IMG/VR virus record: IMGVR_UViG_3300028590_001001 | Location: 1 to 41,780 of that record | Strand: one strand, 5' to 3' | DNA length: 41,780 nt | Origin: a virus | Shown here: piece by piece, positions 1-41,780 of the stretch | Layout of the letters: every line of letters starts with the position of its first letter | Numbering within the stretch: the first letter of the stretch is position 1 | The notes under the pieces: model-generated | What the model was told of the DNA's origin: nothing | Database searches by the model: none | Seen by the model: only the letters and a program-made list of their open reading frames with translations | Made by a program: the position numbers and the translations under genes

Positions 1-429
1 ATGCTCACGCCCGACGAAATCAGAGAACGCCTGGACGAAGCCGAGGCTGCCATCCGCGACGGGCAGGTCGGCTCGAACCCTCATGAGTTCATCGAGACCC
101 TGTGGGCGCAGGTCCAGCAGGAAGCGCCGCCGGAGATGCAGGCCGAGGTCTACGATCGCCTCCTCGACCTGAGCGCCCTGCTGGGCATCCGGCATACGAC
201 CGTGCCGGAAGAGCGCCTGGCGGGACCGCAGTGGGACATGTTCCTCGCCGCCCTGGAGAATCTGCCCGACGCGACCCAGGACGAGGCCGGCTTCTGGCGG
301 GCCGTCGACGAGGCGAAAGGCCCCCTGTTCGACGGCGTCATAGAGGAGGACGGCGCGATCATCGAGACCGCCGTGCAGGCCGAGCTGAACCGCCGGGGCC
401 TGGCCACCCCGGGAGACTTCGAGCCCTAG
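1..429 (+). CDS. Hypothetical protein (142 aa), left-end accessory gene
   Basis: The frame opens with ATG at the first base of the window, so a start further upstream cannot be excluded. The product is acidic and mostly helical, with many Glu, Asp and Ala residues, no membrane segment and no motif I recognise. It stops at 427-429 and converges by a few bases with the minus-strand gene ending at 426. Its place outside the tail operon suggests an accessory prophage gene. No function can be assigned. Confidence 0.55.
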   Translation: MLTPDEIRERLDEAEAAIRDGQVGSNPHEFIETLWAQVQQEAPPEMQAEVYDRLLDLSALLGIRHTTVPEERLAGPQWDMFLAALENLPDATQDEAGFWRAVDEAKGPLFDGVIEEDGAIIETAVQAELNRRGLATPGDFEP

Positions 430-707
430 TCGGGCTTGGGATTCTGCTCGCGGCTGCTGAGGTGCGCCACTACCTGGTCCACGGTCTGACCACCAAGGAA
501 GCGCCGATGCGCGATCTTCTTCTCCCGCTGCTTCAGCGGCCGCCCCAGCGCCTTGGCCAGCTCCGCGACCCTCAGGGTCGATCGGAGGCGGCGAATGACC
601 CATTCGGTGTCGGCGTTCACGCCATGCCGGGTCAGCACATCCGCCACCTCCCGCTCCAGCGGGGTCAGATCGCCGATCGGGCTGGTGTCGTCTTCTGGCT
701 CGTTCAT
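426..707 (-). CDS. Hypothetical small protein (93 aa)
   Basis: A short charged protein with a central basic helical stretch (residues about 38-70, rich in Arg, Lys and Leu) and an acidic N-terminus. It is the only minus-strand gene among the left-end accessory genes and converges with the gene ending at 429. No clear Shine-Dalgarno precedes the ATG at 707. I do not recognise the family. The amino-acid composition looks like real coding sequence, but confidence is moderate. Confidence 0.5.
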   Translation of the reverse strand: MNEPEDDTSPIGDLTPLEREVADVLTRHGVNADTEWVIRRLRSTLRVAELAKALGRPLKQREKKIAHRRFLGGQTVDQVVAHLSSREQNPKPD

Positions 708-750
708 GCGTCGCAGGATAGCCTTCTTATGAGCTGACCGGCAGACCCCT

Positions 751-1692
751 ATGTGCTACTCCGCCCAGATCAAGTCCGACTACAACAAGTTCCTCCGCAA
801 CAACGGCCCGGTCCTGGACCTGAAGGCCTTCGCCCTGCTCTGGCTTCGCGAGAACGGGCTGGAGCGGAAGAAGACCCCTAAAGGAGTCATCGACACCATC
901 GGCCCGCTGCTACCGGCGGACGTGCGCGCGGCGCTGGACCAACGGTTCGCTGAGGACGAGGCTCAGTGGCAGGCCGAGGTATTCAAGCAGGCCAAGCGCA
1001 AGGCCGACAACGAGCGCAAGCTGCAGACTAAGGTGACGAAGGCCGCCAGCGAGCACGTGCGCATCGCCGGCAACAAGATCGACCAGCTCAAGGGCTGGAT
1101 CGCCGACCTGCATCGTTCCGAGCTGAAGGGGCGCGACTGGCAGTTCTTTCCACAGTGGTGGGTGCCGGTGATCGTGCGCGACGCCGACGACTACGTGGTC
1201 CGGCCGATGCGCTACCAGCTGCGGCAGCCGGGCACGCCGGCGTCCAGTGACTTCACGCGCAAGGGCGAGATGAGCGGCACCTACAACGCCAGGCGCGATA
1301 ATTTGGAAAGGTACTGGCGCCGACAGTTCGGCTACACGCACGGCTTGATGGTGATCGAGGAGTTCTGGGAGAACGTCGACAAGCCGGGCGGCGGCAGCCA
1401 GCGCATCAAGTTCCGACCGAAGACGGGCGAGCCCATGCTGGTGGCCTGCCTCTGGGCCAACTGGACCGATCCCGCCGGCGTCGAGCCTGATCTCACCAGC
1501 TTCGCCGCGATCACCGACGAGCCCGAGCCGGAGGTAGCGGCGGCTGGCCACGATCGGACGATCATCAACATCAAGCCGGAGCACATCGAAGCCTGGCTGA
1601 ATCCAGATCCTGCCAACCTGCAGGCGCTCTACGACATCTTCGACGACAAGCAGCATCCCTACTACGAGCACCAGGTGGCGAAGGCAGCATGA
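751..1692 (+). CDS. SRAP-domain protein (SOS response-associated peptidase, YedK/HMCES family)
   Basis: The family forms a covalent thiazolidine crosslink to abasic sites in single-stranded DNA through Cys2, exposed once Met1 is removed. The protein begins MCYSA, the family hallmark. Other supporting residues are the Asn and Arg of GTYNARRDN (about residues 176-184), the Glu in VIEEFWEN (about 201-208), and a later H-D-R-T stretch matching the conserved C-terminal His region. At 313 aa it is longer than YedK (about 220 aa), with a Lys/Glu-rich helical insertion near residues 75-125. Its stop overlaps the next start by 4 bases, so the two are probably co-translated. A role in protecting phage or host DNA is inference. 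Confidence 0.9.
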   Translation: MCYSAQIKSDYNKFLRNNGPVLDLKAFALLWLRENGLERKKTPKGVIDTIGPLLPADVRAALDQRFAEDEAQWQAEVFKQAKRKADNERKLQTKVTKAASEHVRIAGNKIDQLKGWIADLHRSELKGRDWQFFPQWWVPVIVRDADDYVVRPMRYQLRQPGTPASSDFTRKGEMSGTYNARRDNLERYWRRQFGYTHGLMVIEEFWENVDKPGGGSQRIKFRPKTGEPMLVACLWANWTDPAGVEPDLTSFAAITDEPEPEVAAAGHDRTIINIKPEHIEAWLNPDPANLQALYDIFDDKQHPYYEHQVAKAA

Positions 1693-2270
1693 TGAACAAC
1701 GCAGAGGCAGCTAAGCGGATCTACGCTCTGGATGCATGGGTCGCGCGGTATCCGCGTTCGAACACCTTCCGCCAGTTCTGGCAGGACTACGAGGCGCAGG
1801 ATCCGGAGTTGCACGAGTTCCTGCGGACGTCGGACCGCGAAACGTGCGACGGCGACGTGATCAACGCGCTGAATATGCTCGGTGAGGGCAAGGACGTGGG
1901 TGGCTTCATGTACAGCAGTGACCGCCCCTACCGCCGCATCAATGAGGGTCCTAGCTATGGAGATAGTCGCGATGAGCTCCTCGATGAGCTGTACAAGAAG
2001 GTGGCAGCGGATCCCGACTATGTGATGTCCGATTCCATCCGCGCAGCGTTCGATCCGATCAAGGCGAAGCTCCACTCGCCGGAATGGATCGGAAAGCCAC
2101 GACGCGAGCAACTGGACTGGCTCGATCGCGAGCTTCAGGATTTGATCAGCAGGATTCGAACGCCCGAGAGCGCCGCCGTTGTGCACGCCTACCTGTTCGA
2201 ATTCGTCGACAGGTATGACGTCGAGGGAGCAGATCTCGACGCCCCCATTACCGAGGCCACGATGCGCTAG
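1689..2270 (+). CDS. Hypothetical protein (193 aa) coupled to the SRAP gene
   Basis: The ATG overlaps the SRAP stop codon in an ATGA arrangement, which implies translational coupling and perhaps a linked function. The product is soluble and acidic, rich in Asp, Glu, Arg and aromatic residues, without membrane segments or cysteine clusters. I recognise no domain. A short gap separates it from the AbiC-like gene downstream. Confidence 0.65.
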   Translation: MMNNAEAAKRIYALDAWVARYPRSNTFRQFWQDYEAQDPELHEFLRTSDRETCDGDVINALNMLGEGKDVGGFMYSSDRPYRRINEGPSYGDSRDELLDELYKKVAADPDYVMSDSIRAAFDPIKAKLHSPEWIGKPRREQLDWLDRELQDLISRIRTPESAAVVHAYLFEFVDRYDVEGADLDAPITEATMR

Positions 2271-2332
2271 CGCGCCTTTTCGCCGGACGGCTGCGGGCGC
2301 TATCCTCCGCGCACCGTCGGAAGGGGATGCTC

Positions 2333-3160
2333 ATGACCAGTCAGCACAAGCAGGCGAGCGGTCGCTCGCCGTGGCGCACCGATGCGTGGTTCGCCGCGCC
2401 TGTCTTGGTGATCGCGCTCGTCACTGTAATTGGCTACATAGCGTGGTTCCCTGACGGCATCTCTTCAAAGCAAGAAGTGTGGGGACAATTCGGGGATTTC
2501 ATCGGCGGCGTACTCAACCCGGTCATTGGCCTGGTGACAGTGTTGCTGGTCCTCAGAACCCTCCGCGAGACCCGGGCGGAAAGCGCCCGCGTGCGGATCC
2601 ACCTCGAGCAACAGACGGCAGATCTAGCGGCGCAGCTCAGGCTGGCGCAGGATCAAGATGCCCGCAACCAGAGAGCGGCGGAGCTCACAGAGTTGCACCG
2701 GTGCCTCGACGAGTGCACGCGCCTTATTGAAGAAGAGTTGAAGGGCTCGTTACCTGACTTCTTCCCCTTGGGGTATGGGCCAAATTTGCGGCGACACTCT
2801 ACAGCAGAAGATCGCCTTACCAAGGCCGACGTAATGAGTCGAAAGAGCTTCGTCGTCGGGGCTCTCGTGGAGCTACGAGATAAGATGAGGGCGGATCGCG
2901 CCACGAACCAATCCGCATGGCAGGAACACGTCTCGGCATGGAGCGAGCACTTCTGGCTGGAAAGGCAACTCGTGCCACAGCTGGCCACGTATGTCGCGCT
3001 GTACGACGAAAGAGCTCCGCAGCCGTGGCTTAGCGACGTCTACAAGCGTCGCGTCTATAACGTGGCCTGCGCCTTAGCCCTTCTGGGACTGCTTGAAGCG
3101 GGCCCCAGATTGCTCCCCACACTGCGACCCCACGACGCTCCGGACTGGCCTCCAATGTAG
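2333..3160 (+). CDS. Membrane protein resembling putative AbiC-type phage abortive infection proteins
   Basis: Two N-terminal membrane segments (about residues 20-43 and 58-78) flank the motif WGQFGDFIGGVLNPVIG, which is typical of the N-terminus of putative AbiC-like proteins (putAbiC family). A coiled coil (about residues 80-125) and a helical cytoplasmic domain follow. An ATG at 2327 is also in frame, but the GGAAGGGG at 2319-2326 abuts it directly and is well placed for the ATG at 2333, so 2333 is preferred. The second half looks lower in GC than its neighbours and has less biased codon use, a sign of separate acquisition. A role in excluding other phages is inferred from family and position. 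Confidence 0.7.
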   Translation: MTSQHKQASGRSPWRTDAWFAAPVLVIALVTVIGYIAWFPDGISSKQEVWGQFGDFIGGVLNPVIGLVTVLLVLRTLRETRAESARVRIHLEQQTADLAAQLRLAQDQDARNQRAAELTELHRCLDECTRLIEEELKGSLPDFFPLGYGPNLRRHSTAEDRLTKADVMSRKSFVVGALVELRDKMRADRATNQSAWQEHVSAWSEHFWLERQLVPQLATYVALYDERAPQPWLSDVYKRRVYNVACALALLGLLEAGPRLLPTLRPHDAPDWPPM

Positions 3161-3180
3161 AGGCGTCAGCGCACCTTGAA

Positions 3181-4341
3181 TTACGGCTTGCGATAGATCC
3201 GGAAGGTCGCCACGGCCAGATAGCCGCTACGAACAATTCGCACGTACTGTGCCGGGACCGACGGGACGTCGAAGCTGACCTCGCGCGGCGAGCTGTCGCT
3301 CATACCCTCGATGAGGAATACGTCGGTCCAGTCGATGTCGTCGGTCGACACCTGCACCGTGCCGCCGTTGAGGAACGACGCCACACCGCCCCAGCCTCCC
3401 GTACTGATGTTGCCCGCACCCAAGGTCACCTGCTCGATCTCGAAGGTGCCCGGAAGCTCCGCCTGCACGAATGCCGGCGAACCGGGGTTCGTCCCGGTGC
3501 CGGTCGACGGATCGCTGGCGTTGGAGTCGCGCATGTTGGTGGCCGTCGCATCCTCCATCGACCCAAACTTGCTGGACTGCGACCATTCAATACCGGTGAC
3601 CTCGACAGGGGTCACCGCAGCGACAGGCGCCCACGCCGCATTGATCGCGTCGACCTGGTCCTGCGTGAAGGTGCCCTTGGCCACAATGAAGTCGCTGTAG
3701 CGGCCGTAGGTGTACTCGACGTAGCTGGAGTTGCGCACGATGTGCCACGGCGTGTTGTCCACCGTCAGCGGATACCCGGTACCGCTCCACGCGAGAGCGC
3801 CGTCGATGTACAGCGCAGGCGCGCCAGCCGCCAGGATCGCGAGCAGGAACAGGTGCGGCTCGCCGTCGCGCACCGAGGCGCTGGGGACGCCGGTGTCGAT
3901 GCTGCTGGCGCCGACGCTCAACGCGATATTGGTGCCCGCCAGATTGATGAACAATGCCGTGGCCTGGTAGTCACGAAACAGCACGCGCGCCGACGTGTTG
4001 CCACCCCCGCGCCCGCGGTAGATCAGCCCGACGATGCCGGTCCACGAGGATCCGCTGGTCCCGTTGTTCGGCACCTCGATCCACTGCCCTGCCGCGGTGA
4101 AGCCGATCGAGTCGCTGCCGCTGTCGTCGACCAGAGCGCCCGCCTGGAAGTGCGCACTGCCGTGGACCTCGCCGTCCACGCCGCCGCTGCCGTCGTTGGC
4201 GGCCGGCGTCGACGTGTCCGCCATGCGCATCCAGATCTGCGGCGCGATCGCGTTGACCGCATCGCTCCAGTCGCCACCGGGGCCCGGGCCACCTTCTTCG
4301 GTGGCAAGCGCCGCCGCCATCGCAGCCAGCAGCGCGCTCAC
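3181..4341 (-). CDS. Tail fibre or virion decoration protein with LamG-like and F5/8C (discoidin)-like domains
   Basis: Last gene of the structural operon. Residues about 35-225 look like a LamG/concanavalin-type jelly roll (WIEV, LFRDY and IDGALAWSGTG strands). Residues about 235-386 resemble a discoidin/F5-8C carbohydrate-binding domain ending in YVRIVRSGYLAVATFRIYR. Both fold types commonly bind sugars, so a role in contacting the cell surface is likely. The GTG start at 4341 overlaps the preceding stop by 4 bases; an ATG at 4320 is the alternative. There is no collagen-like repeat and no catalytic signature. The exact location in the virion is inference. Confidence 0.75.
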   Translation of the reverse strand: MSALLAAMAAALATEEGGPGPGGDWSDAVNAIAPQIWMRMADTSTPAANDGSGGVDGEVHGSAHFQAGALVDDSGSDSIGFTAAGQWIEVPNNGTSGSSWTGIVGLIYRGRGGGNTSARVLFRDYQATALFINLAGTNIALSVGASSIDTGVPSASVRDGEPHLFLLAILAAGAPALYIDGALAWSGTGYPLTVDNTPWHIVRNSSYVEYTYGRYSDFIVAKGTFTQDQVDAINAAWAPVAAVTPVEVTGIEWSQSSKFGSMEDATATNMRDSNASDPSTGTGTNPGSPAFVQAELPGTFEIEQVTLGAGNISTGGWGGVASFLNGGTVQVSTDDIDWTDVFLIEGMSDSSPREVSFDVPSVPAQYVRIVRSGYLAVATFRIYRKP

Positions 4342-5162
4342 GCCAGCCCCTTCTGCAGGACCGCGTCGATGGTGGCGCCGGCGTCATCGCTGCACAGGAA
4401 CAGCCGGTCGCGTGCGCTGGCATCGGTGCTCACCCCCGGCGGCGCGCCGCTCCAGTTGAAGTTGCCTGGCCAGGCCACCGTGCGCGGCGTGACGGCGTCC
4501 TGCTCGATGCGCAGCGAGATCGCGAAGCCGGCGGGCGCGTTCTCGACCTCGATGTCGGTGACGTTCTCGTCGAGCACTACCGTGAAGTAGTCGCCCAGGC
4601 TGGCGTCCAGCGTGATTACCCCCGACACGGAGGACACCACGGTCACCACGCCGCGATCGACGCCGGCGGCGGGGTTGGGCTGCTGCAGGGACAGGTGCAC
4701 CAGATCGTCGGCTTCGAACGGGTCACCGCTGGCCAGGTGCGTGACGGACAGCTTCGAATACCCGGCGGCGTCCTCGACGCTGTCCACGCGCCATTTCTGC
4801 CACTTGCCGCGGTCGTCCTTGCCCACGCCGACCAGGTAGAGGAAGCCGTTGGCGGCCAGCGCCGCGACCAGGGCTGCGACGTCGGTAGGCGCCACCTCGG
4901 TATCGGCGTCGTCGACGTACAGCACCGTGGCCGAAGCCTGCGTGGCGTGGTTCCAGCGCACCTTGCCCGCGCCGGGATCGGCGTCGGCGGTGGCGGACAA
5001 ATCCGCGGTCATGGCCAGCTGCAGGGCCACCACGGCCCCGCGCGGCAGCGACGGACCCAGCGCGAACAGCGGCAGGCCCACGGCCTCCACGTCCTGCAGG
5101 AGTGGCAGCCGTTCGGTCCCGGTCAGGGCGGTCGGCTTGGGGAGTTCGGAAATCGCAGTCAT
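4338..5162 (-). CDS. Putative tail fibre or tip-associated structural protein (274 aa)
   Basis: Follows the host-specificity gene with a 4-base gap and precedes the LamG-like protein with a 4-base overlap, so it belongs to the adsorption end of the tail module. The N-terminus LPKPTALTGTERLPLLQ resembles short anchoring segments seen at the start of other phage fibre proteins. The rest is beta-rich, with many Val, Thr and Asp residues and no transmembrane or enzymatic motif. The last 70 residues (FAISLRIEQD to the end) look like a small beta domain common at fibre tips. Function is inferred from context. Confidence 0.65.
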   Translation of the reverse strand: MTAISELPKPTALTGTERLPLLQDVEAVGLPLFALGPSLPRGAVVALQLAMTADLSATADADPGAGKVRWNHATQASATVLYVDDADTEVAPTDVAALVAALAANGFLYLVGVGKDDRGKWQKWRVDSVEDAAGYSKLSVTHLASGDPFEADDLVHLSLQQPNPAAGVDRGVVTVVSSVSGVITLDASLGDYFTVVLDENVTDIEVENAPAGFAISLRIEQDAVTPRTVAWPGNFNWSGAPPGVSTDASARDRLFLCSDDAGATIDAVLQKGLA

Positions 5163-5166
5163 GGGG

Positions 5167-8100
5167 TCACTCCAGGGTGATCGGGTCGCCGGCCTCGGTG
5201 CGGATCAGCTCGCCGCCCTCGGTTTCCAGATAGTCGGTGGGGTCTAGGGTGTAGGCGAGCTCGCGCACGTGCTTCTGATGGCTGGTCACGCCGTCGCGCG
5301 CGCTCTCCAGCTCGATGCGCAGCGTGCCGTCGCCGCTGGGGGTGTAGGCCTGGCTGGTACCGGCCACCGCGTCGTGCGTGTGCTCCAGCACATCGTCCAA
5401 GTACCAGCGCACCGTGTAGGTCGTGCCCGCTTCGGGGCCGATCGAGGCGACCTCCGTGTCGATGAGCTGGTCGGCCTGGGCGAGGCGATCGCGGTGAGCC
5501 CAGGTCACGGTGATCTCACCGCTGGCGTACGCGGGCGCGACGGCGTCGTTGATCCGCAAGCGCGCCGGCGGATAGGGACGGCTGGCGCGACCGGTGATGA
5601 TGAGGCTCAGCTCCGGGGCCTCGTTCGGATCCTGGAAGGCGGTCCCGGTGCGCGTGAGCAGCTTGGCGAACACCTCCTCTTCCTCGACGTACTCCACGCC
5701 GTCCAGGGCGCGGGCGTTGTCATAGAAGTAGCAGACGGTGCCGGCCGCATGCTGCACGGGCACCGTGTCGGCGACGCCGCGCCCCAGCGTGACGGTCCCG
5801 GCGTCCGGATCGATCGCGTCAACGCGCACCTCTTCCAGCTCCCACATGCCGCGCGTGCCGACCTCGACGCTTGCCAGCTGGCTCTGCGCAGCGACGGTGA
5901 ACACCGTGCCGGCAAACCCCGATGGCTCCTCGAACGTACAGGCTGGGCACCAGTCCCCAATCTGGCCGCCACCGTAGTCGGTGCCAAAGGTCTTGGTGTA
6001 CAGCGCGTAGTTCAGACCCACCGACGGCCGCGTGGCGATCGCGGCGATGTAGCCCGCCTCGGGCGCCAGCGCCGCCAGCTCGGCAGAGGGCAACGTCGCT
6101 GCCAACTCGACGTAGGGCAGCTCGACGACGCGCTGCTGCGGAGATCCGCGCGGCGTGAGGTCCTGGCCGGGGTCGCCACGCTCGCCGACCAGGTAGGTGG
6201 CCTCGGGCATGGAGAACACCGACTGCACGAACACCATGCGGATCGCGCCCGATCGCAGAGTGCCGGTATCGATGTCGCCCACCATGCACACCATGTCGGC
6301 GATGCCCTTCTTGGGAGCCTGCAGGCGGAAGAAGGTGCCGATGCGCCAGGCGTAGGGCACGCGGTTGGTGTCCGCGCGAAAGCGCTTGAGCGGTGACTTG
6401 TTGCGCAGGTCGCGCGCGGCCACGCGCAGGGCGAGATTCTCGACCGGGATCTCCGGGTAGCGCCCCACTTCCGGGTTGACCACGCCCATGGCTTGGATGG
6501 CGCCCAGCGACTGCACCGGCGCGGTCGTGCTGCTGGCCTTGCGGATCTGGTCGAACCACTCAACGCTGACCTGGTTCACCGCATCATCGATCGTCGGCGG
6601 CTCTTCCTCGAGCGAGAGCAGGTCCATGTCCGTGAGGATCGGCAGCTCGTCGATGTCGTAGTCGCCGCGGATCAGATCCAGGTACCACAGGCCGTCCACG
6701 CGGCTGCGCGAGCAGCGCGCACCGATCAGATTGCATATCCGCTGGCGGAATTCCTCCACCGTCTCGGCGTCCGGGTCGTACGTGGTGCACAGGCCGAACT
6801 GCTCGTCCCACAACTTGTCGGCGGCCGCCTCGAAGCTGTCCTGGTTGATCGATTCCACCGGCTCGCCCTGCATCGTCAGCGAGACCAGGCTGTCGTAGAT
6901 GATATGCGCCGGGTTCATACCCAGCAGCGCGCCATCGCCGCGCAGGCCTGAGGTGATCACGCGCGTGAGCGTGCCCGGCAACCCGGTGGCCACCTGCTCC
7001 CACGCCTCACCCGGGTGCGTGGTGCGGTGAACGGCGCCGCCGTAGCTGTAGTAGAACGTGCCCTCTTCGAAACTGAGGTTCGTATCGCCGTAGCCGTCGC
7101 TGCGCGTGAAGCGCTGCCCTTCGAACCACGTGTCGCTGTCGACCTCACGCCAGATCATGGCGCACTCGATGCCACCAGTGACGGTGCCCACCCCGATCAG
7201 GAAGACGACATACCCGTTGCCCGTGGCCGATCCGTTGCAACCTTGGCTGGTGAGCCCCGCCGGCATCGCCTCGAAATCCCAAGAGCCCTCCGCGCCGGTC
7301 GCGCTCGAGAGGAATCCGTTGCCGCTGGCGCGGTGCGAGACGAACTGCGTGGCCGTGGTCTGGATCGGCCCGTGCCCGGCGGCGAAGTCACCGTACGTCG
7401 ATTCGTAGTAGCGCTCCCACGTGCCCGGTGCGCCGCCGTCGGTCGAGCGGAAGAATCGCGAGTTGTTGCCGCCCATCAGGACGGTGCGGTCTTTGACGGC
7501 CAAGGCAAGCGCGTTCGAGGCTTCGACCTGGTCGACCATCTGCACCGTCTGCAGATCCGTCGAGGTCGCGATCTGCGCACCGTCCTTGCTCTGGAACGTC
7601 CAGCGGCCCGGCTCACCCGGTGCGTAGACCACGCCGCCGCCGTTGGAGAACGCGCCAGGAATGGGCCCGAAGTCGCGGAAGGTCGCGCCGCCATTCTGCG
7701 ACACCCGGCACTGCCCGCTCGAGCCGAACACGAACAGCGCGCCGCCGGCGCGCCATGCGCCGCGCTCGGCGTTGGTCGCGCCGGTGTCCAGCAGCTGGTC
7801 GGTGGGCCACAGCGCGCCCGTCACCGATCGATACAGGCGGTTGCCTGTCGCGAACGGCAGCAGGAAGCGGCCGCCCTTCACGCCGGCAACCTCGATCGCG
7901 GCGCGGGCGGGATACCAGGGGTCGTCGTTGTCCCAGCCCTTGAGGATCCGCCGCAACCAGAAGGACGCCGGCTTCGGGTAGGGATTCATGGCGCCGTAGC
8001 GGCCGCCGCGGAACACCAGGCTAGCCACGCCGCGGTAGGCCGGTTGGCGCTCGCCCAGGTACGTGGCCAGGAACTCGTTGGGCTCCTGCGTGGCCTCGCC

Positions 8101-8343
8101 GGCCATCCAGTCGCAGTAGCCGGCGATGCCGCCCTCGGAGGCTTCGCCGCCCCACAGCTCCATGGCGTTGACGTAGAAGCGCTGGCTCTCGGCCAGCTCG
8201 CCGCGCCAAGCCGTGCGATCGCCGCCGCGAAACTCGAGCAGCGCGTCGGCCTCGCCCTGGCAGAACCCGAAGTGGATCAGTGGGCGGTACCAGTACCCGA
8301 TGGTCTGCGCTTTGCCTTTGCCCTTACCGCCCCCGCCGCCCAT
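5167..8343 (-). CDS. Tail tip/host-specificity protein (lambda gpJ-like) with an inserted sialidase-like propeller
   Basis: At 1058 aa it is close to lambda gpJ. A Gly/Lys-rich start (GGGGGKGKGK) leads into a tip-attachment region (YWYRPLIHFGFCQGEADALL). Residues about 155-490 contain Asp-box/BNR-like motifs (SQNGGATF, STDGGAPGTW), suggesting a beta-propeller. Residues about 500-740 are the conserved central tip region (VNQVSVEWFDQIRK, RDLRNKSPLKRFRADTNR). The C-terminal third is fibronectin-like, with a domain ending RIELESARDGVTSHQKHVREL. It would sit at the tail tip and decide receptor binding. The start overlaps the small gene 8324-8551. No glutamate or arginine triad of true sialidases is obvious, so a scaffold role is more likely than enzymatic activity. 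Confidence 0.85.
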   Translation of the reverse strand: MGGGGGKGKGKAQTIGYWYRPLIHFGFCQGEADALLEFRGGDRTAWRGELAESQRFYVNAMELWGGEASEGGIAGYCDWMAGEATQEPNEFLATYLGERQPAYRGVASLVFRGGRYGAMNPYPKPASFWLRRILKGWDNDDPWYPARAAIEVAGVKGGRFLLPFATGNRLYRSVTGALWPTDQLLDTGATNAERGAWRAGGALFVFGSSGQCRVSQNGGATFRDFGPIPGAFSNGGGVVYAPGEPGRWTFQSKDGAQIATSTDLQTVQMVDQVEASNALALAVKDRTVLMGGNNSRFFRSTDGGAPGTWERYYESTYGDFAAGHGPIQTTATQFVSHRASGNGFLSSATGAEGSWDFEAMPAGLTSQGCNGSATGNGYVVFLIGVGTVTGGIECAMIWREVDSDTWFEGQRFTRSDGYGDTNLSFEEGTFYYSYGGAVHRTTHPGEAWEQVATGLPGTLTRVITSGLRGDGALLGMNPAHIIYDSLVSLTMQGEPVESINQDSFEAAADKLWDEQFGLCTTYDPDAETVEEFRQRICNLIGARCSRSRVDGLWYLDLIRGDYDIDELPILTDMDLLSLEEEPPTIDDAVNQVSVEWFDQIRKASSTTAPVQSLGAIQAMGVVNPEVGRYPEIPVENLALRVAARDLRNKSPLKRFRADTNRVPYAWRIGTFFRLQAPKKGIADMVCMVGDIDTGTLRSGAIRMVFVQSVFSMPEATYLVGERGDPGQDLTPRGSPQQRVVELPYVELAATLPSAELAALAPEAGYIAAIATRPSVGLNYALYTKTFGTDYGGGQIGDWCPACTFEEPSGFAGTVFTVAAQSQLASVEVGTRGMWELEEVRVDAIDPDAGTVTLGRGVADTVPVQHAAGTVCYFYDNARALDGVEYVEEEEVFAKLLTRTGTAFQDPNEAPELSLIITGRASRPYPPARLRINDAVAPAYASGEITVTWAHRDRLAQADQLIDTEVASIGPEAGTTYTVRWYLDDVLEHTHDAVAGTSQAYTPSGDGTLRIELESARDGVTSHQKHVRELAYTLDPTDYLETEGGELIRTEAGDPITLE

Positions 8344-8551
8344 GCGCCGCCTCCTGTCGTGCCCACTCGGCCAGGGCCTTTGCCATGCCGCAGCCGGTCG
8401 CCTCCAGGCGCGAGGCCGGAATCCCGTTGCGGACGAAGTCCAAATAATCCAGGTCGTGCTCGGCGAACCAACGGCGCGCCCCGCGCGCGCAGAAGCCGGC
8501 GCGTGCCGTGAAACCCGGCACGGTCCGCAGGTGAGCCGTCGTCACCCGCAC
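8324..8551 (-). CDS. Small conserved-type phage tail-module protein (75 aa)
   Basis: This gene has no ATG; the best start is GTG at 8551, one base after the stop of the upstream gene, with a second GTG at 8545. The protein contains VPGFTARAGFCARGARRWFA followed by DYLDFVRNGIPASRLEAT. I recognise this pattern from small proteins placed just before the tip protein in other phages. It overlaps the start of the gpJ-like gene by 20 bases, so translation is probably coupled. Function is unknown; the position suggests tail-tip assembly. Confidence 0.7.
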   Translation of the reverse strand: MRVTTAHLRTVPGFTARAGFCARGARRWFAEHDLDYLDFVRNGIPASRLEATGCGMAKALAEWARQEAAHGRRGR

Positions 8552-8552
8552 G

Positions 8553-9125
8553 TCAGAATTCGTCTGGGTCAAAGCCGCCTCCCCCTTCAGGCGGGTAGTG
8601 ATTGCCACCACCCAGCGGGTCGTCGACGTCGTTGAGGCCGGACAGGTTCCAGCGATCATCCAGCCACGACTCGATCGGGTTCGTGGTGCCCGGCAAGATG
8701 CCAGGTGTCCACTTCTTGCCACCGCCGCTCTTGATCGGATCCGTGCCGAGGTTCTTCCAGCCCAGGATGGTCGAGTCGTCGAACCAGTCGCTGCCGTAGA
8801 GCCGGCGGATCGCCTTGCCATCCTCGACCTGCGGGATGCGTCCCTCCTGCGGCTTGACCGGCTCGACCTTCGGACGCATCGCATAGCTGATGGCCAGCGA
8901 CACGACCAGCATGATGATCTGGATGATGATCGTGGCGCCGCCGTCGGCCTTCACTGGTGCGCCAGTGGCCGCATCGCCGAGTGCGCGCACGAGCAGCGCA
9001 GCCATCGCGAACGCGGTGAGCGCGCCGGCGAATAGGACGATCAGGCGAAGCTGCTCGTGGTACTTGTCCAGCGCCCAGTAGCGGAGCAGCAGATTCCACC
9101 GGGCAAGGTGAGCGCGCGTCACCAT
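8553..9125 (-). CDS. Tail assembly/tip membrane-segment protein (190 aa)
   Basis: Two hydrophobic segments (about residues 26-48 and 63-83) precede a hydrophilic C-terminus with IRRLYGSDWFDDSTILGW and a Gly/Asp-rich tail. The order (after the BR0599-like protein, before the tip protein) corresponds to lambda K/I, and the VEDGKAIRRLYG stretch recalls the N-terminal part of tip proteins. ATG at 9125 overlaps the previous stop by 7 bases; GTG at 9122 is the alternative start. There is no NlpC/P60 catalytic motif, so it is not a gpK-type peptidase. Confidence 0.65.
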   Translation of the reverse strand: MVTRAHLARWNLLLRYWALDKYHEQLRLIVLFAGALTAFAMAALLVRALGDAATGAPVKADGGATIIIQIIMLVVSLAISYAMRPKVEPVKPQEGRIPQVEDGKAIRRLYGSDWFDDSTILGWKNLGTDPIKSGGGKKWTPGILPGTTNPIESWLDDRWNLSGLNDVDDPLGGGNHYPPEGGGGFDPDEF

Positions 9126-9955
9126 ACGGGATCGCCTCCCATCGGATTCTTCACCGGCAGGTACAGCGCACCGCCGTAGTTGTCGGTGTTCTCGTAGTCG
9201 TCGCATGCGTCCCAGTTGTGCGCGCAACCTGGAAAGCCGCGGACGGCCAGCGCCACGGCCAGATCCTGCGCGCCATACTCGATCGTGATAGTGCTGCCCA
9301 CGTGGGACATGATCGTCCGCTTCTCAACCAGGCCGTCGTCGCGATCCCACTCCAGAAAGCCGCCGGCGAGACGGCCTGAAGGAAGAGCGCCGAAGGCCGC
9401 GGCGCTGAGCGTCACGCCGGCCACCGCCGTCAGCACCGCATCCAGCTGGTGATCGTTCTTGTCGACGCCGCACTGGTAGAGCGTCTTCCAGCAGGAACGC
9501 TGGAAACGTTGCTGCTGACCGGTGCGACGGCCGCTGGAGCGCGTCGGCTCACATGTCAGCTCCAGCGTGCCGCCCTTGAACCGGGGCGCGACCACGCGCC
9601 CCATCCACTCCACCGCCGCCGCCGAGTCGCCCTCGTGCATCGCCATGCAACTGACGAAGATGCGATCCGAGGGCGGGAACGGGCGCCAGTTGTTGCCGAA
9701 CTCCTGGGTCACCGGATAGTTGTTGGCATCCGGATCTCGCAGGTACGGCATGGTGATCGTGACGTTGTTCTTCATCGACTCGCCGCTGTCGCGCAGCTCA
9801 CTGCGCGAGATCGGGGTCGTCGCGTACGTCTGCCCTCCCAGCACCAGGTCCTGCCCGCGGTTGGTGAAGCGCCACAGCAGGCCCTGCCGCTGGAACACGA
9901 ACAGGTGGAACGGCCGACCGCCCCAACGGCTGCGTTCGAAGACGTCATAGGGCAT
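9119..9955 (-). CDS. Tail tip protein, DUF2163/BR0599 family (functional analogue of lambda gpL)
   Basis: The C-terminal CAHNWDACDDYENTDNYGG is the signature of the phage BR0599 family, and the N-terminal half matches DUF2163 proteins that follow the distal tail gene. The C-x6-C in SCWKTLYQC and the C-x7-C in CAHNWDAC give four cysteines near the C-terminus. Lambda gpL binds an iron-sulfur cluster through four cysteines, so a cluster here is a reasonable inference but not proven. The gene overlaps the upstream gene by 11 bases. Expected location: tail tip, between distal tail protein and host-specificity protein. Confidence 0.8.
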   Translation of the reverse strand: MPYDVFERSRWGGRPFHLFVFQRQGLLWRFTNRGQDLVLGGQTYATTPISRSELRDSGESMKNNVTITMPYLRDPDANNYPVTQEFGNNWRPFPPSDRIFVSCMAMHEGDSAAAVEWMGRVVAPRFKGGTLELTCEPTRSSGRRTGQQQRFQRSCWKTLYQCGVDKNDHQLDAVLTAVAGVTLSAAAFGALPSGRLAGGFLEWDRDDGLVEKRTIMSHVGSTITIEYGAQDLAVALAVRGFPGCAHNWDACDDYENTDNYGGALYLPVKNPMGGDPVW

Positions 9956-11123
9956 GCACTTCTCCCCGGAACGTCAGTTCGCACTGGACGGTCTCCCAAT
10001 TGAAGTAGCGCAGGGCATTGACGTCGCTGTCCTGCCGACTCAGGGCCATGAAGGACACGAGCACGACGTCGCCAACCGCGAACCCGTCGTCGATCGCCAC
10101 GTCCAAGGTGAGCCGGTCAACGGATAGCGTGTGCGCAGCGGCGGCAGTCACGCGCCGGTACAGCACGCGGCCGTCAGCAAGCTCGATGCGCAGGTCGCGC
10201 CGGCTGTTGGCCAGGGGATAAGCCGACAACCCGGGGCCCCGCACATCCATGGTCGTCGCATCATCAGCAACGTCAGCGACCACGCGTAGGTCCTGCGCCC
10301 ATGTGGGCACCCAGGCGGGCGACCAGCGCCCGGCCAGCGCGTAGAGCAATTTCCTGAAGGACGCGATGGCTGCAACGCCCTCCAGCGCGAACTGCAGCGC
10401 GACGCGATCGCGTGCCTGCCCGACCAGGTCGAACACCGTCGGCGCGGTGGTGGCCTCATCGATCACGACCAGTTCCCGCTCCGGCACCCACGACGGGTCC
10501 GAGACCCAGACCGGGCGGATCTCGATCACCGGGTATGCGCGGTACACCGGGCCGTCGTACGCGGCCACCTGCTCCAGCACATCGATGAGCTGGAACTGCG
10601 CCTGGTAGACGGCACTATCGTCGGAAGTGAACCGGCCCATGCTGGGAAGCGCCGGCAGCCAGCCCAGGCGCAGAGGCGACACCCGGGTGCCGCTGGGCCA
10701 GGCGCGCAGCGTCTCATCGGAGAGAACCAGCTCGCCGTCCTCGACCGCCTCGACGTCCACCAGCTCGAAGGTCCGCGCGTCCGCTCCCTGCAGGAGCGCT
10801 TGGCCGCCGGGTTCGAATCGCGCGCCTGACGTGTCCACTGCCAAGCTGCCTGCGCCAAGGGCCACCGCAGCAAGTAGGGGCCGGGCGTCCATGACAAGCG
10901 GGACCTTCCATTGGCCGGCACCGTTGTGCCACAGGACTGTCTCCAGCCAGCGCCGCCCATCGCCGCTCTCTTGGCCATCGAAGCGCAACAGGGTGCGCGG
11001 CCACTGCCGCAGTCGGCGTGTCTGCGCCGGCCCCGTATCGGCAGGCAGCGCGTCGGTCAGGAACTCCAACTGTTCGACTACATCGCCGCCCGTGGCGAAA
11101 GTCCAGGCCACCGGATCACTCAT
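9945..11123 (-). CDS. Phage tail protein (392 aa), probable distal tail/tip component
   Basis: Lies between the tape measure gene and the DUF2163 protein, the usual place of the distal tail protein in siphophages. The product is beta-rich, with repeated short segments ending in Val, Asp or Gly, no hydrophobic membrane segment, and a C-terminus RYFNWETVQCELTFRGEVHAL that looks like a strand packing into a tail ring. ATG at 11123 overlaps the tape measure stop by 4 bases. Family assignment is by context and general sequence character; no catalytic motif is visible. Confidence 0.7.
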   Translation of the reverse strand: MSDPVAWTFATGGDVVEQLEFLTDALPADTGPAQTRRLRQWPRTLLRFDGQESGDGRRWLETVLWHNGAGQWKVPLVMDARPLLAAVALGAGSLAVDTSGARFEPGGQALLQGADARTFELVDVEAVEDGELVLSDETLRAWPSGTRVSPLRLGWLPALPSMGRFTSDDSAVYQAQFQLIDVLEQVAAYDGPVYRAYPVIEIRPVWVSDPSWVPERELVVIDEATTAPTVFDLVGQARDRVALQFALEGVAAIASFRKLLYALAGRWSPAWVPTWAQDLRVVADVADDATTMDVRGPGLSAYPLANSRRDLRIELADGRVLYRRVTAAAAHTLSVDRLTLDVAIDDGFAVGDVVLVSFMALSRQDSDVNALRYFNWETVQCELTFRGEVHAL

Positions 11124-13777
11124 TGCTGCCGCCCGCGAGTGATGCGGTCCCAGTTGTTCATGACGTGCGTGACGACGACATCCTCACCGGCGAGACCGGC
11201 CAAGGCATCGGCCACCGCACTGTCACCAATCGCAACGACCGGGGTGGGATAGCGCCCGCCGCCAGCCGTGCGCGCTGCATCCAGACGCGCGGAAAGGGCA
11301 AACTCCTGCTGTTTCGTGCGGATCGTCTCTCCGCGCTCCAGGATTGCCGGGATCTCGTTGCTGGCCAAGCCCGCCACGCCGCCACCGTGGTAGCGCGGAG
11401 CCGCACCGAAGACCATCGAACTGATGTTGCTTCGGTGCATCTGCAAAGCGCCGGCCACGCCGCCGCCGTGCGCGGCGCCGAAGCTGCCCAGGCTGTTGGC
11501 GATCATCAACTGGGTGGCAGCTGCAAGCAGGCGATCAGCCGACTGACCTAAGGTCGTGCCTGCCAACTGCAGGATGCCACCCGCAATCGAGGCCGTGCCT
11601 GCGGCCGAGGCCAACTGGGTCGCACCTTGCGCGACGTCGCCTGCCTGCTGCCCCTTGTTGAACAGGCCACTGATGGCGCTGGCCACGCGTTTACTGAGTG
11701 CCTCGGACGCCATCTGGTAGAGGCCATCGACAAAGTTGCGTACCAGCGACTTGAGCGCTTCGCCTGCATTTCCGATGTCGTCCTTCAGGTCCGCGAAGAA
11801 GGTGCGCAGCGCACCGGCACCAGCATCCTCCGCTCCCTGTCGCAACTCTTCCATCGAGGCCACGATGTTCGCCATGGCCTGTTGGGTACCCATCAAGCCC
11901 TGCAGCGCCGCGGCGTACTCTGGGCTGGTGGGGGCCAGCGTCGCCAGATAGGCTGCCTGCTCGTCTCGGAGGGTCTTCAGCTGCGCTAGCGTTGCTTGCC
12001 GAGCTTCCTGGAGCTTCCGCTCGCCCTCTACGTAGCCCAAGGTGCCCGCATCGACCTGCGCGCTGATCGACGCCTCAGTCGCAGACAGGTTGCCCGTGAG
12101 ATTGGAGTACCGGTCGCGCAGCCCGTCTTGTTTGGCCTTGTTGAGCTCTTCCTGAGCCTTCTTCTCGTCCCTAGCCGCGTTTACTGCGACCTCAGCGCGA
12201 TCGCGCTGCAGGATGATGATCTGTTCCTCCAGCCGGCGCCGCTGCTCTAGGCCCTTGGTGACCTCAAGCTCAGCCTTGGCCTGCTCGATCTGAAGATCGA
12301 TCAGCCGCTGCTGGAGGTCCACCCGGCGCGCGTAGTAGTCAGCGACGCTGACGGATTTGTCTTCCAGCTGCTGATCCAGCGCTGCCTGGGCGCGCTTGAC
12401 CGCGTCCTGCAGGAGCGCCGTGCTGGCGGCCAACTGCTCGATCTTTTCGGCAGCCTTGGGTTTTCCGCCACCGCCCTCCCCAAGAATTTTCTGGATCGCC
12501 GCCAGCAGCGCCTGCGACGCCGGCGTGGCCGATTCGGCCGCCTGCCCGACGGCTGTGCTGGCTGCCGCGCCCCGCGCACCAGCTTCGTCGAAAAGGCTGC
12601 CCGCAAGCCGGATGTCGGCGTACGCGTCCTGCAGGGCACCTTTGCCGGCATCCAGGGCCGCCGAGAGACGCCCGGGCAGAGCGCCGATCTCGCCCGACGT
12701 CGCTTTCAACGCAGTCGCACTGCCCTTCCAGAAGTCCTGTAGCACCGTGAGTGGATTGTCGCCGCCCAGCAGGCGGCCGTAGGTCCCCGCCAGGAGACCT
12801 AGGGTTCGGGCGAGCGTCCGCTGTACAACCCCCGACACTTCGTAAGCCACCGACCCCAGCGTCGCCACCACTGTGACGAGCGCCTCGATGACGTTCTTAC
12901 CCACGATGGCGCCGTACGACAGCACCTTGAGGACGCCCGCCAACATGCGACCGCCCTCGGCCGCGAATCCAGAGGATTGTCCGGCGGCGGCACTCACCTC
13001 CGCGTAGCCCGCGATTGAGGGCACGAGGTTCTTGGCTGTCTCGTTGGCCAAGCCGGCCGCGACCAGCTTGAGCCGGTCCAGGTTGTCGTTGAACTCGGCG
13101 GCGCTTGCCGCCGCTTCTCCACTGAAGATGTTGCCCGTCGCCTCGGCTTCTCTCCCCAGGCCTTCGATGCCCTTGCGTCCGAGCTCGAGGAGCGGGATGA
13201 GCCCGGGCCCGATGCGGTCACCGAAGAGCTTTGCGGCGAGCGCGGCGCGTTCCGGTCCATCGGGAAGCCGCGAGAAAACCTCAGCGAGGTCCAGAAGGAC
13301 ATCATCCGCCGCCCGCGCGTTGCCGGTAAGATCGTCACGGATCGCGATGCCGAGCTGAGAGATGACGCTCTTGCCGCTTGTGATGTCCTTGCTGACTTTG
13401 ACGATGCCCTTCCCGAGCACCTCGATATCGACGCTGCCGAACTTCGCGGCATAGGCCAGGCGTGACAGTGACTCAGCGCTTGCGCCGGTGATCTGTCGGA
13501 GCTCGTCGATGCGATCCATGCGGTCGATCGAATCAAACAGGGCACGAAAGCCGCCCGTGATGGTCTGGATGCCGACATAGGCACCCGCAATGTCACCAAT
13601 CCCTTGTCGGATCTTCGACAAACTGCTGGTCCACGCATTTGCGTCTGGCGTGGCTTTCGCAGCGTCGGCCTTGACTTTAGCCAACTCGCCGCGCAGCACA
13701 CCGAGGCCCTGCTTGATATCAGCCAGGTCGGCTGAGATCCGCACTCGCATGTTGGCACCGCGACTATTGGTGGACAT
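11120..13777 (-). CDS. Tail tape measure protein (885 aa)
   Basis: Sets tail length and is ejected with DNA. The N-terminus MRVRISADLADIKQGLGVLR, long Ala/Gln/Glu-rich coiled coils (about residues 430-620), a hydrophobic segment near 290-330, and a Gly-rich C-terminus with two HGGGVAG repeats followed by EIPAILERGETI are all typical of siphophage tape measures. At about 1.5 angstrom per residue the length implies a tail of roughly 130 nm (rule-of-thumb inference). The start codon overlaps the stop of the frameshifted chaperone extension by one base. Confidence 0.92.
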   Translation of the reverse strand: MSTNSRGANMRVRISADLADIKQGLGVLRGELAKVKADAAKATPDANAWTSSLSKIRQGIGDIAGAYVGIQTITGGFRALFDSIDRMDRIDELRQITGASAESLSRLAYAAKFGSVDIEVLGKGIVKVSKDITSGKSVISQLGIAIRDDLTGNARAADDVLLDLAEVFSRLPDGPERAALAAKLFGDRIGPGLIPLLELGRKGIEGLGREAEATGNIFSGEAAASAAEFNDNLDRLKLVAAGLANETAKNLVPSIAGYAEVSAAAGQSSGFAAEGGRMLAGVLKVLSYGAIVGKNVIEALVTVVATLGSVAYEVSGVVQRTLARTLGLLAGTYGRLLGGDNPLTVLQDFWKGSATALKATSGEIGALPGRLSAALDAGKGALQDAYADIRLAGSLFDEAGARGAAASTAVGQAAESATPASQALLAAIQKILGEGGGGKPKAAEKIEQLAASTALLQDAVKRAQAALDQQLEDKSVSVADYYARRVDLQQRLIDLQIEQAKAELEVTKGLEQRRRLEEQIIILQRDRAEVAVNAARDEKKAQEELNKAKQDGLRDRYSNLTGNLSATEASISAQVDAGTLGYVEGERKLQEARQATLAQLKTLRDEQAAYLATLAPTSPEYAAALQGLMGTQQAMANIVASMEELRQGAEDAGAGALRTFFADLKDDIGNAGEALKSLVRNFVDGLYQMASEALSKRVASAISGLFNKGQQAGDVAQGATQLASAAGTASIAGGILQLAGTTLGQSADRLLAAATQLMIANSLGSFGAAHGGGVAGALQMHRSNISSMVFGAAPRYHGGGVAGLASNEIPAILERGETIRTKQQEFALSARLDAARTAGGGRYPTPVVAIGDSAVADALAGLAGEDVVVTHVMNNWDRITRGRQQ

Positions 13778-14043
13778 CAGCTTCCCCGCTCCAGGCGTTC
13801 CAGGAATGATTTGAAGTTCGGCGCGTCGTACTGAGCGGCTCTCAGAACCGCTGCGAAGTCATAGAGGTCTCTGCATCGAGCGGCCTGCGCGGCCGCACCG
13901 TAGGCGCGCGCCTGGCCGATCGTCATGCCCCTGATCTCGGTCAGCGCGTAACCGGCTGCAACGAGACGGTGGATGGTGTCGGCCCAACTCCATTCGCGTC
14001 GCGCGCCCGTAGCCTGCTTTGCGTCACCCGCACCAGATTCAAA
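13777..14043 (-). CDS. -1 frameshift extension of the tail assembly chaperone (gpG-T type), 88 codons
   Basis: There is no independent start codon here. Reading the minus strand in the -1 frame after the T9 run gives an open frame of 88 residues (beginning FESGAGDAKQATGARREWSW and ending FKSFLERLERGS). Its stop, at 13779-13777, shares one base with the tape measure ATG. The organisation (chaperone, slippery run, extension abutting the tape measure) is that of lambda G/GT and most long-tailed phages. The fusion product would be about 200 aa: 112 residues of the upstream frame plus this extension. Confidence 0.85.
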   Translation of the reverse strand, partial: FESGAGDAKQATGARREWSWADTIHRLVAAGYALTEIRGMTIGQARAYGAAAQAARCRDLYDFAAVLRAAQYDAPNFKSFLERLERGS

Positions 14044-14378
14044 AAAAAATCGCGGTTGATCTCGACGATCGCGCGAATGAGGTCAAGAAGCTCGGCCGGC
14101 CCCTTTCCTTCGGCAATGAACTTGGCGGGCTTGCCGGTCGCGATTGCCGCGGCCTCGATGATGGACTCACCGTGCAGTTCGAGCATTTCGATGGCCATGA
14201 GCGTGTCATCGCCCTCCCACTCAGGGTGCCGACCACCGTAGAACTCTTCAACGACGGGACGGACCAGGCGGGAGAACGCTGGCAGATCGCCCAGGGTGAG
14301 CGGCCGAAGTTCCAGCCGCTCACCACGGAAGTGGGCGATCCGGGGCGCCGGGTCGATCACATCCAACGGGTCCATCAA
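13941..14378 (-). CDS. Tail assembly chaperone, unshifted form (gpG-like, 145 aa)
   Basis: Acidic helical protein between tail tube and tape measure, the invariant position of the tail assembly chaperone. Codons 109-113 read GAT TTT TTT TTG, so ribosomes can slip by -1 after codon 112. If they do not slip, translation ends at 13941 after a low-complexity C-terminus that looks non-conserved. The ATG overlaps the tail tube stop by 4 bases. The chaperone would coat the tape measure during tail assembly and would not be part of the virion. Confidence 0.85.
   Translation of the reverse strand: MMDPLDVIDPAPRIAHFRGERLELRPLTLGDLPAFSRLVRPVVEEFYGGRHPEWEGDDTLMAIEMLELHGESIIEAAAIATGKPAKFIAEGKGPAELLDLIRAIVEINRDFFLNLVRVTQSRLRARDANGVGPTPSTVSLQPVTR
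14041..14049 (-). promoter_or_regulatory. Slippery T9 run for programmed -1 ribosomal frameshifting
   Basis: Nine consecutive T on the coding (minus) strand. In the upstream frame the heptamer T TTT TTT allows both P- and A-site tRNA-Phe to re-pair perfectly after a -1 slip. It is followed by an 88-codon open extension, which argues against a sequencing error. Confidence 0.8.
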
Positions 14379-15124
14379 TCGACCTGCTCGACGATGAAGT
14401 ACTTCGAGAGACCTGCGCCCTTCGTGGTGTCGGCCAGCAGGGCGCCATCGACCGTACCGGCACCGTAGTTTTCGCTGATCAAGCCCATCTCCTGCAGGAC
14501 GCCACCGCTGACCTTGTGCGCACGGATGCGCACGGCCTTGCCGCTCTGCGCTTCCTTGAGCCCCACGAACAGCGCTTCGTATTGCTTGGCGGGATTGACT
14601 AGCGCTTGGGTGACCTTTTGCGCCGGGTTGGTGTAGGTCACCTGGATGTTCTCGGCGCCCGCAACGGGATCGGGGATCGAACTGGTCGGTGGGATGTAGA
14701 TACCGCCATCCTGGAAGACGTAGTCGGTCCCCGCCACGTAGGCAGTGCCGCCGCCCGCAGGCTCGACGGTGGTCAATGCCGAGGCGATCTTGGCGAACGG
14801 GGTGAACCCACCCTTGTAGGCCACAAGCTCCTCATCGGTCACGGTGCCCGCGGCCACCGCCGCCGTCGTGCCGCGCAGGGAGCGCGCGAAATTGGACGGC
14901 GCATAGTCGTGGAAGGTGTAGCTCATGTTGACACCCGTCACGCGATCAACGGTGTTGCGATTGCCGCCACCCGGTTGCGTGTAGTCGGCCAGGTTCAGCT
15001 GATTGGTCTGCGGGCTGAGCGTCAGCGCCGAGCAGTTGCCGGCGTCGTCGAACGGGGCGGCCGAGCCGAACTCACGCAGCAGGAGCTTGCCGCTACCCAG
15101 GTAGCTATGGTCTTGCATGTTCAT
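14375..15124 (-). CDS. Major tail tube protein (249 aa)
   Basis: Sits between the tail terminator-like gene and the tail chaperone. It has no enzymatic motif, is rich in Gly, Thr, Val and Asn, and contains segments such as ALFVGLKEAQSGKAVRIRAHK that are typical of tail tube subunits. It would polymerise as hexameric rings around the tape measure. The ATG at 15124 is preceded by CCGGAGA at a suitable distance; an in-frame ATG two codons later is equally possible. It is longer than lambda gpV's core, so an additional surface domain may be present. Confidence 0.8.
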   Translation of the reverse strand: MNMQDHSYLGSGKLLLREFGSAAPFDDAGNCSALTLSPQTNQLNLADYTQPGGGNRNTVDRVTGVNMSYTFHDYAPSNFARSLRGTTAAVAAGTVTDEELVAYKGGFTPFAKIASALTTVEPAGGGTAYVAGTDYVFQDGGIYIPPTSSIPDPVAGAENIQVTYTNPAQKVTQALVNPAKQYEALFVGLKEAQSGKAVRIRAHKVSGGVLQEMGLISENYGAGTVDGALLADTTKGAGLSKYFIVEQVD

Positions 15125-15158
15125 GGGTGGATCTCCGGTAGGGCCGCTGGGCGGCGGG

Positions 15159-15599
15159 TTACTTAATGGGGATGTTGCTGGTGTAGGTGATGGCGACCCC
15201 GACGTAGCCGGCCTCAGGCTGTGCCGCCAGCGGCTCGGCCGAGACGTAGATCGGATTGCTGAAACCTGCAGGCCAGTGCTCCGGGCGCGCGTCGAGCGCG
15301 CGCTCCACGTCGCTGGTCAGGGCGTCGACGCGTTCCTGCGCGTTGTCCATGTCTGACGGCAACTGACCGACAACCCGAAAGGTCGTCAGACGATGCGTAC
15401 GCGACACCGCCGGTTCGGTCGCCCTCTCCTGACGAACCCACACGGCAGAGAGGAACGGGCTGGACTTCTCGGAAGCCGCGGCCGGTGCGGGCTCGTCGGT
15501 CACATCAGCACCGGCGTCAGTGCGGTACCCATCCGCCTGCAGGATCTCGCGCAAGCAGTCGAGCGTCGCCGATAGCAGGATCTGGCGAGGGCTAGCCAT
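15159..15599 (-). CDS. Tail terminator-like protein (lambda gpU position, 146 aa)
   Basis: Starts inside the preceding gene (8-base overlap) and precedes the tail tube gene. The N-terminal helix (QILLSATLDCLREILQADGY), a beta-rich middle (THRLTTFRVVGQLPSD) and a C-terminus ending VGVAITYTSNIPIK fit tail terminator proteins that cap the tube at the head-proximal end. Recognition is by position and overall pattern only. Confidence 0.65.
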   Translation of the reverse strand: MASPRQILLSATLDCLREILQADGYRTDAGADVTDEPAPAAASEKSSPFLSAVWVRQERATEPAVSRTHRLTTFRVVGQLPSDMDNAQERVDALTSDVERALDARPEHWPAGFSNPIYVSAEPLAAQPEAGYVGVAITYTSNIPIK

Positions 15600-15918
15600 G
15601 GCGCGCCACCCACTGGCTGCGCGATTCGTCGCATCGCTCAGTTCGGCTGACGAGGATGTAGGTCTCCCCGTCGACCACCACCCTACCCTGTGTCTCCGGC
15701 GACACCTGGTCGTTGAACAAAGTGATCAGGGCCTTCTCGAACGACAGCTGCCCCACGTCGTCGCCGAAGTGATCGACCGCTGGGTCGACGAGAACGTCGA
15801 CATTCGCTGTCACCGATCCGGTCGGAGAGGTGTAGATTCCACTGATGCCACCGACCGCCGCGCCCCACACGGCGCGGAAGTCCGCATCGAAACCTCGACG
15901 GAAGGCGCCTTCGCTCAC
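15592..15918 (-). CDS. Head-tail joining protein (lambda gpFII-like, 108 aa)
   Basis: The preferred start is GTG at 15918, which overlaps the preceding stop by 4 bases; the longer open frame upstream lies over that gene. The central VSPETQGRVVVDGETYILVSR resembles the beta core of FII-like head-tail joining proteins. It lies between the gpZ-like and terminator-like genes. It would sit at the interface between the completed head and the tail. Confidence 0.7.
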   Translation of the reverse strand: MSEGAFRRGFDADFRAVWGAAVGGISGIYTSPTGSVTANVDVLVDPAVDHFGDDVGQLSFEKALITLFNDQVSPETQGRVVVDGETYILVSRTERCDESRSQWVARHG

Positions 15919-16694
15919 GAGCGCCCCCTGAACTTGCTGGTGTCGAGCGCCTTCTGCAGCTCGCGGTTGAAGTGAAACGGCATGAGCTTGTCCCATGTCC
16001 GCTGGGCCAGGCCGAAGATGTCGTAGCGCGCCCGATACTTCGGTTTGCGGGTGAACACGAACACGCTGCGCAGCGCGGTGCCGAATCCGGTCACCAGTCG
16101 CTCATAGATACCGGGCAGCAGCGAGCCGCGCTTCGCCTTCAGCGCGAAGTACTCCCCGCCGCGCACGCCGCGCTTGGCGGCACGCCGGCGGCGACGATCG
16201 CGGCTGACCTCAGTTTCGTTCTGATACCGATCGTTGCGCGCGCCCAGCTGGGACAGGATCTGATTCACCTGCTTGGCCTTGATGTTGCCGTGCTGATCCA
16301 GCTCAGCTCCCCGACCAGGCATGGCGAACATCCCCGCCGGCATCGCACCTCGCGCCTGGAGCAGGCGCTCCATGCCTTTCGGCCGGCGCTCGCCGCCTTG
16401 GACTTGCGGGAAAAGATACAGGGCAGGCGGCGTGCCATTTACGGCCTCGTCCCGCAGCTTGATCACCGCGTAGGGCTTCTGCTTGGTCGCCTTCTCGTAC
16501 TGCGCCGCCCGCACCGTCAGCGCTGTCGGGCGATCAAACACGCGACCAGAGGTGAGAGCCCATACACCGCGGATCTCGACTGCCACCGCGTTGGACGCCT
16601 GCATGGCAGCGAACGGCAAGTTCTCGCGCTCCAGAGCCGTGAACTGGCGTGCCAGCACGTTGTCCGCATCCACCTCGATCCGGACCAGGCTCAC
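15915..16694 (-). CDS. Minor tail/head-completion protein (lambda gpZ-like, 259 aa)
   Basis: The GTG start at 16694 overlaps the upstream spanin stop by 4 bases; the frame upstream of it is a shadow. Basic protein with features of prophage minor tail protein Z: an N-terminal helical region (FTALERENLPFAAMQASNAV), a central GTPPALYLFPQVQGGERRPK, and a C-terminal basic tract (residues about 160-195) followed by YDIFGLAQRTWDKLMPFHFN. Gene order Z, FII-like, U-like, tube is a variant of lambda order. Expected location: head-tail junction. Confidence 0.8.
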   Translation of the reverse strand: MSLVRIEVDADNVLARQFTALERENLPFAAMQASNAVAVEIRGVWALTSGRVFDRPTALTVRAAQYEKATKQKPYAVIKLRDEAVNGTPPALYLFPQVQGGERRPKGMERLLQARGAMPAGMFAMPGRGAELDQHGNIKAKQVNQILSQLGARNDRYQNETEVSRDRRRRRAAKRGVRGGEYFALKAKRGSLLPGIYERLVTGFGTALRSVFVFTRKPKYRARYDIFGLAQRTWDKLMPFHFNRELQKALDTSKFRGRS

Positions 16695-16984
16695 GGCTTC
16701 ACCTCGGTGCCCTGGATCTCTGCAATCGCCTTGAGGCGCGCGTTCTGGCCGACGATCACCGCACGGCGCTTGGCGCCCACATCGAAGCACTGGGTGATCG
16801 GACCCTCGGGCACGGGCTCCTGCCGCGTCAAGTGTGCCGGTACAGGCACGTAGACCACGCGGTCAACGTAGATCGCCTTAGGCTGGACGGCGCTCGATTC
16901 GGGCGGCAGGTCCGGCTGGATCTTGTCGCAGCCACCCCACCCGGTGAGCAGGAGTAATGCGAGCAGAAAGATCAGGATGCGCAT
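16691..16984 (-). CDS. Rz1-like outer-membrane spanin lipoprotein (97 aa)
   Basis: A hydrophobic N-terminus (ILIFLLALLLLTGWGG) followed by Cys19 looks like a lipoprotein signal, although Trp near the cleavage site is atypical. The mature part is Pro-rich (YVPVPAHL), as in o-spanins. Its ATG shares one base with the stop of the coiled-coil i-spanin candidate directly upstream. Together they would fuse the inner and outer membranes in the last step of lysis. Confidence 0.7.
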   Translation of the reverse strand: MRILIFLLALLLLTGWGGCDKIQPDLPPESSAVQPKAIYVDRVVYVPVPAHLTRQEPVPEGPITQCFDVGAKRRAVIVGQNARLKAIAEIQGTEVKP

Positions 16985-17430
16985 CAGTAGCCCTCCAGCG
17001 CGGGACAGAAGCGCGCCACGGCCGCCATGGCGCCGGCGCAGTCCGGCGCTCGCAGCTGCGCCGCGTAGCGGTCCATGAAGGCGCGCAGCGTGCGATCGGC
17101 GTCGGCCTCCGCGGCCTGCGCCTCGGCCAGCGCGCTGGCGTGTGCCGCCTTCAGCCGGACCATCTCGGCTTGGGCGGCGGCGTGCTCCTCGACCAGGCGC
17201 TTGAACTCCGCGTCGTACGCGCTGTTCGCCGCCTTGAGTTCGCCGGCGCGCTGCTTCCAGGCATCGCGCTCCGTGGTGCGCGCGCCCAGATCGGCCTCCG
17301 CGCTGTCACGGCCGGCACCAAGCCTCGCTGCGTGCACCCACCAGATGCCATTGCTAGCAAGCAGCAGGACGCTCACCGCCGCGAGGGCGATCGCGAGGCC
17401 TTTGATGGTGGCGCCGGCGAACAGCTTCAT
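16984..17430 (-). CDS. Rz-like inner-membrane spanin (148 aa)
   Basis: A single N-terminal membrane segment (residues about 9-32) is followed by a long Ala/Glu/Arg coiled coil (about residues 45-125) with two C-terminal cysteines (APDCAGAMAAVARFC). This is the architecture of type II i-spanins. The neighbour downstream is a small lipoprotein and upstream are holin and amidase genes, completing the lysis cassette. Confidence 0.75.
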   Translation of the reverse strand: MKLFAGATIKGLAIALAAVSVLLLASNGIWWVHAARLGAGRDSAEADLGARTTERDAWKQRAGELKAANSAYDAEFKRLVEEHAAAQAEMVRLKAAHASALAEAQAAEADADRTLRAFMDRYAAQLRAPDCAGAMAAVARFCPALEGY

Positions 17431-17433
17431 GGC

Positions 17434-17793
17434 TCAGCCGCCCTGTCCGCTCGCAGGCGAAGCCGGCAGGTCCGGTAGCTGCAGGCGCGGCGCCTGCCCC
17501 TTGAACTTGAGCGCCAACATCACGGCGCTCCAGATCATCACCACCTTGTCCATGCCGGGCGCGGACAGCGCAGGGCCGATCGTCGTCTGGAGTGGATCCC
17601 AGAAGTCTGCCACCCACCGCAGCAGCTGCAGGAAGTAGTCGGCGGCGGCGATGCCTGCCAGACCCCACCACGTCGTGAACTCGCGCGCGGCCTTGGCGAT
17701 CGGGATCGCGCCACGCTTGGTGAACTTGTCGTAGAAGACCCACAGCACCGCCAGGGTCACGATGATCAGGAAAGCGACTACCAGGTGGTTCAT
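17434..17793 (-). CDS. Putative holin or lysis-associated membrane protein (119 aa)
   Basis: ATG at 17793 overlaps the amidase stop by 4 bases. Hydrophobic segments at residues about 2-21 and 85-100, with an amphipathic Trp-rich stretch between (FTTWWGLAGIAAADYFLQLL), make it a membrane protein. The location between amidase and spanins makes holin the best guess. It does not match a holin class that I can name. Confidence 0.6.
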   Translation of the reverse strand: MNHLVVAFLIIVTLAVLWVFYDKFTKRGAIPIAKAAREFTTWWGLAGIAAADYFLQLLRWVADFWDPLQTTIGPALSAPGMDKVVMIWSAVMLALKFKGQAPRLQLPDLPASPASGQGG

Positions 17794-18335
17794 GGGATCT
17801 GCTCCAGGGAAGAGAGGGCGCCGGCGAGGACCTCGGCGACAGCGCGACCTGCCAGCCACTTGCGCGCGTCGTACGCAGCCAGGTCGCTGCGGTTGGTGAT
17901 GAAGAACAGCTCGACGATGATTCCGCCGGCTTGCACGAACGCCAGCCGATGGTGCTGGCCCGCGTTCTCGGGCTTGGCGCCACGGGACTTGATCTGCAGA
18001 GCCTTAGCGATCGCTTCGCAGATCAACCCGCCCAGAGGCATGTCCTTCTGAGCGGACAACGTCTCGACGCCGGTGGCGGTCGCCACGGCTGCATTGCAGT
18101 GGAACTCGACGGCGAGCGCGTGCGAGCGCGCCTTCTGCGTGGCCATCGCCAGGGGCAGGTTGAGCGCGCCGTCGCCATCCATCGCATAGGCCACGCCCAT
18201 GCGCGCTAGGTAGAAGGCGACGATGTTGCGAAACTCCGTGCCGATGTCCGCCTCGCGACGCGCGAAAGCGACGGCACCGGGATCGGTGCCGCCGTGGCCG
18301 GCTGAAACGAAGATGGACTTGCTCTTGGTGTTCAT
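17790..18335 (-). CDS. Endolysin: N-acetylmuramoyl-L-alanine amidase (Amidase_3)
   Basis: Cleaves the bond between muramic acid and the stem peptide in peptidoglycan. Zinc ligands are visible as His14 (SAGHGG), Glu34 and His79 (EFHCNA), and the catalytic Glu142 in VELFFITN. At 181 aa it is just the catalytic domain, without a cell-wall-binding domain. There is no signal peptide, so it needs a holin for export. It starts at 18335 and overlaps the neighbouring membrane protein genes on both sides. Confidence 0.9.
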   Translation of the reverse strand: MNTKSKSIFVSAGHGGTDPGAVAFARREADIGTEFRNIVAFYLARMGVAYAMDGDGALNLPLAMATQKARSHALAVEFHCNAAVATATGVETLSAQKDMPLGGLICEAIAKALQIKSRGAKPENAGQHHRLAFVQAGGIIVELFFITNRSDLAAYDARKWLAGRAVAEVLAGALSSLEQIP

Positions 18336-18634
18336 GGGGTCTGCTGTGCCTGTTCCACGCGTTCCATGCGCTTCTCCAGTTCGTCCAACTTGCGTACCGC
18401 CATGAGGTCGAACCGGGTATTGAGATCGCGGACATCCGACGCGATTGTTGCAGTGCTCTTCGATTGCTCTTCTTGCCTTGTCGCCTGCTCGTCCTGCTTG
18501 CGCTCGATGCTGTTGAGCTGCCGCTGTCCCAGGAACGCAACCAAACCCAGCAGAACCGGCGTTGCCGCCTGCAGGAGGAAGCGCGTCACGGTGCTCTCGG
18601 CAGCCTTTTCAAGCTTCATGTGCTGCTCGCTCAT
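18332..18634 (-). CDS. Small membrane protein with coiled coil, holin candidate (100 aa)
   Basis: ATG at 18634 has AGGGG in a good Shine-Dalgarno position; the in-frame extension upstream is Arg-rich and looks non-coding. One membrane segment (about residues 18-37, FLLQAATPVLLGLVAFLG) is followed by a charged coiled coil (LDELEKRMERVEQAQ). It precedes the amidase with a 4-base overlap. Together with 17434-17793 it could form a holin/antiholin pair, or it could be a membrane anchor. The assignment is contextual. Confidence 0.6.
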   Translation of the reverse strand: MSEQHMKLEKAAESTVTRFLLQAATPVLLGLVAFLGQRQLNSIERKQDEQATRQEEQSKSTATIASDVRDLNTRFDLMAVRKLDELEKRMERVEQAQQTP

Positions 18635-18713
18635 CGCCCCTGTCCGACGTCGAGTGAAAGAACCCGCCGCCGCGCACGCCACCCGGGCATCTGTGCGCGA
18701 CGGCGGTCCAGGC

Positions 18714-19091
18714 TTATGCCGTGAGCGTCGTATTGCCCGGCGTCAGAACCACAGTGCACGTGGTCTCATTGTTCAAGCCCGCCACCGCTGCAATCGCGCC
18801 TCCGGTGATGTCGCCAGACGCAGGCGTGGCAGCCGAGTCATCGAACGCGCCAACACCGCTGTTGGCGCTGACGTCGAAGACGAGCTTCTCGCCGACCGCG
18901 AAGACAGCGGCCGACACTTTGGGCGCGGTCCCCTTGCCGGTGATACGCAGGGTGCCGGTGGCACCCGCCGGGATATCGGTGATGGCCCAGCCCAGCGTGT
19001 GGCCGGTCTTGACCAGCGTGCCGGACGGGATCGTGCTGCCGCCGCCGTTGGTGTAGCTGACGGTGTTGCCGTCGCTGACGAAGTTGTCCAT
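18714..19091 (-). CDS. Capsid decoration/cement protein, DUF2190 family (125 aa)
   Basis: DUF2190 proteins follow the major capsid gene and stabilise the capsid. The start MDNFVSDGNTVSYTNGGGST, then KTGHTLGWAITDIPAGATGT and EKLVFDVSANSGVGAFDDSA, match the family pattern closely. SD-like GAGGAA precedes the ATG at 19091. The protein is beta-rich and has no membrane segment. Confidence 0.85.
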   Translation of the reverse strand: MDNFVSDGNTVSYTNGGGSTIPSGTLVKTGHTLGWAITDIPAGATGTLRITGKGTAPKVSAAVFAVGEKLVFDVSANSGVGAFDDSAATPASGDITGGAIAAVAGLNNETTCTVVLTPGNTTLTA

Positions 19092-19161
19092 GGTGCTGTT
19101 CCTCAGTGCAGGGATGGGTTGCGAAGCTGAGCCGGTCGACGCCGGGCTCAGCGGTACACGG

Positions 19162-21429
19162 TTACGGGCCCGGGAATGCGGTCGGCGTGCCGCCAGCGTT
19201 CTTGTAGAGGCCGCGGTAGTCGATTGCCTTGGCGCCGAACACGTGGCGGCACTTGACCTTCAGCCCGTCCACATCGAAGCCAGACATGGTTTCGGTGAAC
19301 ACGCCCTCATTTCCTTCCAAATAGGCGTACTCGATCGTGTCGACCGTGGTCGGCTCGGCGGCGCCGTACCAGGCGTCCGCATCGGAGTCGTGCAGTCGCG
19401 GCTCGACAATCGGGGTCAGCGAGGGACCGATCACGTTCGCGTCGTTTCCGCGGGCGGCGACGATGGCCGCGTTGGTCACCCGCAGTGCCGCTTCCTCCAG
19501 GCCGGGCGGCACGATCAGGAAGCGCGGACGGACCGTGATGTACCGGCCCTCGAGTCCCTTCTGCAGCAGCATGCCCTGGCGCATCTCGGCCAGCGGACTG
19601 GGCACGGCCGGGTTAGGGTTGATCGAGTTGATCAGGGCCGCCGGCGTACCCAAGTTGCCATGGCTGGCGTGGAACAGCGCCACGCCATCGGACATGCTCG
19701 GGTTGCCGGTGAGGATGCCGTAGACGATGTCCGACTCCAGGTCACCGGCGCTGGCGCCGAACGCCTGCGGGATCGCGGTGAAGGCGTTGAGGTCGTCGTT
19801 GACCAGGGTTTCCCAGGAGATGTGCACGATGCGGCCGTACTTCTGCACGGCGTACTTCTCGCCACCGTCACTGAAGTTGCCGAACTCGTATTCCGCGCCC
19901 TCCAGGACGCGTTTCAGATTCGGAGCGCCGGAGAGCTGTACGCGACTGACTTCCTTGAAATCGGGCAACGTGGCCTGGCGGCAGAACGGCACGAAGGTGC
20001 GGCTGGTCCCGTCATAGCCGCGGCGCAGTGACTTGGTGATCACGTTCTCCAGGATGGCCGGGAAGTCGCTGGTGGATTGCAGCGCCTTCACGCCGATCTC
20101 TTGCCGCGACATGCCGCGTGTCTGGATGCCGGCACGTGCCAGACAGTCACGCGCCATGTCGATCAGCGTCATGCCACGGAACTCGCGCGCGCGCTCGTCC
20201 AGCTTGGCGCCGGGATTCTTCCGATGCTCGATCGCGAGTGCCATGCCTTCGCGATAGGTCTTGGTCTCGTCCTGGCTCAGGCCCTCGACCCGATGGCCAC
20301 CGGCGACGGAGGCGGTGTCCTTGCCGAGCAGCGCGAGCAGCTTGGCGCCCGCGGCGTCGACGGTCATATCGTCGTCGTCGAGGCATTCGTCCTGCAGCTT
20401 GATGACGGCAGCCTGGTCGAGATCAGTGCGGGCCAGGAACGGAGCGAAAGCGCCGCGGATGGCCTGACGGCGGGCTGCCAGCGCCTTCTTCTGGTCTTCG
20501 GTGAGGTTGGGCATGGTTGCGGTTTCCTTGACGGTAGAAGTACCGGCGGGCGCCGGCTGGGGTGCCGCGGCGCTGGCCGCCGGCGGGTTCGGGGCATCCG
20601 CTGCAGGAGCTGCGGGGGCAGGCGTCGCGTGTGGAGCGCGGCGCATGGCTGCGGCGACGGCGAGGCCGGCATAGCGTGCAGTAGCGCCACGTGCGGTGAT
20701 GCGCTCGAGCAGGGACTGCGCGAAGGCGCTGGCGCGAGCGCTCTCATCTTCGTCGTTGTCGTCGTCGTCCTGGTCGGCGGCGGTGTTGGAGGACGTGGCG
20801 AAGCCGGCTGCTACCGCCTCGTCGCCGGTGTAGTAGTGGTCCTCGCCGTCGGTGAGCAGCGCCAGCACGTCTTCCCGCGACATGCCGGACGCGGCGACGT
20901 AGGCGTCCGCCATGGACTCGCTGAACTTGTCCAGGATGTCCGCGTACTGGCGCATCTCCTTGGCGTTGCCGTACAGACCGCCCCAGGGCGCGTGGATCAT
21001 CAGCAACGACGTTGGCGGGATCTCCCGCGTGTCGCCGGCCATCGCGATCAGCGATGCGCTCGACATGGCCACGCCGTCCACGGTCACCGCCTTGGTCGCC
21101 TTATGGCGCTTCAGCGCGTTGTAGATGGCCAGGCCGTCAGCGACGCTGCCGCCGTAACTGTTGATGCGCACATTGATGGTGGCCACCGTGGCATCCAGCG
21201 CATTGAGCTGCTCGACCACGGACTTTGCCGTGACGGAGTCACCCCACCAGCTGTCACCGATGTCGCCGTAGATCAGCAGGTCGTAGCTGCCGTCGACGGA
21301 TGCACTGGGCTGCAGACGCATCACGGGCGCAATGTGCGGACGGTCCTGCGTGCGGGGCCCGGCCTGCACACTCGTGGCCAGGGCAATGCCGATCGCCGCG
21401 AACAGACGATGGGTCGCGAGGGGTTTCAT
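19162..21429 (-). CDS. Fused prohead protease (ClpP-like), scaffold and major capsid protein (Mu gpT-like), 755 aa
   Basis: Residues about 45-220 are a ClpP/S14-type protease: INSYGGSVADGLAIYNAL, the nucleophile region DGVAMSSASLIAMAG (probable Ser123) and the His of LLMIHAPWGG (His146). Residues about 225-305 are an acidic and then Ala/Pro-rich linker. From about 306 a helical scaffold-like part leads into a gpT-like major capsid domain (SWETLVNDDLNAF, ASHGNLGTPAALINS, KYGRIVHI). The N-terminus (residues 1-23) looks like a Sec signal, which is odd for a cytoplasmic capsid protein; an initiation site a little downstream may be used instead. The start shares one base with the portal stop. Self-cleavage would release the capsid protein. 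Confidence 0.88.
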   Translation of the reverse strand: MKPLATHRLFAAIGIALATSVQAGPRTQDRPHIAPVMRLQPSASVDGSYDLLIYGDIGDSWWGDSVTAKSVVEQLNALDATVATINVRINSYGGSVADGLAIYNALKRHKATKAVTVDGVAMSSASLIAMAGDTREIPPTSLLMIHAPWGGLYGNAKEMRQYADILDKFSESMADAYVAASGMSREDVLALLTDGEDHYYTGDEAVAAGFATSSNTAADQDDDDNDEDESARASAFAQSLLERITARGATARYAGLAVAAAMRRAPHATPAPAAPAADAPNPPAASAAAPQPAPAGTSTVKETATMPNLTEDQKKALAARRQAIRGAFAPFLARTDLDQAAVIKLQDECLDDDDMTVDAAGAKLLALLGKDTASVAGGHRVEGLSQDETKTYREGMALAIEHRKNPGAKLDERAREFRGMTLIDMARDCLARAGIQTRGMSRQEIGVKALQSTSDFPAILENVITKSLRRGYDGTSRTFVPFCRQATLPDFKEVSRVQLSGAPNLKRVLEGAEYEFGNFSDGGEKYAVQKYGRIVHISWETLVNDDLNAFTAIPQAFGASAGDLESDIVYGILTGNPSMSDGVALFHASHGNLGTPAALINSINPNPAVPSPLAEMRQGMLLQKGLEGRYITVRPRFLIVPPGLEEAALRVTNAAIVAARGNDANVIGPSLTPIVEPRLHDSDADAWYGAAEPTTVDTIEYAYLEGNEGVFTETMSGFDVDGLKVKCRHVFGAKAIDYRGLYKNAGGTPTAFPGP
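20512..20530 (-). promoter_or_regulatory. Possible internal translation start for a scaffold-capsid product
   Basis: In-frame ATG at 20514 (Met306, beginning MPNLTEDQKKAL) is preceded by AAGGAAA about 9 bases upstream, a plausible Shine-Dalgarno. It falls exactly at the junction between the linker and the scaffold/capsid part. Lambda C/Nu3 uses an internal start for its scaffold in a similar way. Prediction only. Confidence 0.45.
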
Positions 21430-23012
21430 CAGTGCAGGTCTCCGGTGGAGCGCGCAGGACGCACGCGTTGGCCGCGCTCGTGAGCGCGGCGGTTCTGGGA
21501 CTCGTCGTCATCGGGCACGTTGGCGGGCAGTGCCGTCGCCGTGGCCGCCTTGTCGAGCGGGAAACCGAGTTCGTCGGCCAATGCGCGCTCCCGCGCAATC
21601 TCTTCGAATACGTCCTGGACGCGGCCGCCACGTTCGGAGATTGCCTCCGTGCGCGACTTGATACGGGCATCGAACAGCGCCTGCAGACCGTCCGCTTCCT
21701 TCTTGGGGTCGATCCAGGGCATCTTCGGCCCGCGGAACATCGCCTGGGCGACGGTCTCCGGACGGATGTGTGCCGGCACCTTCAGCTGGCCCGACGCGAT
21801 GGCCATCTGCACGAAGCGTTCCCAGATCGGCTGGACGAAGCGCGCCACGAACGTCTGCGTCATCGCGCGGTAGCCGTCATAGGCTTCCACCAGCTCCTGC
21901 CGCTGCGCGCTATACGTACCGTCGTAGTCACCCGACAGGCTGGAATAGCTCAGACCGATGGCGCGCGAGACGGCGCGCATCATGGCGGTGCGGAACTGCT
22001 CCAGGATGGTGTTGGGCCGGTTCGGGTTGATCATCTCGATCGACTCGCCCGGCGCGGTGTCGGTGAAGATGGCCCCGGCTTCAAGCAGGAAATCGCGCTC
22101 CACGGGTTGACCGGCCGCGTCCACCTCCGGCGCCCAGCCCTCCATGTCCTTGTCGCGCTTGATGTAGGCGGCGATGCGCGCCGCGATGCGCGCGGCTGTG
22201 CGCTCGGACTCTTCGTAGTCCTTGATGTCGATCAGGCGATCAATGGCACTGGCGAAGAGGCTGATTCCGCGCAAGCCCGACAGGCGCCGCCGGACCGCCA
22301 GGTGCAGGAAGCGTTCGGCCGGAACGCGCTTGAGGCTGCTCGCAACAAATCCGCGTCCATTGCCCGGGTGCTCGCGATAGCAATAGAACGCGGTGGGCTG
22401 GCCCCATGCGTTGCGCTCGATGCCGCACTCGACATTCGGCGAGTCCTGGCTGTAGTCCAGCGGGACTACGTCCGCCTCCAGTAGCTCGATCGACAGCGGC
22501 ACACGCGAACCGTGCTTGATCAGCGCTCCGGTTCCCTCCACCAGCTGCGTGAACTGGTCGCCGTCGCGCAACCAGGAGCGGCACGCCAACTCTTGGGCCT
22601 GGACCCAGTTCAGCGTGCGGGTCACTTCCGGACTGACGGACCACTCGCGGAACAGATTGAGCAGCTCGCGCGCGAAGTCGTCGTCGATGCTGTCGTACTT
22701 GTCGCCCTGCGTCCCGATCCGCGGCGTCGGCTCGATGCTGATGCCAGTCGGGCCGATGATGTTGCGCACCAGAGTGGACAGCGCGCCGTCGACAAGATCG
22801 TAGTTGCGCTCGAGGTCGCGGATCGTCGCGCGGACCGTGGCAGCGTCGCGAGCGACGAGTCGCTCGCCGGTGCTGTTGTCGCGGGATTTCCTGCGGCGTC
22901 GCGTACTACGCCCGCCTTCGTACATCCCCAGCACGGAGCGCGCCAGCATGCGCCGCATGGCGAAGCGCGGTGCGAAGACCGCCAGACCACGATCGAGCAG
23001 GGTCGGCTTCAA
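21429..23012 (-). CDS. Portal protein, lambda gpB family (527 aa)
   Basis: Forms the dodecameric ring through which DNA enters and leaves the head. The length is close to lambda gpB, and the sequence has family features: LLDRGLAVFAPRFAMRRMLAR at the start, NYDLVDGALSTLVRNIIGPTG, and ISLFASAIDRLIDIKDYEESE. The TTG start at 23012 overlaps the gpW-like stop by 4 bases and is supported by the expected N-terminal sequence; no ATG gives that start. The C-terminus is a basic disordered tail. Confidence 0.92.
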   Translation of the reverse strand: MKPTLLDRGLAVFAPRFAMRRMLARSVLGMYEGGRSTRRRRKSRDNSTGERLVARDAATVRATIRDLERNYDLVDGALSTLVRNIIGPTGISIEPTPRIGTQGDKYDSIDDDFARELLNLFREWSVSPEVTRTLNWVQAQELACRSWLRDGDQFTQLVEGTGALIKHGSRVPLSIELLEADVVPLDYSQDSPNVECGIERNAWGQPTAFYCYREHPGNGRGFVASSLKRVPAERFLHLAVRRRLSGLRGISLFASAIDRLIDIKDYEESERTAARIAARIAAYIKRDKDMEGWAPEVDAAGQPVERDFLLEAGAIFTDTAPGESIEMINPNRPNTILEQFRTAMMRAVSRAIGLSYSSLSGDYDGTYSAQRQELVEAYDGYRAMTQTFVARFVQPIWERFVQMAIASGQLKVPAHIRPETVAQAMFRGPKMPWIDPKKEADGLQALFDARIKSRTEAISERGGRVQDVFEEIARERALADELGFPLDKAATATALPANVPDDDESQNRRAHERGQRVRPARSTGDLH

Positions 23013-23224
23013 TCGAACACCGTTGTGCGAAAACGTAGGCTACCGCGGCTCGGGGGGCGGCCTTGCTCAGCGGCAAGGCGTGCTTCGAGTTCCTTGATGG
23101 CCTTCTGGATGCTGGCGAGTTCCGCTTCCTGTCGCTGCCGCTCGGACAGGCGAACGCTGAAGCCCGCGGTGAGGATGCGGGTTTCGGCGGCGAGGTAGGC
23201 GTCCAGGCGCGTCTGTGTCGACAT
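23009..23224 (-). CDS. Head completion/connector protein, lambda gpW-like (about 71 aa)
   Basis: Small protein placed between terminase and portal genes, as in lambda. DAYLAAETRILTAGFSVRLS followed by the helix IQKAIKELEARLAAE and a basic C-terminus FRTTVF follows the gpW pattern (helix, beta turn, helix). ATG at 23224 is preferred; a GTG at 23230 is also in frame. gpW is needed for stable DNA retention and for FII attachment. Confidence 0.82.
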   Translation of the reverse strand: MSTQTRLDAYLAAETRILTAGFSVRLSERQRQEAELASIQKAIKELEARLAAEQGRPPSRGSLRFRTTVFD

Positions 23225-23248
23225 GGACACGCAAGGTATACATCCGTG

Positions 23249-23276
23249 AGTCTACGGTCGTGGGTTTTCGTAGACT
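23249..23276. repeat. Perfect 8-bp inverted repeat AGTCTACG/CGTAGACT with 12-base loop
   Basis: Left arm 23249-23256, right arm 23269-23276, followed on the plus strand by ATTTTTC. It fills the short gap between the HTH-like gene ending at 23283 and gpW. On the plus strand it looks like an intrinsic terminator that would stop antisense transcription. On the coding strand it lacks a T-run and could be an mRNA hairpin or an operator. Confidence 0.65.
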
Positions 23277-23282
23277 ATTTTT

Positions 23283-23603
23283 CTAACCGGCGCGCGCTTG
23301 TCGCGCTTTTGCGTTCGGGTGGTACTTGTAGGCCGTCGGCTTGCTGACCCCGTGTTTGGCGCGGATCTCCGGCAATGACATGCCCCTGCGCCAGTCCTCC
23401 GTGATGGCTTCACCATCGACCTGCGGTCGGGCGCGAAAGGTGACCCGCTTGCCCGCTAGCACGTCGGCTTGGATGGCGCACAACGTGTCGGCCAGCTGCA
23501 GCGCGTGGTGGGCGGGAATGCCGGGAACCGCCTTGCAGATGGTGGCCGCGAACTCGGTCCGCAGCGGCGTGGTGAAGTCTTCGGCTTTTGCGTCGTCGGC
23601 CAT
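23283..23603 (-). CDS. Small protein with a resolvase-type helix-turn-helix (106 aa)
   Basis: The C-terminal GMSLPEIRAKHGVSKPTAYKYH is a good helix-turn-helix of the Hin/resolvase type, while the N-terminal 60 residues are helical. ATG at 23603 shares one base with the terminase stop. A DNA-binding protein at this position between terminase and gpW is unusual; a role in packaging or in regulating head genes is possible. The perfect dyad just after its stop is a candidate binding site. Confidence 0.65.
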   Translation of the reverse strand: MADDAKAEDFTTPLRTEFAATICKAVPGIPAHHALQLADTLCAIQADVLAGKRVTFRARPQVDGEAITEDWRRGMSLPEIRAKHGVSKPTAYKYHPNAKARQARAG

Positions 23604-25528
23604 TAGTCTCTCCAGCCGCCGCGGCGGCGCGGCGATGCGGGTCGTGTTTCACGGGAATCCAACCGCGCGGGTGCGGGCTGGGGTGATGCTGGTGTTTCAC
23701 GGGAATCCAAAGCGCGCTTTCCGATACCAGCCATGAGCTGCGCTTCCCTGCGGTCCCAGTCGGCACGGGTCCAGCGATGGAGGCGAAGTTCCGGATGCAG
23801 GGCAGCGGCATAGGCCTGCATCCACGTATCCAGAGGCTCATTTCGGGGAGCGCCCTTGCGTTTCTCAAAGCGGTTCTTCCGGGGGTCGTAGACCTCGGAA
23901 GTGAGGCCGCCGAAGTAGTCGCCGCTGAGTTGATCGCTGAAGCGCACGCGGCGATCTTCTGGCGCCTTGTCCGCATCGCTGGCCAACCACGAGTACAGCA
24001 TTTGCTTGATGGCGATCGTTCCCAGCGGGTACGCCAAGGCGCCGCGCTTGTCGTACTGGCCGCGCCAGTTGATCTCCTGCATCTTGGCTTTACCGAGCGG
24101 CACGGCGTTGTTGGCCGTGGCACCGAAGCCGGCAATGTGGCGGCGCAGGCGATTGCTGCGCACGAAGGCCTTCACCGCATCGGTGCGGTGGCCCAGCATG
24201 TCCTGCAGGCTGGCATCGCGGCGCAGCATCGCCCCATCCTCCCGCTCCACCGGCCTATCCAAGAGGTCGATCAGCGCAGCCCACACGGCATCATCATTGG
24301 GATCGCCGGGCAGCTCTACGTAATCGAACGGCCAGCAAGTCATACCCCTGCCCCATGCCAAGCCATGAGCTGCCAGACGGTTGTCTTGCGTATCGACGCC
24401 CCAGGTGATGGCCAAAGCCCACAGCGGCAGCGGGCGCAGCGGCCGCGGTTCGGCGCGGTCGGCGATGATGTTGAACTTGACCGCCCGCACTGCCGGATCT
24501 TCCCAGGCTTCGGCAAGGCGATCGTTGATGAAGGTCTTGAGCTTGGTCGGGTCACCCTGCGCGGCGCACCACAGCTCAACCAGCTCGAGCCATCCCACGC
24601 CCAAGCCATCCGGGTAGTACAACGCATTGGCGTGATACCCGCGCAGCTTGCGCTCCGGGAAGGTAGCGATCCAGCGGCCACCAGCAATGAGGTCGGTCTT
24701 CTGGTGCTCGTTGATCACCACACCGCATTCGCGGCACGCGTACCAGCAGTGGCTGCGATCTGGCGCCCAGTGCAGGCCACTCCATTCGAAGGGCTGTTCG
24801 TGGCCACAGTCGGGGCACGGCCAATGCCAACGACGCTGGTCCGATTTCTCCCACAGCGCCGTCAGGCGACACTGACCATGGATTTCGGGCGTACCTACCT
24901 TCAGCCGCTTGTAACTGGACGGGAAGCCCGTGGTTCGACCGTCGAGCATGTCCTCAGGATCGTCGCCACTGCGGAGGGCACTGGCGAAACTTGAGAACTC
25001 GTCGGCGATGACCAGGCCGGCGCTGGTGGACTTGAGCCGAACGGGGCTACCGGCATGCTCAACGTAGAGCTGGCAGCCCTGGAAATCTTTGAAGTCGCGC
25101 CGGTTTGCGGTCTCGCGGCTGTTGCTGCTGGTCAGTAGCTTCTGCAGTGCCGGAGTGGTCTCCAGCATGACGTTGAGTTTCTGGTTGATCCACTTGTCGC
25201 GCGACACTTCACCTGGAAACGCCACCAGGATCGGCATCGCATTCTCTTCGACCGTGTAACCCAGGATGTTGGTTTGAAGCTCAGACTTTCCGAACTGGAT
25301 CGGCAGCAAGGCGACCACGTCGCGCACCGGACTGCGTGCGCTGAAGCAGTCCATGATCTCCACCTGCAGGGGATTGCGCCGGTTGTCCCAATCGCCTGGG
25401 ATCTGGCTGCCCTTGGTCGACAGTTTGCGACGACGCACGGCCCACTCACTGACACGACCAGGACGCCTCGGGGCGATCGCGCGGGAGATGCTACGGGAGA
25501 CTTCGAGGCTGGCCTGGGCGTAGGTCAT
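23603..25528 (-). CDS. Terminase large subunit, lambda gpA family (TerL GpA, 641 aa)
   Basis: Packaging ATPase and nuclease. The Walker A-like loop is IQFGKSE (about residues 77-83), Walker B is GLVIADEF (about 171-178), and the coupling motif lies near KRLKVGTPEIHG. CPDCGHEQ and CWYACRECG give paired cysteines as in GpA proteins. WGVDTQDNRLAAHGLAWGRG marks the start of the nuclease domain. The length matches lambda gpA (641 aa). ATG overlaps the TerS stop by 4 bases. This type generates cohesive ends at a cos site. Confidence 0.95.
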   Translation of the reverse strand: MTYAQASLEVSRSISRAIAPRRPGRVSEWAVRRRKLSTKGSQIPGDWDNRRNPLQVEIMDCFSARSPVRDVVALLPIQFGKSELQTNILGYTVEENAMPILVAFPGEVSRDKWINQKLNVMLETTPALQKLLTSSNSRETANRRDFKDFQGCQLYVEHAGSPVRLKSTSAGLVIADEFSSFASALRSGDDPEDMLDGRTTGFPSSYKRLKVGTPEIHGQCRLTALWEKSDQRRWHWPCPDCGHEQPFEWSGLHWAPDRSHCWYACRECGVVINEHQKTDLIAGGRWIATFPERKLRGYHANALYYPDGLGVGWLELVELWCAAQGDPTKLKTFINDRLAEAWEDPAVRAVKFNIIADRAEPRPLRPLPLWALAITWGVDTQDNRLAAHGLAWGRGMTCWPFDYVELPGDPNDDAVWAALIDLLDRPVEREDGAMLRRDASLQDMLGHRTDAVKAFVRSNRLRRHIAGFGATANNAVPLGKAKMQEINWRGQYDKRGALAYPLGTIAIKQMLYSWLASDADKAPEDRRVRFSDQLSGDYFGGLTSEVYDPRKNRFEKRKGAPRNEPLDTWMQAYAAALHPELRLHRWTRADWDRREAQLMAGIGKRALDSRETPASPQPAPARLDSRETRPASPRRRGGWRD

Positions 25529-26106
25529 CCGTCCACCCTCCCAATGGCACCAAACCTACGGGCGAGTTCGTCTAGCGCCTGCTCGACCGCATCGCGGAGC
25601 AAACCCCGGCATTCGCTCTCATCGCTGATTCCCGCCAAACGCTTGCCCAGGGTGACCGGCAACAACTCCAGCCGACTGCGCAATTGCACGACTGCGTCAG
25701 CCAGCGCCGCCACCGTTTCGCCGCGATCCAGCAGCTGGCCCATCTCCACCAGCTCTTCGCGCAGGGCCCTTCTCGCCAGCGCTTCCTCCTTGTCGGCCAG
25801 CGCCTTCGCACGGCGCTCAGAATGAGGGTTGCTTGCCGGCAGATCGATCACGTCCGCTTCGTCGTCTCCGTCCGGCCCTGCCGCCGTCCCTTGCCCGCGT
25901 GCCACAGCGTGGCGCGCACGGACGCCATCCTTCGATGGGTCGCGGGTGGACTCGATCAGCGCCAGGGATTCGGCCACGCGCACGGCCTTGCCGTCCTCTG
26001 AGAGCACCAGACGGCCGGCGTGGCGTAGGCCAGTCACATGGGACGGACGCACCCCCAGCCGAGCTGCAAACGCGCTGAAGCTCTCCTGGGCTGGGGTTTC
26101 AACCAT
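25525..26106 (-). CDS. Terminase small subunit-like DNA-packaging protein (Nu1 position, 193 aa)
   Basis: Directly upstream of TerL with a 4-base overlap. The N-terminal FAARLGVRPSHVTGLRHAGR looks like a helix-turn-helix that could recognise cos DNA. A central acidic linker is followed by a helical C-terminal part (ALADKEEALARRALREELVEM) suited to binding TerL. ATG at 26106 is preferred since AGAGGG lies 8 bases upstream; a GTG at 26115 is also in frame. Confidence 0.8.
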   Translation of the reverse strand: MVETPAQESFSAFAARLGVRPSHVTGLRHAGRLVLSEDGKAVRVAESLALIESTRDPSKDGVRARHAVARGQGTAAGPDGDDEADVIDLPASNPHSERRAKALADKEEALARRALREELVEMGQLLDRGETVAALADAVVQLRSRLELLPVTLGKRLAGISDESECRGLLRDAVEQALDELARRFGAIGRVDG

Positions 26107-26115
26107 GAGAGCCAC

Positions 26116-26408
26116 CCTCTCCCTTCCTTTTCAAACGAAGTGACAGGAGATTCGCGCGCGTGACGCGCGACGTGACGCCTGTGGATGCCCGCCAACCCGC
26201 ATGGCGCAAGGGGTGTGACGTATGTGACGCGAGTGACACGTAGTTACATGTACGCGCGCGAGTCCGCCCGCGCTGACCCATGCCGTCCGACTTGCACGCG
26301 CACGCGGGAATTCCACGATTTGGCGTCCCTCGCGTCACAATGGCTAGAAACAAGTGTTTTTTGCCGTCGCGCATCGCGTAGCAACTGCCGTCGCGCAGGT
26401 CTTTGCCG
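26116..26408. other. Intergenic region upstream of terS: candidate cos/terminase binding region
   Basis: Roughly 290 bases with no convincing gene. It holds six direct copies of GTGAC (starting 26140, 26160, 26172, 26215, 26224, 26233), most extended to GTGACG, and two inverted copies (26334, 26408), far more than chance would give. Lambda-type phages have cos immediately before the small terminase gene, with repeated small-subunit binding sites. An open frame crosses the region (26419 to 26099, minus), but its second half looks non-coding. The cleavage site itself cannot be located. Confidence 0.5.
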
Positions 26409-28751
26409 TCACATGTCATCGTGCGCCCCCCTGTTGCGCGTTCGACTCAGCGCCTCGCCGAAGTCGATCAGCGCGTCCCCCAGCCATTCCTGCTTGCTGA
26501 CACCTTCCGGCGGCTGAAGCCCCCACACCAAGAGGCGCTGCTGCTTGATCGACGCGCCATCGCGGAAGCGCTCCGGTACGGACTGGAACCCTCGCCGTCG
26601 GAAGATGGCGTTAAGGAAGCGCTTGATGGGCGCCTGGTGGACGCCGGTGAGGCTGCACCAGGCCTTGTAGACGGCGTACCAGTCGGTAGTCTTGCCCGGC
26701 ATGGGCTTGAGCCCAGCGATCCGCTGCGCGAACAGTTCGTCGACAAAGTCGACGGGTGAGTCCTGAGCCAGGTCGATCAGCTCATTCTTGGCCGCGGTGA
26801 CCGGCGGTTTGGTGTGCGGATTGAAATTGCCCAGGTCGAGGTGCAGGAGGTAATCGTGCAGCGCAGCGATGCCGCCGCTCTCGACCTCCTCCGCCAGGGC
26901 AATGTAGTAGCTCTCCGGCTGGGTTAGCGGAGTCCAGATAACGCAATGGCGCCTGTCGTCCTCCTCCAGCACCACAGGCATGGCTTCGTTGGACAAGAAG
27001 ACCAGGTTGACGTGGTTGGCTTCGTCATACGCCGCGATATGCTTGGGATTGATGCGGATCCAGGTGCCAGTGACCAGCGTCTTCAGCTTGTTCTTTTGTT
27101 CGAAGCGATGCGCCTGCGCGACCACTTCATCGGCAATGAGGAAAAGCTTGCGGCTGGCCCAGTCGTTGTGCTTGTCGACCAGCGCATCTTGGTCCAGCAG
27201 ACGGCCGTACGGGCCATAGATGCCCATGACGGTCTCGAAGAAGATGTTCTTGCCGCCACCCTGGCCACCATGAACAACGATCGTGGTCTTCATCTTCGCG
27301 CCGGGATGCTGCAGCGGGTAGGCGCACCACCGGAGCACCCACTCGTACAGTGCTTGCGAATTCGCTTCGCCACTGCACATCCAACGAAGGTGGTCTAGCA
27401 GGCGGGTGCACGCTCCGGCCTTGGGTTCGGTTGGCCAACCACCCCACAGATTGCAGGTGATGTTGGCATCCGTGCCGGCGGGATCGAAGCCGACTTCCGT
27501 CTGACGCACGATCTGGCGATCGGCGTGCTCCATCCACGCCTTGTGGATGTCGGCACGGATGCAGACGTTACGCACGTCAGTCAGCGCCAGCAGGCAGTGC
27601 TCCTGATGATCGAATACCGCGCCATTCCCGCCGAACACCAGCGCGAAGCGCTCCAGCAGTTCGTCAAGATGTTGCAACGGCCGCAGCTTGTCGCCCCGCC
27701 CCCCGGTGTGGGATGGAACGGCGCGCAGCGCAGGGGGTGACCATTTCAGTTCGTCCAGGCGCCGGGCAACCTGTGCGGTGATGGTGGCAAGGCCCTCCAG
27801 CGTGTGCAGGTCGTTGAAGTCAGTGAGCTTGCCGTTGCCCGCTTCGTGCTTCTCGCGACGAGCATCGTTGTCGCCGAAGGTGGGAGCGAGCCATTCGCCG
27901 CCCACCGCCAAGGCGGCGGCACCCGCGGCGGTGACGCCGGGATTGCCTTCGGTGAAGCAGTCGTCGTCGGCGCAGATTAGGATCTTCGCGCGCTTGTACC
28001 GCTTGCGCAGCGCCTCGGCCACCGGCTTGAGATTGCCAGCGTCGAACGCGCAGGCGACGGGGTAGCCGGTGGCGGCGTGCAACGATGCAGCCGTCGCGTA
28101 CCCTTCGGCCACTAGCACGATCCAGTGGGGCTGGTGGCCGAGCAGGTGGAAGTGTCCCTTCTTTCCCAGGCCGACAGGCCAGAATTCCTTCGAAGGGCGC
28201 TTTCCTTCTTTCGCCTGGGCAGTGCTACGTAGGAACTGCAGGCCGTGGATCTTGCCGCCGGTGTCAACCAGCGGCAGTACTGCTGTGTTGTTGGGAGTGA
28301 ACTTCAGGCCGTAGGCCCCGACCCCCTTGGTATTGAGGTAGGGGCTGTCGCCTTCCAGCTGCAGCCGCGCCCACATTCTTCTCGCCTTCTCGGCAGCAGC
28401 GGCGGCTTCGTCAGCGCGCTGATGCTCTGCCGCCTTGGCTTGCTCCGCCCAGGCCTTCTTCAGGGCGTCGCGCTGTTCGGGGGTGATGCGGCGGGTATCG
28501 TCCTTCGGCAGGGCGATCTTCTGCGCGCCGTTGTCGTTGCCATGCCAGATCCCGTAGCTGCCGACGATCAGCAACCTGTCGATGGACGGCGACCACTCTT
28601 TCAGCAGGTACCACCCGCGGCGTTCGCGCCCGCCTTCCTGAGTGAACACTCGCACTGGCTTGTGCGTGCCAATGCGCAGATCGTTGTTCGGAAGGATGAG
28701 CCCCGCGTCCTGCAATTGGTGCAGCACGTCATCGTAGTTGGAAGCCATCAT
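26409..28751 (-). CDS. Phage primase-helicase (Toprim plus SF3-type helicase, P4 alpha-like), 780 aa
   Basis: Toprim domain at residues about 205-270: VLVAEGYATAASLHAATGYP, then the acidic ICADDD. Superfamily 3-type helicase in the second half: Walker A VVHGGQGGGKN, Walker B LFLIADEV, then VNLVFLSNEAMPVVL. The Lys/Glu/Ala-rich stretch near residues 95-130 is a linker. It would start and drive phage replication. ATG at 28751 (or 28748) is chosen because GGAAG lies 8 bases upstream; the GTG at 28772 is a longer option. It is the only replication gene visible, so replication probably relies on this single multi-domain protein plus host factors. Confidence 0.9.
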   Translation of the reverse strand: MMASNYDDVLHQLQDAGLILPNNDLRIGTHKPVRVFTQEGGRERRGWYLLKEWSPSIDRLLIVGSYGIWHGNDNGAQKIALPKDDTRRITPEQRDALKKAWAEQAKAAEHQRADEAAAAAEKARRMWARLQLEGDSPYLNTKGVGAYGLKFTPNNTAVLPLVDTGGKIHGLQFLRSTAQAKEGKRPSKEFWPVGLGKKGHFHLLGHQPHWIVLVAEGYATAASLHAATGYPVACAFDAGNLKPVAEALRKRYKRAKILICADDDCFTEGNPGVTAAGAAALAVGGEWLAPTFGDNDARREKHEAGNGKLTDFNDLHTLEGLATITAQVARRLDELKWSPPALRAVPSHTGGRGDKLRPLQHLDELLERFALVFGGNGAVFDHQEHCLLALTDVRNVCIRADIHKAWMEHADRQIVRQTEVGFDPAGTDANITCNLWGGWPTEPKAGACTRLLDHLRWMCSGEANSQALYEWVLRWCAYPLQHPGAKMKTTIVVHGGQGGGKNIFFETVMGIYGPYGRLLDQDALVDKHNDWASRKLFLIADEVVAQAHRFEQKNKLKTLVTGTWIRINPKHIAAYDEANHVNLVFLSNEAMPVVLEEDDRRHCVIWTPLTQPESYYIALAEEVESGGIAALHDYLLHLDLGNFNPHTKPPVTAAKNELIDLAQDSPVDFVDELFAQRIAGLKPMPGKTTDWYAVYKAWCSLTGVHQAPIKRFLNAIFRRRGFQSVPERFRDGASIKQQRLLVWGLQPPEGVSKQEWLGDALIDFGEALSRTRNRGAHDDM

Positions 28752-28946
28752 TTCAGTAACTTCCAACCCCACTGTTTACACAGAAAGCGGGGTCCGAATT
28801 ACCCGCGTAGGGGGTGCCCAGGGAGGACCCATGCCCGGCCCATCCATTCAGGTTCGACCACTCGCCGCGCCTTACTGAAACGTGATGCCTCTGCGCGCGC
28901 GATCCCGCTTTCAACCGAGGGGGCCGGGGATTCGAAAGGATGCACG
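28752..28946 (-). other. Spacer upstream of the primase gene, with one doubtful ORF
   Basis: An open frame from ATG 28950 to 28753 (65 codons) overlaps the stop of the preceding small gene by 4 bases and ends just before the primase start, so coupling is conceivable. The amino-acid composition (many Ser, Arg, Gly, Pro and Asn residues) is not convincing. I see no promoter or terminator here. Confidence 0.3.
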
Positions 28947-29159
28947 TCATGCGCCGCCTCGCAGAGGCAGTGCGCGCTGCGCTGATCGACGTGCGTCTTC
29001 CTCGACAGCGATGCGATCGTACTCAGCGATGGCCTCCGCCTTCGTCATGGGCTCAACGTTCCCGCACAGCGCCGACCATGCTGCGAGCCATGCGGGCGCG
29101 GTGCGTCGTGCATTCGGCAAGCCCGGCTTGAGCGGGCTGTAGTGATTCCCCCTGTGCAT
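28947..29159 (-). CDS. Small hypothetical early protein (70 aa)
   Basis: Starts 4 bases after the stop of the gene at 29164. The C-terminal half (MTKAEAIAEYDRIAVEEDAR) is a convincing helix, while the N-terminal half is Pro/Ala/Trp-rich. An internal ATG giving a protein of about 33 aa is possible. No domain recognised. Confidence 0.45.
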   Translation of the reverse strand: MHRGNHYSPLKPGLPNARRTAPAWLAAWSALCGNVEPMTKAEAIAEYDRIAVEEDARRSAQRALPLRGGA

Positions 29160-29163
29160 GGCG

Positions 29164-29745
29164 CTAAGCCCCCGCGGCCTTGGGCAGCAAGCTCTGAAAC
29201 ACGCGCCGGATACCCAGCACGGCCGCGATTACATCGTCGGTCTCGTCGAGGATTCGGCCCACATGCGGCAGATCCTTGTCGTTGATCTGGCCGTCGGCGA
29301 GTGCGTGGGAAAGCGCCTCGAAGAGCTGCCCGACCTCAGTAGCCAGATGGGCCATGCCGGCAGCCTCAGCGCCGGCGGTGTGCTCGAGCATGCGCACTGG
29401 GTAGTAGCCGCGCCGCCTGCCCAGCTCGCGCTCACACTCAGCGCGATACGGCTCGGGCAGCGACATCACCCATGCATCTTCGAGGTCGGCCGGCAGCACC
29501 TTGAGCGTGCCGTCCATGTAGCGGCGGAGGATCTGACCGTTGTTCCGCATGTCGGCGATGAGCTCATCACCCTCGCCCAAGCGAAACTTCACCTGGCGCT
29601 GGTCCGGAGCCACACGCGCCAGGTACGCCTCAGCCACGACCATTGCGAACGTGTTGGCGTTCGTCGCCGTCTCGTCGAGCATCCGCCTCGTGTATCCGTA
29701 GATCACCGACTGCCGCATGGGCAGAAACTGACGCGCAGGCTTCAT
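29164..29745 (-). CDS. Hypothetical early phage protein (193 aa)
   Basis: Soluble, mostly helical protein in the early leftward operon, between the small membrane protein gene (4-base overlap) and the short gene before the primase. Features include YGYTRRMLDETATNANTFAM near the start and a Glu/Asp-rich C-terminal half. No cysteine cluster, helix-turn-helix or nucleotide-binding loop is visible. The position suggests a role in early regulation or replication, but the family is not recognised. Confidence 0.65.
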   Translation of the reverse strand: MKPARQFLPMRQSVIYGYTRRMLDETATNANTFAMVVAEAYLARVAPDQRQVKFRLGEGDELIADMRNNGQILRRYMDGTLKVLPADLEDAWVMSLPEPYRAECERELGRRRGYYPVRMLEHTAGAEAAGMAHLATEVGQLFEALSHALADGQINDKDLPHVGRILDETDDVIAAVLGIRRVFQSLLPKAAGA

Positions 29746-30089
29746 GCGCCGCCCCCAGCCTTGCGGCCAGACTGCGCGCCATGTCGAACCTTCTGCCCTT
29801 CCGCACCCGTCTTGCCTTCACCGCGTTGCGTGCATTCGATGCGCGCCGCGGTGTTGGTCAGGTCCTTGCAGTCCTCTTTGGCCCGGTACAACTCCCACGC
29901 GAACGTCGCACCCAGGGCAAGGATGGTCAGGCCCAGGGCCAGCCAAAGGAACTTGGCTGTGTGCACGATTGAGTCATGCCGGCGCTCCTCAGCCTCTGGC
30001 CAGCGCCCCTGCAGTCGTCGGGCGGTGCTGGTGTTCAGCGCCATACCGAGGACCTCGGCGTCTGTCAGCGAGCGGCGTGCGCGGGGCAT
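29742..30089 (-). CDS. Small single-pass membrane protein (115 aa)
   Basis: ATG at 30089 lies one base after the cro stop. The first 45 residues are basic (MPRARRSLTDAEVLGMALNT), followed by a membrane segment (FLWLALGLTILALGATFAW) and a charged C-terminus with two cysteines. The upstream in-frame extension overlies cro and is rejected. Function unknown. Confidence 0.6.
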   Translation of the reverse strand: MPRARRSLTDAEVLGMALNTSTARRLQGRWPEAEERRHDSIVHTAKFLWLALGLTILALGATFAWELYRAKEDCKDLTNTAARIECTQRGEGKTGAEGQKVRHGAQSGRKAGGGA

Positions 30090-30090
30090 G

Positions 30091-30291
30091 TCAGACAGCC
30101 CCCTGTCGTTGCGGCGGCGGAAACTTGTCGGGCATGTGGAGCCGGAGCCACATCTGACGGGCAGGCGGGATTGGCTTGTCCTCATCCCACTGCGCCACGG
30201 CAGCCCTACTTACGTTGAACACTTGGGCCAACGCCGAATCGGTGTCGACACCCAGGGTCTCTCGGACTGCCTTCTTGGTGAGCTCGCTCAT
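30091..30291 (-). CDS. Cro-like repressor (66 aa)
   Basis: Small helix-turn-helix protein of the Cro type: VRETLGVDTDSALAQVFNVS then RAAVAQWDEDKPIPPARQMW. In this family the protein binds operators and favours lytic growth. It is the first gene of the long leftward operon and is divergent from the CI-like gene across a 72-base region holding three operator dyads. No Shine-Dalgarno is visible before the ATG, and the predicted promoter puts the transcript start only a few bases upstream, so the mRNA may be nearly leaderless. Confidence 0.85.
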   Translation of the reverse strand: MSELTKKAVRETLGVDTDSALAQVFNVSRAAVAQWDEDKPIPPARQMWLRLHMPDKFPPPQRQGAV

Positions 30292-30300
30292 GGGGACGAC

Positions 30301-30329
30301 ACGCTAAGCGGTCTTTCGTCATTTGTAAA
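30301..30329 (-). promoter_or_regulatory. Predicted cro (leftward, PR-like) promoter
   Basis: -35 TTTACA (plus 30324-30329) and -10 TAGCGT (plus 30301-30306) with a 17-base spacer on the minus strand. The -10 is weak. Operator 30305-30316 overlaps the -10 and operator 30327-30338 overlaps the -35, as expected for a repressed promoter. Confidence 0.5.
30305..30316. promoter_or_regulatory. Repressor operator dyad 1 (TAAGCGGTCTTT)
   Basis: Matches WAAG-N4-CTTW, nearly palindromic. Overlaps the predicted cro -10. Confidence 0.65.
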
Positions 30330-30338
30330 GCCCTCTTT
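30327..30338. promoter_or_regulatory. Repressor operator dyad 2 (AAAGCCCTCTTT)
   Basis: Second copy of the dyad, 22 bases from the first (about two helical turns). Overlaps the predicted cro -35. Confidence 0.65.
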
Positions 30339-30351
30339 GCGTCTCGGTTGT

Positions 30352-30363
30352 TAAGCTGGCTTT
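30352..30363. promoter_or_regulatory. Repressor operator dyad 3 (TAAGCTGGCTTT)
   Basis: Third copy, 25 bases from the second, abutting the ATG of the CI-like gene at 30364. This leaves no room for a Shine-Dalgarno, so the repressor mRNA may be leaderless, as known for lambda cI from PRM. Binding here would block repressor synthesis. Confidence 0.65.
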
Positions 30364-30810
30364 ATGTCCCGAATGACAATCGGCCAGCGGCTCAGCGCCG
30401 CCATGAAGAAGGCAGGCTTGGCGAAGCCAGCTGACTTGGCGCGTGCCTCCGATAGCACGACCCCGACAATCAGCAACTGGCTCAACGACAACGTCGTGCC
30501 CGAGCACGTGAAGGCCGAGCAACTGTTTCGCATCGCGCGCGCCGTTGGGCTTTCAGGCTATGAGTTGCTGACGGGTGAACCGGAACATGTGCCTCTCCGG
30601 GTTAGCGAAGAGCAGACCCCGTATGCGTCTCAGTCCGTGCAACCGGAGCAGTGGAGAGTCGCCTTCCAGCTGGTAGCCGAGGCGCTGGGCGAAGGCCTCT
30701 CCTTACCACCCGCGAAGCATGCAGAGGTCGTCTTGTTGACCTACGAACTGCTCACCGAGGGCATGCCCAGGGCGAAAGTGCTGCGGTTCGTCCGGACTGC
30801 TGCGGCCTAG
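30364..30810 (+). CDS. CI-like lysogeny repressor without peptidase domain (148 aa)
   Basis: The N-terminal helix-turn-helix (residues about 5-65: KKAGLAKPADLARASDSTTP then ISNWLNDNVVP) is of the lambda repressor type. The C-terminal 80 residues are helical (EQWRVAFQLVAEALGEGLSL) with no S24 Ser/Lys protease signature, so it cannot be inactivated by RecA-stimulated self-cleavage in the usual way. It is divergent from cro across three operators. It probably represses both the leftward promoter and the rightward promoter at 31750. Confidence 0.85.
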   Translation: MSRMTIGQRLSAAMKKAGLAKPADLARASDSTTPTISNWLNDNVVPEHVKAEQLFRIARAVGLSGYELLTGEPEHVPLRVSEEQTPYASQSVQPEQWRVAFQLVAEALGEGLSLPPAKHAEVVLLTYELLTEGMPRAKVLRFVRTAAA

Positions 30811-30827
30811 GCCGCAAGGGGAAGTTC

Positions 30828-31184
30828 ATGCACGACAAAGTGACGCGCCTCAGGCAACTGATGGCCGAGGCGGTTCCGCGTCCGGCACCCGCGATCGCCT
30901 CAGAAGAGGACGGCTGGGCCCGGTATCAGAGGTTTGCGGCGAATCAGCCAGAGCCCATCGCGCTGGACGACACTGACCGCGCACGTGCTGTACGCGCAAT
31001 CAATCGAATCGCGACCTGGCATAACGCCACATCCGCGCTAGTGGCTTGGTTGGATAACGCTGGCGCATCCGGCATTGGGGCGCTCGACGATGAGCAAGTC
31101 TCCCAGTTGAGGGAACACATGCAGCGGATCGAGGATTGCATCCATCAGGGCTTCGATTCGCCGTTCGCACCGCCCGCAAGTTAG
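30828..31184 (+). CDS. Hypothetical protein downstream of the CI-like repressor (118 aa)
   Basis: ATG at 30828 has an AAGGGGAAG Shine-Dalgarno. Only 17 bases from the repressor stop, so probably co-transcribed and expressed in the lysogen. Helical and acidic, with RARAVRAINRIATWHNATSA and LREHMQRIEDCIHQGF stretches and no recognisable domain. It converges with the lipoprotein gene with a small overlap. Confidence 0.65.
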   Translation: MHDKVTRLRQLMAEAVPRPAPAIASEEDGWARYQRFAANQPEPIALDDTDRARAVRAINRIATWHNATSALVAWLDNAGASGIGALDDEQVSQLREHMQRIEDCIHQGFDSPFAPPAS

Positions 31185-31666
31185 CGGCGCGGCTGGAGGT
31201 TGATGATTCTCACGTTCGTCCCTTCGGGACGAACGATGCAATCGTAGGCGCCGATCCGCAGCGCCCCAAATGCATTACTTGCTCGCAGTGTCACCACAAC
31301 CGTGCTCGTCCCGTCGCCGTTCTTAGTCACAGGCCAAGCACTGGTCCGATCGAACTGCGCGCTGTCGGGGTCGTGCAGCACACGCTTGATCGAAAGCATG
31401 CATGCGCCACGAGCAGAAGACTCCCATTTGGCCTGTCGCTGCCCTTCCCGAATCAGCTCTTCGCGCTCGCGCGCGACCTGCTGGAGTCTCGCCGCCTCTC
31501 GCGCCTCAGCCTGACGCTGCTCGGGGGTCAGCGCCGCAACCCGGGCGGCCTCGGCGGCTCGACGCTCGGCTCGCCCCTGCCTTTCGAGCTCTCCTTGGCT
31601 AGGCCCGCATCCCGCCACGGCCACGACCATGGCAACCCCAACCATCGTGCGCTTCCAGCAATCCAT
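31181..31666 (-). CDS. Predicted lipoprotein (161 aa), possible lysogenic conversion or superinfection-exclusion factor
   Basis: Signal with lipobox MVVAVAGC (Cys20), then a Glu/Arg/Ala coiled coil (residues about 25-80) and a small C-terminal beta domain with two cysteines (SARGACMLSIKRVLHDPDSA and IGAYDCIVRP). It is transcribed against its neighbours on both sides, typical of a moron. Many prophage lipoproteins at this location block superinfection; that role is inference. The Shine-Dalgarno is provided by a run of nine G (31672-31680), 5 bases before the ATG. Confidence 0.75.
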   Translation of the reverse strand: MDCWKRTMVGVAMVVAVAGCGPSQGELERQGRAERRAAEAARVAALTPEQRQAEAREAARLQQVAREREELIREGQRQAKWESSARGACMLSIKRVLHDPDSAQFDRTSAWPVTKNGDGTSTVVVTLRASNAFGALRIGAYDCIVRPEGTNVRIINLQPRR

Positions 31667-31671
31667 TGCGA

Positions 31672-31680
31672 CCCCCCCCC
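31672..31680 (-). repeat. Poly-G (G9) tract at the ribosome binding site of the lipoprotein
   Basis: Nine C on the plus strand, G9 on the coding strand, ending 5 bases before the lipoprotein ATG. Such tracts change length easily, which would alter or shift the Shine-Dalgarno; candidate for phase variation. Confidence 0.6.
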
Positions 31681-31716
31681 TACCTGGACAACCCAGACGA
31701 TAGCTTCACACCCCGC

Positions 31717-31728
31717 TAAGCGTCCTTT
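31717..31728. promoter_or_regulatory. Repressor operator dyad 4 (TAAGCGTCCTTT)
   Basis: Same WAAG-N4-CTTW pattern as the cro-cI operators, between the lipoprotein and the rightward promoter; could also control the lipoprotein. Confidence 0.6.
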
Positions 31729-31740
31729 CTGAAAAGTTGC

Positions 31741-31752
31741 AAAGACTGCTTG
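31741..31752. promoter_or_regulatory. Repressor operator dyad 5 (AAAGACTGCTTG)
   Basis: 24 bases after dyad 4. Overlaps the start of the TTGACA -35 element at 31750-31755. One end base deviates from the consensus. Confidence 0.5.
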
Positions 31753-31778
31753 ACATTACGCTAAGTGTGCTTAATGCT
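31750..31778 (+). promoter_or_regulatory. Predicted rightward (PL-like) promoter of the DGR operon
   Basis: Perfect -35 TTGACA (31750-31755). The best -10 candidates are TAATGC (31772-31777, 16-base spacer) or AATGCT (31773-31778, 17-base spacer). Operators 5 and 6 overlap it, so the CI-like repressor should silence it in the lysogen. The first gene downstream is DGR target 1, after a leader of about 130 bases. Confidence 0.65.
31762..31773. promoter_or_regulatory. Repressor operator dyad 6 (TAAGTGTGCTTA), perfect palindromic ends
   Basis: 21 bases after dyad 5, between -35 and -10 of the rightward promoter. TAAG and CTTA are exact reverse complements. Confidence 0.65.
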
Positions 31779-31803
31779 TCGCACCGGGTCGGTCATCGGC
31801 CTG

Positions 31804-31821
31804 GGCGACCGGCGGGTCGCC
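31804..31821 (+). other. GC-rich hairpin in the 5' leader of the DGR operon
   Basis: Arms GGCGACC (31804-31810) and GGTCGCC (31815-31821) with a GGCG loop. No T-run follows, so it is not a standard terminator. Could stabilise the leader or take part in antitermination; purely speculative. Confidence 0.5.
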
Positions 31822-31913
31822 ACCCCGCCGGACTCCCCTTCCGGTCGCCATAGGCCCCTCCCCTGGCCGTAGGCACTGACCCGCCGGCGCTCTCCTTTCA
31901 TCCGGAGGCCGCC

Positions 31914-32315
31914 ATGTCCAACGCCGCAGCTCGCTTCACCTACCCCAACGGGGACGCCACCAGCGCCCTTACCGTCGTCGATACGACCACCGGCCTGGAA
32001 TGGCTGCGCAAGCCGCTAGGCCGCTTCGAGCACCAGCAGGCCATCGATACGTGCGCCGCGGTCGAACGAGACGGTGGCGGCTTCCGCCTGCCCACGCGTG
32101 CCGAGCTTCTCACGCTCGTCGACATCACCCGGCACAGCCCGGCCATCGACAACGAGGCCTTCCCTGCCATCGACGGCGGTTGGTTCTGGAGCAGCGACCT
32201 GTGCGCCTGGTCCTCGGCGTCCGCGTGGCTCGTCAATTTCAACTACGGCCTCGTCTACGACTCCCACCGCTACCTCAACGGGTTCGCGTTGGCCGTGCGC
32301 CGCGTCGGTCAGTAA
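31914..32315 (+). CDS. DGR target protein 1 (DUF1566/Lcl-type C-type lectin fold), 133 aa
   Basis: A minimal DUF1566 domain: DTTTGLEWLR, HQQAIDTCAAV, GFRLPTRAELLTLVD, then AWSSASAW and the variable region up to RRVGQ. Variable residues lie at about 109-125. The fold family (FGE/C-type lectin like) displays diversified side chains on a binding surface in DGR targets. There is no signal peptide, membrane segment or obvious virion-anchoring domain. Strong GGAGG at 31904-31908. First gene of the rightward operon and the target farthest (about 4 kb) from the template. Confidence 0.9.
   Translation: MSNAAARFTYPNGDATSALTVVDTTTGLEWLRKPLGRFEHQQAIDTCAAVERDGGGFRLPTRAELLTLVDITRHSPAIDNEAFPAIDGGWFWSSDLCAWSSASAWLVNFNYGLVYDSHRYLNGFALAVRRVGQ
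32204..32309 (+). repeat. DGR variable repeat 1 (VR1)
   Basis: Aligns without gaps to TR 36283-36388. Twelve differences, all at template adenines: AAC codons became CTC, TAC, GAC or TCC. The last 31 bases, free of adenine, are identical and form the IMH-like end. Confidence 0.95.
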
Positions 32316-32339
32316 TCGGCCCATTTGCCCATCTGACCG
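32306..32339 (+). repeat. Inverted repeat after VR1 (CGGTCAG ... CTGACCG)
   Basis: Perfect 7-bp arms with a 20-base loop, spanning the VR end and stop codon. A hairpin or cruciform at this position is required for efficient retrohoming in the Bordetella phage DGR. Absent from the template. Confidence 0.6.
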
Positions 32340-32350
32340 GAGACGCTGCC

Positions 32351-32569
32351 ATGTTCGACGCCCATACCTCGTCCGACGACCAGCTCGACCAGACGCTGGC
32401 CGCCCTCCCTCATGTCGCCACGCGCTGCCTGCTCGCTTGCAGCAGCCACGACCACACGCACGCCGAAGAGCTGCGGGCTGGTCATAACCGCCGCCATGCC
32501 CCGCGCCTGCACGTGGCCAGCGAGCGCGCGGAGATCCGCGCCCGCGAGATTGGCCGGGAAGCACGCTGA
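32351..32569 (+). CDS. Small hypothetical protein (72 aa)
   Basis: ATG at 32351 with GGAG upstream. His-rich middle (CSSHDHTHAEELRAGHNRRH) and a basic C-terminal helix. Begins directly after the VR1 inverted repeat. Family not recognised. Confidence 0.55.
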   Translation: MFDAHTSSDDQLDQTLAALPHVATRCLLACSSHDHTHAEELRAGHNRRHAPRLHVASERAEIRAREIGREAR

Positions 32570-32769
32570 TGGCTGCCCTCGTCATCGAGCTCGGCGCCGT
32601 GCGCCGCGCCCACCAGCAGCTGGAGCGCGCTGGTCGCCCCGACATGCGCCGCGAGGCCACGCGCCTGGTGATCTCCGAGAACCAGCACGGGCGCAACGGC
32701 TACATCGTCGCCAGCCATGTGCAGCTGCTGTGCATGCAACACGCGCGCACGCCGGGCGGTGCCGCATGA
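32569..32769 (+). CDS. Small hypothetical protein (66 aa)
   Basis: Starts at the last base of the preceding stop codon. Helical, with AHQQLERAGRPDMRREATRL; no motif recognised. Confidence 0.55.
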   Translation: MAALVIELGAVRRAHQQLERAGRPDMRREATRLVISENQHGRNGYIVASHVQLLCMQHARTPGGAA

Positions 32770-32852
32770 CCGCGCCCGCTCTCGCCCTCATGGTCCTGGC
32801 CTTCGCCGCGCTCGGCGCAGAAGCACGCCTCACCCGGAAGCCGCGCGCATGA
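32766..32852 (+). CDS. Tiny membrane peptide (28 aa)
   Basis: ATGA overlaps on both sides. MTAPALALMVLAFAALGAEA is a hydrophobic segment, followed by a short basic tail. Too short to classify; its reality rests on the consistent overlaps. Confidence 0.4.
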   Translation: MTAPALALMVLAFAALGAEARLTRKPRA

Positions 32853-33043
32853 ACGAAGCCCCCGCCTTCGACCGCCGCGCGGACGTGCCCAATGCAGCAC
32901 TGCCTTCCTACCTGCACCTGCAGGACCACAGCGCCTGCGACCACCACCCATGCTCCGTCTGCCTCGGGAGGCGGATCGTCAAAGGCAATCGCGACATCGA
33001 GCCCAGCAGCTGGTGGGCCCACGCCTTAAGGAGCCATGCTTGA
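32849..33043 (+). CDS. Small hypothetical protein with Cys/His cluster (64 aa)
   Basis: 4-base overlap with the preceding frame. HSACDHHPCSVCLGRRI contains three Cys and three His, a possible zinc site. Family unknown. Confidence 0.5.
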   Translation: MNEAPAFDRRADVPNAALPSYLHLQDHSACDHHPCSVCLGRRIVKGNRDIEPSSWWAHALRSHA

Positions 33044-33345
33044 ACACCATCTTGATCTTCGCCGCGTTCGCGGCACTCAACGTGCTGCTCGTCACCCTGG
33101 TGGCCAGCCGCTACGAGCGCGAGCTGGTTGATGCCGAGGCCCGAGCCGCCGAAGCCGAAACGGGCGTTCCCCTGCAGGTGCGGGCTGATGCCGTGGCCGC
33201 AGCGCATCAGGCATCGCTCGACAACCTCAAGCGCCTGCGAGTCGTGCCAGACGAAGACCGCCGCCGGCTGTGGCTGAGCGTGCGCGATGCGTGCGATGCG
33301 GAGATCCAGGACGTGCATGCCGCCAAGCAGGCGGGTGTTGCATGA
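33040..33345 (+). CDS. Small membrane-anchored coiled-coil protein (101 aa)
   Basis: A TTG start at 33040 is chosen because AAGGAG lies 6 bases before it and the preceding gene stops at the same place. The N-terminal membrane segment (ILIFAAFAALNVLLVTLVAS) is followed by a charged helix rich in Ala and Glu. Function unknown. Confidence 0.55.
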   Translation: MNTILIFAAFAALNVLLVTLVASRYERELVDAEARAAEAETGVPLQVRADAVAAAHQASLDNLKRLRVVPDEDRRRLWLSVRDACDAEIQDVHAAKQAGVA

Positions 33346-33509
33346 CGCGTCAGCCCTACCTCGGCGCCCTGGAGAGCATCCAGGCGACCACGCCCGACTT
33401 CATCCCGCCCGTCCAGCCACGCATGCGCGCCGCCACCGCCCTCTGCTGGCTGCTAGTGGCGTTCCTGATCGTCCTGACCCTTGCCGCATTTGGCGGCCAC
33501 TGGAGCTGA
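33342..33509 (+). CDS. Small membrane protein (55 aa)
   Basis: ATGA overlap with the gene upstream. C-terminal membrane segment ALCWLLVAFLIVLTLAAF. Function unknown. Confidence 0.5.
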   Translation: MTRQPYLGALESIQATTPDFIPPVQPRMRAATALCWLLVAFLIVLTLAAFGGHWS

Positions 33510-33510
33510 C

Positions 33511-33801
33511 ATGCCTGAGTTGCAGCCCAAGATGCGCGACGCGCTTCTCGCCGCCATCGCCACGCCTTCCCACACGCTGCAGCGCGCCTGCGGTGGCTAC
33601 GTCGCCCTGGGCACATCCACCGTGCGCCACAGCGGGCCGAAGCTCTTCCAGGCCTTCACGCGTCGCACCGTGAATCGCCTGCTCGACGCGGGCTTGGTGA
33701 CGTTCGACGAACCCGAGTTCCCCACCCGTATCACGCTGACCGAGGCCGGCGTGCGGAGTGCGCAGGAGTTGGAATACGCAGGAACGCGCCATGGCCTGTG
33801 A
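33511..33801 (+). CDS. Small protein with winged-helix-like character (96 aa)
   Basis: ATG at 33511, one base after the preceding stop. TRRTVNRLLDAGLVTFDEPE followed by TRITLTEAGVRSAQELE reads like a recognition helix and wing of a winged-helix DNA-binding protein. Could regulate this operon; speculative. Confidence 0.55.
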   Translation: MPELQPKMRDALLAAIATPSHTLQRACGGYVALGTSTVRHSGPKLFQAFTRRTVNRLLDAGLVTFDEPEFPTRITLTEAGVRSAQELEYAGTRHGL

Positions 33802-34087
33802 TACCTGCGGCCGCACTGGCACGCCCCTTGTGGACCTACTGAGTATCTACCAGACCGACAAGGTGAAGCAGGTCTGCCGCGAGTGCGAGACGGTGATCAA
33901 CCGACAGCTCTGGAATGCACAGGACGTCACGGGAAAGATCCAGCGCAGCCTCATGACGCGCTTTCTGGACCACCTCCGCTGGCGCAACCACTCGCAGCGG
34001 CACCCCTGCAGCCAGCCCGGCTGCATCCAGACCGACGGCGCCCCGTGCGCGTATCCGCAGTGCCCGCAGCGGAGTGCGCAGGGATGA
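33791..34087 (+). CDS. Zinc-ribbon-like small protein (98 aa)
   Basis: Overlaps the preceding gene by 11 bases. CDTCGRTG and CREC form a treble-clef-like pair of CxxC motifs, and further cysteines occur in CSQPGC and CAYPQC. Probably binds zinc. Function unknown. Confidence 0.55.
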   Translation: MACDTCGRTGTPLVDLLSIYQTDKVKQVCRECETVINRQLWNAQDVTGKIQRSLMTRFLDHLRWRNHSQRHPCSQPGCIQTDGAPCAYPQCPQRSAQG

Positions 34088-34293
34088 GCCTACCGACTCG
34101 CAGCCGCCAGAAGCAGCACGAGAGCGAGCAGATCGCGAAGGACACCGCTCGCTTCCTCGCCACGCGCGGCAACCGCATCGAGGTCTTGCCGGCCTTTGGC
34201 GCGCCGATGGGCTCCCCGCTCAAGACACGCCGCGAGCTGCATGACGAGTCCGGCGAACGCGCGAAGCGACGGCGAAAGCCCGAAGACGAATGA
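34084..34293 (+). CDS. Small basic hypothetical protein (69 aa)
   Basis: ATGA overlaps at both ends. Charged, with RFLATRGNRIEVLPAFGAPM in the middle and a C-terminal Arg/Lys cluster. No family recognised. Confidence 0.5.
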   Translation: MSLPTRSRQKQHESEQIAKDTARFLATRGNRIEVLPAFGAPMGSPLKTRRELHDESGERAKRRRKPEDE

Positions 34294-34535
34294 ACACCGC
34301 TCCACCCGCCCCGCGCCTGGGCAAGCAACTGAGGCGCGCGAACCAGCTGCTACGCGACACCGAACGCGTGCTGCACGACCTACCCGACCACCTCTGCCCT
34401 CGCCTGCTGCTGGAACGCATCCAGCTGCACCTGGCGAAGGACAACCCACCGCCAGGAGAACGCCCATGCCCAAAGAACTCACCGGACCCGATGCCCTGCA
34501 CGCGATCGCGCGCGAAAACGAGGGTCTCGGCCTGA
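34290..34535 (+). CDS. Small hypothetical protein (81 aa)
   Basis: ATGA overlap with the upstream gene. The first 50 residues look like a helical protein (LRRANQLLRDTERVLHDLPD); the rest overlaps the next gene and looks less coding-like. Confidence 0.4.
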   Translation: MNTAPPAPRLGKQLRRANQLLRDTERVLHDLPDHLCPRLLLERIQLHLAKDNPPPGERPCPKNSPDPMPCTRSRAKTRVSA

Positions 34536-34693
34536 CCGTCAATGCCGACCACTTCACGCGTCTCGCAAAGCAGTGGGAGGCGGCTGACCAGTACATCGAA
34601 CTGCTCGAAACCCAGCTCGCCGACCAGGGCAAGCCCATCCCGCCGCGGCCTCTGCCGCGTCACGCCGTCACGCCGTCCGATCGGCGCCACTGA
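34466..34693 (+). CDS. Small hypothetical protein (75 aa)
   Basis: AGGAG lies 8 bases before the ATG. Helical (DALHAIARENEGLGLTVNAD, LAKQWEAADQYIELLETQLA) with a Pro/Arg-rich tail. Overlaps the preceding frame by 70 bases and ends 11 bases before DGR target 2. This frame is the more convincing of the two. Confidence 0.55.
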   Translation: MPKELTGPDALHAIARENEGLGLTVNADHFTRLAKQWEAADQYIELLETQLADQGKPIPPRPLPRHAVTPSDRRH

Positions 34694-34704
34694 GGAGCAC
34701 CTCC

Positions 34705-35292
34705 ATGGAAAGCATCTCGATTCACGCGGACCAGGTCACCGTCCACCTGCACGCCGCTGGCAGTGGCAAAGCCCTGGCCGACCTCGCTGCTGCCGAACTG
34801 GCCACTCGCCAGATCGTGCAGGTCGATCTCGCTTCTGCAGAAGCCAACAACGCACCGCGCTTCATCAAGGTTTTCGCAGACGGCAGCGTCGACGAGCAGT
34901 CCAGCGATCGCACCGACCACGTCGCGGTGCTCGATCGTGCCAACAAGCTCATGTGGTCTGTCGAATCCCTGGGCGACCCCGACGACAGCGACAGTGGCGT
35001 CGCGCACGACCACTGCAACGAGCTGTGCCGCAATCTGCGGCTGCTCGACCACGACGACTGGCGCCAGCCCACGCGCGCGGAGCTGGCCTCGCTCATCGAC
35101 GACACGCGCCACGAGCCGGCCATCGATACGAACTTCTTCCCGCGCGTGAAGCCGCGCTGGCACTGGACGAGCACGCCGGCCGCCTGGTCCTCGGCGTCCG
35201 CGTGGGGCGTCCATTTCGACGACGGCGACGTCCTCGACCTCCACCGCAGCTACTACGGGTTCGCGTTGGCCGTGCGCCGCGTCGGTCAGTAG
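34705..35292 (+). CDS. DGR target protein 2 (DUF1566-type), 195 aa
   Basis: GAGGAG Shine-Dalgarno at 34692-34697. An N-terminal domain of about 70 residues (MESISIHADQVTVHLHAAGS) is not found in the other targets. The DUF1566 core follows: DHVAVLDRANKLMWSVESLG, DWRQPTRAELASLIDDTRHE, then AAWSSASAW and the variable end GFALAVRRVGQ. Variable residues are about 169-185. The extra domain may be the part that links this target to a partner. No signal or membrane segment. Confidence 0.9.
   Translation: MESISIHADQVTVHLHAAGSGKALADLAAAELATRQIVQVDLASAEANNAPRFIKVFADGSVDEQSSDRTDHVAVLDRANKLMWSVESLGDPDDSDSGVAHDHCNELCRNLRLLDHDDWRQPTRAELASLIDDTRHEPAIDTNFFPRVKPRWHWTSTPAAWSSASAWGVHFDDGDVLDLHRSYYGFALAVRRVGQ
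35177..35286 (+). repeat. DGR variable repeat 2 (VR2)
   Basis: Gap-free match to the whole TR. Fourteen differences, all at template adenines. Unlike VR1 and VR3, no inverted repeat is found just downstream. Confidence 0.95.
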
Positions 35293-35328
35293 TTGGCCCC
35301 TTTGCCCTTCCTTCCAGGAGCACATCAC

Positions 35329-35754
35329 ATGAAAAAGCTCACGATGATCAAGCTGGCCGCCGATGGCCAGGAACTGCCCGCCGATGCGACCGACTGGGTC
35401 GCCGTGAAGCTGCCCGAGCACGGACTGATCTTCACAGCCACGCAGATCAATGCCGAGGAGACGGACCAGGAATCGCTGCAGGCGCAGGCTTCGGCGCTGA
35501 CGCTACTCGATGCCAACGACTGGGACCTGCCCACTATCGACGAGCTGCAGCTGCTCATTGATCGCGAGCGCTACAACCCGGCGGTGCACACGGAGTACTT
35601 CCGCGACATCCAGAACGACTGGTATTGGAGCAAGACCCCGGCCGCCTGGTCCTCGGCGTCCGCGTGGCTCGTCCTTTTCGACGGCGGCGGCGTCAGCTCC
35701 TCCCGCCGCGGCTACAGCGGGTTCGCGTTGGCCGTGCGCCGCGTCGGTCAGTAG
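35329..35754 (+). CDS. DGR target protein 3 (DUF1566-type), 141 aa
   Basis: ATG at 35329 is preferred over an upstream TTG at 35293, since CAGGAG lies at 35315-35320. A short N-terminal part (MKKLTMIKLAADGQELPADA) leads into a divergent DUF1566 core (LDANDWDLPTIDELQLLIDR, DWYWSKTPAAWSS) and the variable region ending GFALAVRRVGQ. The most heavily mutagenised target (19 of 23 template adenines changed, including the single His codon, CAC to CGC). It lies directly upstream of avd. Confidence 0.9.
   Translation: MKKLTMIKLAADGQELPADATDWVAVKLPEHGLIFTATQINAEETDQESLQAQASALTLLDANDWDLPTIDELQLLIDRERYNPAVHTEYFRDIQNDWYWSKTPAAWSSASAWLVLFDGGGVSSSRRGYSGFALAVRRVGQ
35639..35748 (+). repeat. DGR variable repeat 3 (VR3)
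   Basis: Gap-free match to TR with 19 differences, all at adenines. Confidence 0.95.
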
Positions 35755-35769
35755 TCGGCCCATCTGACC
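35746..35769 (+). repeat. Inverted repeat after VR3 (GGTCAG ... CTGACC)
   Basis: Perfect 6-bp arms with a 12-base loop that contains the stop codon. Same arms as after VR1 but a shorter loop. Confidence 0.55.
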
Positions 35770-35780
35770 TGATCTGACAG

Positions 35781-36221
35781 ATGACGTCCCGCTTCCAGCC
35801 CCCGCCGATCATCAAGGCATCGCAGCGCCTGCTCGTGGACATCGAGCAGGCGGTGCGGTCCTTCGATCGTTACCACAAGTACCAGATCGGCAGCGATTTG
35901 CGCCGGGCTGCGGCCCATGTCGTGCACCTCGCATCACGCGCGTGGCGCGACATGGCGCATCGCCGCCGGTGGGTGGGCCAGCTGGTGTGGGCCGTCGACG
36001 AACTCAAGCAGTACATGCAGACGGCCAAGCTGATCCAGGCTTTCCGCAGCTTCAGGCAGTTCGAGCATCTTGCGCGCCAGGCTGAGCAGCTTGGCGCCCA
36101 GGTCGGCGGGTGGAACCGCCAGCTTTCCCCTCAAGCCCAGAATCCGTCCGGCCAGCAGTCCGGTGCGGAGCGTGGCCAGAAACTGAGTACCCGTGCCGCC
36201 TCCGCGGGGGCCAATCGATGA
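35781..36221 (+). CDS. avd: Accessory variability determinant (Avd-like), 146 aa
   Basis: Avd forms a pentameric four-helix barrel that binds the reverse transcriptase and template RNA. The sequence is helical and strongly basic: SQRLLVDIEQAVRSFDRYHK, LRRAAAHVVHLASRAWRDMA, RWVGQLVWAVDELKQYMQTA, FRQFEHLARQAEQLGAQVGG, that is four helices in order. The C-terminal 30 residues are Gln/Ser/Arg-rich and probably disordered. The stop overlaps the reverse transcriptase ATG by 4 bases. Length and position (between last target and TR/RT) match known DGRs. Confidence 0.85.
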   Translation: MTSRFQPPPIIKASQRLLVDIEQAVRSFDRYHKYQIGSDLRRAAAHVVHLASRAWRDMAHRRRWVGQLVWAVDELKQYMQTAKLIQAFRSFRQFEHLARQAEQLGAQVGGWNRQLSPQAQNPSGQQSGAERGQKLSTRAASAGANR

Positions 36222-37579
36222 CGAAGCCGCGCTATCCGCATCCGGGCTGCGCGGCCTGGTCGCAAGTGTACGGGGAGGCGGCCGCCTGGTCCTCGGCGTC
36301 CGCGTGGAACGTCAATTTCAACAACGGCAACGTCAACAACAACCACCGCAACAACAACGGGTTCGCGTTGGCCGTGCGCCGCGTCGGTGAGTTTCAAGGG
36401 GAAGGGAAGCCCGCACTGCTACAGGAGCTGTATCACGCCTGGCGCCGGGCACGCAGGCAGAAGGTGCCCAGCCACAACCAGCTGCGTTTCGACGCACGCT
36501 GGATGGACGGGCTGATCCAGCTGGAGCGCGAGATCCTCGCCGGTACTTGGTCGCCTAGCCGTTCGACTTGCTTCATCGCCACGCGCCCGAAGGCGCGAGA
36601 GATCCATGCTCCGGACTTTGGCGATCGCGTGGTGCACCACTGGCTCGTGCCGCAGCTCGAGGCCGTCTACGAGCGCGGCTTCATCCACGACAGCTTCGCA
36701 AACCGCCGCGGCAAGGGCACGCACGCGGCCGTGCGCCGCGCGCAGACCTTCGCCCGTCAGGTCCACAGCGGCCAGGGCGGCGGGTACTACCTGCAGCTGG
36801 ACATCCACAACTTCTTCAACAGCATCCACCGCCCCACGCTGTGGTCCCTGTTGAAGCCACGACTGCGGCGAGCGGGACTGCCCGAACAGGCATTGCGCGT
36901 CACTCATGCGCTGCTGCGACAGGATCCGGGCAAGGCCGGCGTGCAGGTGCGCGCCACGGCCGCGGAGCTGGCGCAGGTGCCGGCGCACAAGCGGCTGGCC
37001 AATGCCCGCCCAGGCTGCGGGCTGCCCATCGGCAATCTGTCCTCGCAGTTCTTCGCAAACGTCTATCTGGACGCTTTAGACCAGTTCGCTAAGCACGTGC
37101 TGAAGGCCAAGCGCTACCTGCGCTACGTGGACGACTTCGTGCTGTTCCACCACGACCGCGCCCAGCTCGCCCGCTGGGAGGGTCAGATCACGGAGTTTCT
37201 CGCCGGTACGTTGCGCCTGTCGCTCAAGCCGGAGATCCGCCTGCGTCGGCTGACCGACGGCCTCGACTTTCTGGGCTACGTGATCTACCCGACGCACACG
37301 CTTGCGCGCCCACGCGTCATCACGCACCTGAGGCGGGCCTTTGCCCAATGGGAGGGCAGCCACGTCGCCGGCGGCCGCATCCGCGCCACGCCTGGAGATC
37401 TCGATCGCATCCGCTGTGTGGTGGCCAGCTACGGCGGCCACCTGCAGCACGCCAACAGCCATCGCCTGCGCGCGGCAATTCGCCGGCGCTTTCCCTGGCT
37501 TCGTACAGCCGCGGTACCCCGCCGCTTCCATCATCGCCTGTCTGTCAGGCGCATCACTTTGAAGGTGCGGTCCGCATGA
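36218..37579 (+). CDS. DGR reverse transcriptase (453 aa), with the template repeat in its 5' coding part
   Basis: Copies template RNA into adenine-mutagenised cDNA. Motifs: LQLDIHNFFNSIH (catalytic Asp195), GLPIGNLSSQFFANVYLDAL (DGR-group motif 4), and RYLRYVDDFVLF (YVDD, residues 303-306), followed by LDFLGYVIYP. The RT-like part begins only near residue 65 (ALLQELYHAWRRARR). Residues 21-57 are the translated template: AWSSASAW, Asn-rich stretch, GFALAVRRVG. ATG at 36218 is supported by the 4-base overlap with avd; a GTG at 36374 inside the template end would give a normal-length RT (401 aa) without the Asn-rich leader. Confidence 0.93.
   Translation: MTKPRYPHPGCAAWSQVYGEAAAWSSASAWNVNFNNGNVNNNHRNNNGFALAVRRVGEFQGEGKPALLQELYHAWRRARRQKVPSHNQLRFDARWMDGLIQLEREILAGTWSPSRSTCFIATRPKAREIHAPDFGDRVVHHWLVPQLEAVYERGFIHDSFANRRGKGTHAAVRRAQTFARQVHSGQGGGYYLQLDIHNFFNSIHRPTLWSLLKPRLRRAGLPEQALRVTHALLRQDPGKAGVQVRATAAELAQVPAHKRLANARPGCGLPIGNLSSQFFANVYLDALDQFAKHVLKAKRYLRYVDDFVLFHHDRAQLARWEGQITEFLAGTLRLSLKPEIRLRRLTDGLDFLGYVIYPTHTLARPRVITHLRRAFAQWEGSHVAGGRIRATPGDLDRIRCVVASYGGHLQHANSHRLRAAIRRRFPWLRTAAVPRRFHHRLSVRRITLKVRSA
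36279..36388 (+). repeat. DGR template repeat (TR)
   Basis: 110 bases. All 23 adenines sit within 36308-36357, in eleven Asn codons (ten AAC, one AAT) and one CAC; the flanks (29 and 31 bases) contain none. After 36388 the TR reads GAG where the three VRs read CAG TA, marking the end of the repeat (IMH versus IMH*). Confidence 0.95.
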
Positions 37580-37767
37580 CCCTACCCCGGCTTCAGTACG
37601 TGACAGAGGGCCTCGCCATCCGATCACGCATTCGCGCACTCACCGACCAGCAATTGGCCGACCTTGTGGCGCTGTACACCGAGAGCTGCCGCCTGGAGAT
37701 CATCACCCTCAACACAGCTCGCCGAGAGCAACACCGGCGCAAGGCGGAGGCCCAGAAGCGGAAATGA
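37576..37767 (+). CDS. Small helical protein downstream of RT (63 aa)
   Basis: ATGA overlaps with the RT stop and with the excisionase start. Basic helical protein (LAIRSRIRALTDQQLADLVA, then a Lys/Arg-rich C-terminus). Family unknown. Possibly an HRDC-like or accessory DGR factor by position, which is speculation. Confidence 0.6.
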   Translation: MTLPRLQYVTEGLAIRSRIRALTDQQLADLVALYTESCRLEIITLNTARREQHRRKAEAQKRK

Positions 37768-37976
37768 AGCTCGTGGAGGCCCACCAATTCGTGGAGAAGC
37801 ACTTCGCGCCGGCCAGCCGGCCGGCGGACATCACGCTGCAGCGTTGGATGCGGGCTGGCCGCTTGCCTGGCCGGAAGATCGGCAAGACCTGGTATGTCGA
37901 CGAGGACGCCTTCCTGGCCGGCAATGAGGACGCCGGCGTGGAGGACCTGGTCAGCCGGGTTCTGGGAAAGGGGTAA
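37764..37976 (+). CDS. Excisionase-like DNA-binding protein (HTH_17 type), 70 aa
   Basis: LVEAHQFVEKHFAPASRPAD then TLQRWMRAGRLPGRKIGKTW is a winged helix of the excisionase/MerR-like type that starts with a recognition helix and a wing containing the conserved Lys and Trp. Six bases before the integrase gene. Expected to bend attachment DNA and direct the integrase to excision. Confidence 0.8.
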   Translation: MKLVEAHQFVEKHFAPASRPADITLQRWMRAGRLPGRKIGKTWYVDEDAFLAGNEDAGVEDLVSRVLGKG

Positions 37977-37982
37977 GCTCAG

Positions 37983-39080
37983 ATGATGGGACGCGCCCGA
38001 TCACGCAGCCGCGCCGGCTGGCCACCGAACTTGTACCCCTGCAAGGGTGGGTACAAGTACCGGCACCCACAGACCCGGAAGGAGACGTGGATGGGCATGG
38101 ATAAGGACCAAGCCTTCGCGGCCGCTCGCAAGCTCAATGCCGTCCTGCTGGTCAGCAACGACCTGGTCGCCAAGGTCGCCGCCGGCGCCAAGACCGTGGC
38201 CGAGGCGATCAATGTGCTGCGCGCGGATGACCTGCCGCACCGCGGCTGGGCGCCGAAGACGGCCGCCTGGTACGAGGTCTTCCTGAAGCGCATCGAGGCC
38301 GATCTCGGAAAGCGGCCGGTCCACGAGGTTTCCGTGCGCGACTGCGCGGAGTACATCCGACAGGTGACAGAATCGGCGCGCAGCCGGCAGACCTACCGCC
38401 TGGTGCTCGGCTGGATTTTCGCCTGCGCCCTGCAGGAGGGGTGGATCTCCGAGAACCCCGCGCTGCAAACCCTCAAGCACCGCGCCAAGCGTAAGCGCGA
38501 GCGTCTGACCGTCGAGATCTATCGCGCCATCCATGCCAGCGCGCCGCTGTGGCTGCAGAACGCCATGGATCTGTCGCTGTTGAGTCTGCAGCGCCGGGAG
38601 GACATCGTGTCGGCCCAGTTCGCACACGTGCGCGAAGGGGTGTGGCGAGTGGTGCCGCAGAAGACGGAGAACAGCAGCCAGGCTAGGCTGGAGATCGTAC
38701 TGACGCCGGACCTGCAGGCGGTCACTGATCGCTGCCGCGACCAGGTGGTCTCGCCCTACCTGGTGCACCGCCTGCCGGAGAAGCAGAAGCCCCGTGGCCA
38801 CCAGGCCGCCGCGCGATCGCACCCCACCCAGGTCTTGCCCGAACAGCTCACGCGCGAGTTCGCGTCGATTCGTGACCGGCTGGAGCTAGGCGGGGATCAC
38901 CCGCCCACATTCCACGAGATCCGCAGCCTGGGTGCCGCCCTGCTGATGTCCGAGGCCGGCTGGACTAAGCAGCAGGTGCAGGAGCTGCTCGCGCACCAAG
39001 AACTGTCCACGACCGAGATCTACCTCGAAGACCACGATTTGCCTTGGACTCGCGTGACACCGGGACTCAAATTGCCTTGA
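37983..39080 (+). CDS. int: Tyrosine-type phage integrase (365 aa)
   Basis: Lambda Int-like. The N-terminal arm-binding part is NLYPCKGGYKYRHPQTRKE (about residues 16-34). The core-binding domain spans about 85-165, and the catalytic domain has Arg204 (SLQRREDIV), Lys227 (PQKTE), His311 and Arg314 (HEIRSLG), His338 (LLAHQ) and Tyr347 (TEIYLED). It catalyses integration and excision. It reads toward the tRNA-Pro edge but is 2.2 kb away from it, with four minus-strand cargo genes between. Confidence 0.95.
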   Translation: MMGRARSRSRAGWPPNLYPCKGGYKYRHPQTRKETWMGMDKDQAFAAARKLNAVLLVSNDLVAKVAAGAKTVAEAINVLRADDLPHRGWAPKTAAWYEVFLKRIEADLGKRPVHEVSVRDCAEYIRQVTESARSRQTYRLVLGWIFACALQEGWISENPALQTLKHRAKRKRERLTVEIYRAIHASAPLWLQNAMDLSLLSLQRREDIVSAQFAHVREGVWRVVPQKTENSSQARLEIVLTPDLQAVTDRCRDQVVSPYLVHRLPEKQKPRGHQAAARSHPTQVLPEQLTREFASIRDRLELGGDHPPTFHEIRSLGAALLMSEAGWTKQQVQELLAHQELSTTEIYLEDHDLPWTRVTPGLKLP

Positions 39081-39100
39081 GCACGCTCGATCCTGCACCC

Positions 39101-39745
39101 TTACGTATCGCCGGCGCTTCCATACACCCGCCGAGTTTTCGCCCGCTCGGGATGCCCAACTGGCCTGGTCTCGGACAGAGCGGCGACAACTTCGTTCGGA
39201 TCCATGGCGTCTAGAACATCCCAGAGCGCATCACGTTCCCTATCCCATTCGCCAGACGCCCATGCTTTCAAGGCCGTTGCCACGGCGCGCAGGGACAACA
39301 TTTCCTCGTGGGTGAAGCCAGCAACCCTAGAGTGACTGGTTCCTAGCGCGTCGAGGCGAAGGTTGCCCGAGGCGTCACTCTGTAGAGTTACATCGACTTG
39401 GTTGCCTTCATCCAGATTGACGCTGTGCGTAACGTACTTGTCCCGCATAGCTTTCAGCGAGTCGTGCGCAAGCTTCAGGTCATGTGGCAATCCTTGAATC
39501 ACTCGCGACGGAATACCGATGCGAACTCGCGACTCAAGAGTGCGGCAATAAGTAACCAACGCGAACGTCCCAAGCGATCTCGACATGAGTATCGCGTCGT
39601 CGCTACCGAGGACGGGTGTGCATGCAAACAAGTCACACGCCCTAATGACCAGATCTAGATCTGCCTCGACCCCTGACAGATCCGCGAGCCGACGCGCGGA
39701 TTCGTGCCTGTAGACACCCTCGATCTTCTTCATAGCCGCGAACAA
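39101..39745 (-). CDS. Hypothetical protein with HEPN-like R-x5-H motif (214 aa)
   Basis: Helical protein containing AMRDKYVTHSVNLDEG (residues about 105-120). The R-x4-6-H pattern after a helix is the catalytic signature of HEPN RNases, found in many toxin and phage-defence systems. ATG at 39745; a second ATG is four codons later. It converges with the integrase gene. Composition is less GC-rich than the phage core. RNase activity is inference from one motif. Confidence 0.55.
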   Translation of the reverse strand: MFAAMKKIEGVYRHESARRLADLSGVEADLDLVIRACDLFACTPVLGSDDAILMSRSLGTFALVTYCRTLESRVRIGIPSRVIQGLPHDLKLAHDSLKAMRDKYVTHSVNLDEGNQVDVTLQSDASGNLRLDALGTSHSRVAGFTHEEMLSLRAVATALKAWASGEWDRERDALWDVLDAMDPNEVVAALSETRPVGHPERAKTRRVYGSAGDT

Positions 39746-39772
39746 ACCAAGTGCCGATGCTAAACGGCTGGC

Positions 39773-40225
39773 TCAAATAACTGCGATGGCCGGTGGCACG
39801 ACTGTGATCTGGTCACGTTGCGTGATCTTCAACGACAGCCCACGCAACTCCACGTCGTCCACCACTGCGCGCATTCGCAACGTACAAGGACCAGTAATCT
39901 CGAACGGAGACAGAACGATCTGGCCGTGGATGACGGACATCAGGCTCTCGTCTGCACCTTCCGGCGCCGCCGGCGGCATTGTCTCGGGAGGCAGATGCCC
40001 AACGACCAACTGCTCATCGTCGCGCAGAAGCCGAAACGAAACACTGGTGGGTGGCTCGTGCGCCGAGAAGATCACACGCACGAAGACACAGAGCTTGGGC
40101 AGCGTTGCTGGGAAGGACTCTAACTGCATACCGCCGGTGTAGCACCCAACGAGCGAGATTTTGCCGTTGACCTCTTCTCGAATGTCGTCACAGAAGATGC
40201 CGCCAATCGATCGCTGGATCCTCAC
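39773..40225 (-). CDS. DUF6941-like hypothetical protein (150 aa)
   Basis: The N-terminal FCDDIREEVNGKISLVGCYT is the pattern I associate with DUF6941 proteins, which are beta-sandwich-like and uncharacterised. The GTG start overlaps the antitoxin stop by 4 bases, so it may be the third gene of the toxin-antitoxin operon. No catalytic residues apparent. Confidence 0.65.
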   Translation of the reverse strand: MRIQRSIGGIFCDDIREEVNGKISLVGCYTGGMQLESFPATLPKLCVFVRVIFSAHEPPTSVSFRLLRDDEQLVVGHLPPETMPPAAPEGADESLMSVIHGQIVLSPFEITGPCTLRMRAVVDDVELRGLSLKITQRDQITVVPPAIAVI

Positions 40226-40692
40226 GAAGCAACCTCAACGGAGTCGGAAACTTGAGGCATATGCTCGTTCAAAGTGTTCATGTCGACGCCCAGCGCCATC
40301 GCTAGGCGTCGGCAAGTCTGCAGAGTAGGACAGTTATTCCCCTTCTCTATGCGGGCAATATGGGGCTGCTGCATTCCTACAGCGCTGGCCAAGTCGGCTT
40401 GGGACAAGCCACGACTTAAGCGGAGGGACTTCAAGGACTTCACGCCCTCCGTTGCTGCGCGATCTGCACGGCGACGACGGCTTGCCTGCATATCCTCCAC
40501 AAGCGTCTCGTCACGCTCCGCCATCGAAGCGATGAGGGAGTCGATCGACTGGCCTGGGCCGTAGTCGACATCCCCGCGCATGACAAAGCGCACAACCTCA
40601 CCCGAGGTCGCAGTCTGGGGCAGCTGGACGCCGGCCCTAAAGGAGGGCGTAGGCGTCGAGAACTCTTCGAGTAATAGGGTGACTTGGCTCAT
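40222..40692 (-). CDS. Antitoxin with XRE-family helix-turn-helix (HigA-like), 156 aa
   Basis: C-terminal XRE domain (residues about 85-140): LRLSRGLSQADLASAVGMQQ then PHIARIEKGNNCPTLQTC. The N-terminal 80 residues would wrap the toxin. The ATG lies 56 bases inside the end of the toxin gene, without its own Shine-Dalgarno, so translation is coupled. Toxin-before-antitoxin order is as in higBA. It should bind the inverted repeat at 41043-41058. Confidence 0.8.
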   Translation of the reverse strand: MSQVTLLLEEFSTPTPSFRAGVQLPQTATSGEVVRFVMRGDVDYGPGQSIDSLIASMAERDETLVEDMQASRRRRADRAATEGVKSLKSLRLSRGLSQADLASAVGMQQPHIARIEKGNNCPTLQTCRRLAMALGVDMNTLNEHMPQVSDSVEVAS

Positions 40693-41041
40693 AGTTGAAA
40701 CGATCCCTGTGGACTACGGCGAGGATATGAATGGTGCGACTGCGTGGAGTGAAGGCGTAGATGTAACGGTACTGAATGCCTTCTCGCTCCAGGTCCCACA
40801 GTTTCAGTCGCCAGAGGTTCAGTCCGGCTTTCTGCTGCGATTCGATTCGCGAGACGTCGATGTTCTCCAGCCAGTCTCCGTTTTCATAGCTGTAGCCATG
40901 GACCGTAAGGAGGTCGAGCTGATCCTGATCATCGTTAAGCTCCTGCAGGTAGGTCAGAAGATCGGCGCCTGTGTGGCGATCGGCGGCGCGAATTGCCTGG
41001 AGGTCGGCGGCAGCGTCGGGGTGGATTGACAGTTTGAACAC
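40637..41041 (-). CDS. RelE/HigB-type toxin (134 aa)
   Basis: VFKLSIHPDAAADLQAIRAA is the start typical of the RelE/ParE superfamily; LWRLKLWDLEREGIQYRYIY then AFTPRSRTIHILAVVHRDRF matches the core sheet with conserved Arg and Tyr. HigB and RelE cut mRNA on the ribosome; the exact activity here is not established. GTG at 41041 has GGAAGG just upstream and is preferred over the longer frame to 41095. Confidence 0.75.
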   Translation of the reverse strand: MFKLSIHPDAAADLQAIRAADRHTGADLLTYLQELNDDQDQLDLLTVHGYSYENGDWLENIDVSRIESQQKAGLNLWRLKLWDLEREGIQYRYIYAFTPRSRTIHILAVVHRDRFNYEPSHPITRRVLDAYALL

Positions 41042-41042
41042 T

Positions 41043-41058
41043 ATACCTTCCGTGGTAT
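41043..41058. promoter_or_regulatory. Inverted repeat ATACC-N6-GGTAT at the toxin start, candidate autoregulatory operator
   Basis: Five-base perfect arms two bases upstream of the GTG, covering the Shine-Dalgarno. Typical position for an operator of a HigA-like antitoxin. Confidence 0.5.
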
Positions 41059-41174
41059 GTCCTAGTAAACGCCGCACCGCACAGTTTGCGGCCACCGACA
41101 GCTGTGAGTTGGATCACGTTTCACAAGATATTCATGCCATATCACGTCCCTGGCCTCAAGCCTTGGGTGCCTCG

Positions 41175-41205
41175 ATAGGGAGGAAATAGGGAGGAATAGG
41201 GAGGA
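41175..41205 (+). repeat. Three direct ATAGGGAGGA repeats near the prophage/host junction
   Basis: Copies at 41175-41184, 41186-41195 and 41196-41205, within 90 bases of the tRNA 3' end. Candidate integrase arm-type binding sites near attR; not proven. Confidence 0.5.
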
Positions 41206-41209
41206 CATG

Positions 41210-41244
41210 AAAAAAGCGGCCACCGGGAAGCCCGATAAGCCGCT
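41210..41244 (-). terminator. Rho-independent terminator of tRNA-Pro
   Basis: On the minus strand, AGCGGC (plus 41239-41244) pairs with GCCGCT (plus 41215-41220), an inner CGGG/CCCG stem stacks inside, and a run of six T follows. Lies just downstream of the tRNA 3' end. Confidence 0.75.
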
Positions 41245-41261
41245 GAATTTCAAAGCTAATT

Positions 41262-41338
41262 TGGTCGGGGTAGCCGGATTTGAACCGACGACCACTTGTC
41301 CCCCAGACAAGTGCGCTACCAGGCTGCGCTATACCCCG
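41262..41338 (-). tRNA. tRNA-Pro (anticodon GGG)
   Basis: 77 bases, CCA encoded. Acceptor arm CGGGGTA/TACCCCG with discriminator A. Anticodon stem CTTGT/ACAAG with loop CTGGGGG gives GGG. T-arm GGTTCAAATCC is canonical. The 3' half faces the prophage, as usual when an integrase uses a tRNA gene as attachment site, so attR probably lies in it. Confidence 0.93.
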
Positions 41339-41365
41339 GATGGGTCCGCCGTGAGGCGGCGGTCG

Positions 41366-41371
41366 ATTATA
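41366..41371 (-). promoter_or_regulatory. Probable tRNA-Pro promoter -10 element (TATAAT)
   Basis: Perfect TATAAT on the minus strand about 28 bases before the mature tRNA 5' end. No consensus -35 seen. A small CCGCC/GGCGG hairpin (41346-41359) lies between it and the tRNA. Confidence 0.55.
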
Positions 41372-41411
41372 CCGGCATTGGCGCGCCCATTCCTAGGCGC
41401 GGGCGACGCGC

Positions 41412-41768
41412 TCAGCGGCGCAACAGTTGCAGGATTTCTTCCAGCTCCATGCGCACCTGGCGCACGATCTGGTGGCTCAGCGCGGCTTCCTGCTTCGCAC
41501 CATCGCCTTCCAGGCGCAGTCGGGCGCCGCCGATGGTGTACCCCTGTTCGTATAGCAGGCTGCGGATCTGGCGCACCATCAGCACGTCGTGGCGCTGGTA
41601 GTAACGGCGGTTGCCACGGCGCTTGGCCGGTTCCAGGCTGGGGAACTCGGTCTCCCAGTAACGCAGCACGTGCGGCTTCACGTCGCAGAGTTCGCTGACC
41701 TCACCGATGGTGAAGTAGCGCTTGGCCGGGATCGGCGGAAGCTCGCGGTTACTGCCCGGATCCAGCAT
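41412..41768 (-). CDS. MerR-family transcriptional regulator (host gene, 118 aa)
   Basis: YFTIGEVSELCDVKPHVLRY then WETEFPSLEPAKRRGNRRYY is the MerR winged helix, followed by the dimerisation helix (EGDGAKQEAALSHQIVRQVR). It lacks a metal-binding C-terminal cysteine motif. This short MerR type next to tRNA-Pro is, from memory, a chromosomal neighbour of ihfA in Xanthomonadaceae, so this marks host DNA. Confidence 0.88.
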   Translation of the reverse strand: MLDPGSNRELPPIPAKRYFTIGEVSELCDVKPHVLRYWETEFPSLEPAKRRGNRRYYQRHDVLMVRQIRSLLYEQGYTIGGARLRLEGDGAKQEAALSHQIVRQVRMELEEILQLLRR

Positions 41769-41780
41769 ACGTTTCCACCC

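Follow-up and report, generated by a model that had tools for sequence, protein, structure and literature searches.

Dyads, promoters and DGR genes in the immunity region

The window (IMGVR_UViG_3300028590_001001, 41,780 bases; the whole stretch of DNA that was analysed) follows the lambda/P22 topology. On the PR side, cro is followed by a CII-like gene and a primase gene, and the order continues toward terminase, portal, head and tail genes. Downstream of PL, all genes lie on the plus strand, in the order DGR target 1, small genes, targets 2 and 3, avd, the reverse transcriptase (RT) with the TR, a small gene, xis and int. From avd through RT, orf and xis to int the genes are tightly packed, with overlapping or near-abutting ends. 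The features of this region are as follows.

29164..29745, minus strand, CII-like activator, downstream of cro
30091..30291, minus strand, Cro-like protein, 66 aa, P22_Cro/YdaS type (weak match, below the Pfam cut-off)
30301..30329, minus strand, PR-like promoter of cro: -35 TTTACA (30329-30324), 17-base spacer, -10 TAGCGT (30306-30301)
30305..30316, operator dyad TAAGCGGTCTTT, overlapping the PR -10/spacer (motif scan and relatives)
30327..30338, operator dyad AAAGCCCTCTTT, overlapping the PR -35 (motif scan and relatives)
30352..30363, operator dyad TAAGCTGGCTTT, directly adjoining the start codon of cI (motif scan and relatives)
30364..30810, plus strand, CI-like repressor, 148 aa, HTH and helical C-terminal part
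30828..31184, plus strand, conserved 118-aa protein, located after cI in phage-type relatives
31181..31666, minus strand, lipoprotein-like gene, divergent from PL, in the variable slot that separates PL from the cI operon
31717..31728, candidate third site TAAGCGTCCTTT, exact match without conservation
31741..31752, conserved operator dyad AAAGACTGCTTG, running into the PL -35
31750..31778, plus strand, PL-like promoter: TTGACA (31750-31755), 16-17 bases, TAATGC/AATGCT
31762..31773, conserved operator dyad TAAGTGTGCTTA, over the PL -10
31914..32315, plus strand, DGR target 1 (Lcl_C), VR1 at 32204-32310
34705..35292, plus strand, DGR target 2, VR2 at 35181-35287
35329..35754, plus strand, DGR target 3, VR3 at 35643-35749
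35781..36221, plus strand, avd
36218..37579, plus strand, DGR reverse transcriptase, TR at 36283-36389 inside the RT frame
37764..37976, plus strand, excisionase
37983..39080, plus strand, integrase

The motif WAAGNNNNCTTW (WAAG-N4-CTTW) was counted by program across the window, as an earlier note on this DNA had proposed. Six exact matches were found in the 41,780 bases (23709, 30305, 30327, 30352, 31717 and 31762), compared to a mean of 0.25 and a maximum of 3 in 100 dinucleotide shuffles of the window. The earlier note had placed six dyads in the two regions; five of these are exact, but the copy at 31741 reads AAAGACTGCTTG, ends in CTTG and thereby fails the last W, leaving it a near match. 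The sixth exact copy, at 23709, lies within the terminase gene and was missing from that note. Start-to-start spacings were 22 and 25 bases in the first group and 24 and 21 in the second, in agreement with the range of 21-25 bases given there.

A sigma-70 weight matrix was used to predict promoters along the whole window, plus and minus strand. The PL site at 31750 (+) ranked second of all sites in the window, and the perfect TTGACA ascribed to the second group was found at 31750-31755. The PR site at 30329 (-) ranked seventh of the 11 sites above threshold. On the plus strand, the matrix detected no above-threshold promoter-like site other than PL between 31700 and 39276. A simpler promoter/terminator scan yielded zero promoters, missing PL itself, and three terminator-like sites versus 5.0 expected. 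In each group, two conserved dyads overlap the -35 and -10 of the promoter. Thus, three predicted operators lie between the divergent cI and cro genes, and the same dyad recurs over a second early promoter past cI, that of the operon with xis and int (two conserved sites and one unconserved), as in a lambda/P22-type switch. The OR/OL-like architecture proposed earlier is supported in this respect, and the second group sits on the promoter of the operon that carries the DGR, xis and int.

A dyad reaches up to or into the cI start codon (30364) in the window and in most same-immunity relatives. The scant space for a ribosome site suggests that the cI message is leaderless.

The DGR is recognizable by its RT, Avd and TR/VR pairs with adenine-specific differences, the putative mutagenesis being read here from the fixed VR pattern. 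Compared to the TR, 12, 14 and 19 of 23 adenines are changed in VR1, VR2 and VR3, respectively, and non-adenine differences amount to 1/84 in each of the three VRs. Since the TR lies within the RT frame, the RT N-terminus would be TR-encoded, and among 80 relatives (the best 80 RT loci), 78 have an Asn-rich TR-encoded stretch in the open frame that precedes the RT core. Overlap of TR and RT-ORF is a known class (PMC3521204). All RT matches in named phages are below 60% identity. Bordetella phage BPP-1 shares avd, TR, RT and adenine-directed change with the window, its RT being 27.5% identical over 79%. The BPP-1 DGR target is the tail tip gene mtd, located beside structural genes, whereas the window has three Lcl_C targets in an early operon.

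Comparison with the P22 immunity region

Operators of P22 were taken from the P22 record, which annotates OL and OR for the c2 repressor. All three annotated OR sites carry an exact WAAG-N4-CTTW (3/3, spacings 25 and 23), and the annotated OL contains one exact copy together with degenerate copies; the dyad core thus occurs at the annotated operators that define the P22 c2 class. A blind dyad finder (see below), applied to 8.5 kb of P22 with the minimum cluster distance lowered to 500, returned TTAAG-N4-CTTAA with both clusters inside the annotated OL and OR. The dyad had been described as new and the operators as unrelated. Neither description can be kept, because the annotated OR and OL of P22 have the identical dyad core: the predicted operators of the window are of P22 c2 type and are not new.

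The likeness to P22 immC extends beyond the operator core. In both, three OR sites lie about two helical turns apart, OL is found beyond the repressor gene and over an early promoter, Cro is P22_Cro-like, and a CII-like gene follows cro. The window Cro-like protein could be aligned locally with P22 Cro around VSRAAVAQW/ISDAAVSQW. In contrast to P22, the window repressor has 148 aa and no S24 half. Within the P22 stretch 28000-36500, no DGR or RT is annotated, and P22 is not known to carry one.

Neither the domain search nor the structural model revealed an S24 peptidase domain in the window repressor. The RecA-responsive S24 C-terminal domain that it lacks is found in 20 of the 46 repressor candidates of the DGR set described below. 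Because the 148-aa CI has no such domain, it is doubtful whether classical SOS induction applies to this repressor. An AlphaFold model of the protein (pLDDT 83, pTM 0.48) was compared with known structures, and its N-terminal part fits P22 c2-DNA structures (best 3jxb_D, TMt 0.90, Foldseek E 0.012). As modelled, the likeness comprises the N-terminal fold only; homology along the whole protein, which defines the P22 c2 family, was not found, and the window CI does not qualify as a full relative of c2. Sequence searches of the PDB yielded no significant hit, CI having no match at E 0.01. No match to the CI protein was found in named phages, and comparison with named-phage DNA gave two weak matches, both to Stenotrophomonas phage S1.

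Conservation among relatives and other immunity types

Relatives were collected by a CI protein scan (7 loci) and a profile scan (12 viral loci and 22 Stenotrophomonas-type genome loci). Thirteen same-immunity loci extend as far as the second place, and each of them has both dyad groups; 11 of these are the window and loci from the CI scans, and L048 and L071 come from an RT scan. The fragments L005, L007 and L019 stop short of the second place, and L005 matches the window over the CI protein and the immunity region. Some loci share a contig (L006/L012/L064, L009/L013 and L011/L014). Twelve loci were aligned; L018, nearly identical to L017, was omitted. Over its eight specified columns, the -35 dyad showed a mean conservation of 99%, compared to 46% for the 40 columns upstream of it. 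In 12/12 loci, TTGAC is found at the identical place, and a second dyad lies 21-23 bases further, over the -10, again in 12/12. The dyad at 31717 has an exact counterpart in none of the 11 other loci, with weak CAAG forms in L014 and L071. The family arrangement is therefore 3+2: cro and cI are separated by three sites, and a TTGAC promoter located 1.2-1.5 kb past cI is covered by two. Of the two groups of three described in the earlier note, the first stands, but the alignment rules out a 3+3 arrangement for the family. The 31717 dyad, between PL and the divergent lipoprotein-like gene, may be a private extra site.

In L009 and L011, the slot corresponding to 31181-31666 of the window is occupied by different-looking membrane-type ORFs, and it looks like a place for lysogen-expressed genes.

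A DGR is located downstream of the second operator group in the window, L012, L048 and L071. Operators are also present in L008, L013, L014, L015, L017, L018 and L020, in which no RT was found in the available downstream DNA; the sequence of L008 extends to xis and int. L010 and L016 are too short to judge DGR presence. Because same-immunity relatives without a DGR have the second group too, a DGR-specific origin of this group was rejected, and it is best read as an OL/PL element older than the DGR. The DGR is therefore cargo of a pre-existing PL operon, and the predicted operator control is not particular to it.

CI and Cro relatives were also encoded at 21 Stenotrophomonas-type genome loci (L021-L041). 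An invariant dyad TAAGCTGGCTTG precedes cI in 21/21 of these, and no second dyad group was found within 4 kb. Seven of them were compared with 20 window genes, mostly structural, and the sole match was an integrase fragment in L040. These loci are possibly a domesticated switch.

Other immunity types were analysed through the RT. The best 80 loci among the matches listed in an RT scan were considered; their RTs are at least 57% identical to that of the window, so that only this DGR family is covered. In 65 of them plus the window (66 loci), the 9 kb preceding avd were screened blindly, with no use of the window motif, for dyads of any sequence that recur in two clusters separated by 0.7-3.5 kb. 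Fifteen of the best 80 loci were left out: in most cases the upstream DNA was short, L088 nearly duplicates L087, and for some there was no good reason. Eight of the fifteen were added to the search at a later stage, and L067, L081, L082, L085, L089, L113 and L114 were excluded throughout. The 66 loci are not independent and form 59 clusters at 90% identity.

A two-cluster dyad scoring above every one of 528 dinucleotide shuffles was found in 47/66 loci, and above the 99% shuffle level in 50/66. The remaining 16 gave no signal at the 99% level. The window is among the 50, with a score of 56.3 just under the top shuffle (56.7). None of 36 real 9-kb pieces taken away from the immunity region reached the 99% level, and one of the eight loci added later scored above all shuffles. 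The dyads differ between loci (TTAGG, TTACC, ATAGC, TACAG, ATGCA and others) and match within each phage. Beside the first cluster, a right-hand ORF is present in 46 of the 50 loci, window included; these ORFs carry HTH_3 (29), HTH_31 (25) and Peptidase_S24 (20) domains, the families overlapping, and clustering at 35% identity divides them into 22 groups. On the left-hand side, 84 ORFs were considered, counting overlapping frames, and YdaS (29) and P22_Cro (26) matches were found among them. L035 was dropped from the CI alignment owing to a stop in its reading.

The strongest promoter-like site between switch and avd lies within the second cluster in 42/50 loci and elsewhere in 8/50. When each OR was compared with all PL regions, the own PL was the best match to the own OR dyads in 33/50 loci and among the top three in 40/50, and 0 of 20,000 permutations equalled this, although both clusters had been selected together, so that the matching is not wholly independent. 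The window PL, with its degenerate dyads, ranked only seventh of 50. The matching across loci thus points to many immunity types, the phages of which keep the DGR (Lcl_C targets, avd, TR and RT) below a PL that is predicted to be repressor-controlled.

In L078 (2672-3392), the repressor has an extra N-terminal HTH ahead of a degenerate old HTH and has kept the C-terminal part of the window CI family. At both places, a dyad of AATTCG type replaces the earlier one. Together, these changes are what co-evolution of a repressor with both operator groups predicts.

A proposed model for control of hypermutation

Dyads, predicted promoters, gene order, conservation and the matching of OL and OR dyads within each phage, all read from the DNA itself, make it likely that the locus is a P22/lambda-type switch with a repressor acting on OR and OL and with a DGR in the PL operon that is shut off in the lysogen and switched on by infection or induction. 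The CI-like repressor, with the Cro-like protein competing, would occupy the three sites between cro and cI and thereby cover PR and the start of cI; on the two conserved sites of the second group it would cover the -35 and -10 of PL. From the within-phage matching and L078 we infer that one repressor binds both groups. PL would be an old early promoter of the phage group, with an operon below it that carries the DGR in the window and many relatives. Repressor bound to OL in a lysogen would shut off the targets, TR RNA, RT and excisionase together, and upon infection or induction PL would turn them on together. The identity of CI as the binder, operon-length transcription from PL and silence in the lysogen are the parts of the model that we infer. 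DGR hypermutation is probably silent in dormant phages and active during infection or reactivation, as judged from this arrangement.

A functional precedent for the effect, by analogy and not for the architecture, is the hankyphage, a Mu-like Bacteroides phage. When its CI-like repressor RepC was silenced, most phage genes were expressed more strongly, and the RepC-silenced strain was the only one for which significant DGR activity was reported in virions; ordinary lysogen cultures also showed DGR variation (PMC12135933). The likeness lies in a CI-like repressor whose silencing precedes DGR activity in virions. Unlike the window phage, the hankyphage is transposable, has a tail fibre target and no PL/xis/int operon, and the part of the report available describes no mapped operator on the DGR promoter (PMC12135933). 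Given the variation in hankyphage lysogen cultures, repression of the DGR in lysogens may be leaky. In the part of the literature on DGRs with repressors or immunity that was covered, no mapping of repressor operators on a DGR promoter was found.

The operators could be real while the DGR is transcribed mainly from an internal, repressor-blind promoter of its own, so that hypermutation persists in lysogens and PL control concerns xis and the first genes. The 4 kb from PL to avd, the lack of an identified antiterminator in the window and the DGR variation in hankyphage lysogen cultures (PMC12135933) would fit such a promoter. We consider it unlikely, since no above-threshold plus-strand site lies between PL and 39277, avd to int are closely packed with overlapping or near-abutting ends, and the operator-covered site is the best switch-to-avd promoter in 42/50 loci. 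Promoters inside the operon without a sigma-70 consensus, terminators or antitermination are possible.

A regulator other than CI, such as the Cro-like protein alone or a host protein, could be the binder of the dyads; Cro-type proteins use the same sites as their CI. This is very improbable, as the dyad type varies with the immunity type at both places, the repressor change in L078 accompanies a dyad change, and P22 c2 is annotated as binding the same dyad. Least credible of all is that the second group is a functionless remnant, arisen by chance or inherited: the unconserved copy at 31717 would agree with it, but the dyad columns are 99% conserved against 46% in the flanks, and the arrangement recurs with other dyads in heteroimmune phages.

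Returning to the predicted repressor control of the PL operon, it is conceivable, if short of likely, that in a large group of temperate phages the timing of targeted hypermutation is set by the immunity repressor, with mutator and Lcl_C targets being produced exclusively as early genes from PL. If so, every infection or induction would open a short diversification bout, and lysogeny would fix the resulting variant. Since the targets belong to the early genes instead of the tail genes, they would be expected to work inside or upon a cell that has just been infected or induced, rather than to serve adsorption. Their place in the early operon raises the question of what role a hypervariable lectin-like protein has there. 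The link between repressor and DGR is directly testable from sequence, with named operators, a named promoter and same-immunity relatives with and without a DGR, and dozens of heteroimmune replicates are available.

Near the right end of the window, a pair consisting of an HTH protein and a partner protein, which we take to be RelE/HigB-like, is encoded at 40222-41095 (minus strand). The best promoter-like site of the whole window, at 41069 (-), lies near the start of this pair.

Follow-up and report, generated by a model that had tools for sequence, protein, structure and literature searches.

A phage diversity-generating retroelement with its template repeat inside the reverse transcriptase frame and covarying RNA helices at the template borders

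How diversity-generating retroelements (DGRs) choose where copying starts and stops is known mainly from the Bordetella phage BPP-1. The BPP-1 DGR (mtd/avd/TR/brt) has a single variable repeat (VR), located in a tail protein gene, a hairpin after that VR (PMC3240598), and 144 nt between the template repeat (TR) and the reverse transcriptase (RT) gene, brt. DGRs with several VRs accounted for one seventh of the elements in one survey (PMC3521204) and 28.6% in another (PMC6642488). The DGR of Stenotrophomonas sp. SKA14, from the same host family as the element described here, likewise has DUF1566 targets and several VRs (two TRs and six VRs); we compared it by its description alone, the relevant passages of which are silent on RNA layout (PMC6642488), and the same source places five of the six VRs of the Stenotrophomonas element in DUF1566 proteins. 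Schillinger et al. distinguish a Group 3 of DGRs in which, as here, the TR and the 5′ part of the RT ORF overlap, but Group 3 is an annotation class, and the passages that define it describe neither a conserved ATGA coupling nor an RNA structure bordering the TR (PMC3521204). In Burkholderia phage Magia, Shewanella phage QDWS and Vibrio phage VP58.5, too, an open RT frame contains the TR or begins with it, and Magia resembles the present phage in having a small target of lectin fold within its integrase region; however, the RTs of these three phages are less than 42% identical to the one described here.

The DGR studied here lies in positions 1 to 41,780 of IMG/VR virus record IMGVR_UViG_3300028590_001001 (this 41,780-nt stretch is the window; the DGR parts and the two integration genes given below are on the + strand). 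It has in common with BPP-1 an RT and an Avd protein, one TR, adenine-specific VR changes, a C-type-lectin target, the order VR-avd-TR-RT and the IMH/IMH* difference at the 3′ end of the repeats, but differs in having three VRs, all outside the tail module, and in RT codons that abut the TR. The TR (36279-36388; 110 nt with 23 adenines) aligns by program without gaps to VR1 (32204-32309; 106 nt, from TR offset 4), VR2 (35177-35286) and VR3 (35639-35748), with 12, 14 and 19 mismatches. These are the counts given in an earlier sequence-only reading, which had marked 31914-37579, the span from the start of the VR1 target to the RT stop, as a phage DGR in which one TR serves three VRs, a description that our analysis supports. 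Indeed, all 45 differences in the window fall at TR adenines, as that reading had held; placed at random over the TR positions, they would do so with P ~ (23/110)^45 = 3e-31. The 30-nt 3′ end of the TR and VRs is present in four copies in the window compared to none in shuffled sequences, and the whole record, when searched, yields no copies beyond these four. Each VR is followed by CAGT (IMH), while the TR/RT junction (36389-36395) reads G and then AGTTTC, in which the G is the IMH* difference (C in the VRs). Across the family, GAGT is found with the TR in 62 loci and CAGT with the VR in 125. The element, with adenine-specific VRs, an RT, an Avd and lectin-fold targets, is a genuine DGR.

All three targets are C-type-lectin-like Lcl_C (DUF1566) proteins, each with a PF07603 match and with the VR at the 3′ end of its gene: target 1 (31914..32315; 133 aa; E=2e-22), which has no evident signal peptide; target 2 (34705..35292; 195 aa; E=2e-23), in which an N-terminal beta hairpin and a helix precede the Lcl_C domain; and target 3 (35329..35754; 141 aa; E=7e-18). 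The predicted structure of target 2 (AF2 pLDDT 87) has the C-terminal domain of Legionella Lcl (8q4e) as its top PDB match, and the common ending GFALAVRRVGQ reported earlier is present in all three proteins. A search for target homologs in the tail region found none. Instead of being tail or receptor-binding proteins, the targets may be expressed from the prophage, for instance for recognition at the surface of the lysogen or within it, a serious possibility that falls somewhat short of an even chance; it bears on what the DGR produces and can stand beside our main reading. The DGR and its targets adjoin the integrase and, in 18 of the 18 relatives with a terminase match, are on the strand opposite the terminase; Lcl_C is found in these phages beside the DGR only, in small proteins with no obvious signal peptides or tail domains. 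However, the phage DGR targets known so far are mostly receptor-binding proteins (PMC10743442), a lectin-like fold fits the binding of an outside ligand, and gene position alone is compatible with packaging into virions.

The integration genes downstream of the DGR encode an excisionase-like HTH protein (37764..37976; PF12728) and a tyrosine integrase (37983..39080; PF00589, PF09003). A tRNA-Pro is located at 41262-41338. Searches for an att core (a repeat of at least 14 bp between the window ends), for sigma-70-like promoters in 30200-38000 and for a near-identical annotated phage found none.

The RT gene (36218..37579; 453 aa) matches phrog_1423 (3e-96) and RVT_1, and its product contains both YVDD and GLPIGNLSSQ and is 27.5% identical to the BPP-1 RT; judged by profile, motifs and homology to brt, the RT is of the DGR type. 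The product of avd (35781..36221) matches phrog_3206, ‘Avd protein of DGR’ (1e-14), and NF033474 (7e-8, under the curated cut-off). Both proteins are present with intact motifs, as proposed from the sequence. The avd stop codon TGA overlaps the RT start (ATGA), and the TR is an in-frame part of the RT ORF; the sequence-only reading had mentioned neither this embedding nor the RNA scaffold described below. Both the overlap and the in-frame TR are found in 61 of 61 scorable relatives, and in all 10 loci recovered by our RNA model. RT residues 1-63, encoded by the leader and the TR, are predicted to be disordered, with the RT fold beginning at about residue 64, and we consider it likely, as part of the best explanation given below, that the TR is read through as a disordered N-terminal tail of the RT. 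Alternatively, the RT might start at a GTG or TTG inside or after the TR, which would then be non-coding and its open frame incidental. An in-frame GTG is found 15 nt before the RT domain in many loci, the tail is predicted to be dispensable for the fold, and in two loci (L044 and L046) the TR is read in a different frame. We nevertheless find a downstream start unlikely, given the conserved ATGA overlap, the RT ATG that shifts along with the avd stop in three loci (L040, L045 and L052), and several loci that have no ATG or GTG past the TR start.

The RNA scaffold 5′ of the TR (36134..36274; covariance-model match 36128-36281, E=1e-33) is encoded by the 3′ end of avd and the RT leader, such that the last ∼90 nt of avd also encode its 5′ half. 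Covariation maps helices H1 (36134-37/36174-77), H2 (36143-47/36165-69), H5 (36198-202/36207-211) and H6 (36226-36/36245-55); the final section of the scaffold is closed by H4 (36190-96/36268-74). H3 (GAAACU/AGUUUC) pairs across the TR: its 5′ strand, GAAACT at the start of an ACTGAGT motif (36179..36184), is in the avd 3′ end, and its 3′ strand is the six bases that begin 1 nt past the TR (36390-36395), which are at once RT codons. Helix cells were paired in 96.5% of cases compared to at most 53% when the helices were slid, and 201 double changes were observed in helices compared to 55.6 in shuffles. H3 is paired in 43 of 43 loci, with both sides changed at one pair in 22; its middle pair has changed at least 9 times on the RT tree, never to an unpaired state, while four of its six pairs are invariant, which is consistent with pairing but is no proof of it. 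Similarly, one H4 pair has undergone at least 13 changes over the RT tree with pairing never lost, and the helices are retained in the two loci (L040 and L045) in which the RT start is displaced by ∼25 nt. H3 starts exactly 1 nt past the TR end in 42 of 42 loci, and the distance from the end of H4 to the TR start has a median of 4 nt (about 4 nt here); these borders hold regardless of TR length, which ranges from ∼86 to 139 nt in relatives. Synonymous constraint is found at the avd 3′ end and RT start (36123-36232), and extends from the avd 3′ end to ∼15 nt beyond the TR, where it ceases. The single-sequence fold of the window was no more stable than shuffles (z = −0.15), and this fold energy is uninformative; the support for RNA structure is comparative, and on that evidence covarying RNA helices bracket the TR.

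Further DGRs were recovered with a covariance model built on the upstream scaffold; in whole genomes, this model finds one site per recognised DGR, with matches in 18 of 395 family genomes but in none of 397 other genomes of the phylum. Among 4227 Rfam models, no known family matched the scaffold, the single match being elsewhere and at chance level. The model was also unmatched in BPP-1 and four other phage DGRs, including Magia, QDWS and VP58.5; thus the structured RNA upstream of the TR gives a layout unlike that of the best-studied DGR. No structured spacer RNA of the BPP-1 type was found 3′ of the TR, where RT codons follow directly and constraint ends after ∼15 nt. BPP-1-type hairpins or cruciforms of 7-10 bp followed the VR in 2 of 109 VR flanks, a chance-level frequency (1.2% at random), and in none in the window; the linear motif CAGTAATTGGCCnTTTTG is conserved where BPP-1 has its hairpin. 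We also considered RNA-guided target choice, as GGGGCCAA in the scaffold is seemingly complementary to TTGGCC after the VRs, and rejected it because pairs from the same locus (4.76) were no better than pairs across loci (4.77).

The sequence-only reading held that the element looks active and predicted that VR differences among relatives would concentrate at TR adenines. At the family level this is borne out: 1683 of 1727 VR differences between relatives whose upstream flanks are at least 90% identical are at TR adenines, as are 39 of 39 between pairs with at least 97% identical flanks, and 124 family VRs include 16 non-adenine changes among 1754 differences. The closest relative found has an RT 76% identical to that of this phage, in which mutagenic retrohoming (cDNA replacing the VR) would probably take place. 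It is very unlikely that this phage carries only a decayed or inactive leftover of the cassette: activity in this individual phage is putative, and decay does occur in the family (L054 has lost most TR adenines while its RT is intact), but here the whole set (RT, Avd, TR, three VRs, IMH and scaffold) is intact, and the VRs have neither stop codons nor non-adenine differences, as expected after recent overwriting. The further claim that three targets in one phage is uncommon holds in part; at least three VRs are found in 9 of 63 related loci. However, three targets are less remarkable than had been thought, because 56 of the 63 have at least two and the literature already contains Stenotrophomonas DGRs with several DUF1566 targets.

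The best explanation, which we hold with reasonable confidence, is a prophage DGR with three Lcl_C targets and one TR, in which the template, bracketed by H3 and H4, is part of the RT-coding mRNA. RT-Avd would bind the scaffold, with the RNA:RNA duplex of H3 acting as primer where the TR ends 3′; copying of the TR by the RT would be error-prone at adenines and would halt at H4, and the cDNA would then replace the VRs upstream of the CAGT (IMH) boundary. The two helices thus probably mark where copying begins and ends, with H3 and H4 most likely priming and terminating cDNA synthesis in place of the BPP-1 3′ spacer. The scaffold (H5) includes the RT start codon and its GGGGG ribosome-binding stretch, which suggests that each transcript would be either translated or used as template. 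Whether this is a separate class of DGR RNA with a permuted layout, in which one upstream scaffold primes (H3) and terminates (H4), both helices thereby defining the TR, and in which the TR and the RT ribosome-binding site share one fold with translation-or-template autoregulation, we judge to be an even question. That the element is an ordinary BPP-1-type DGR, with a functional trailing 3′ spacer and with the upstream structure and in-frame TR as coding by-products, is very unlikely, for although its RT and Avd have homologs in the BPP-1 element and published descriptions place structured RNA 3′ of the TR (PMC8867640, PMC12875486), the RT codons here follow immediately with no constraint past ∼15 nt, helix covariation withstands shuffling, sliding and reading-frame shifts (L040, L044), and the scaffold model has no match in BPP-1.

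From comparative evidence alone, each template border is placed at a covarying helix, with single-nucleotide precision on the 3′ side, and the BPP-1 spacer is absent from this arrangement. This yields a testable criterion by which a sequence qualifies as a template repeat, and a covariance model able to find such elements. The overlap of template, scaffold and RT gene is a compact natural design, and if the permuted layout is true, the choice between RT and template in each transcript would be a built-in autoregulation.

The element is a genuine diversity-generating retroelement (DGR) of the published multi-target type. The template repeat (TR, 36279-36388) aligns without gaps to three variable repeats (VR1, 32204-32309; VR2, 35177-35286; VR3, 35639-35748), with the 12, 14 and 19 differences that the sequence-only reading had counted, all at TR adenines. 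Given 23 adenines in the 110 nt of the TR, the chance probability that 45 of 45 differences fall at adenines is ∼3e-31. The substitutions from TR to VR are 18 A>G, 16 A>T and 11 A>C, and there is no fifth copy of the repeat in the whole 41,780-base virus record. Domain/profile and motif checks agree with the earlier statement that Avd (35781..36221) and the RT (36218..37579) are both intact.

RT searches yielded related loci in both viral contigs (51) and bacterial genomes (21). The nearest named hosts are Lysobacteraceae, and TR/VR sets are present in nearly all of these loci, based on an automatic search for A-biased repeats. The suggestion that three targets in one phage are uncommon holds in part: only 9 of 63 loci of the lineage have at least three VRs, but 56 have at least two, and thus several targets are the rule in this lineage. 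It had also been proposed that VR differences among relatives should concentrate at TR adenines. At the family level they do; this phage itself has no relative close enough for the comparison. TR adenines account for 1683 of 1727 VR differences between relatives with ≥90% identity over the 250 nt upstream of the VR, and for 39 of 39 in pairs ≥97% identical over that region, in which upstream differences occupy 17 of 2250 positions. One related locus (L054, 9830-10036) has a template short of most adenines that resembles an already mutated VR, as if a VR copy had overwritten the template; its RT and RNA scaffold are intact.

The three targets are Lcl_C/DUF1566 proteins based on domain search, and the model predicted for target 2 (pLDDT 87) matches the C-terminal domain of Legionella Lcl. 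In these phages, Lcl_C domains are confined to the neighbourhood of the DGR. Excisionase and integrase genes adjoin the DGR and its targets on the + strand, the terminase and tail genes are on the − strand, and the RT is on the strand opposite the terminase in all 18 relatives with a terminase match. Most of the 118 target ORFs examined are short, and neither a signal peptide nor a tail domain is obvious in them, whereas in most of the distant relatives L066-L074 the targets have signal-peptide-like N-termini. The phage targets may be receptors on the virion or may act in the lysogen. A tRNA-Pro (GGG) on the − strand at the right end of the window (41262-41338) is the likely site of integration; a search for a repeat of its core at the left end of the window gave none of ≥14 bp. 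Between the integrase and this tRNA, we noted by eye two overlapping small genes on the − strand (40222-41095), one HTH antitoxin-like and the other RelE/HigB-like, which are possibly a toxin-antitoxin pair.

The TR lies within the RT reading frame. The RT ORF starts at an ATG (36218) that overlaps the avd stop (ATGA) and extends across the TR to the RT domain, an arrangement found in 61 of 61 scorable relatives. The TR is read in a different frame, also open, in L044 and L046, and the RT starts ∼25 nt further downstream, with the avd stop overlap retained, in L040, L045 and L052. In the AlphaFold model of the RT, pLDDT is near 30 for residues 1-63 and the confident RT fold begins at residue 64; thus, the part of the protein encoded by the TR is probably a disordered tail. 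This overlap is not unique to this DGR: PMC3521204 already reports it as a class, and the TR likewise overlaps the RT ORF in Burkholderia phage Magia, Shewanella phage QDWS and Vibrio phage VP58.5.

The same region also appears to be constrained as RNA. Across 56 loci, synonymous sites are unusually conserved from ∼36123, in avd, to ∼36232; a second such stretch covers the TR and ∼15 nt past it, after which conservation falls to background. The RNAalifold structure from 43 loci comprises a scaffold upstream of the TR (36134..36274), including H4 (36190-96/36268-74) and H5 (36198-202/36207-211), and a long-range helix across the TR, H3 (36179-84/36390-95). Alignment cells are paired in 96.5% of cases, compared to 81.4% in shuffles and ≤53% when slid, and 201 cells are changed on both sides of a pair, compared to 55.6 in shuffles, but the structure was derived from the alignment on which pairing was counted, so weight falls on three independent checks: pair changes on the RT tree, the position of the TR borders, and a covariance model. 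On the RT tree, the middle pair of H3 changed at least 9 times (AU, UA, CG, GC, UG) without pairing ever being broken, and one H4 pair changed at least 13 times. With TR borders defined by TR/VR alignment alone, all 42 loci have H3 starting exactly 1 nt past the TR end, and the distance from the end of H4 to the TR is a median of 4 nt (range −1 to 10), despite variable TR length.

When whole genomes were scanned with R1, a covariance model restricted to the upstream part of the structure (36128-36278), each DGR in the genomes recognised gave a single site. R1 matched 18 of 395 family genomes; among 398 phylum genomes, the sole match was a genome already known. Two DGRs of the family (L057, L061), with one scaffold each, occur together in the Stenotrophomonas genome PS02298. 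In all 10 R1 loci inspected, which include at least one training-set member (L091), the TR is in frame with the RT and is followed by the H3 partner strand; each locus also has the ATGA start and A-biased VRs. R1 also scores in the more distant DGRs L065, L066, L070, L072 and L073, whose TR is outside the RT ORF, and a complementary pair at the H3 position was judged by eye in L066, L068, L072 and L074. In L065 (9121-9255) and L073 (4260-4396), the TR is ∼0.8 kb upstream of the RT and the scaffold is still directly before the TR; thus, the scaffold remains next to the TR even where the TR is separate from the RT. R1 has no match in Bordetella phage BPP-1, LPPA56, Magia, QDWS or VP58.5, and no Rfam family corresponds to the scaffold. 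Judged against Rfam, the literature examined and these five phages, the RNA architecture appears undescribed. The avd-TR interval of Magia (L079, 3750-3905) also looks structured by eye, does not match the scaffold, and is possibly another DGR RNA class.

Directly after the repeat, 62 TRs have G (GAGT) and 125 VRs have C (CAGT); this C is complementary to the invariant G following the H3 5′ strand (ACTG). This complementarity would fit priming from the H3 5′ strand, but is only suggestive because the boundary base is invariant. A BPP-1-like hairpin is absent after the VRs (2 of 109 flanks, compared to 1.2% in shuffles); in its place, the linear motif CAGTAATTGGCCnTTTTG is conserved directly after the VRs of the window and its relatives (for example, 32310-32330).

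For BPP-1, both RT-Avd recruitment and priming are assigned to a 3′ spacer, and termination to an element at the 3′ end of avd (PMC12875486). The RNA architecture here differs, and its anatomy leads us to infer that the scaffold in the avd tail and RT leader would recruit RT-Avd, that H3 would serve as the initiating RNA duplex at the TR 3′ edge, and that H4 would halt the enzyme at the 5′ edge. The GGGGG stretch for RT ribosome binding is within H5 and the RT start codon is within the H4 domain; thus, RT translation and use of the template would be mutually exclusive.
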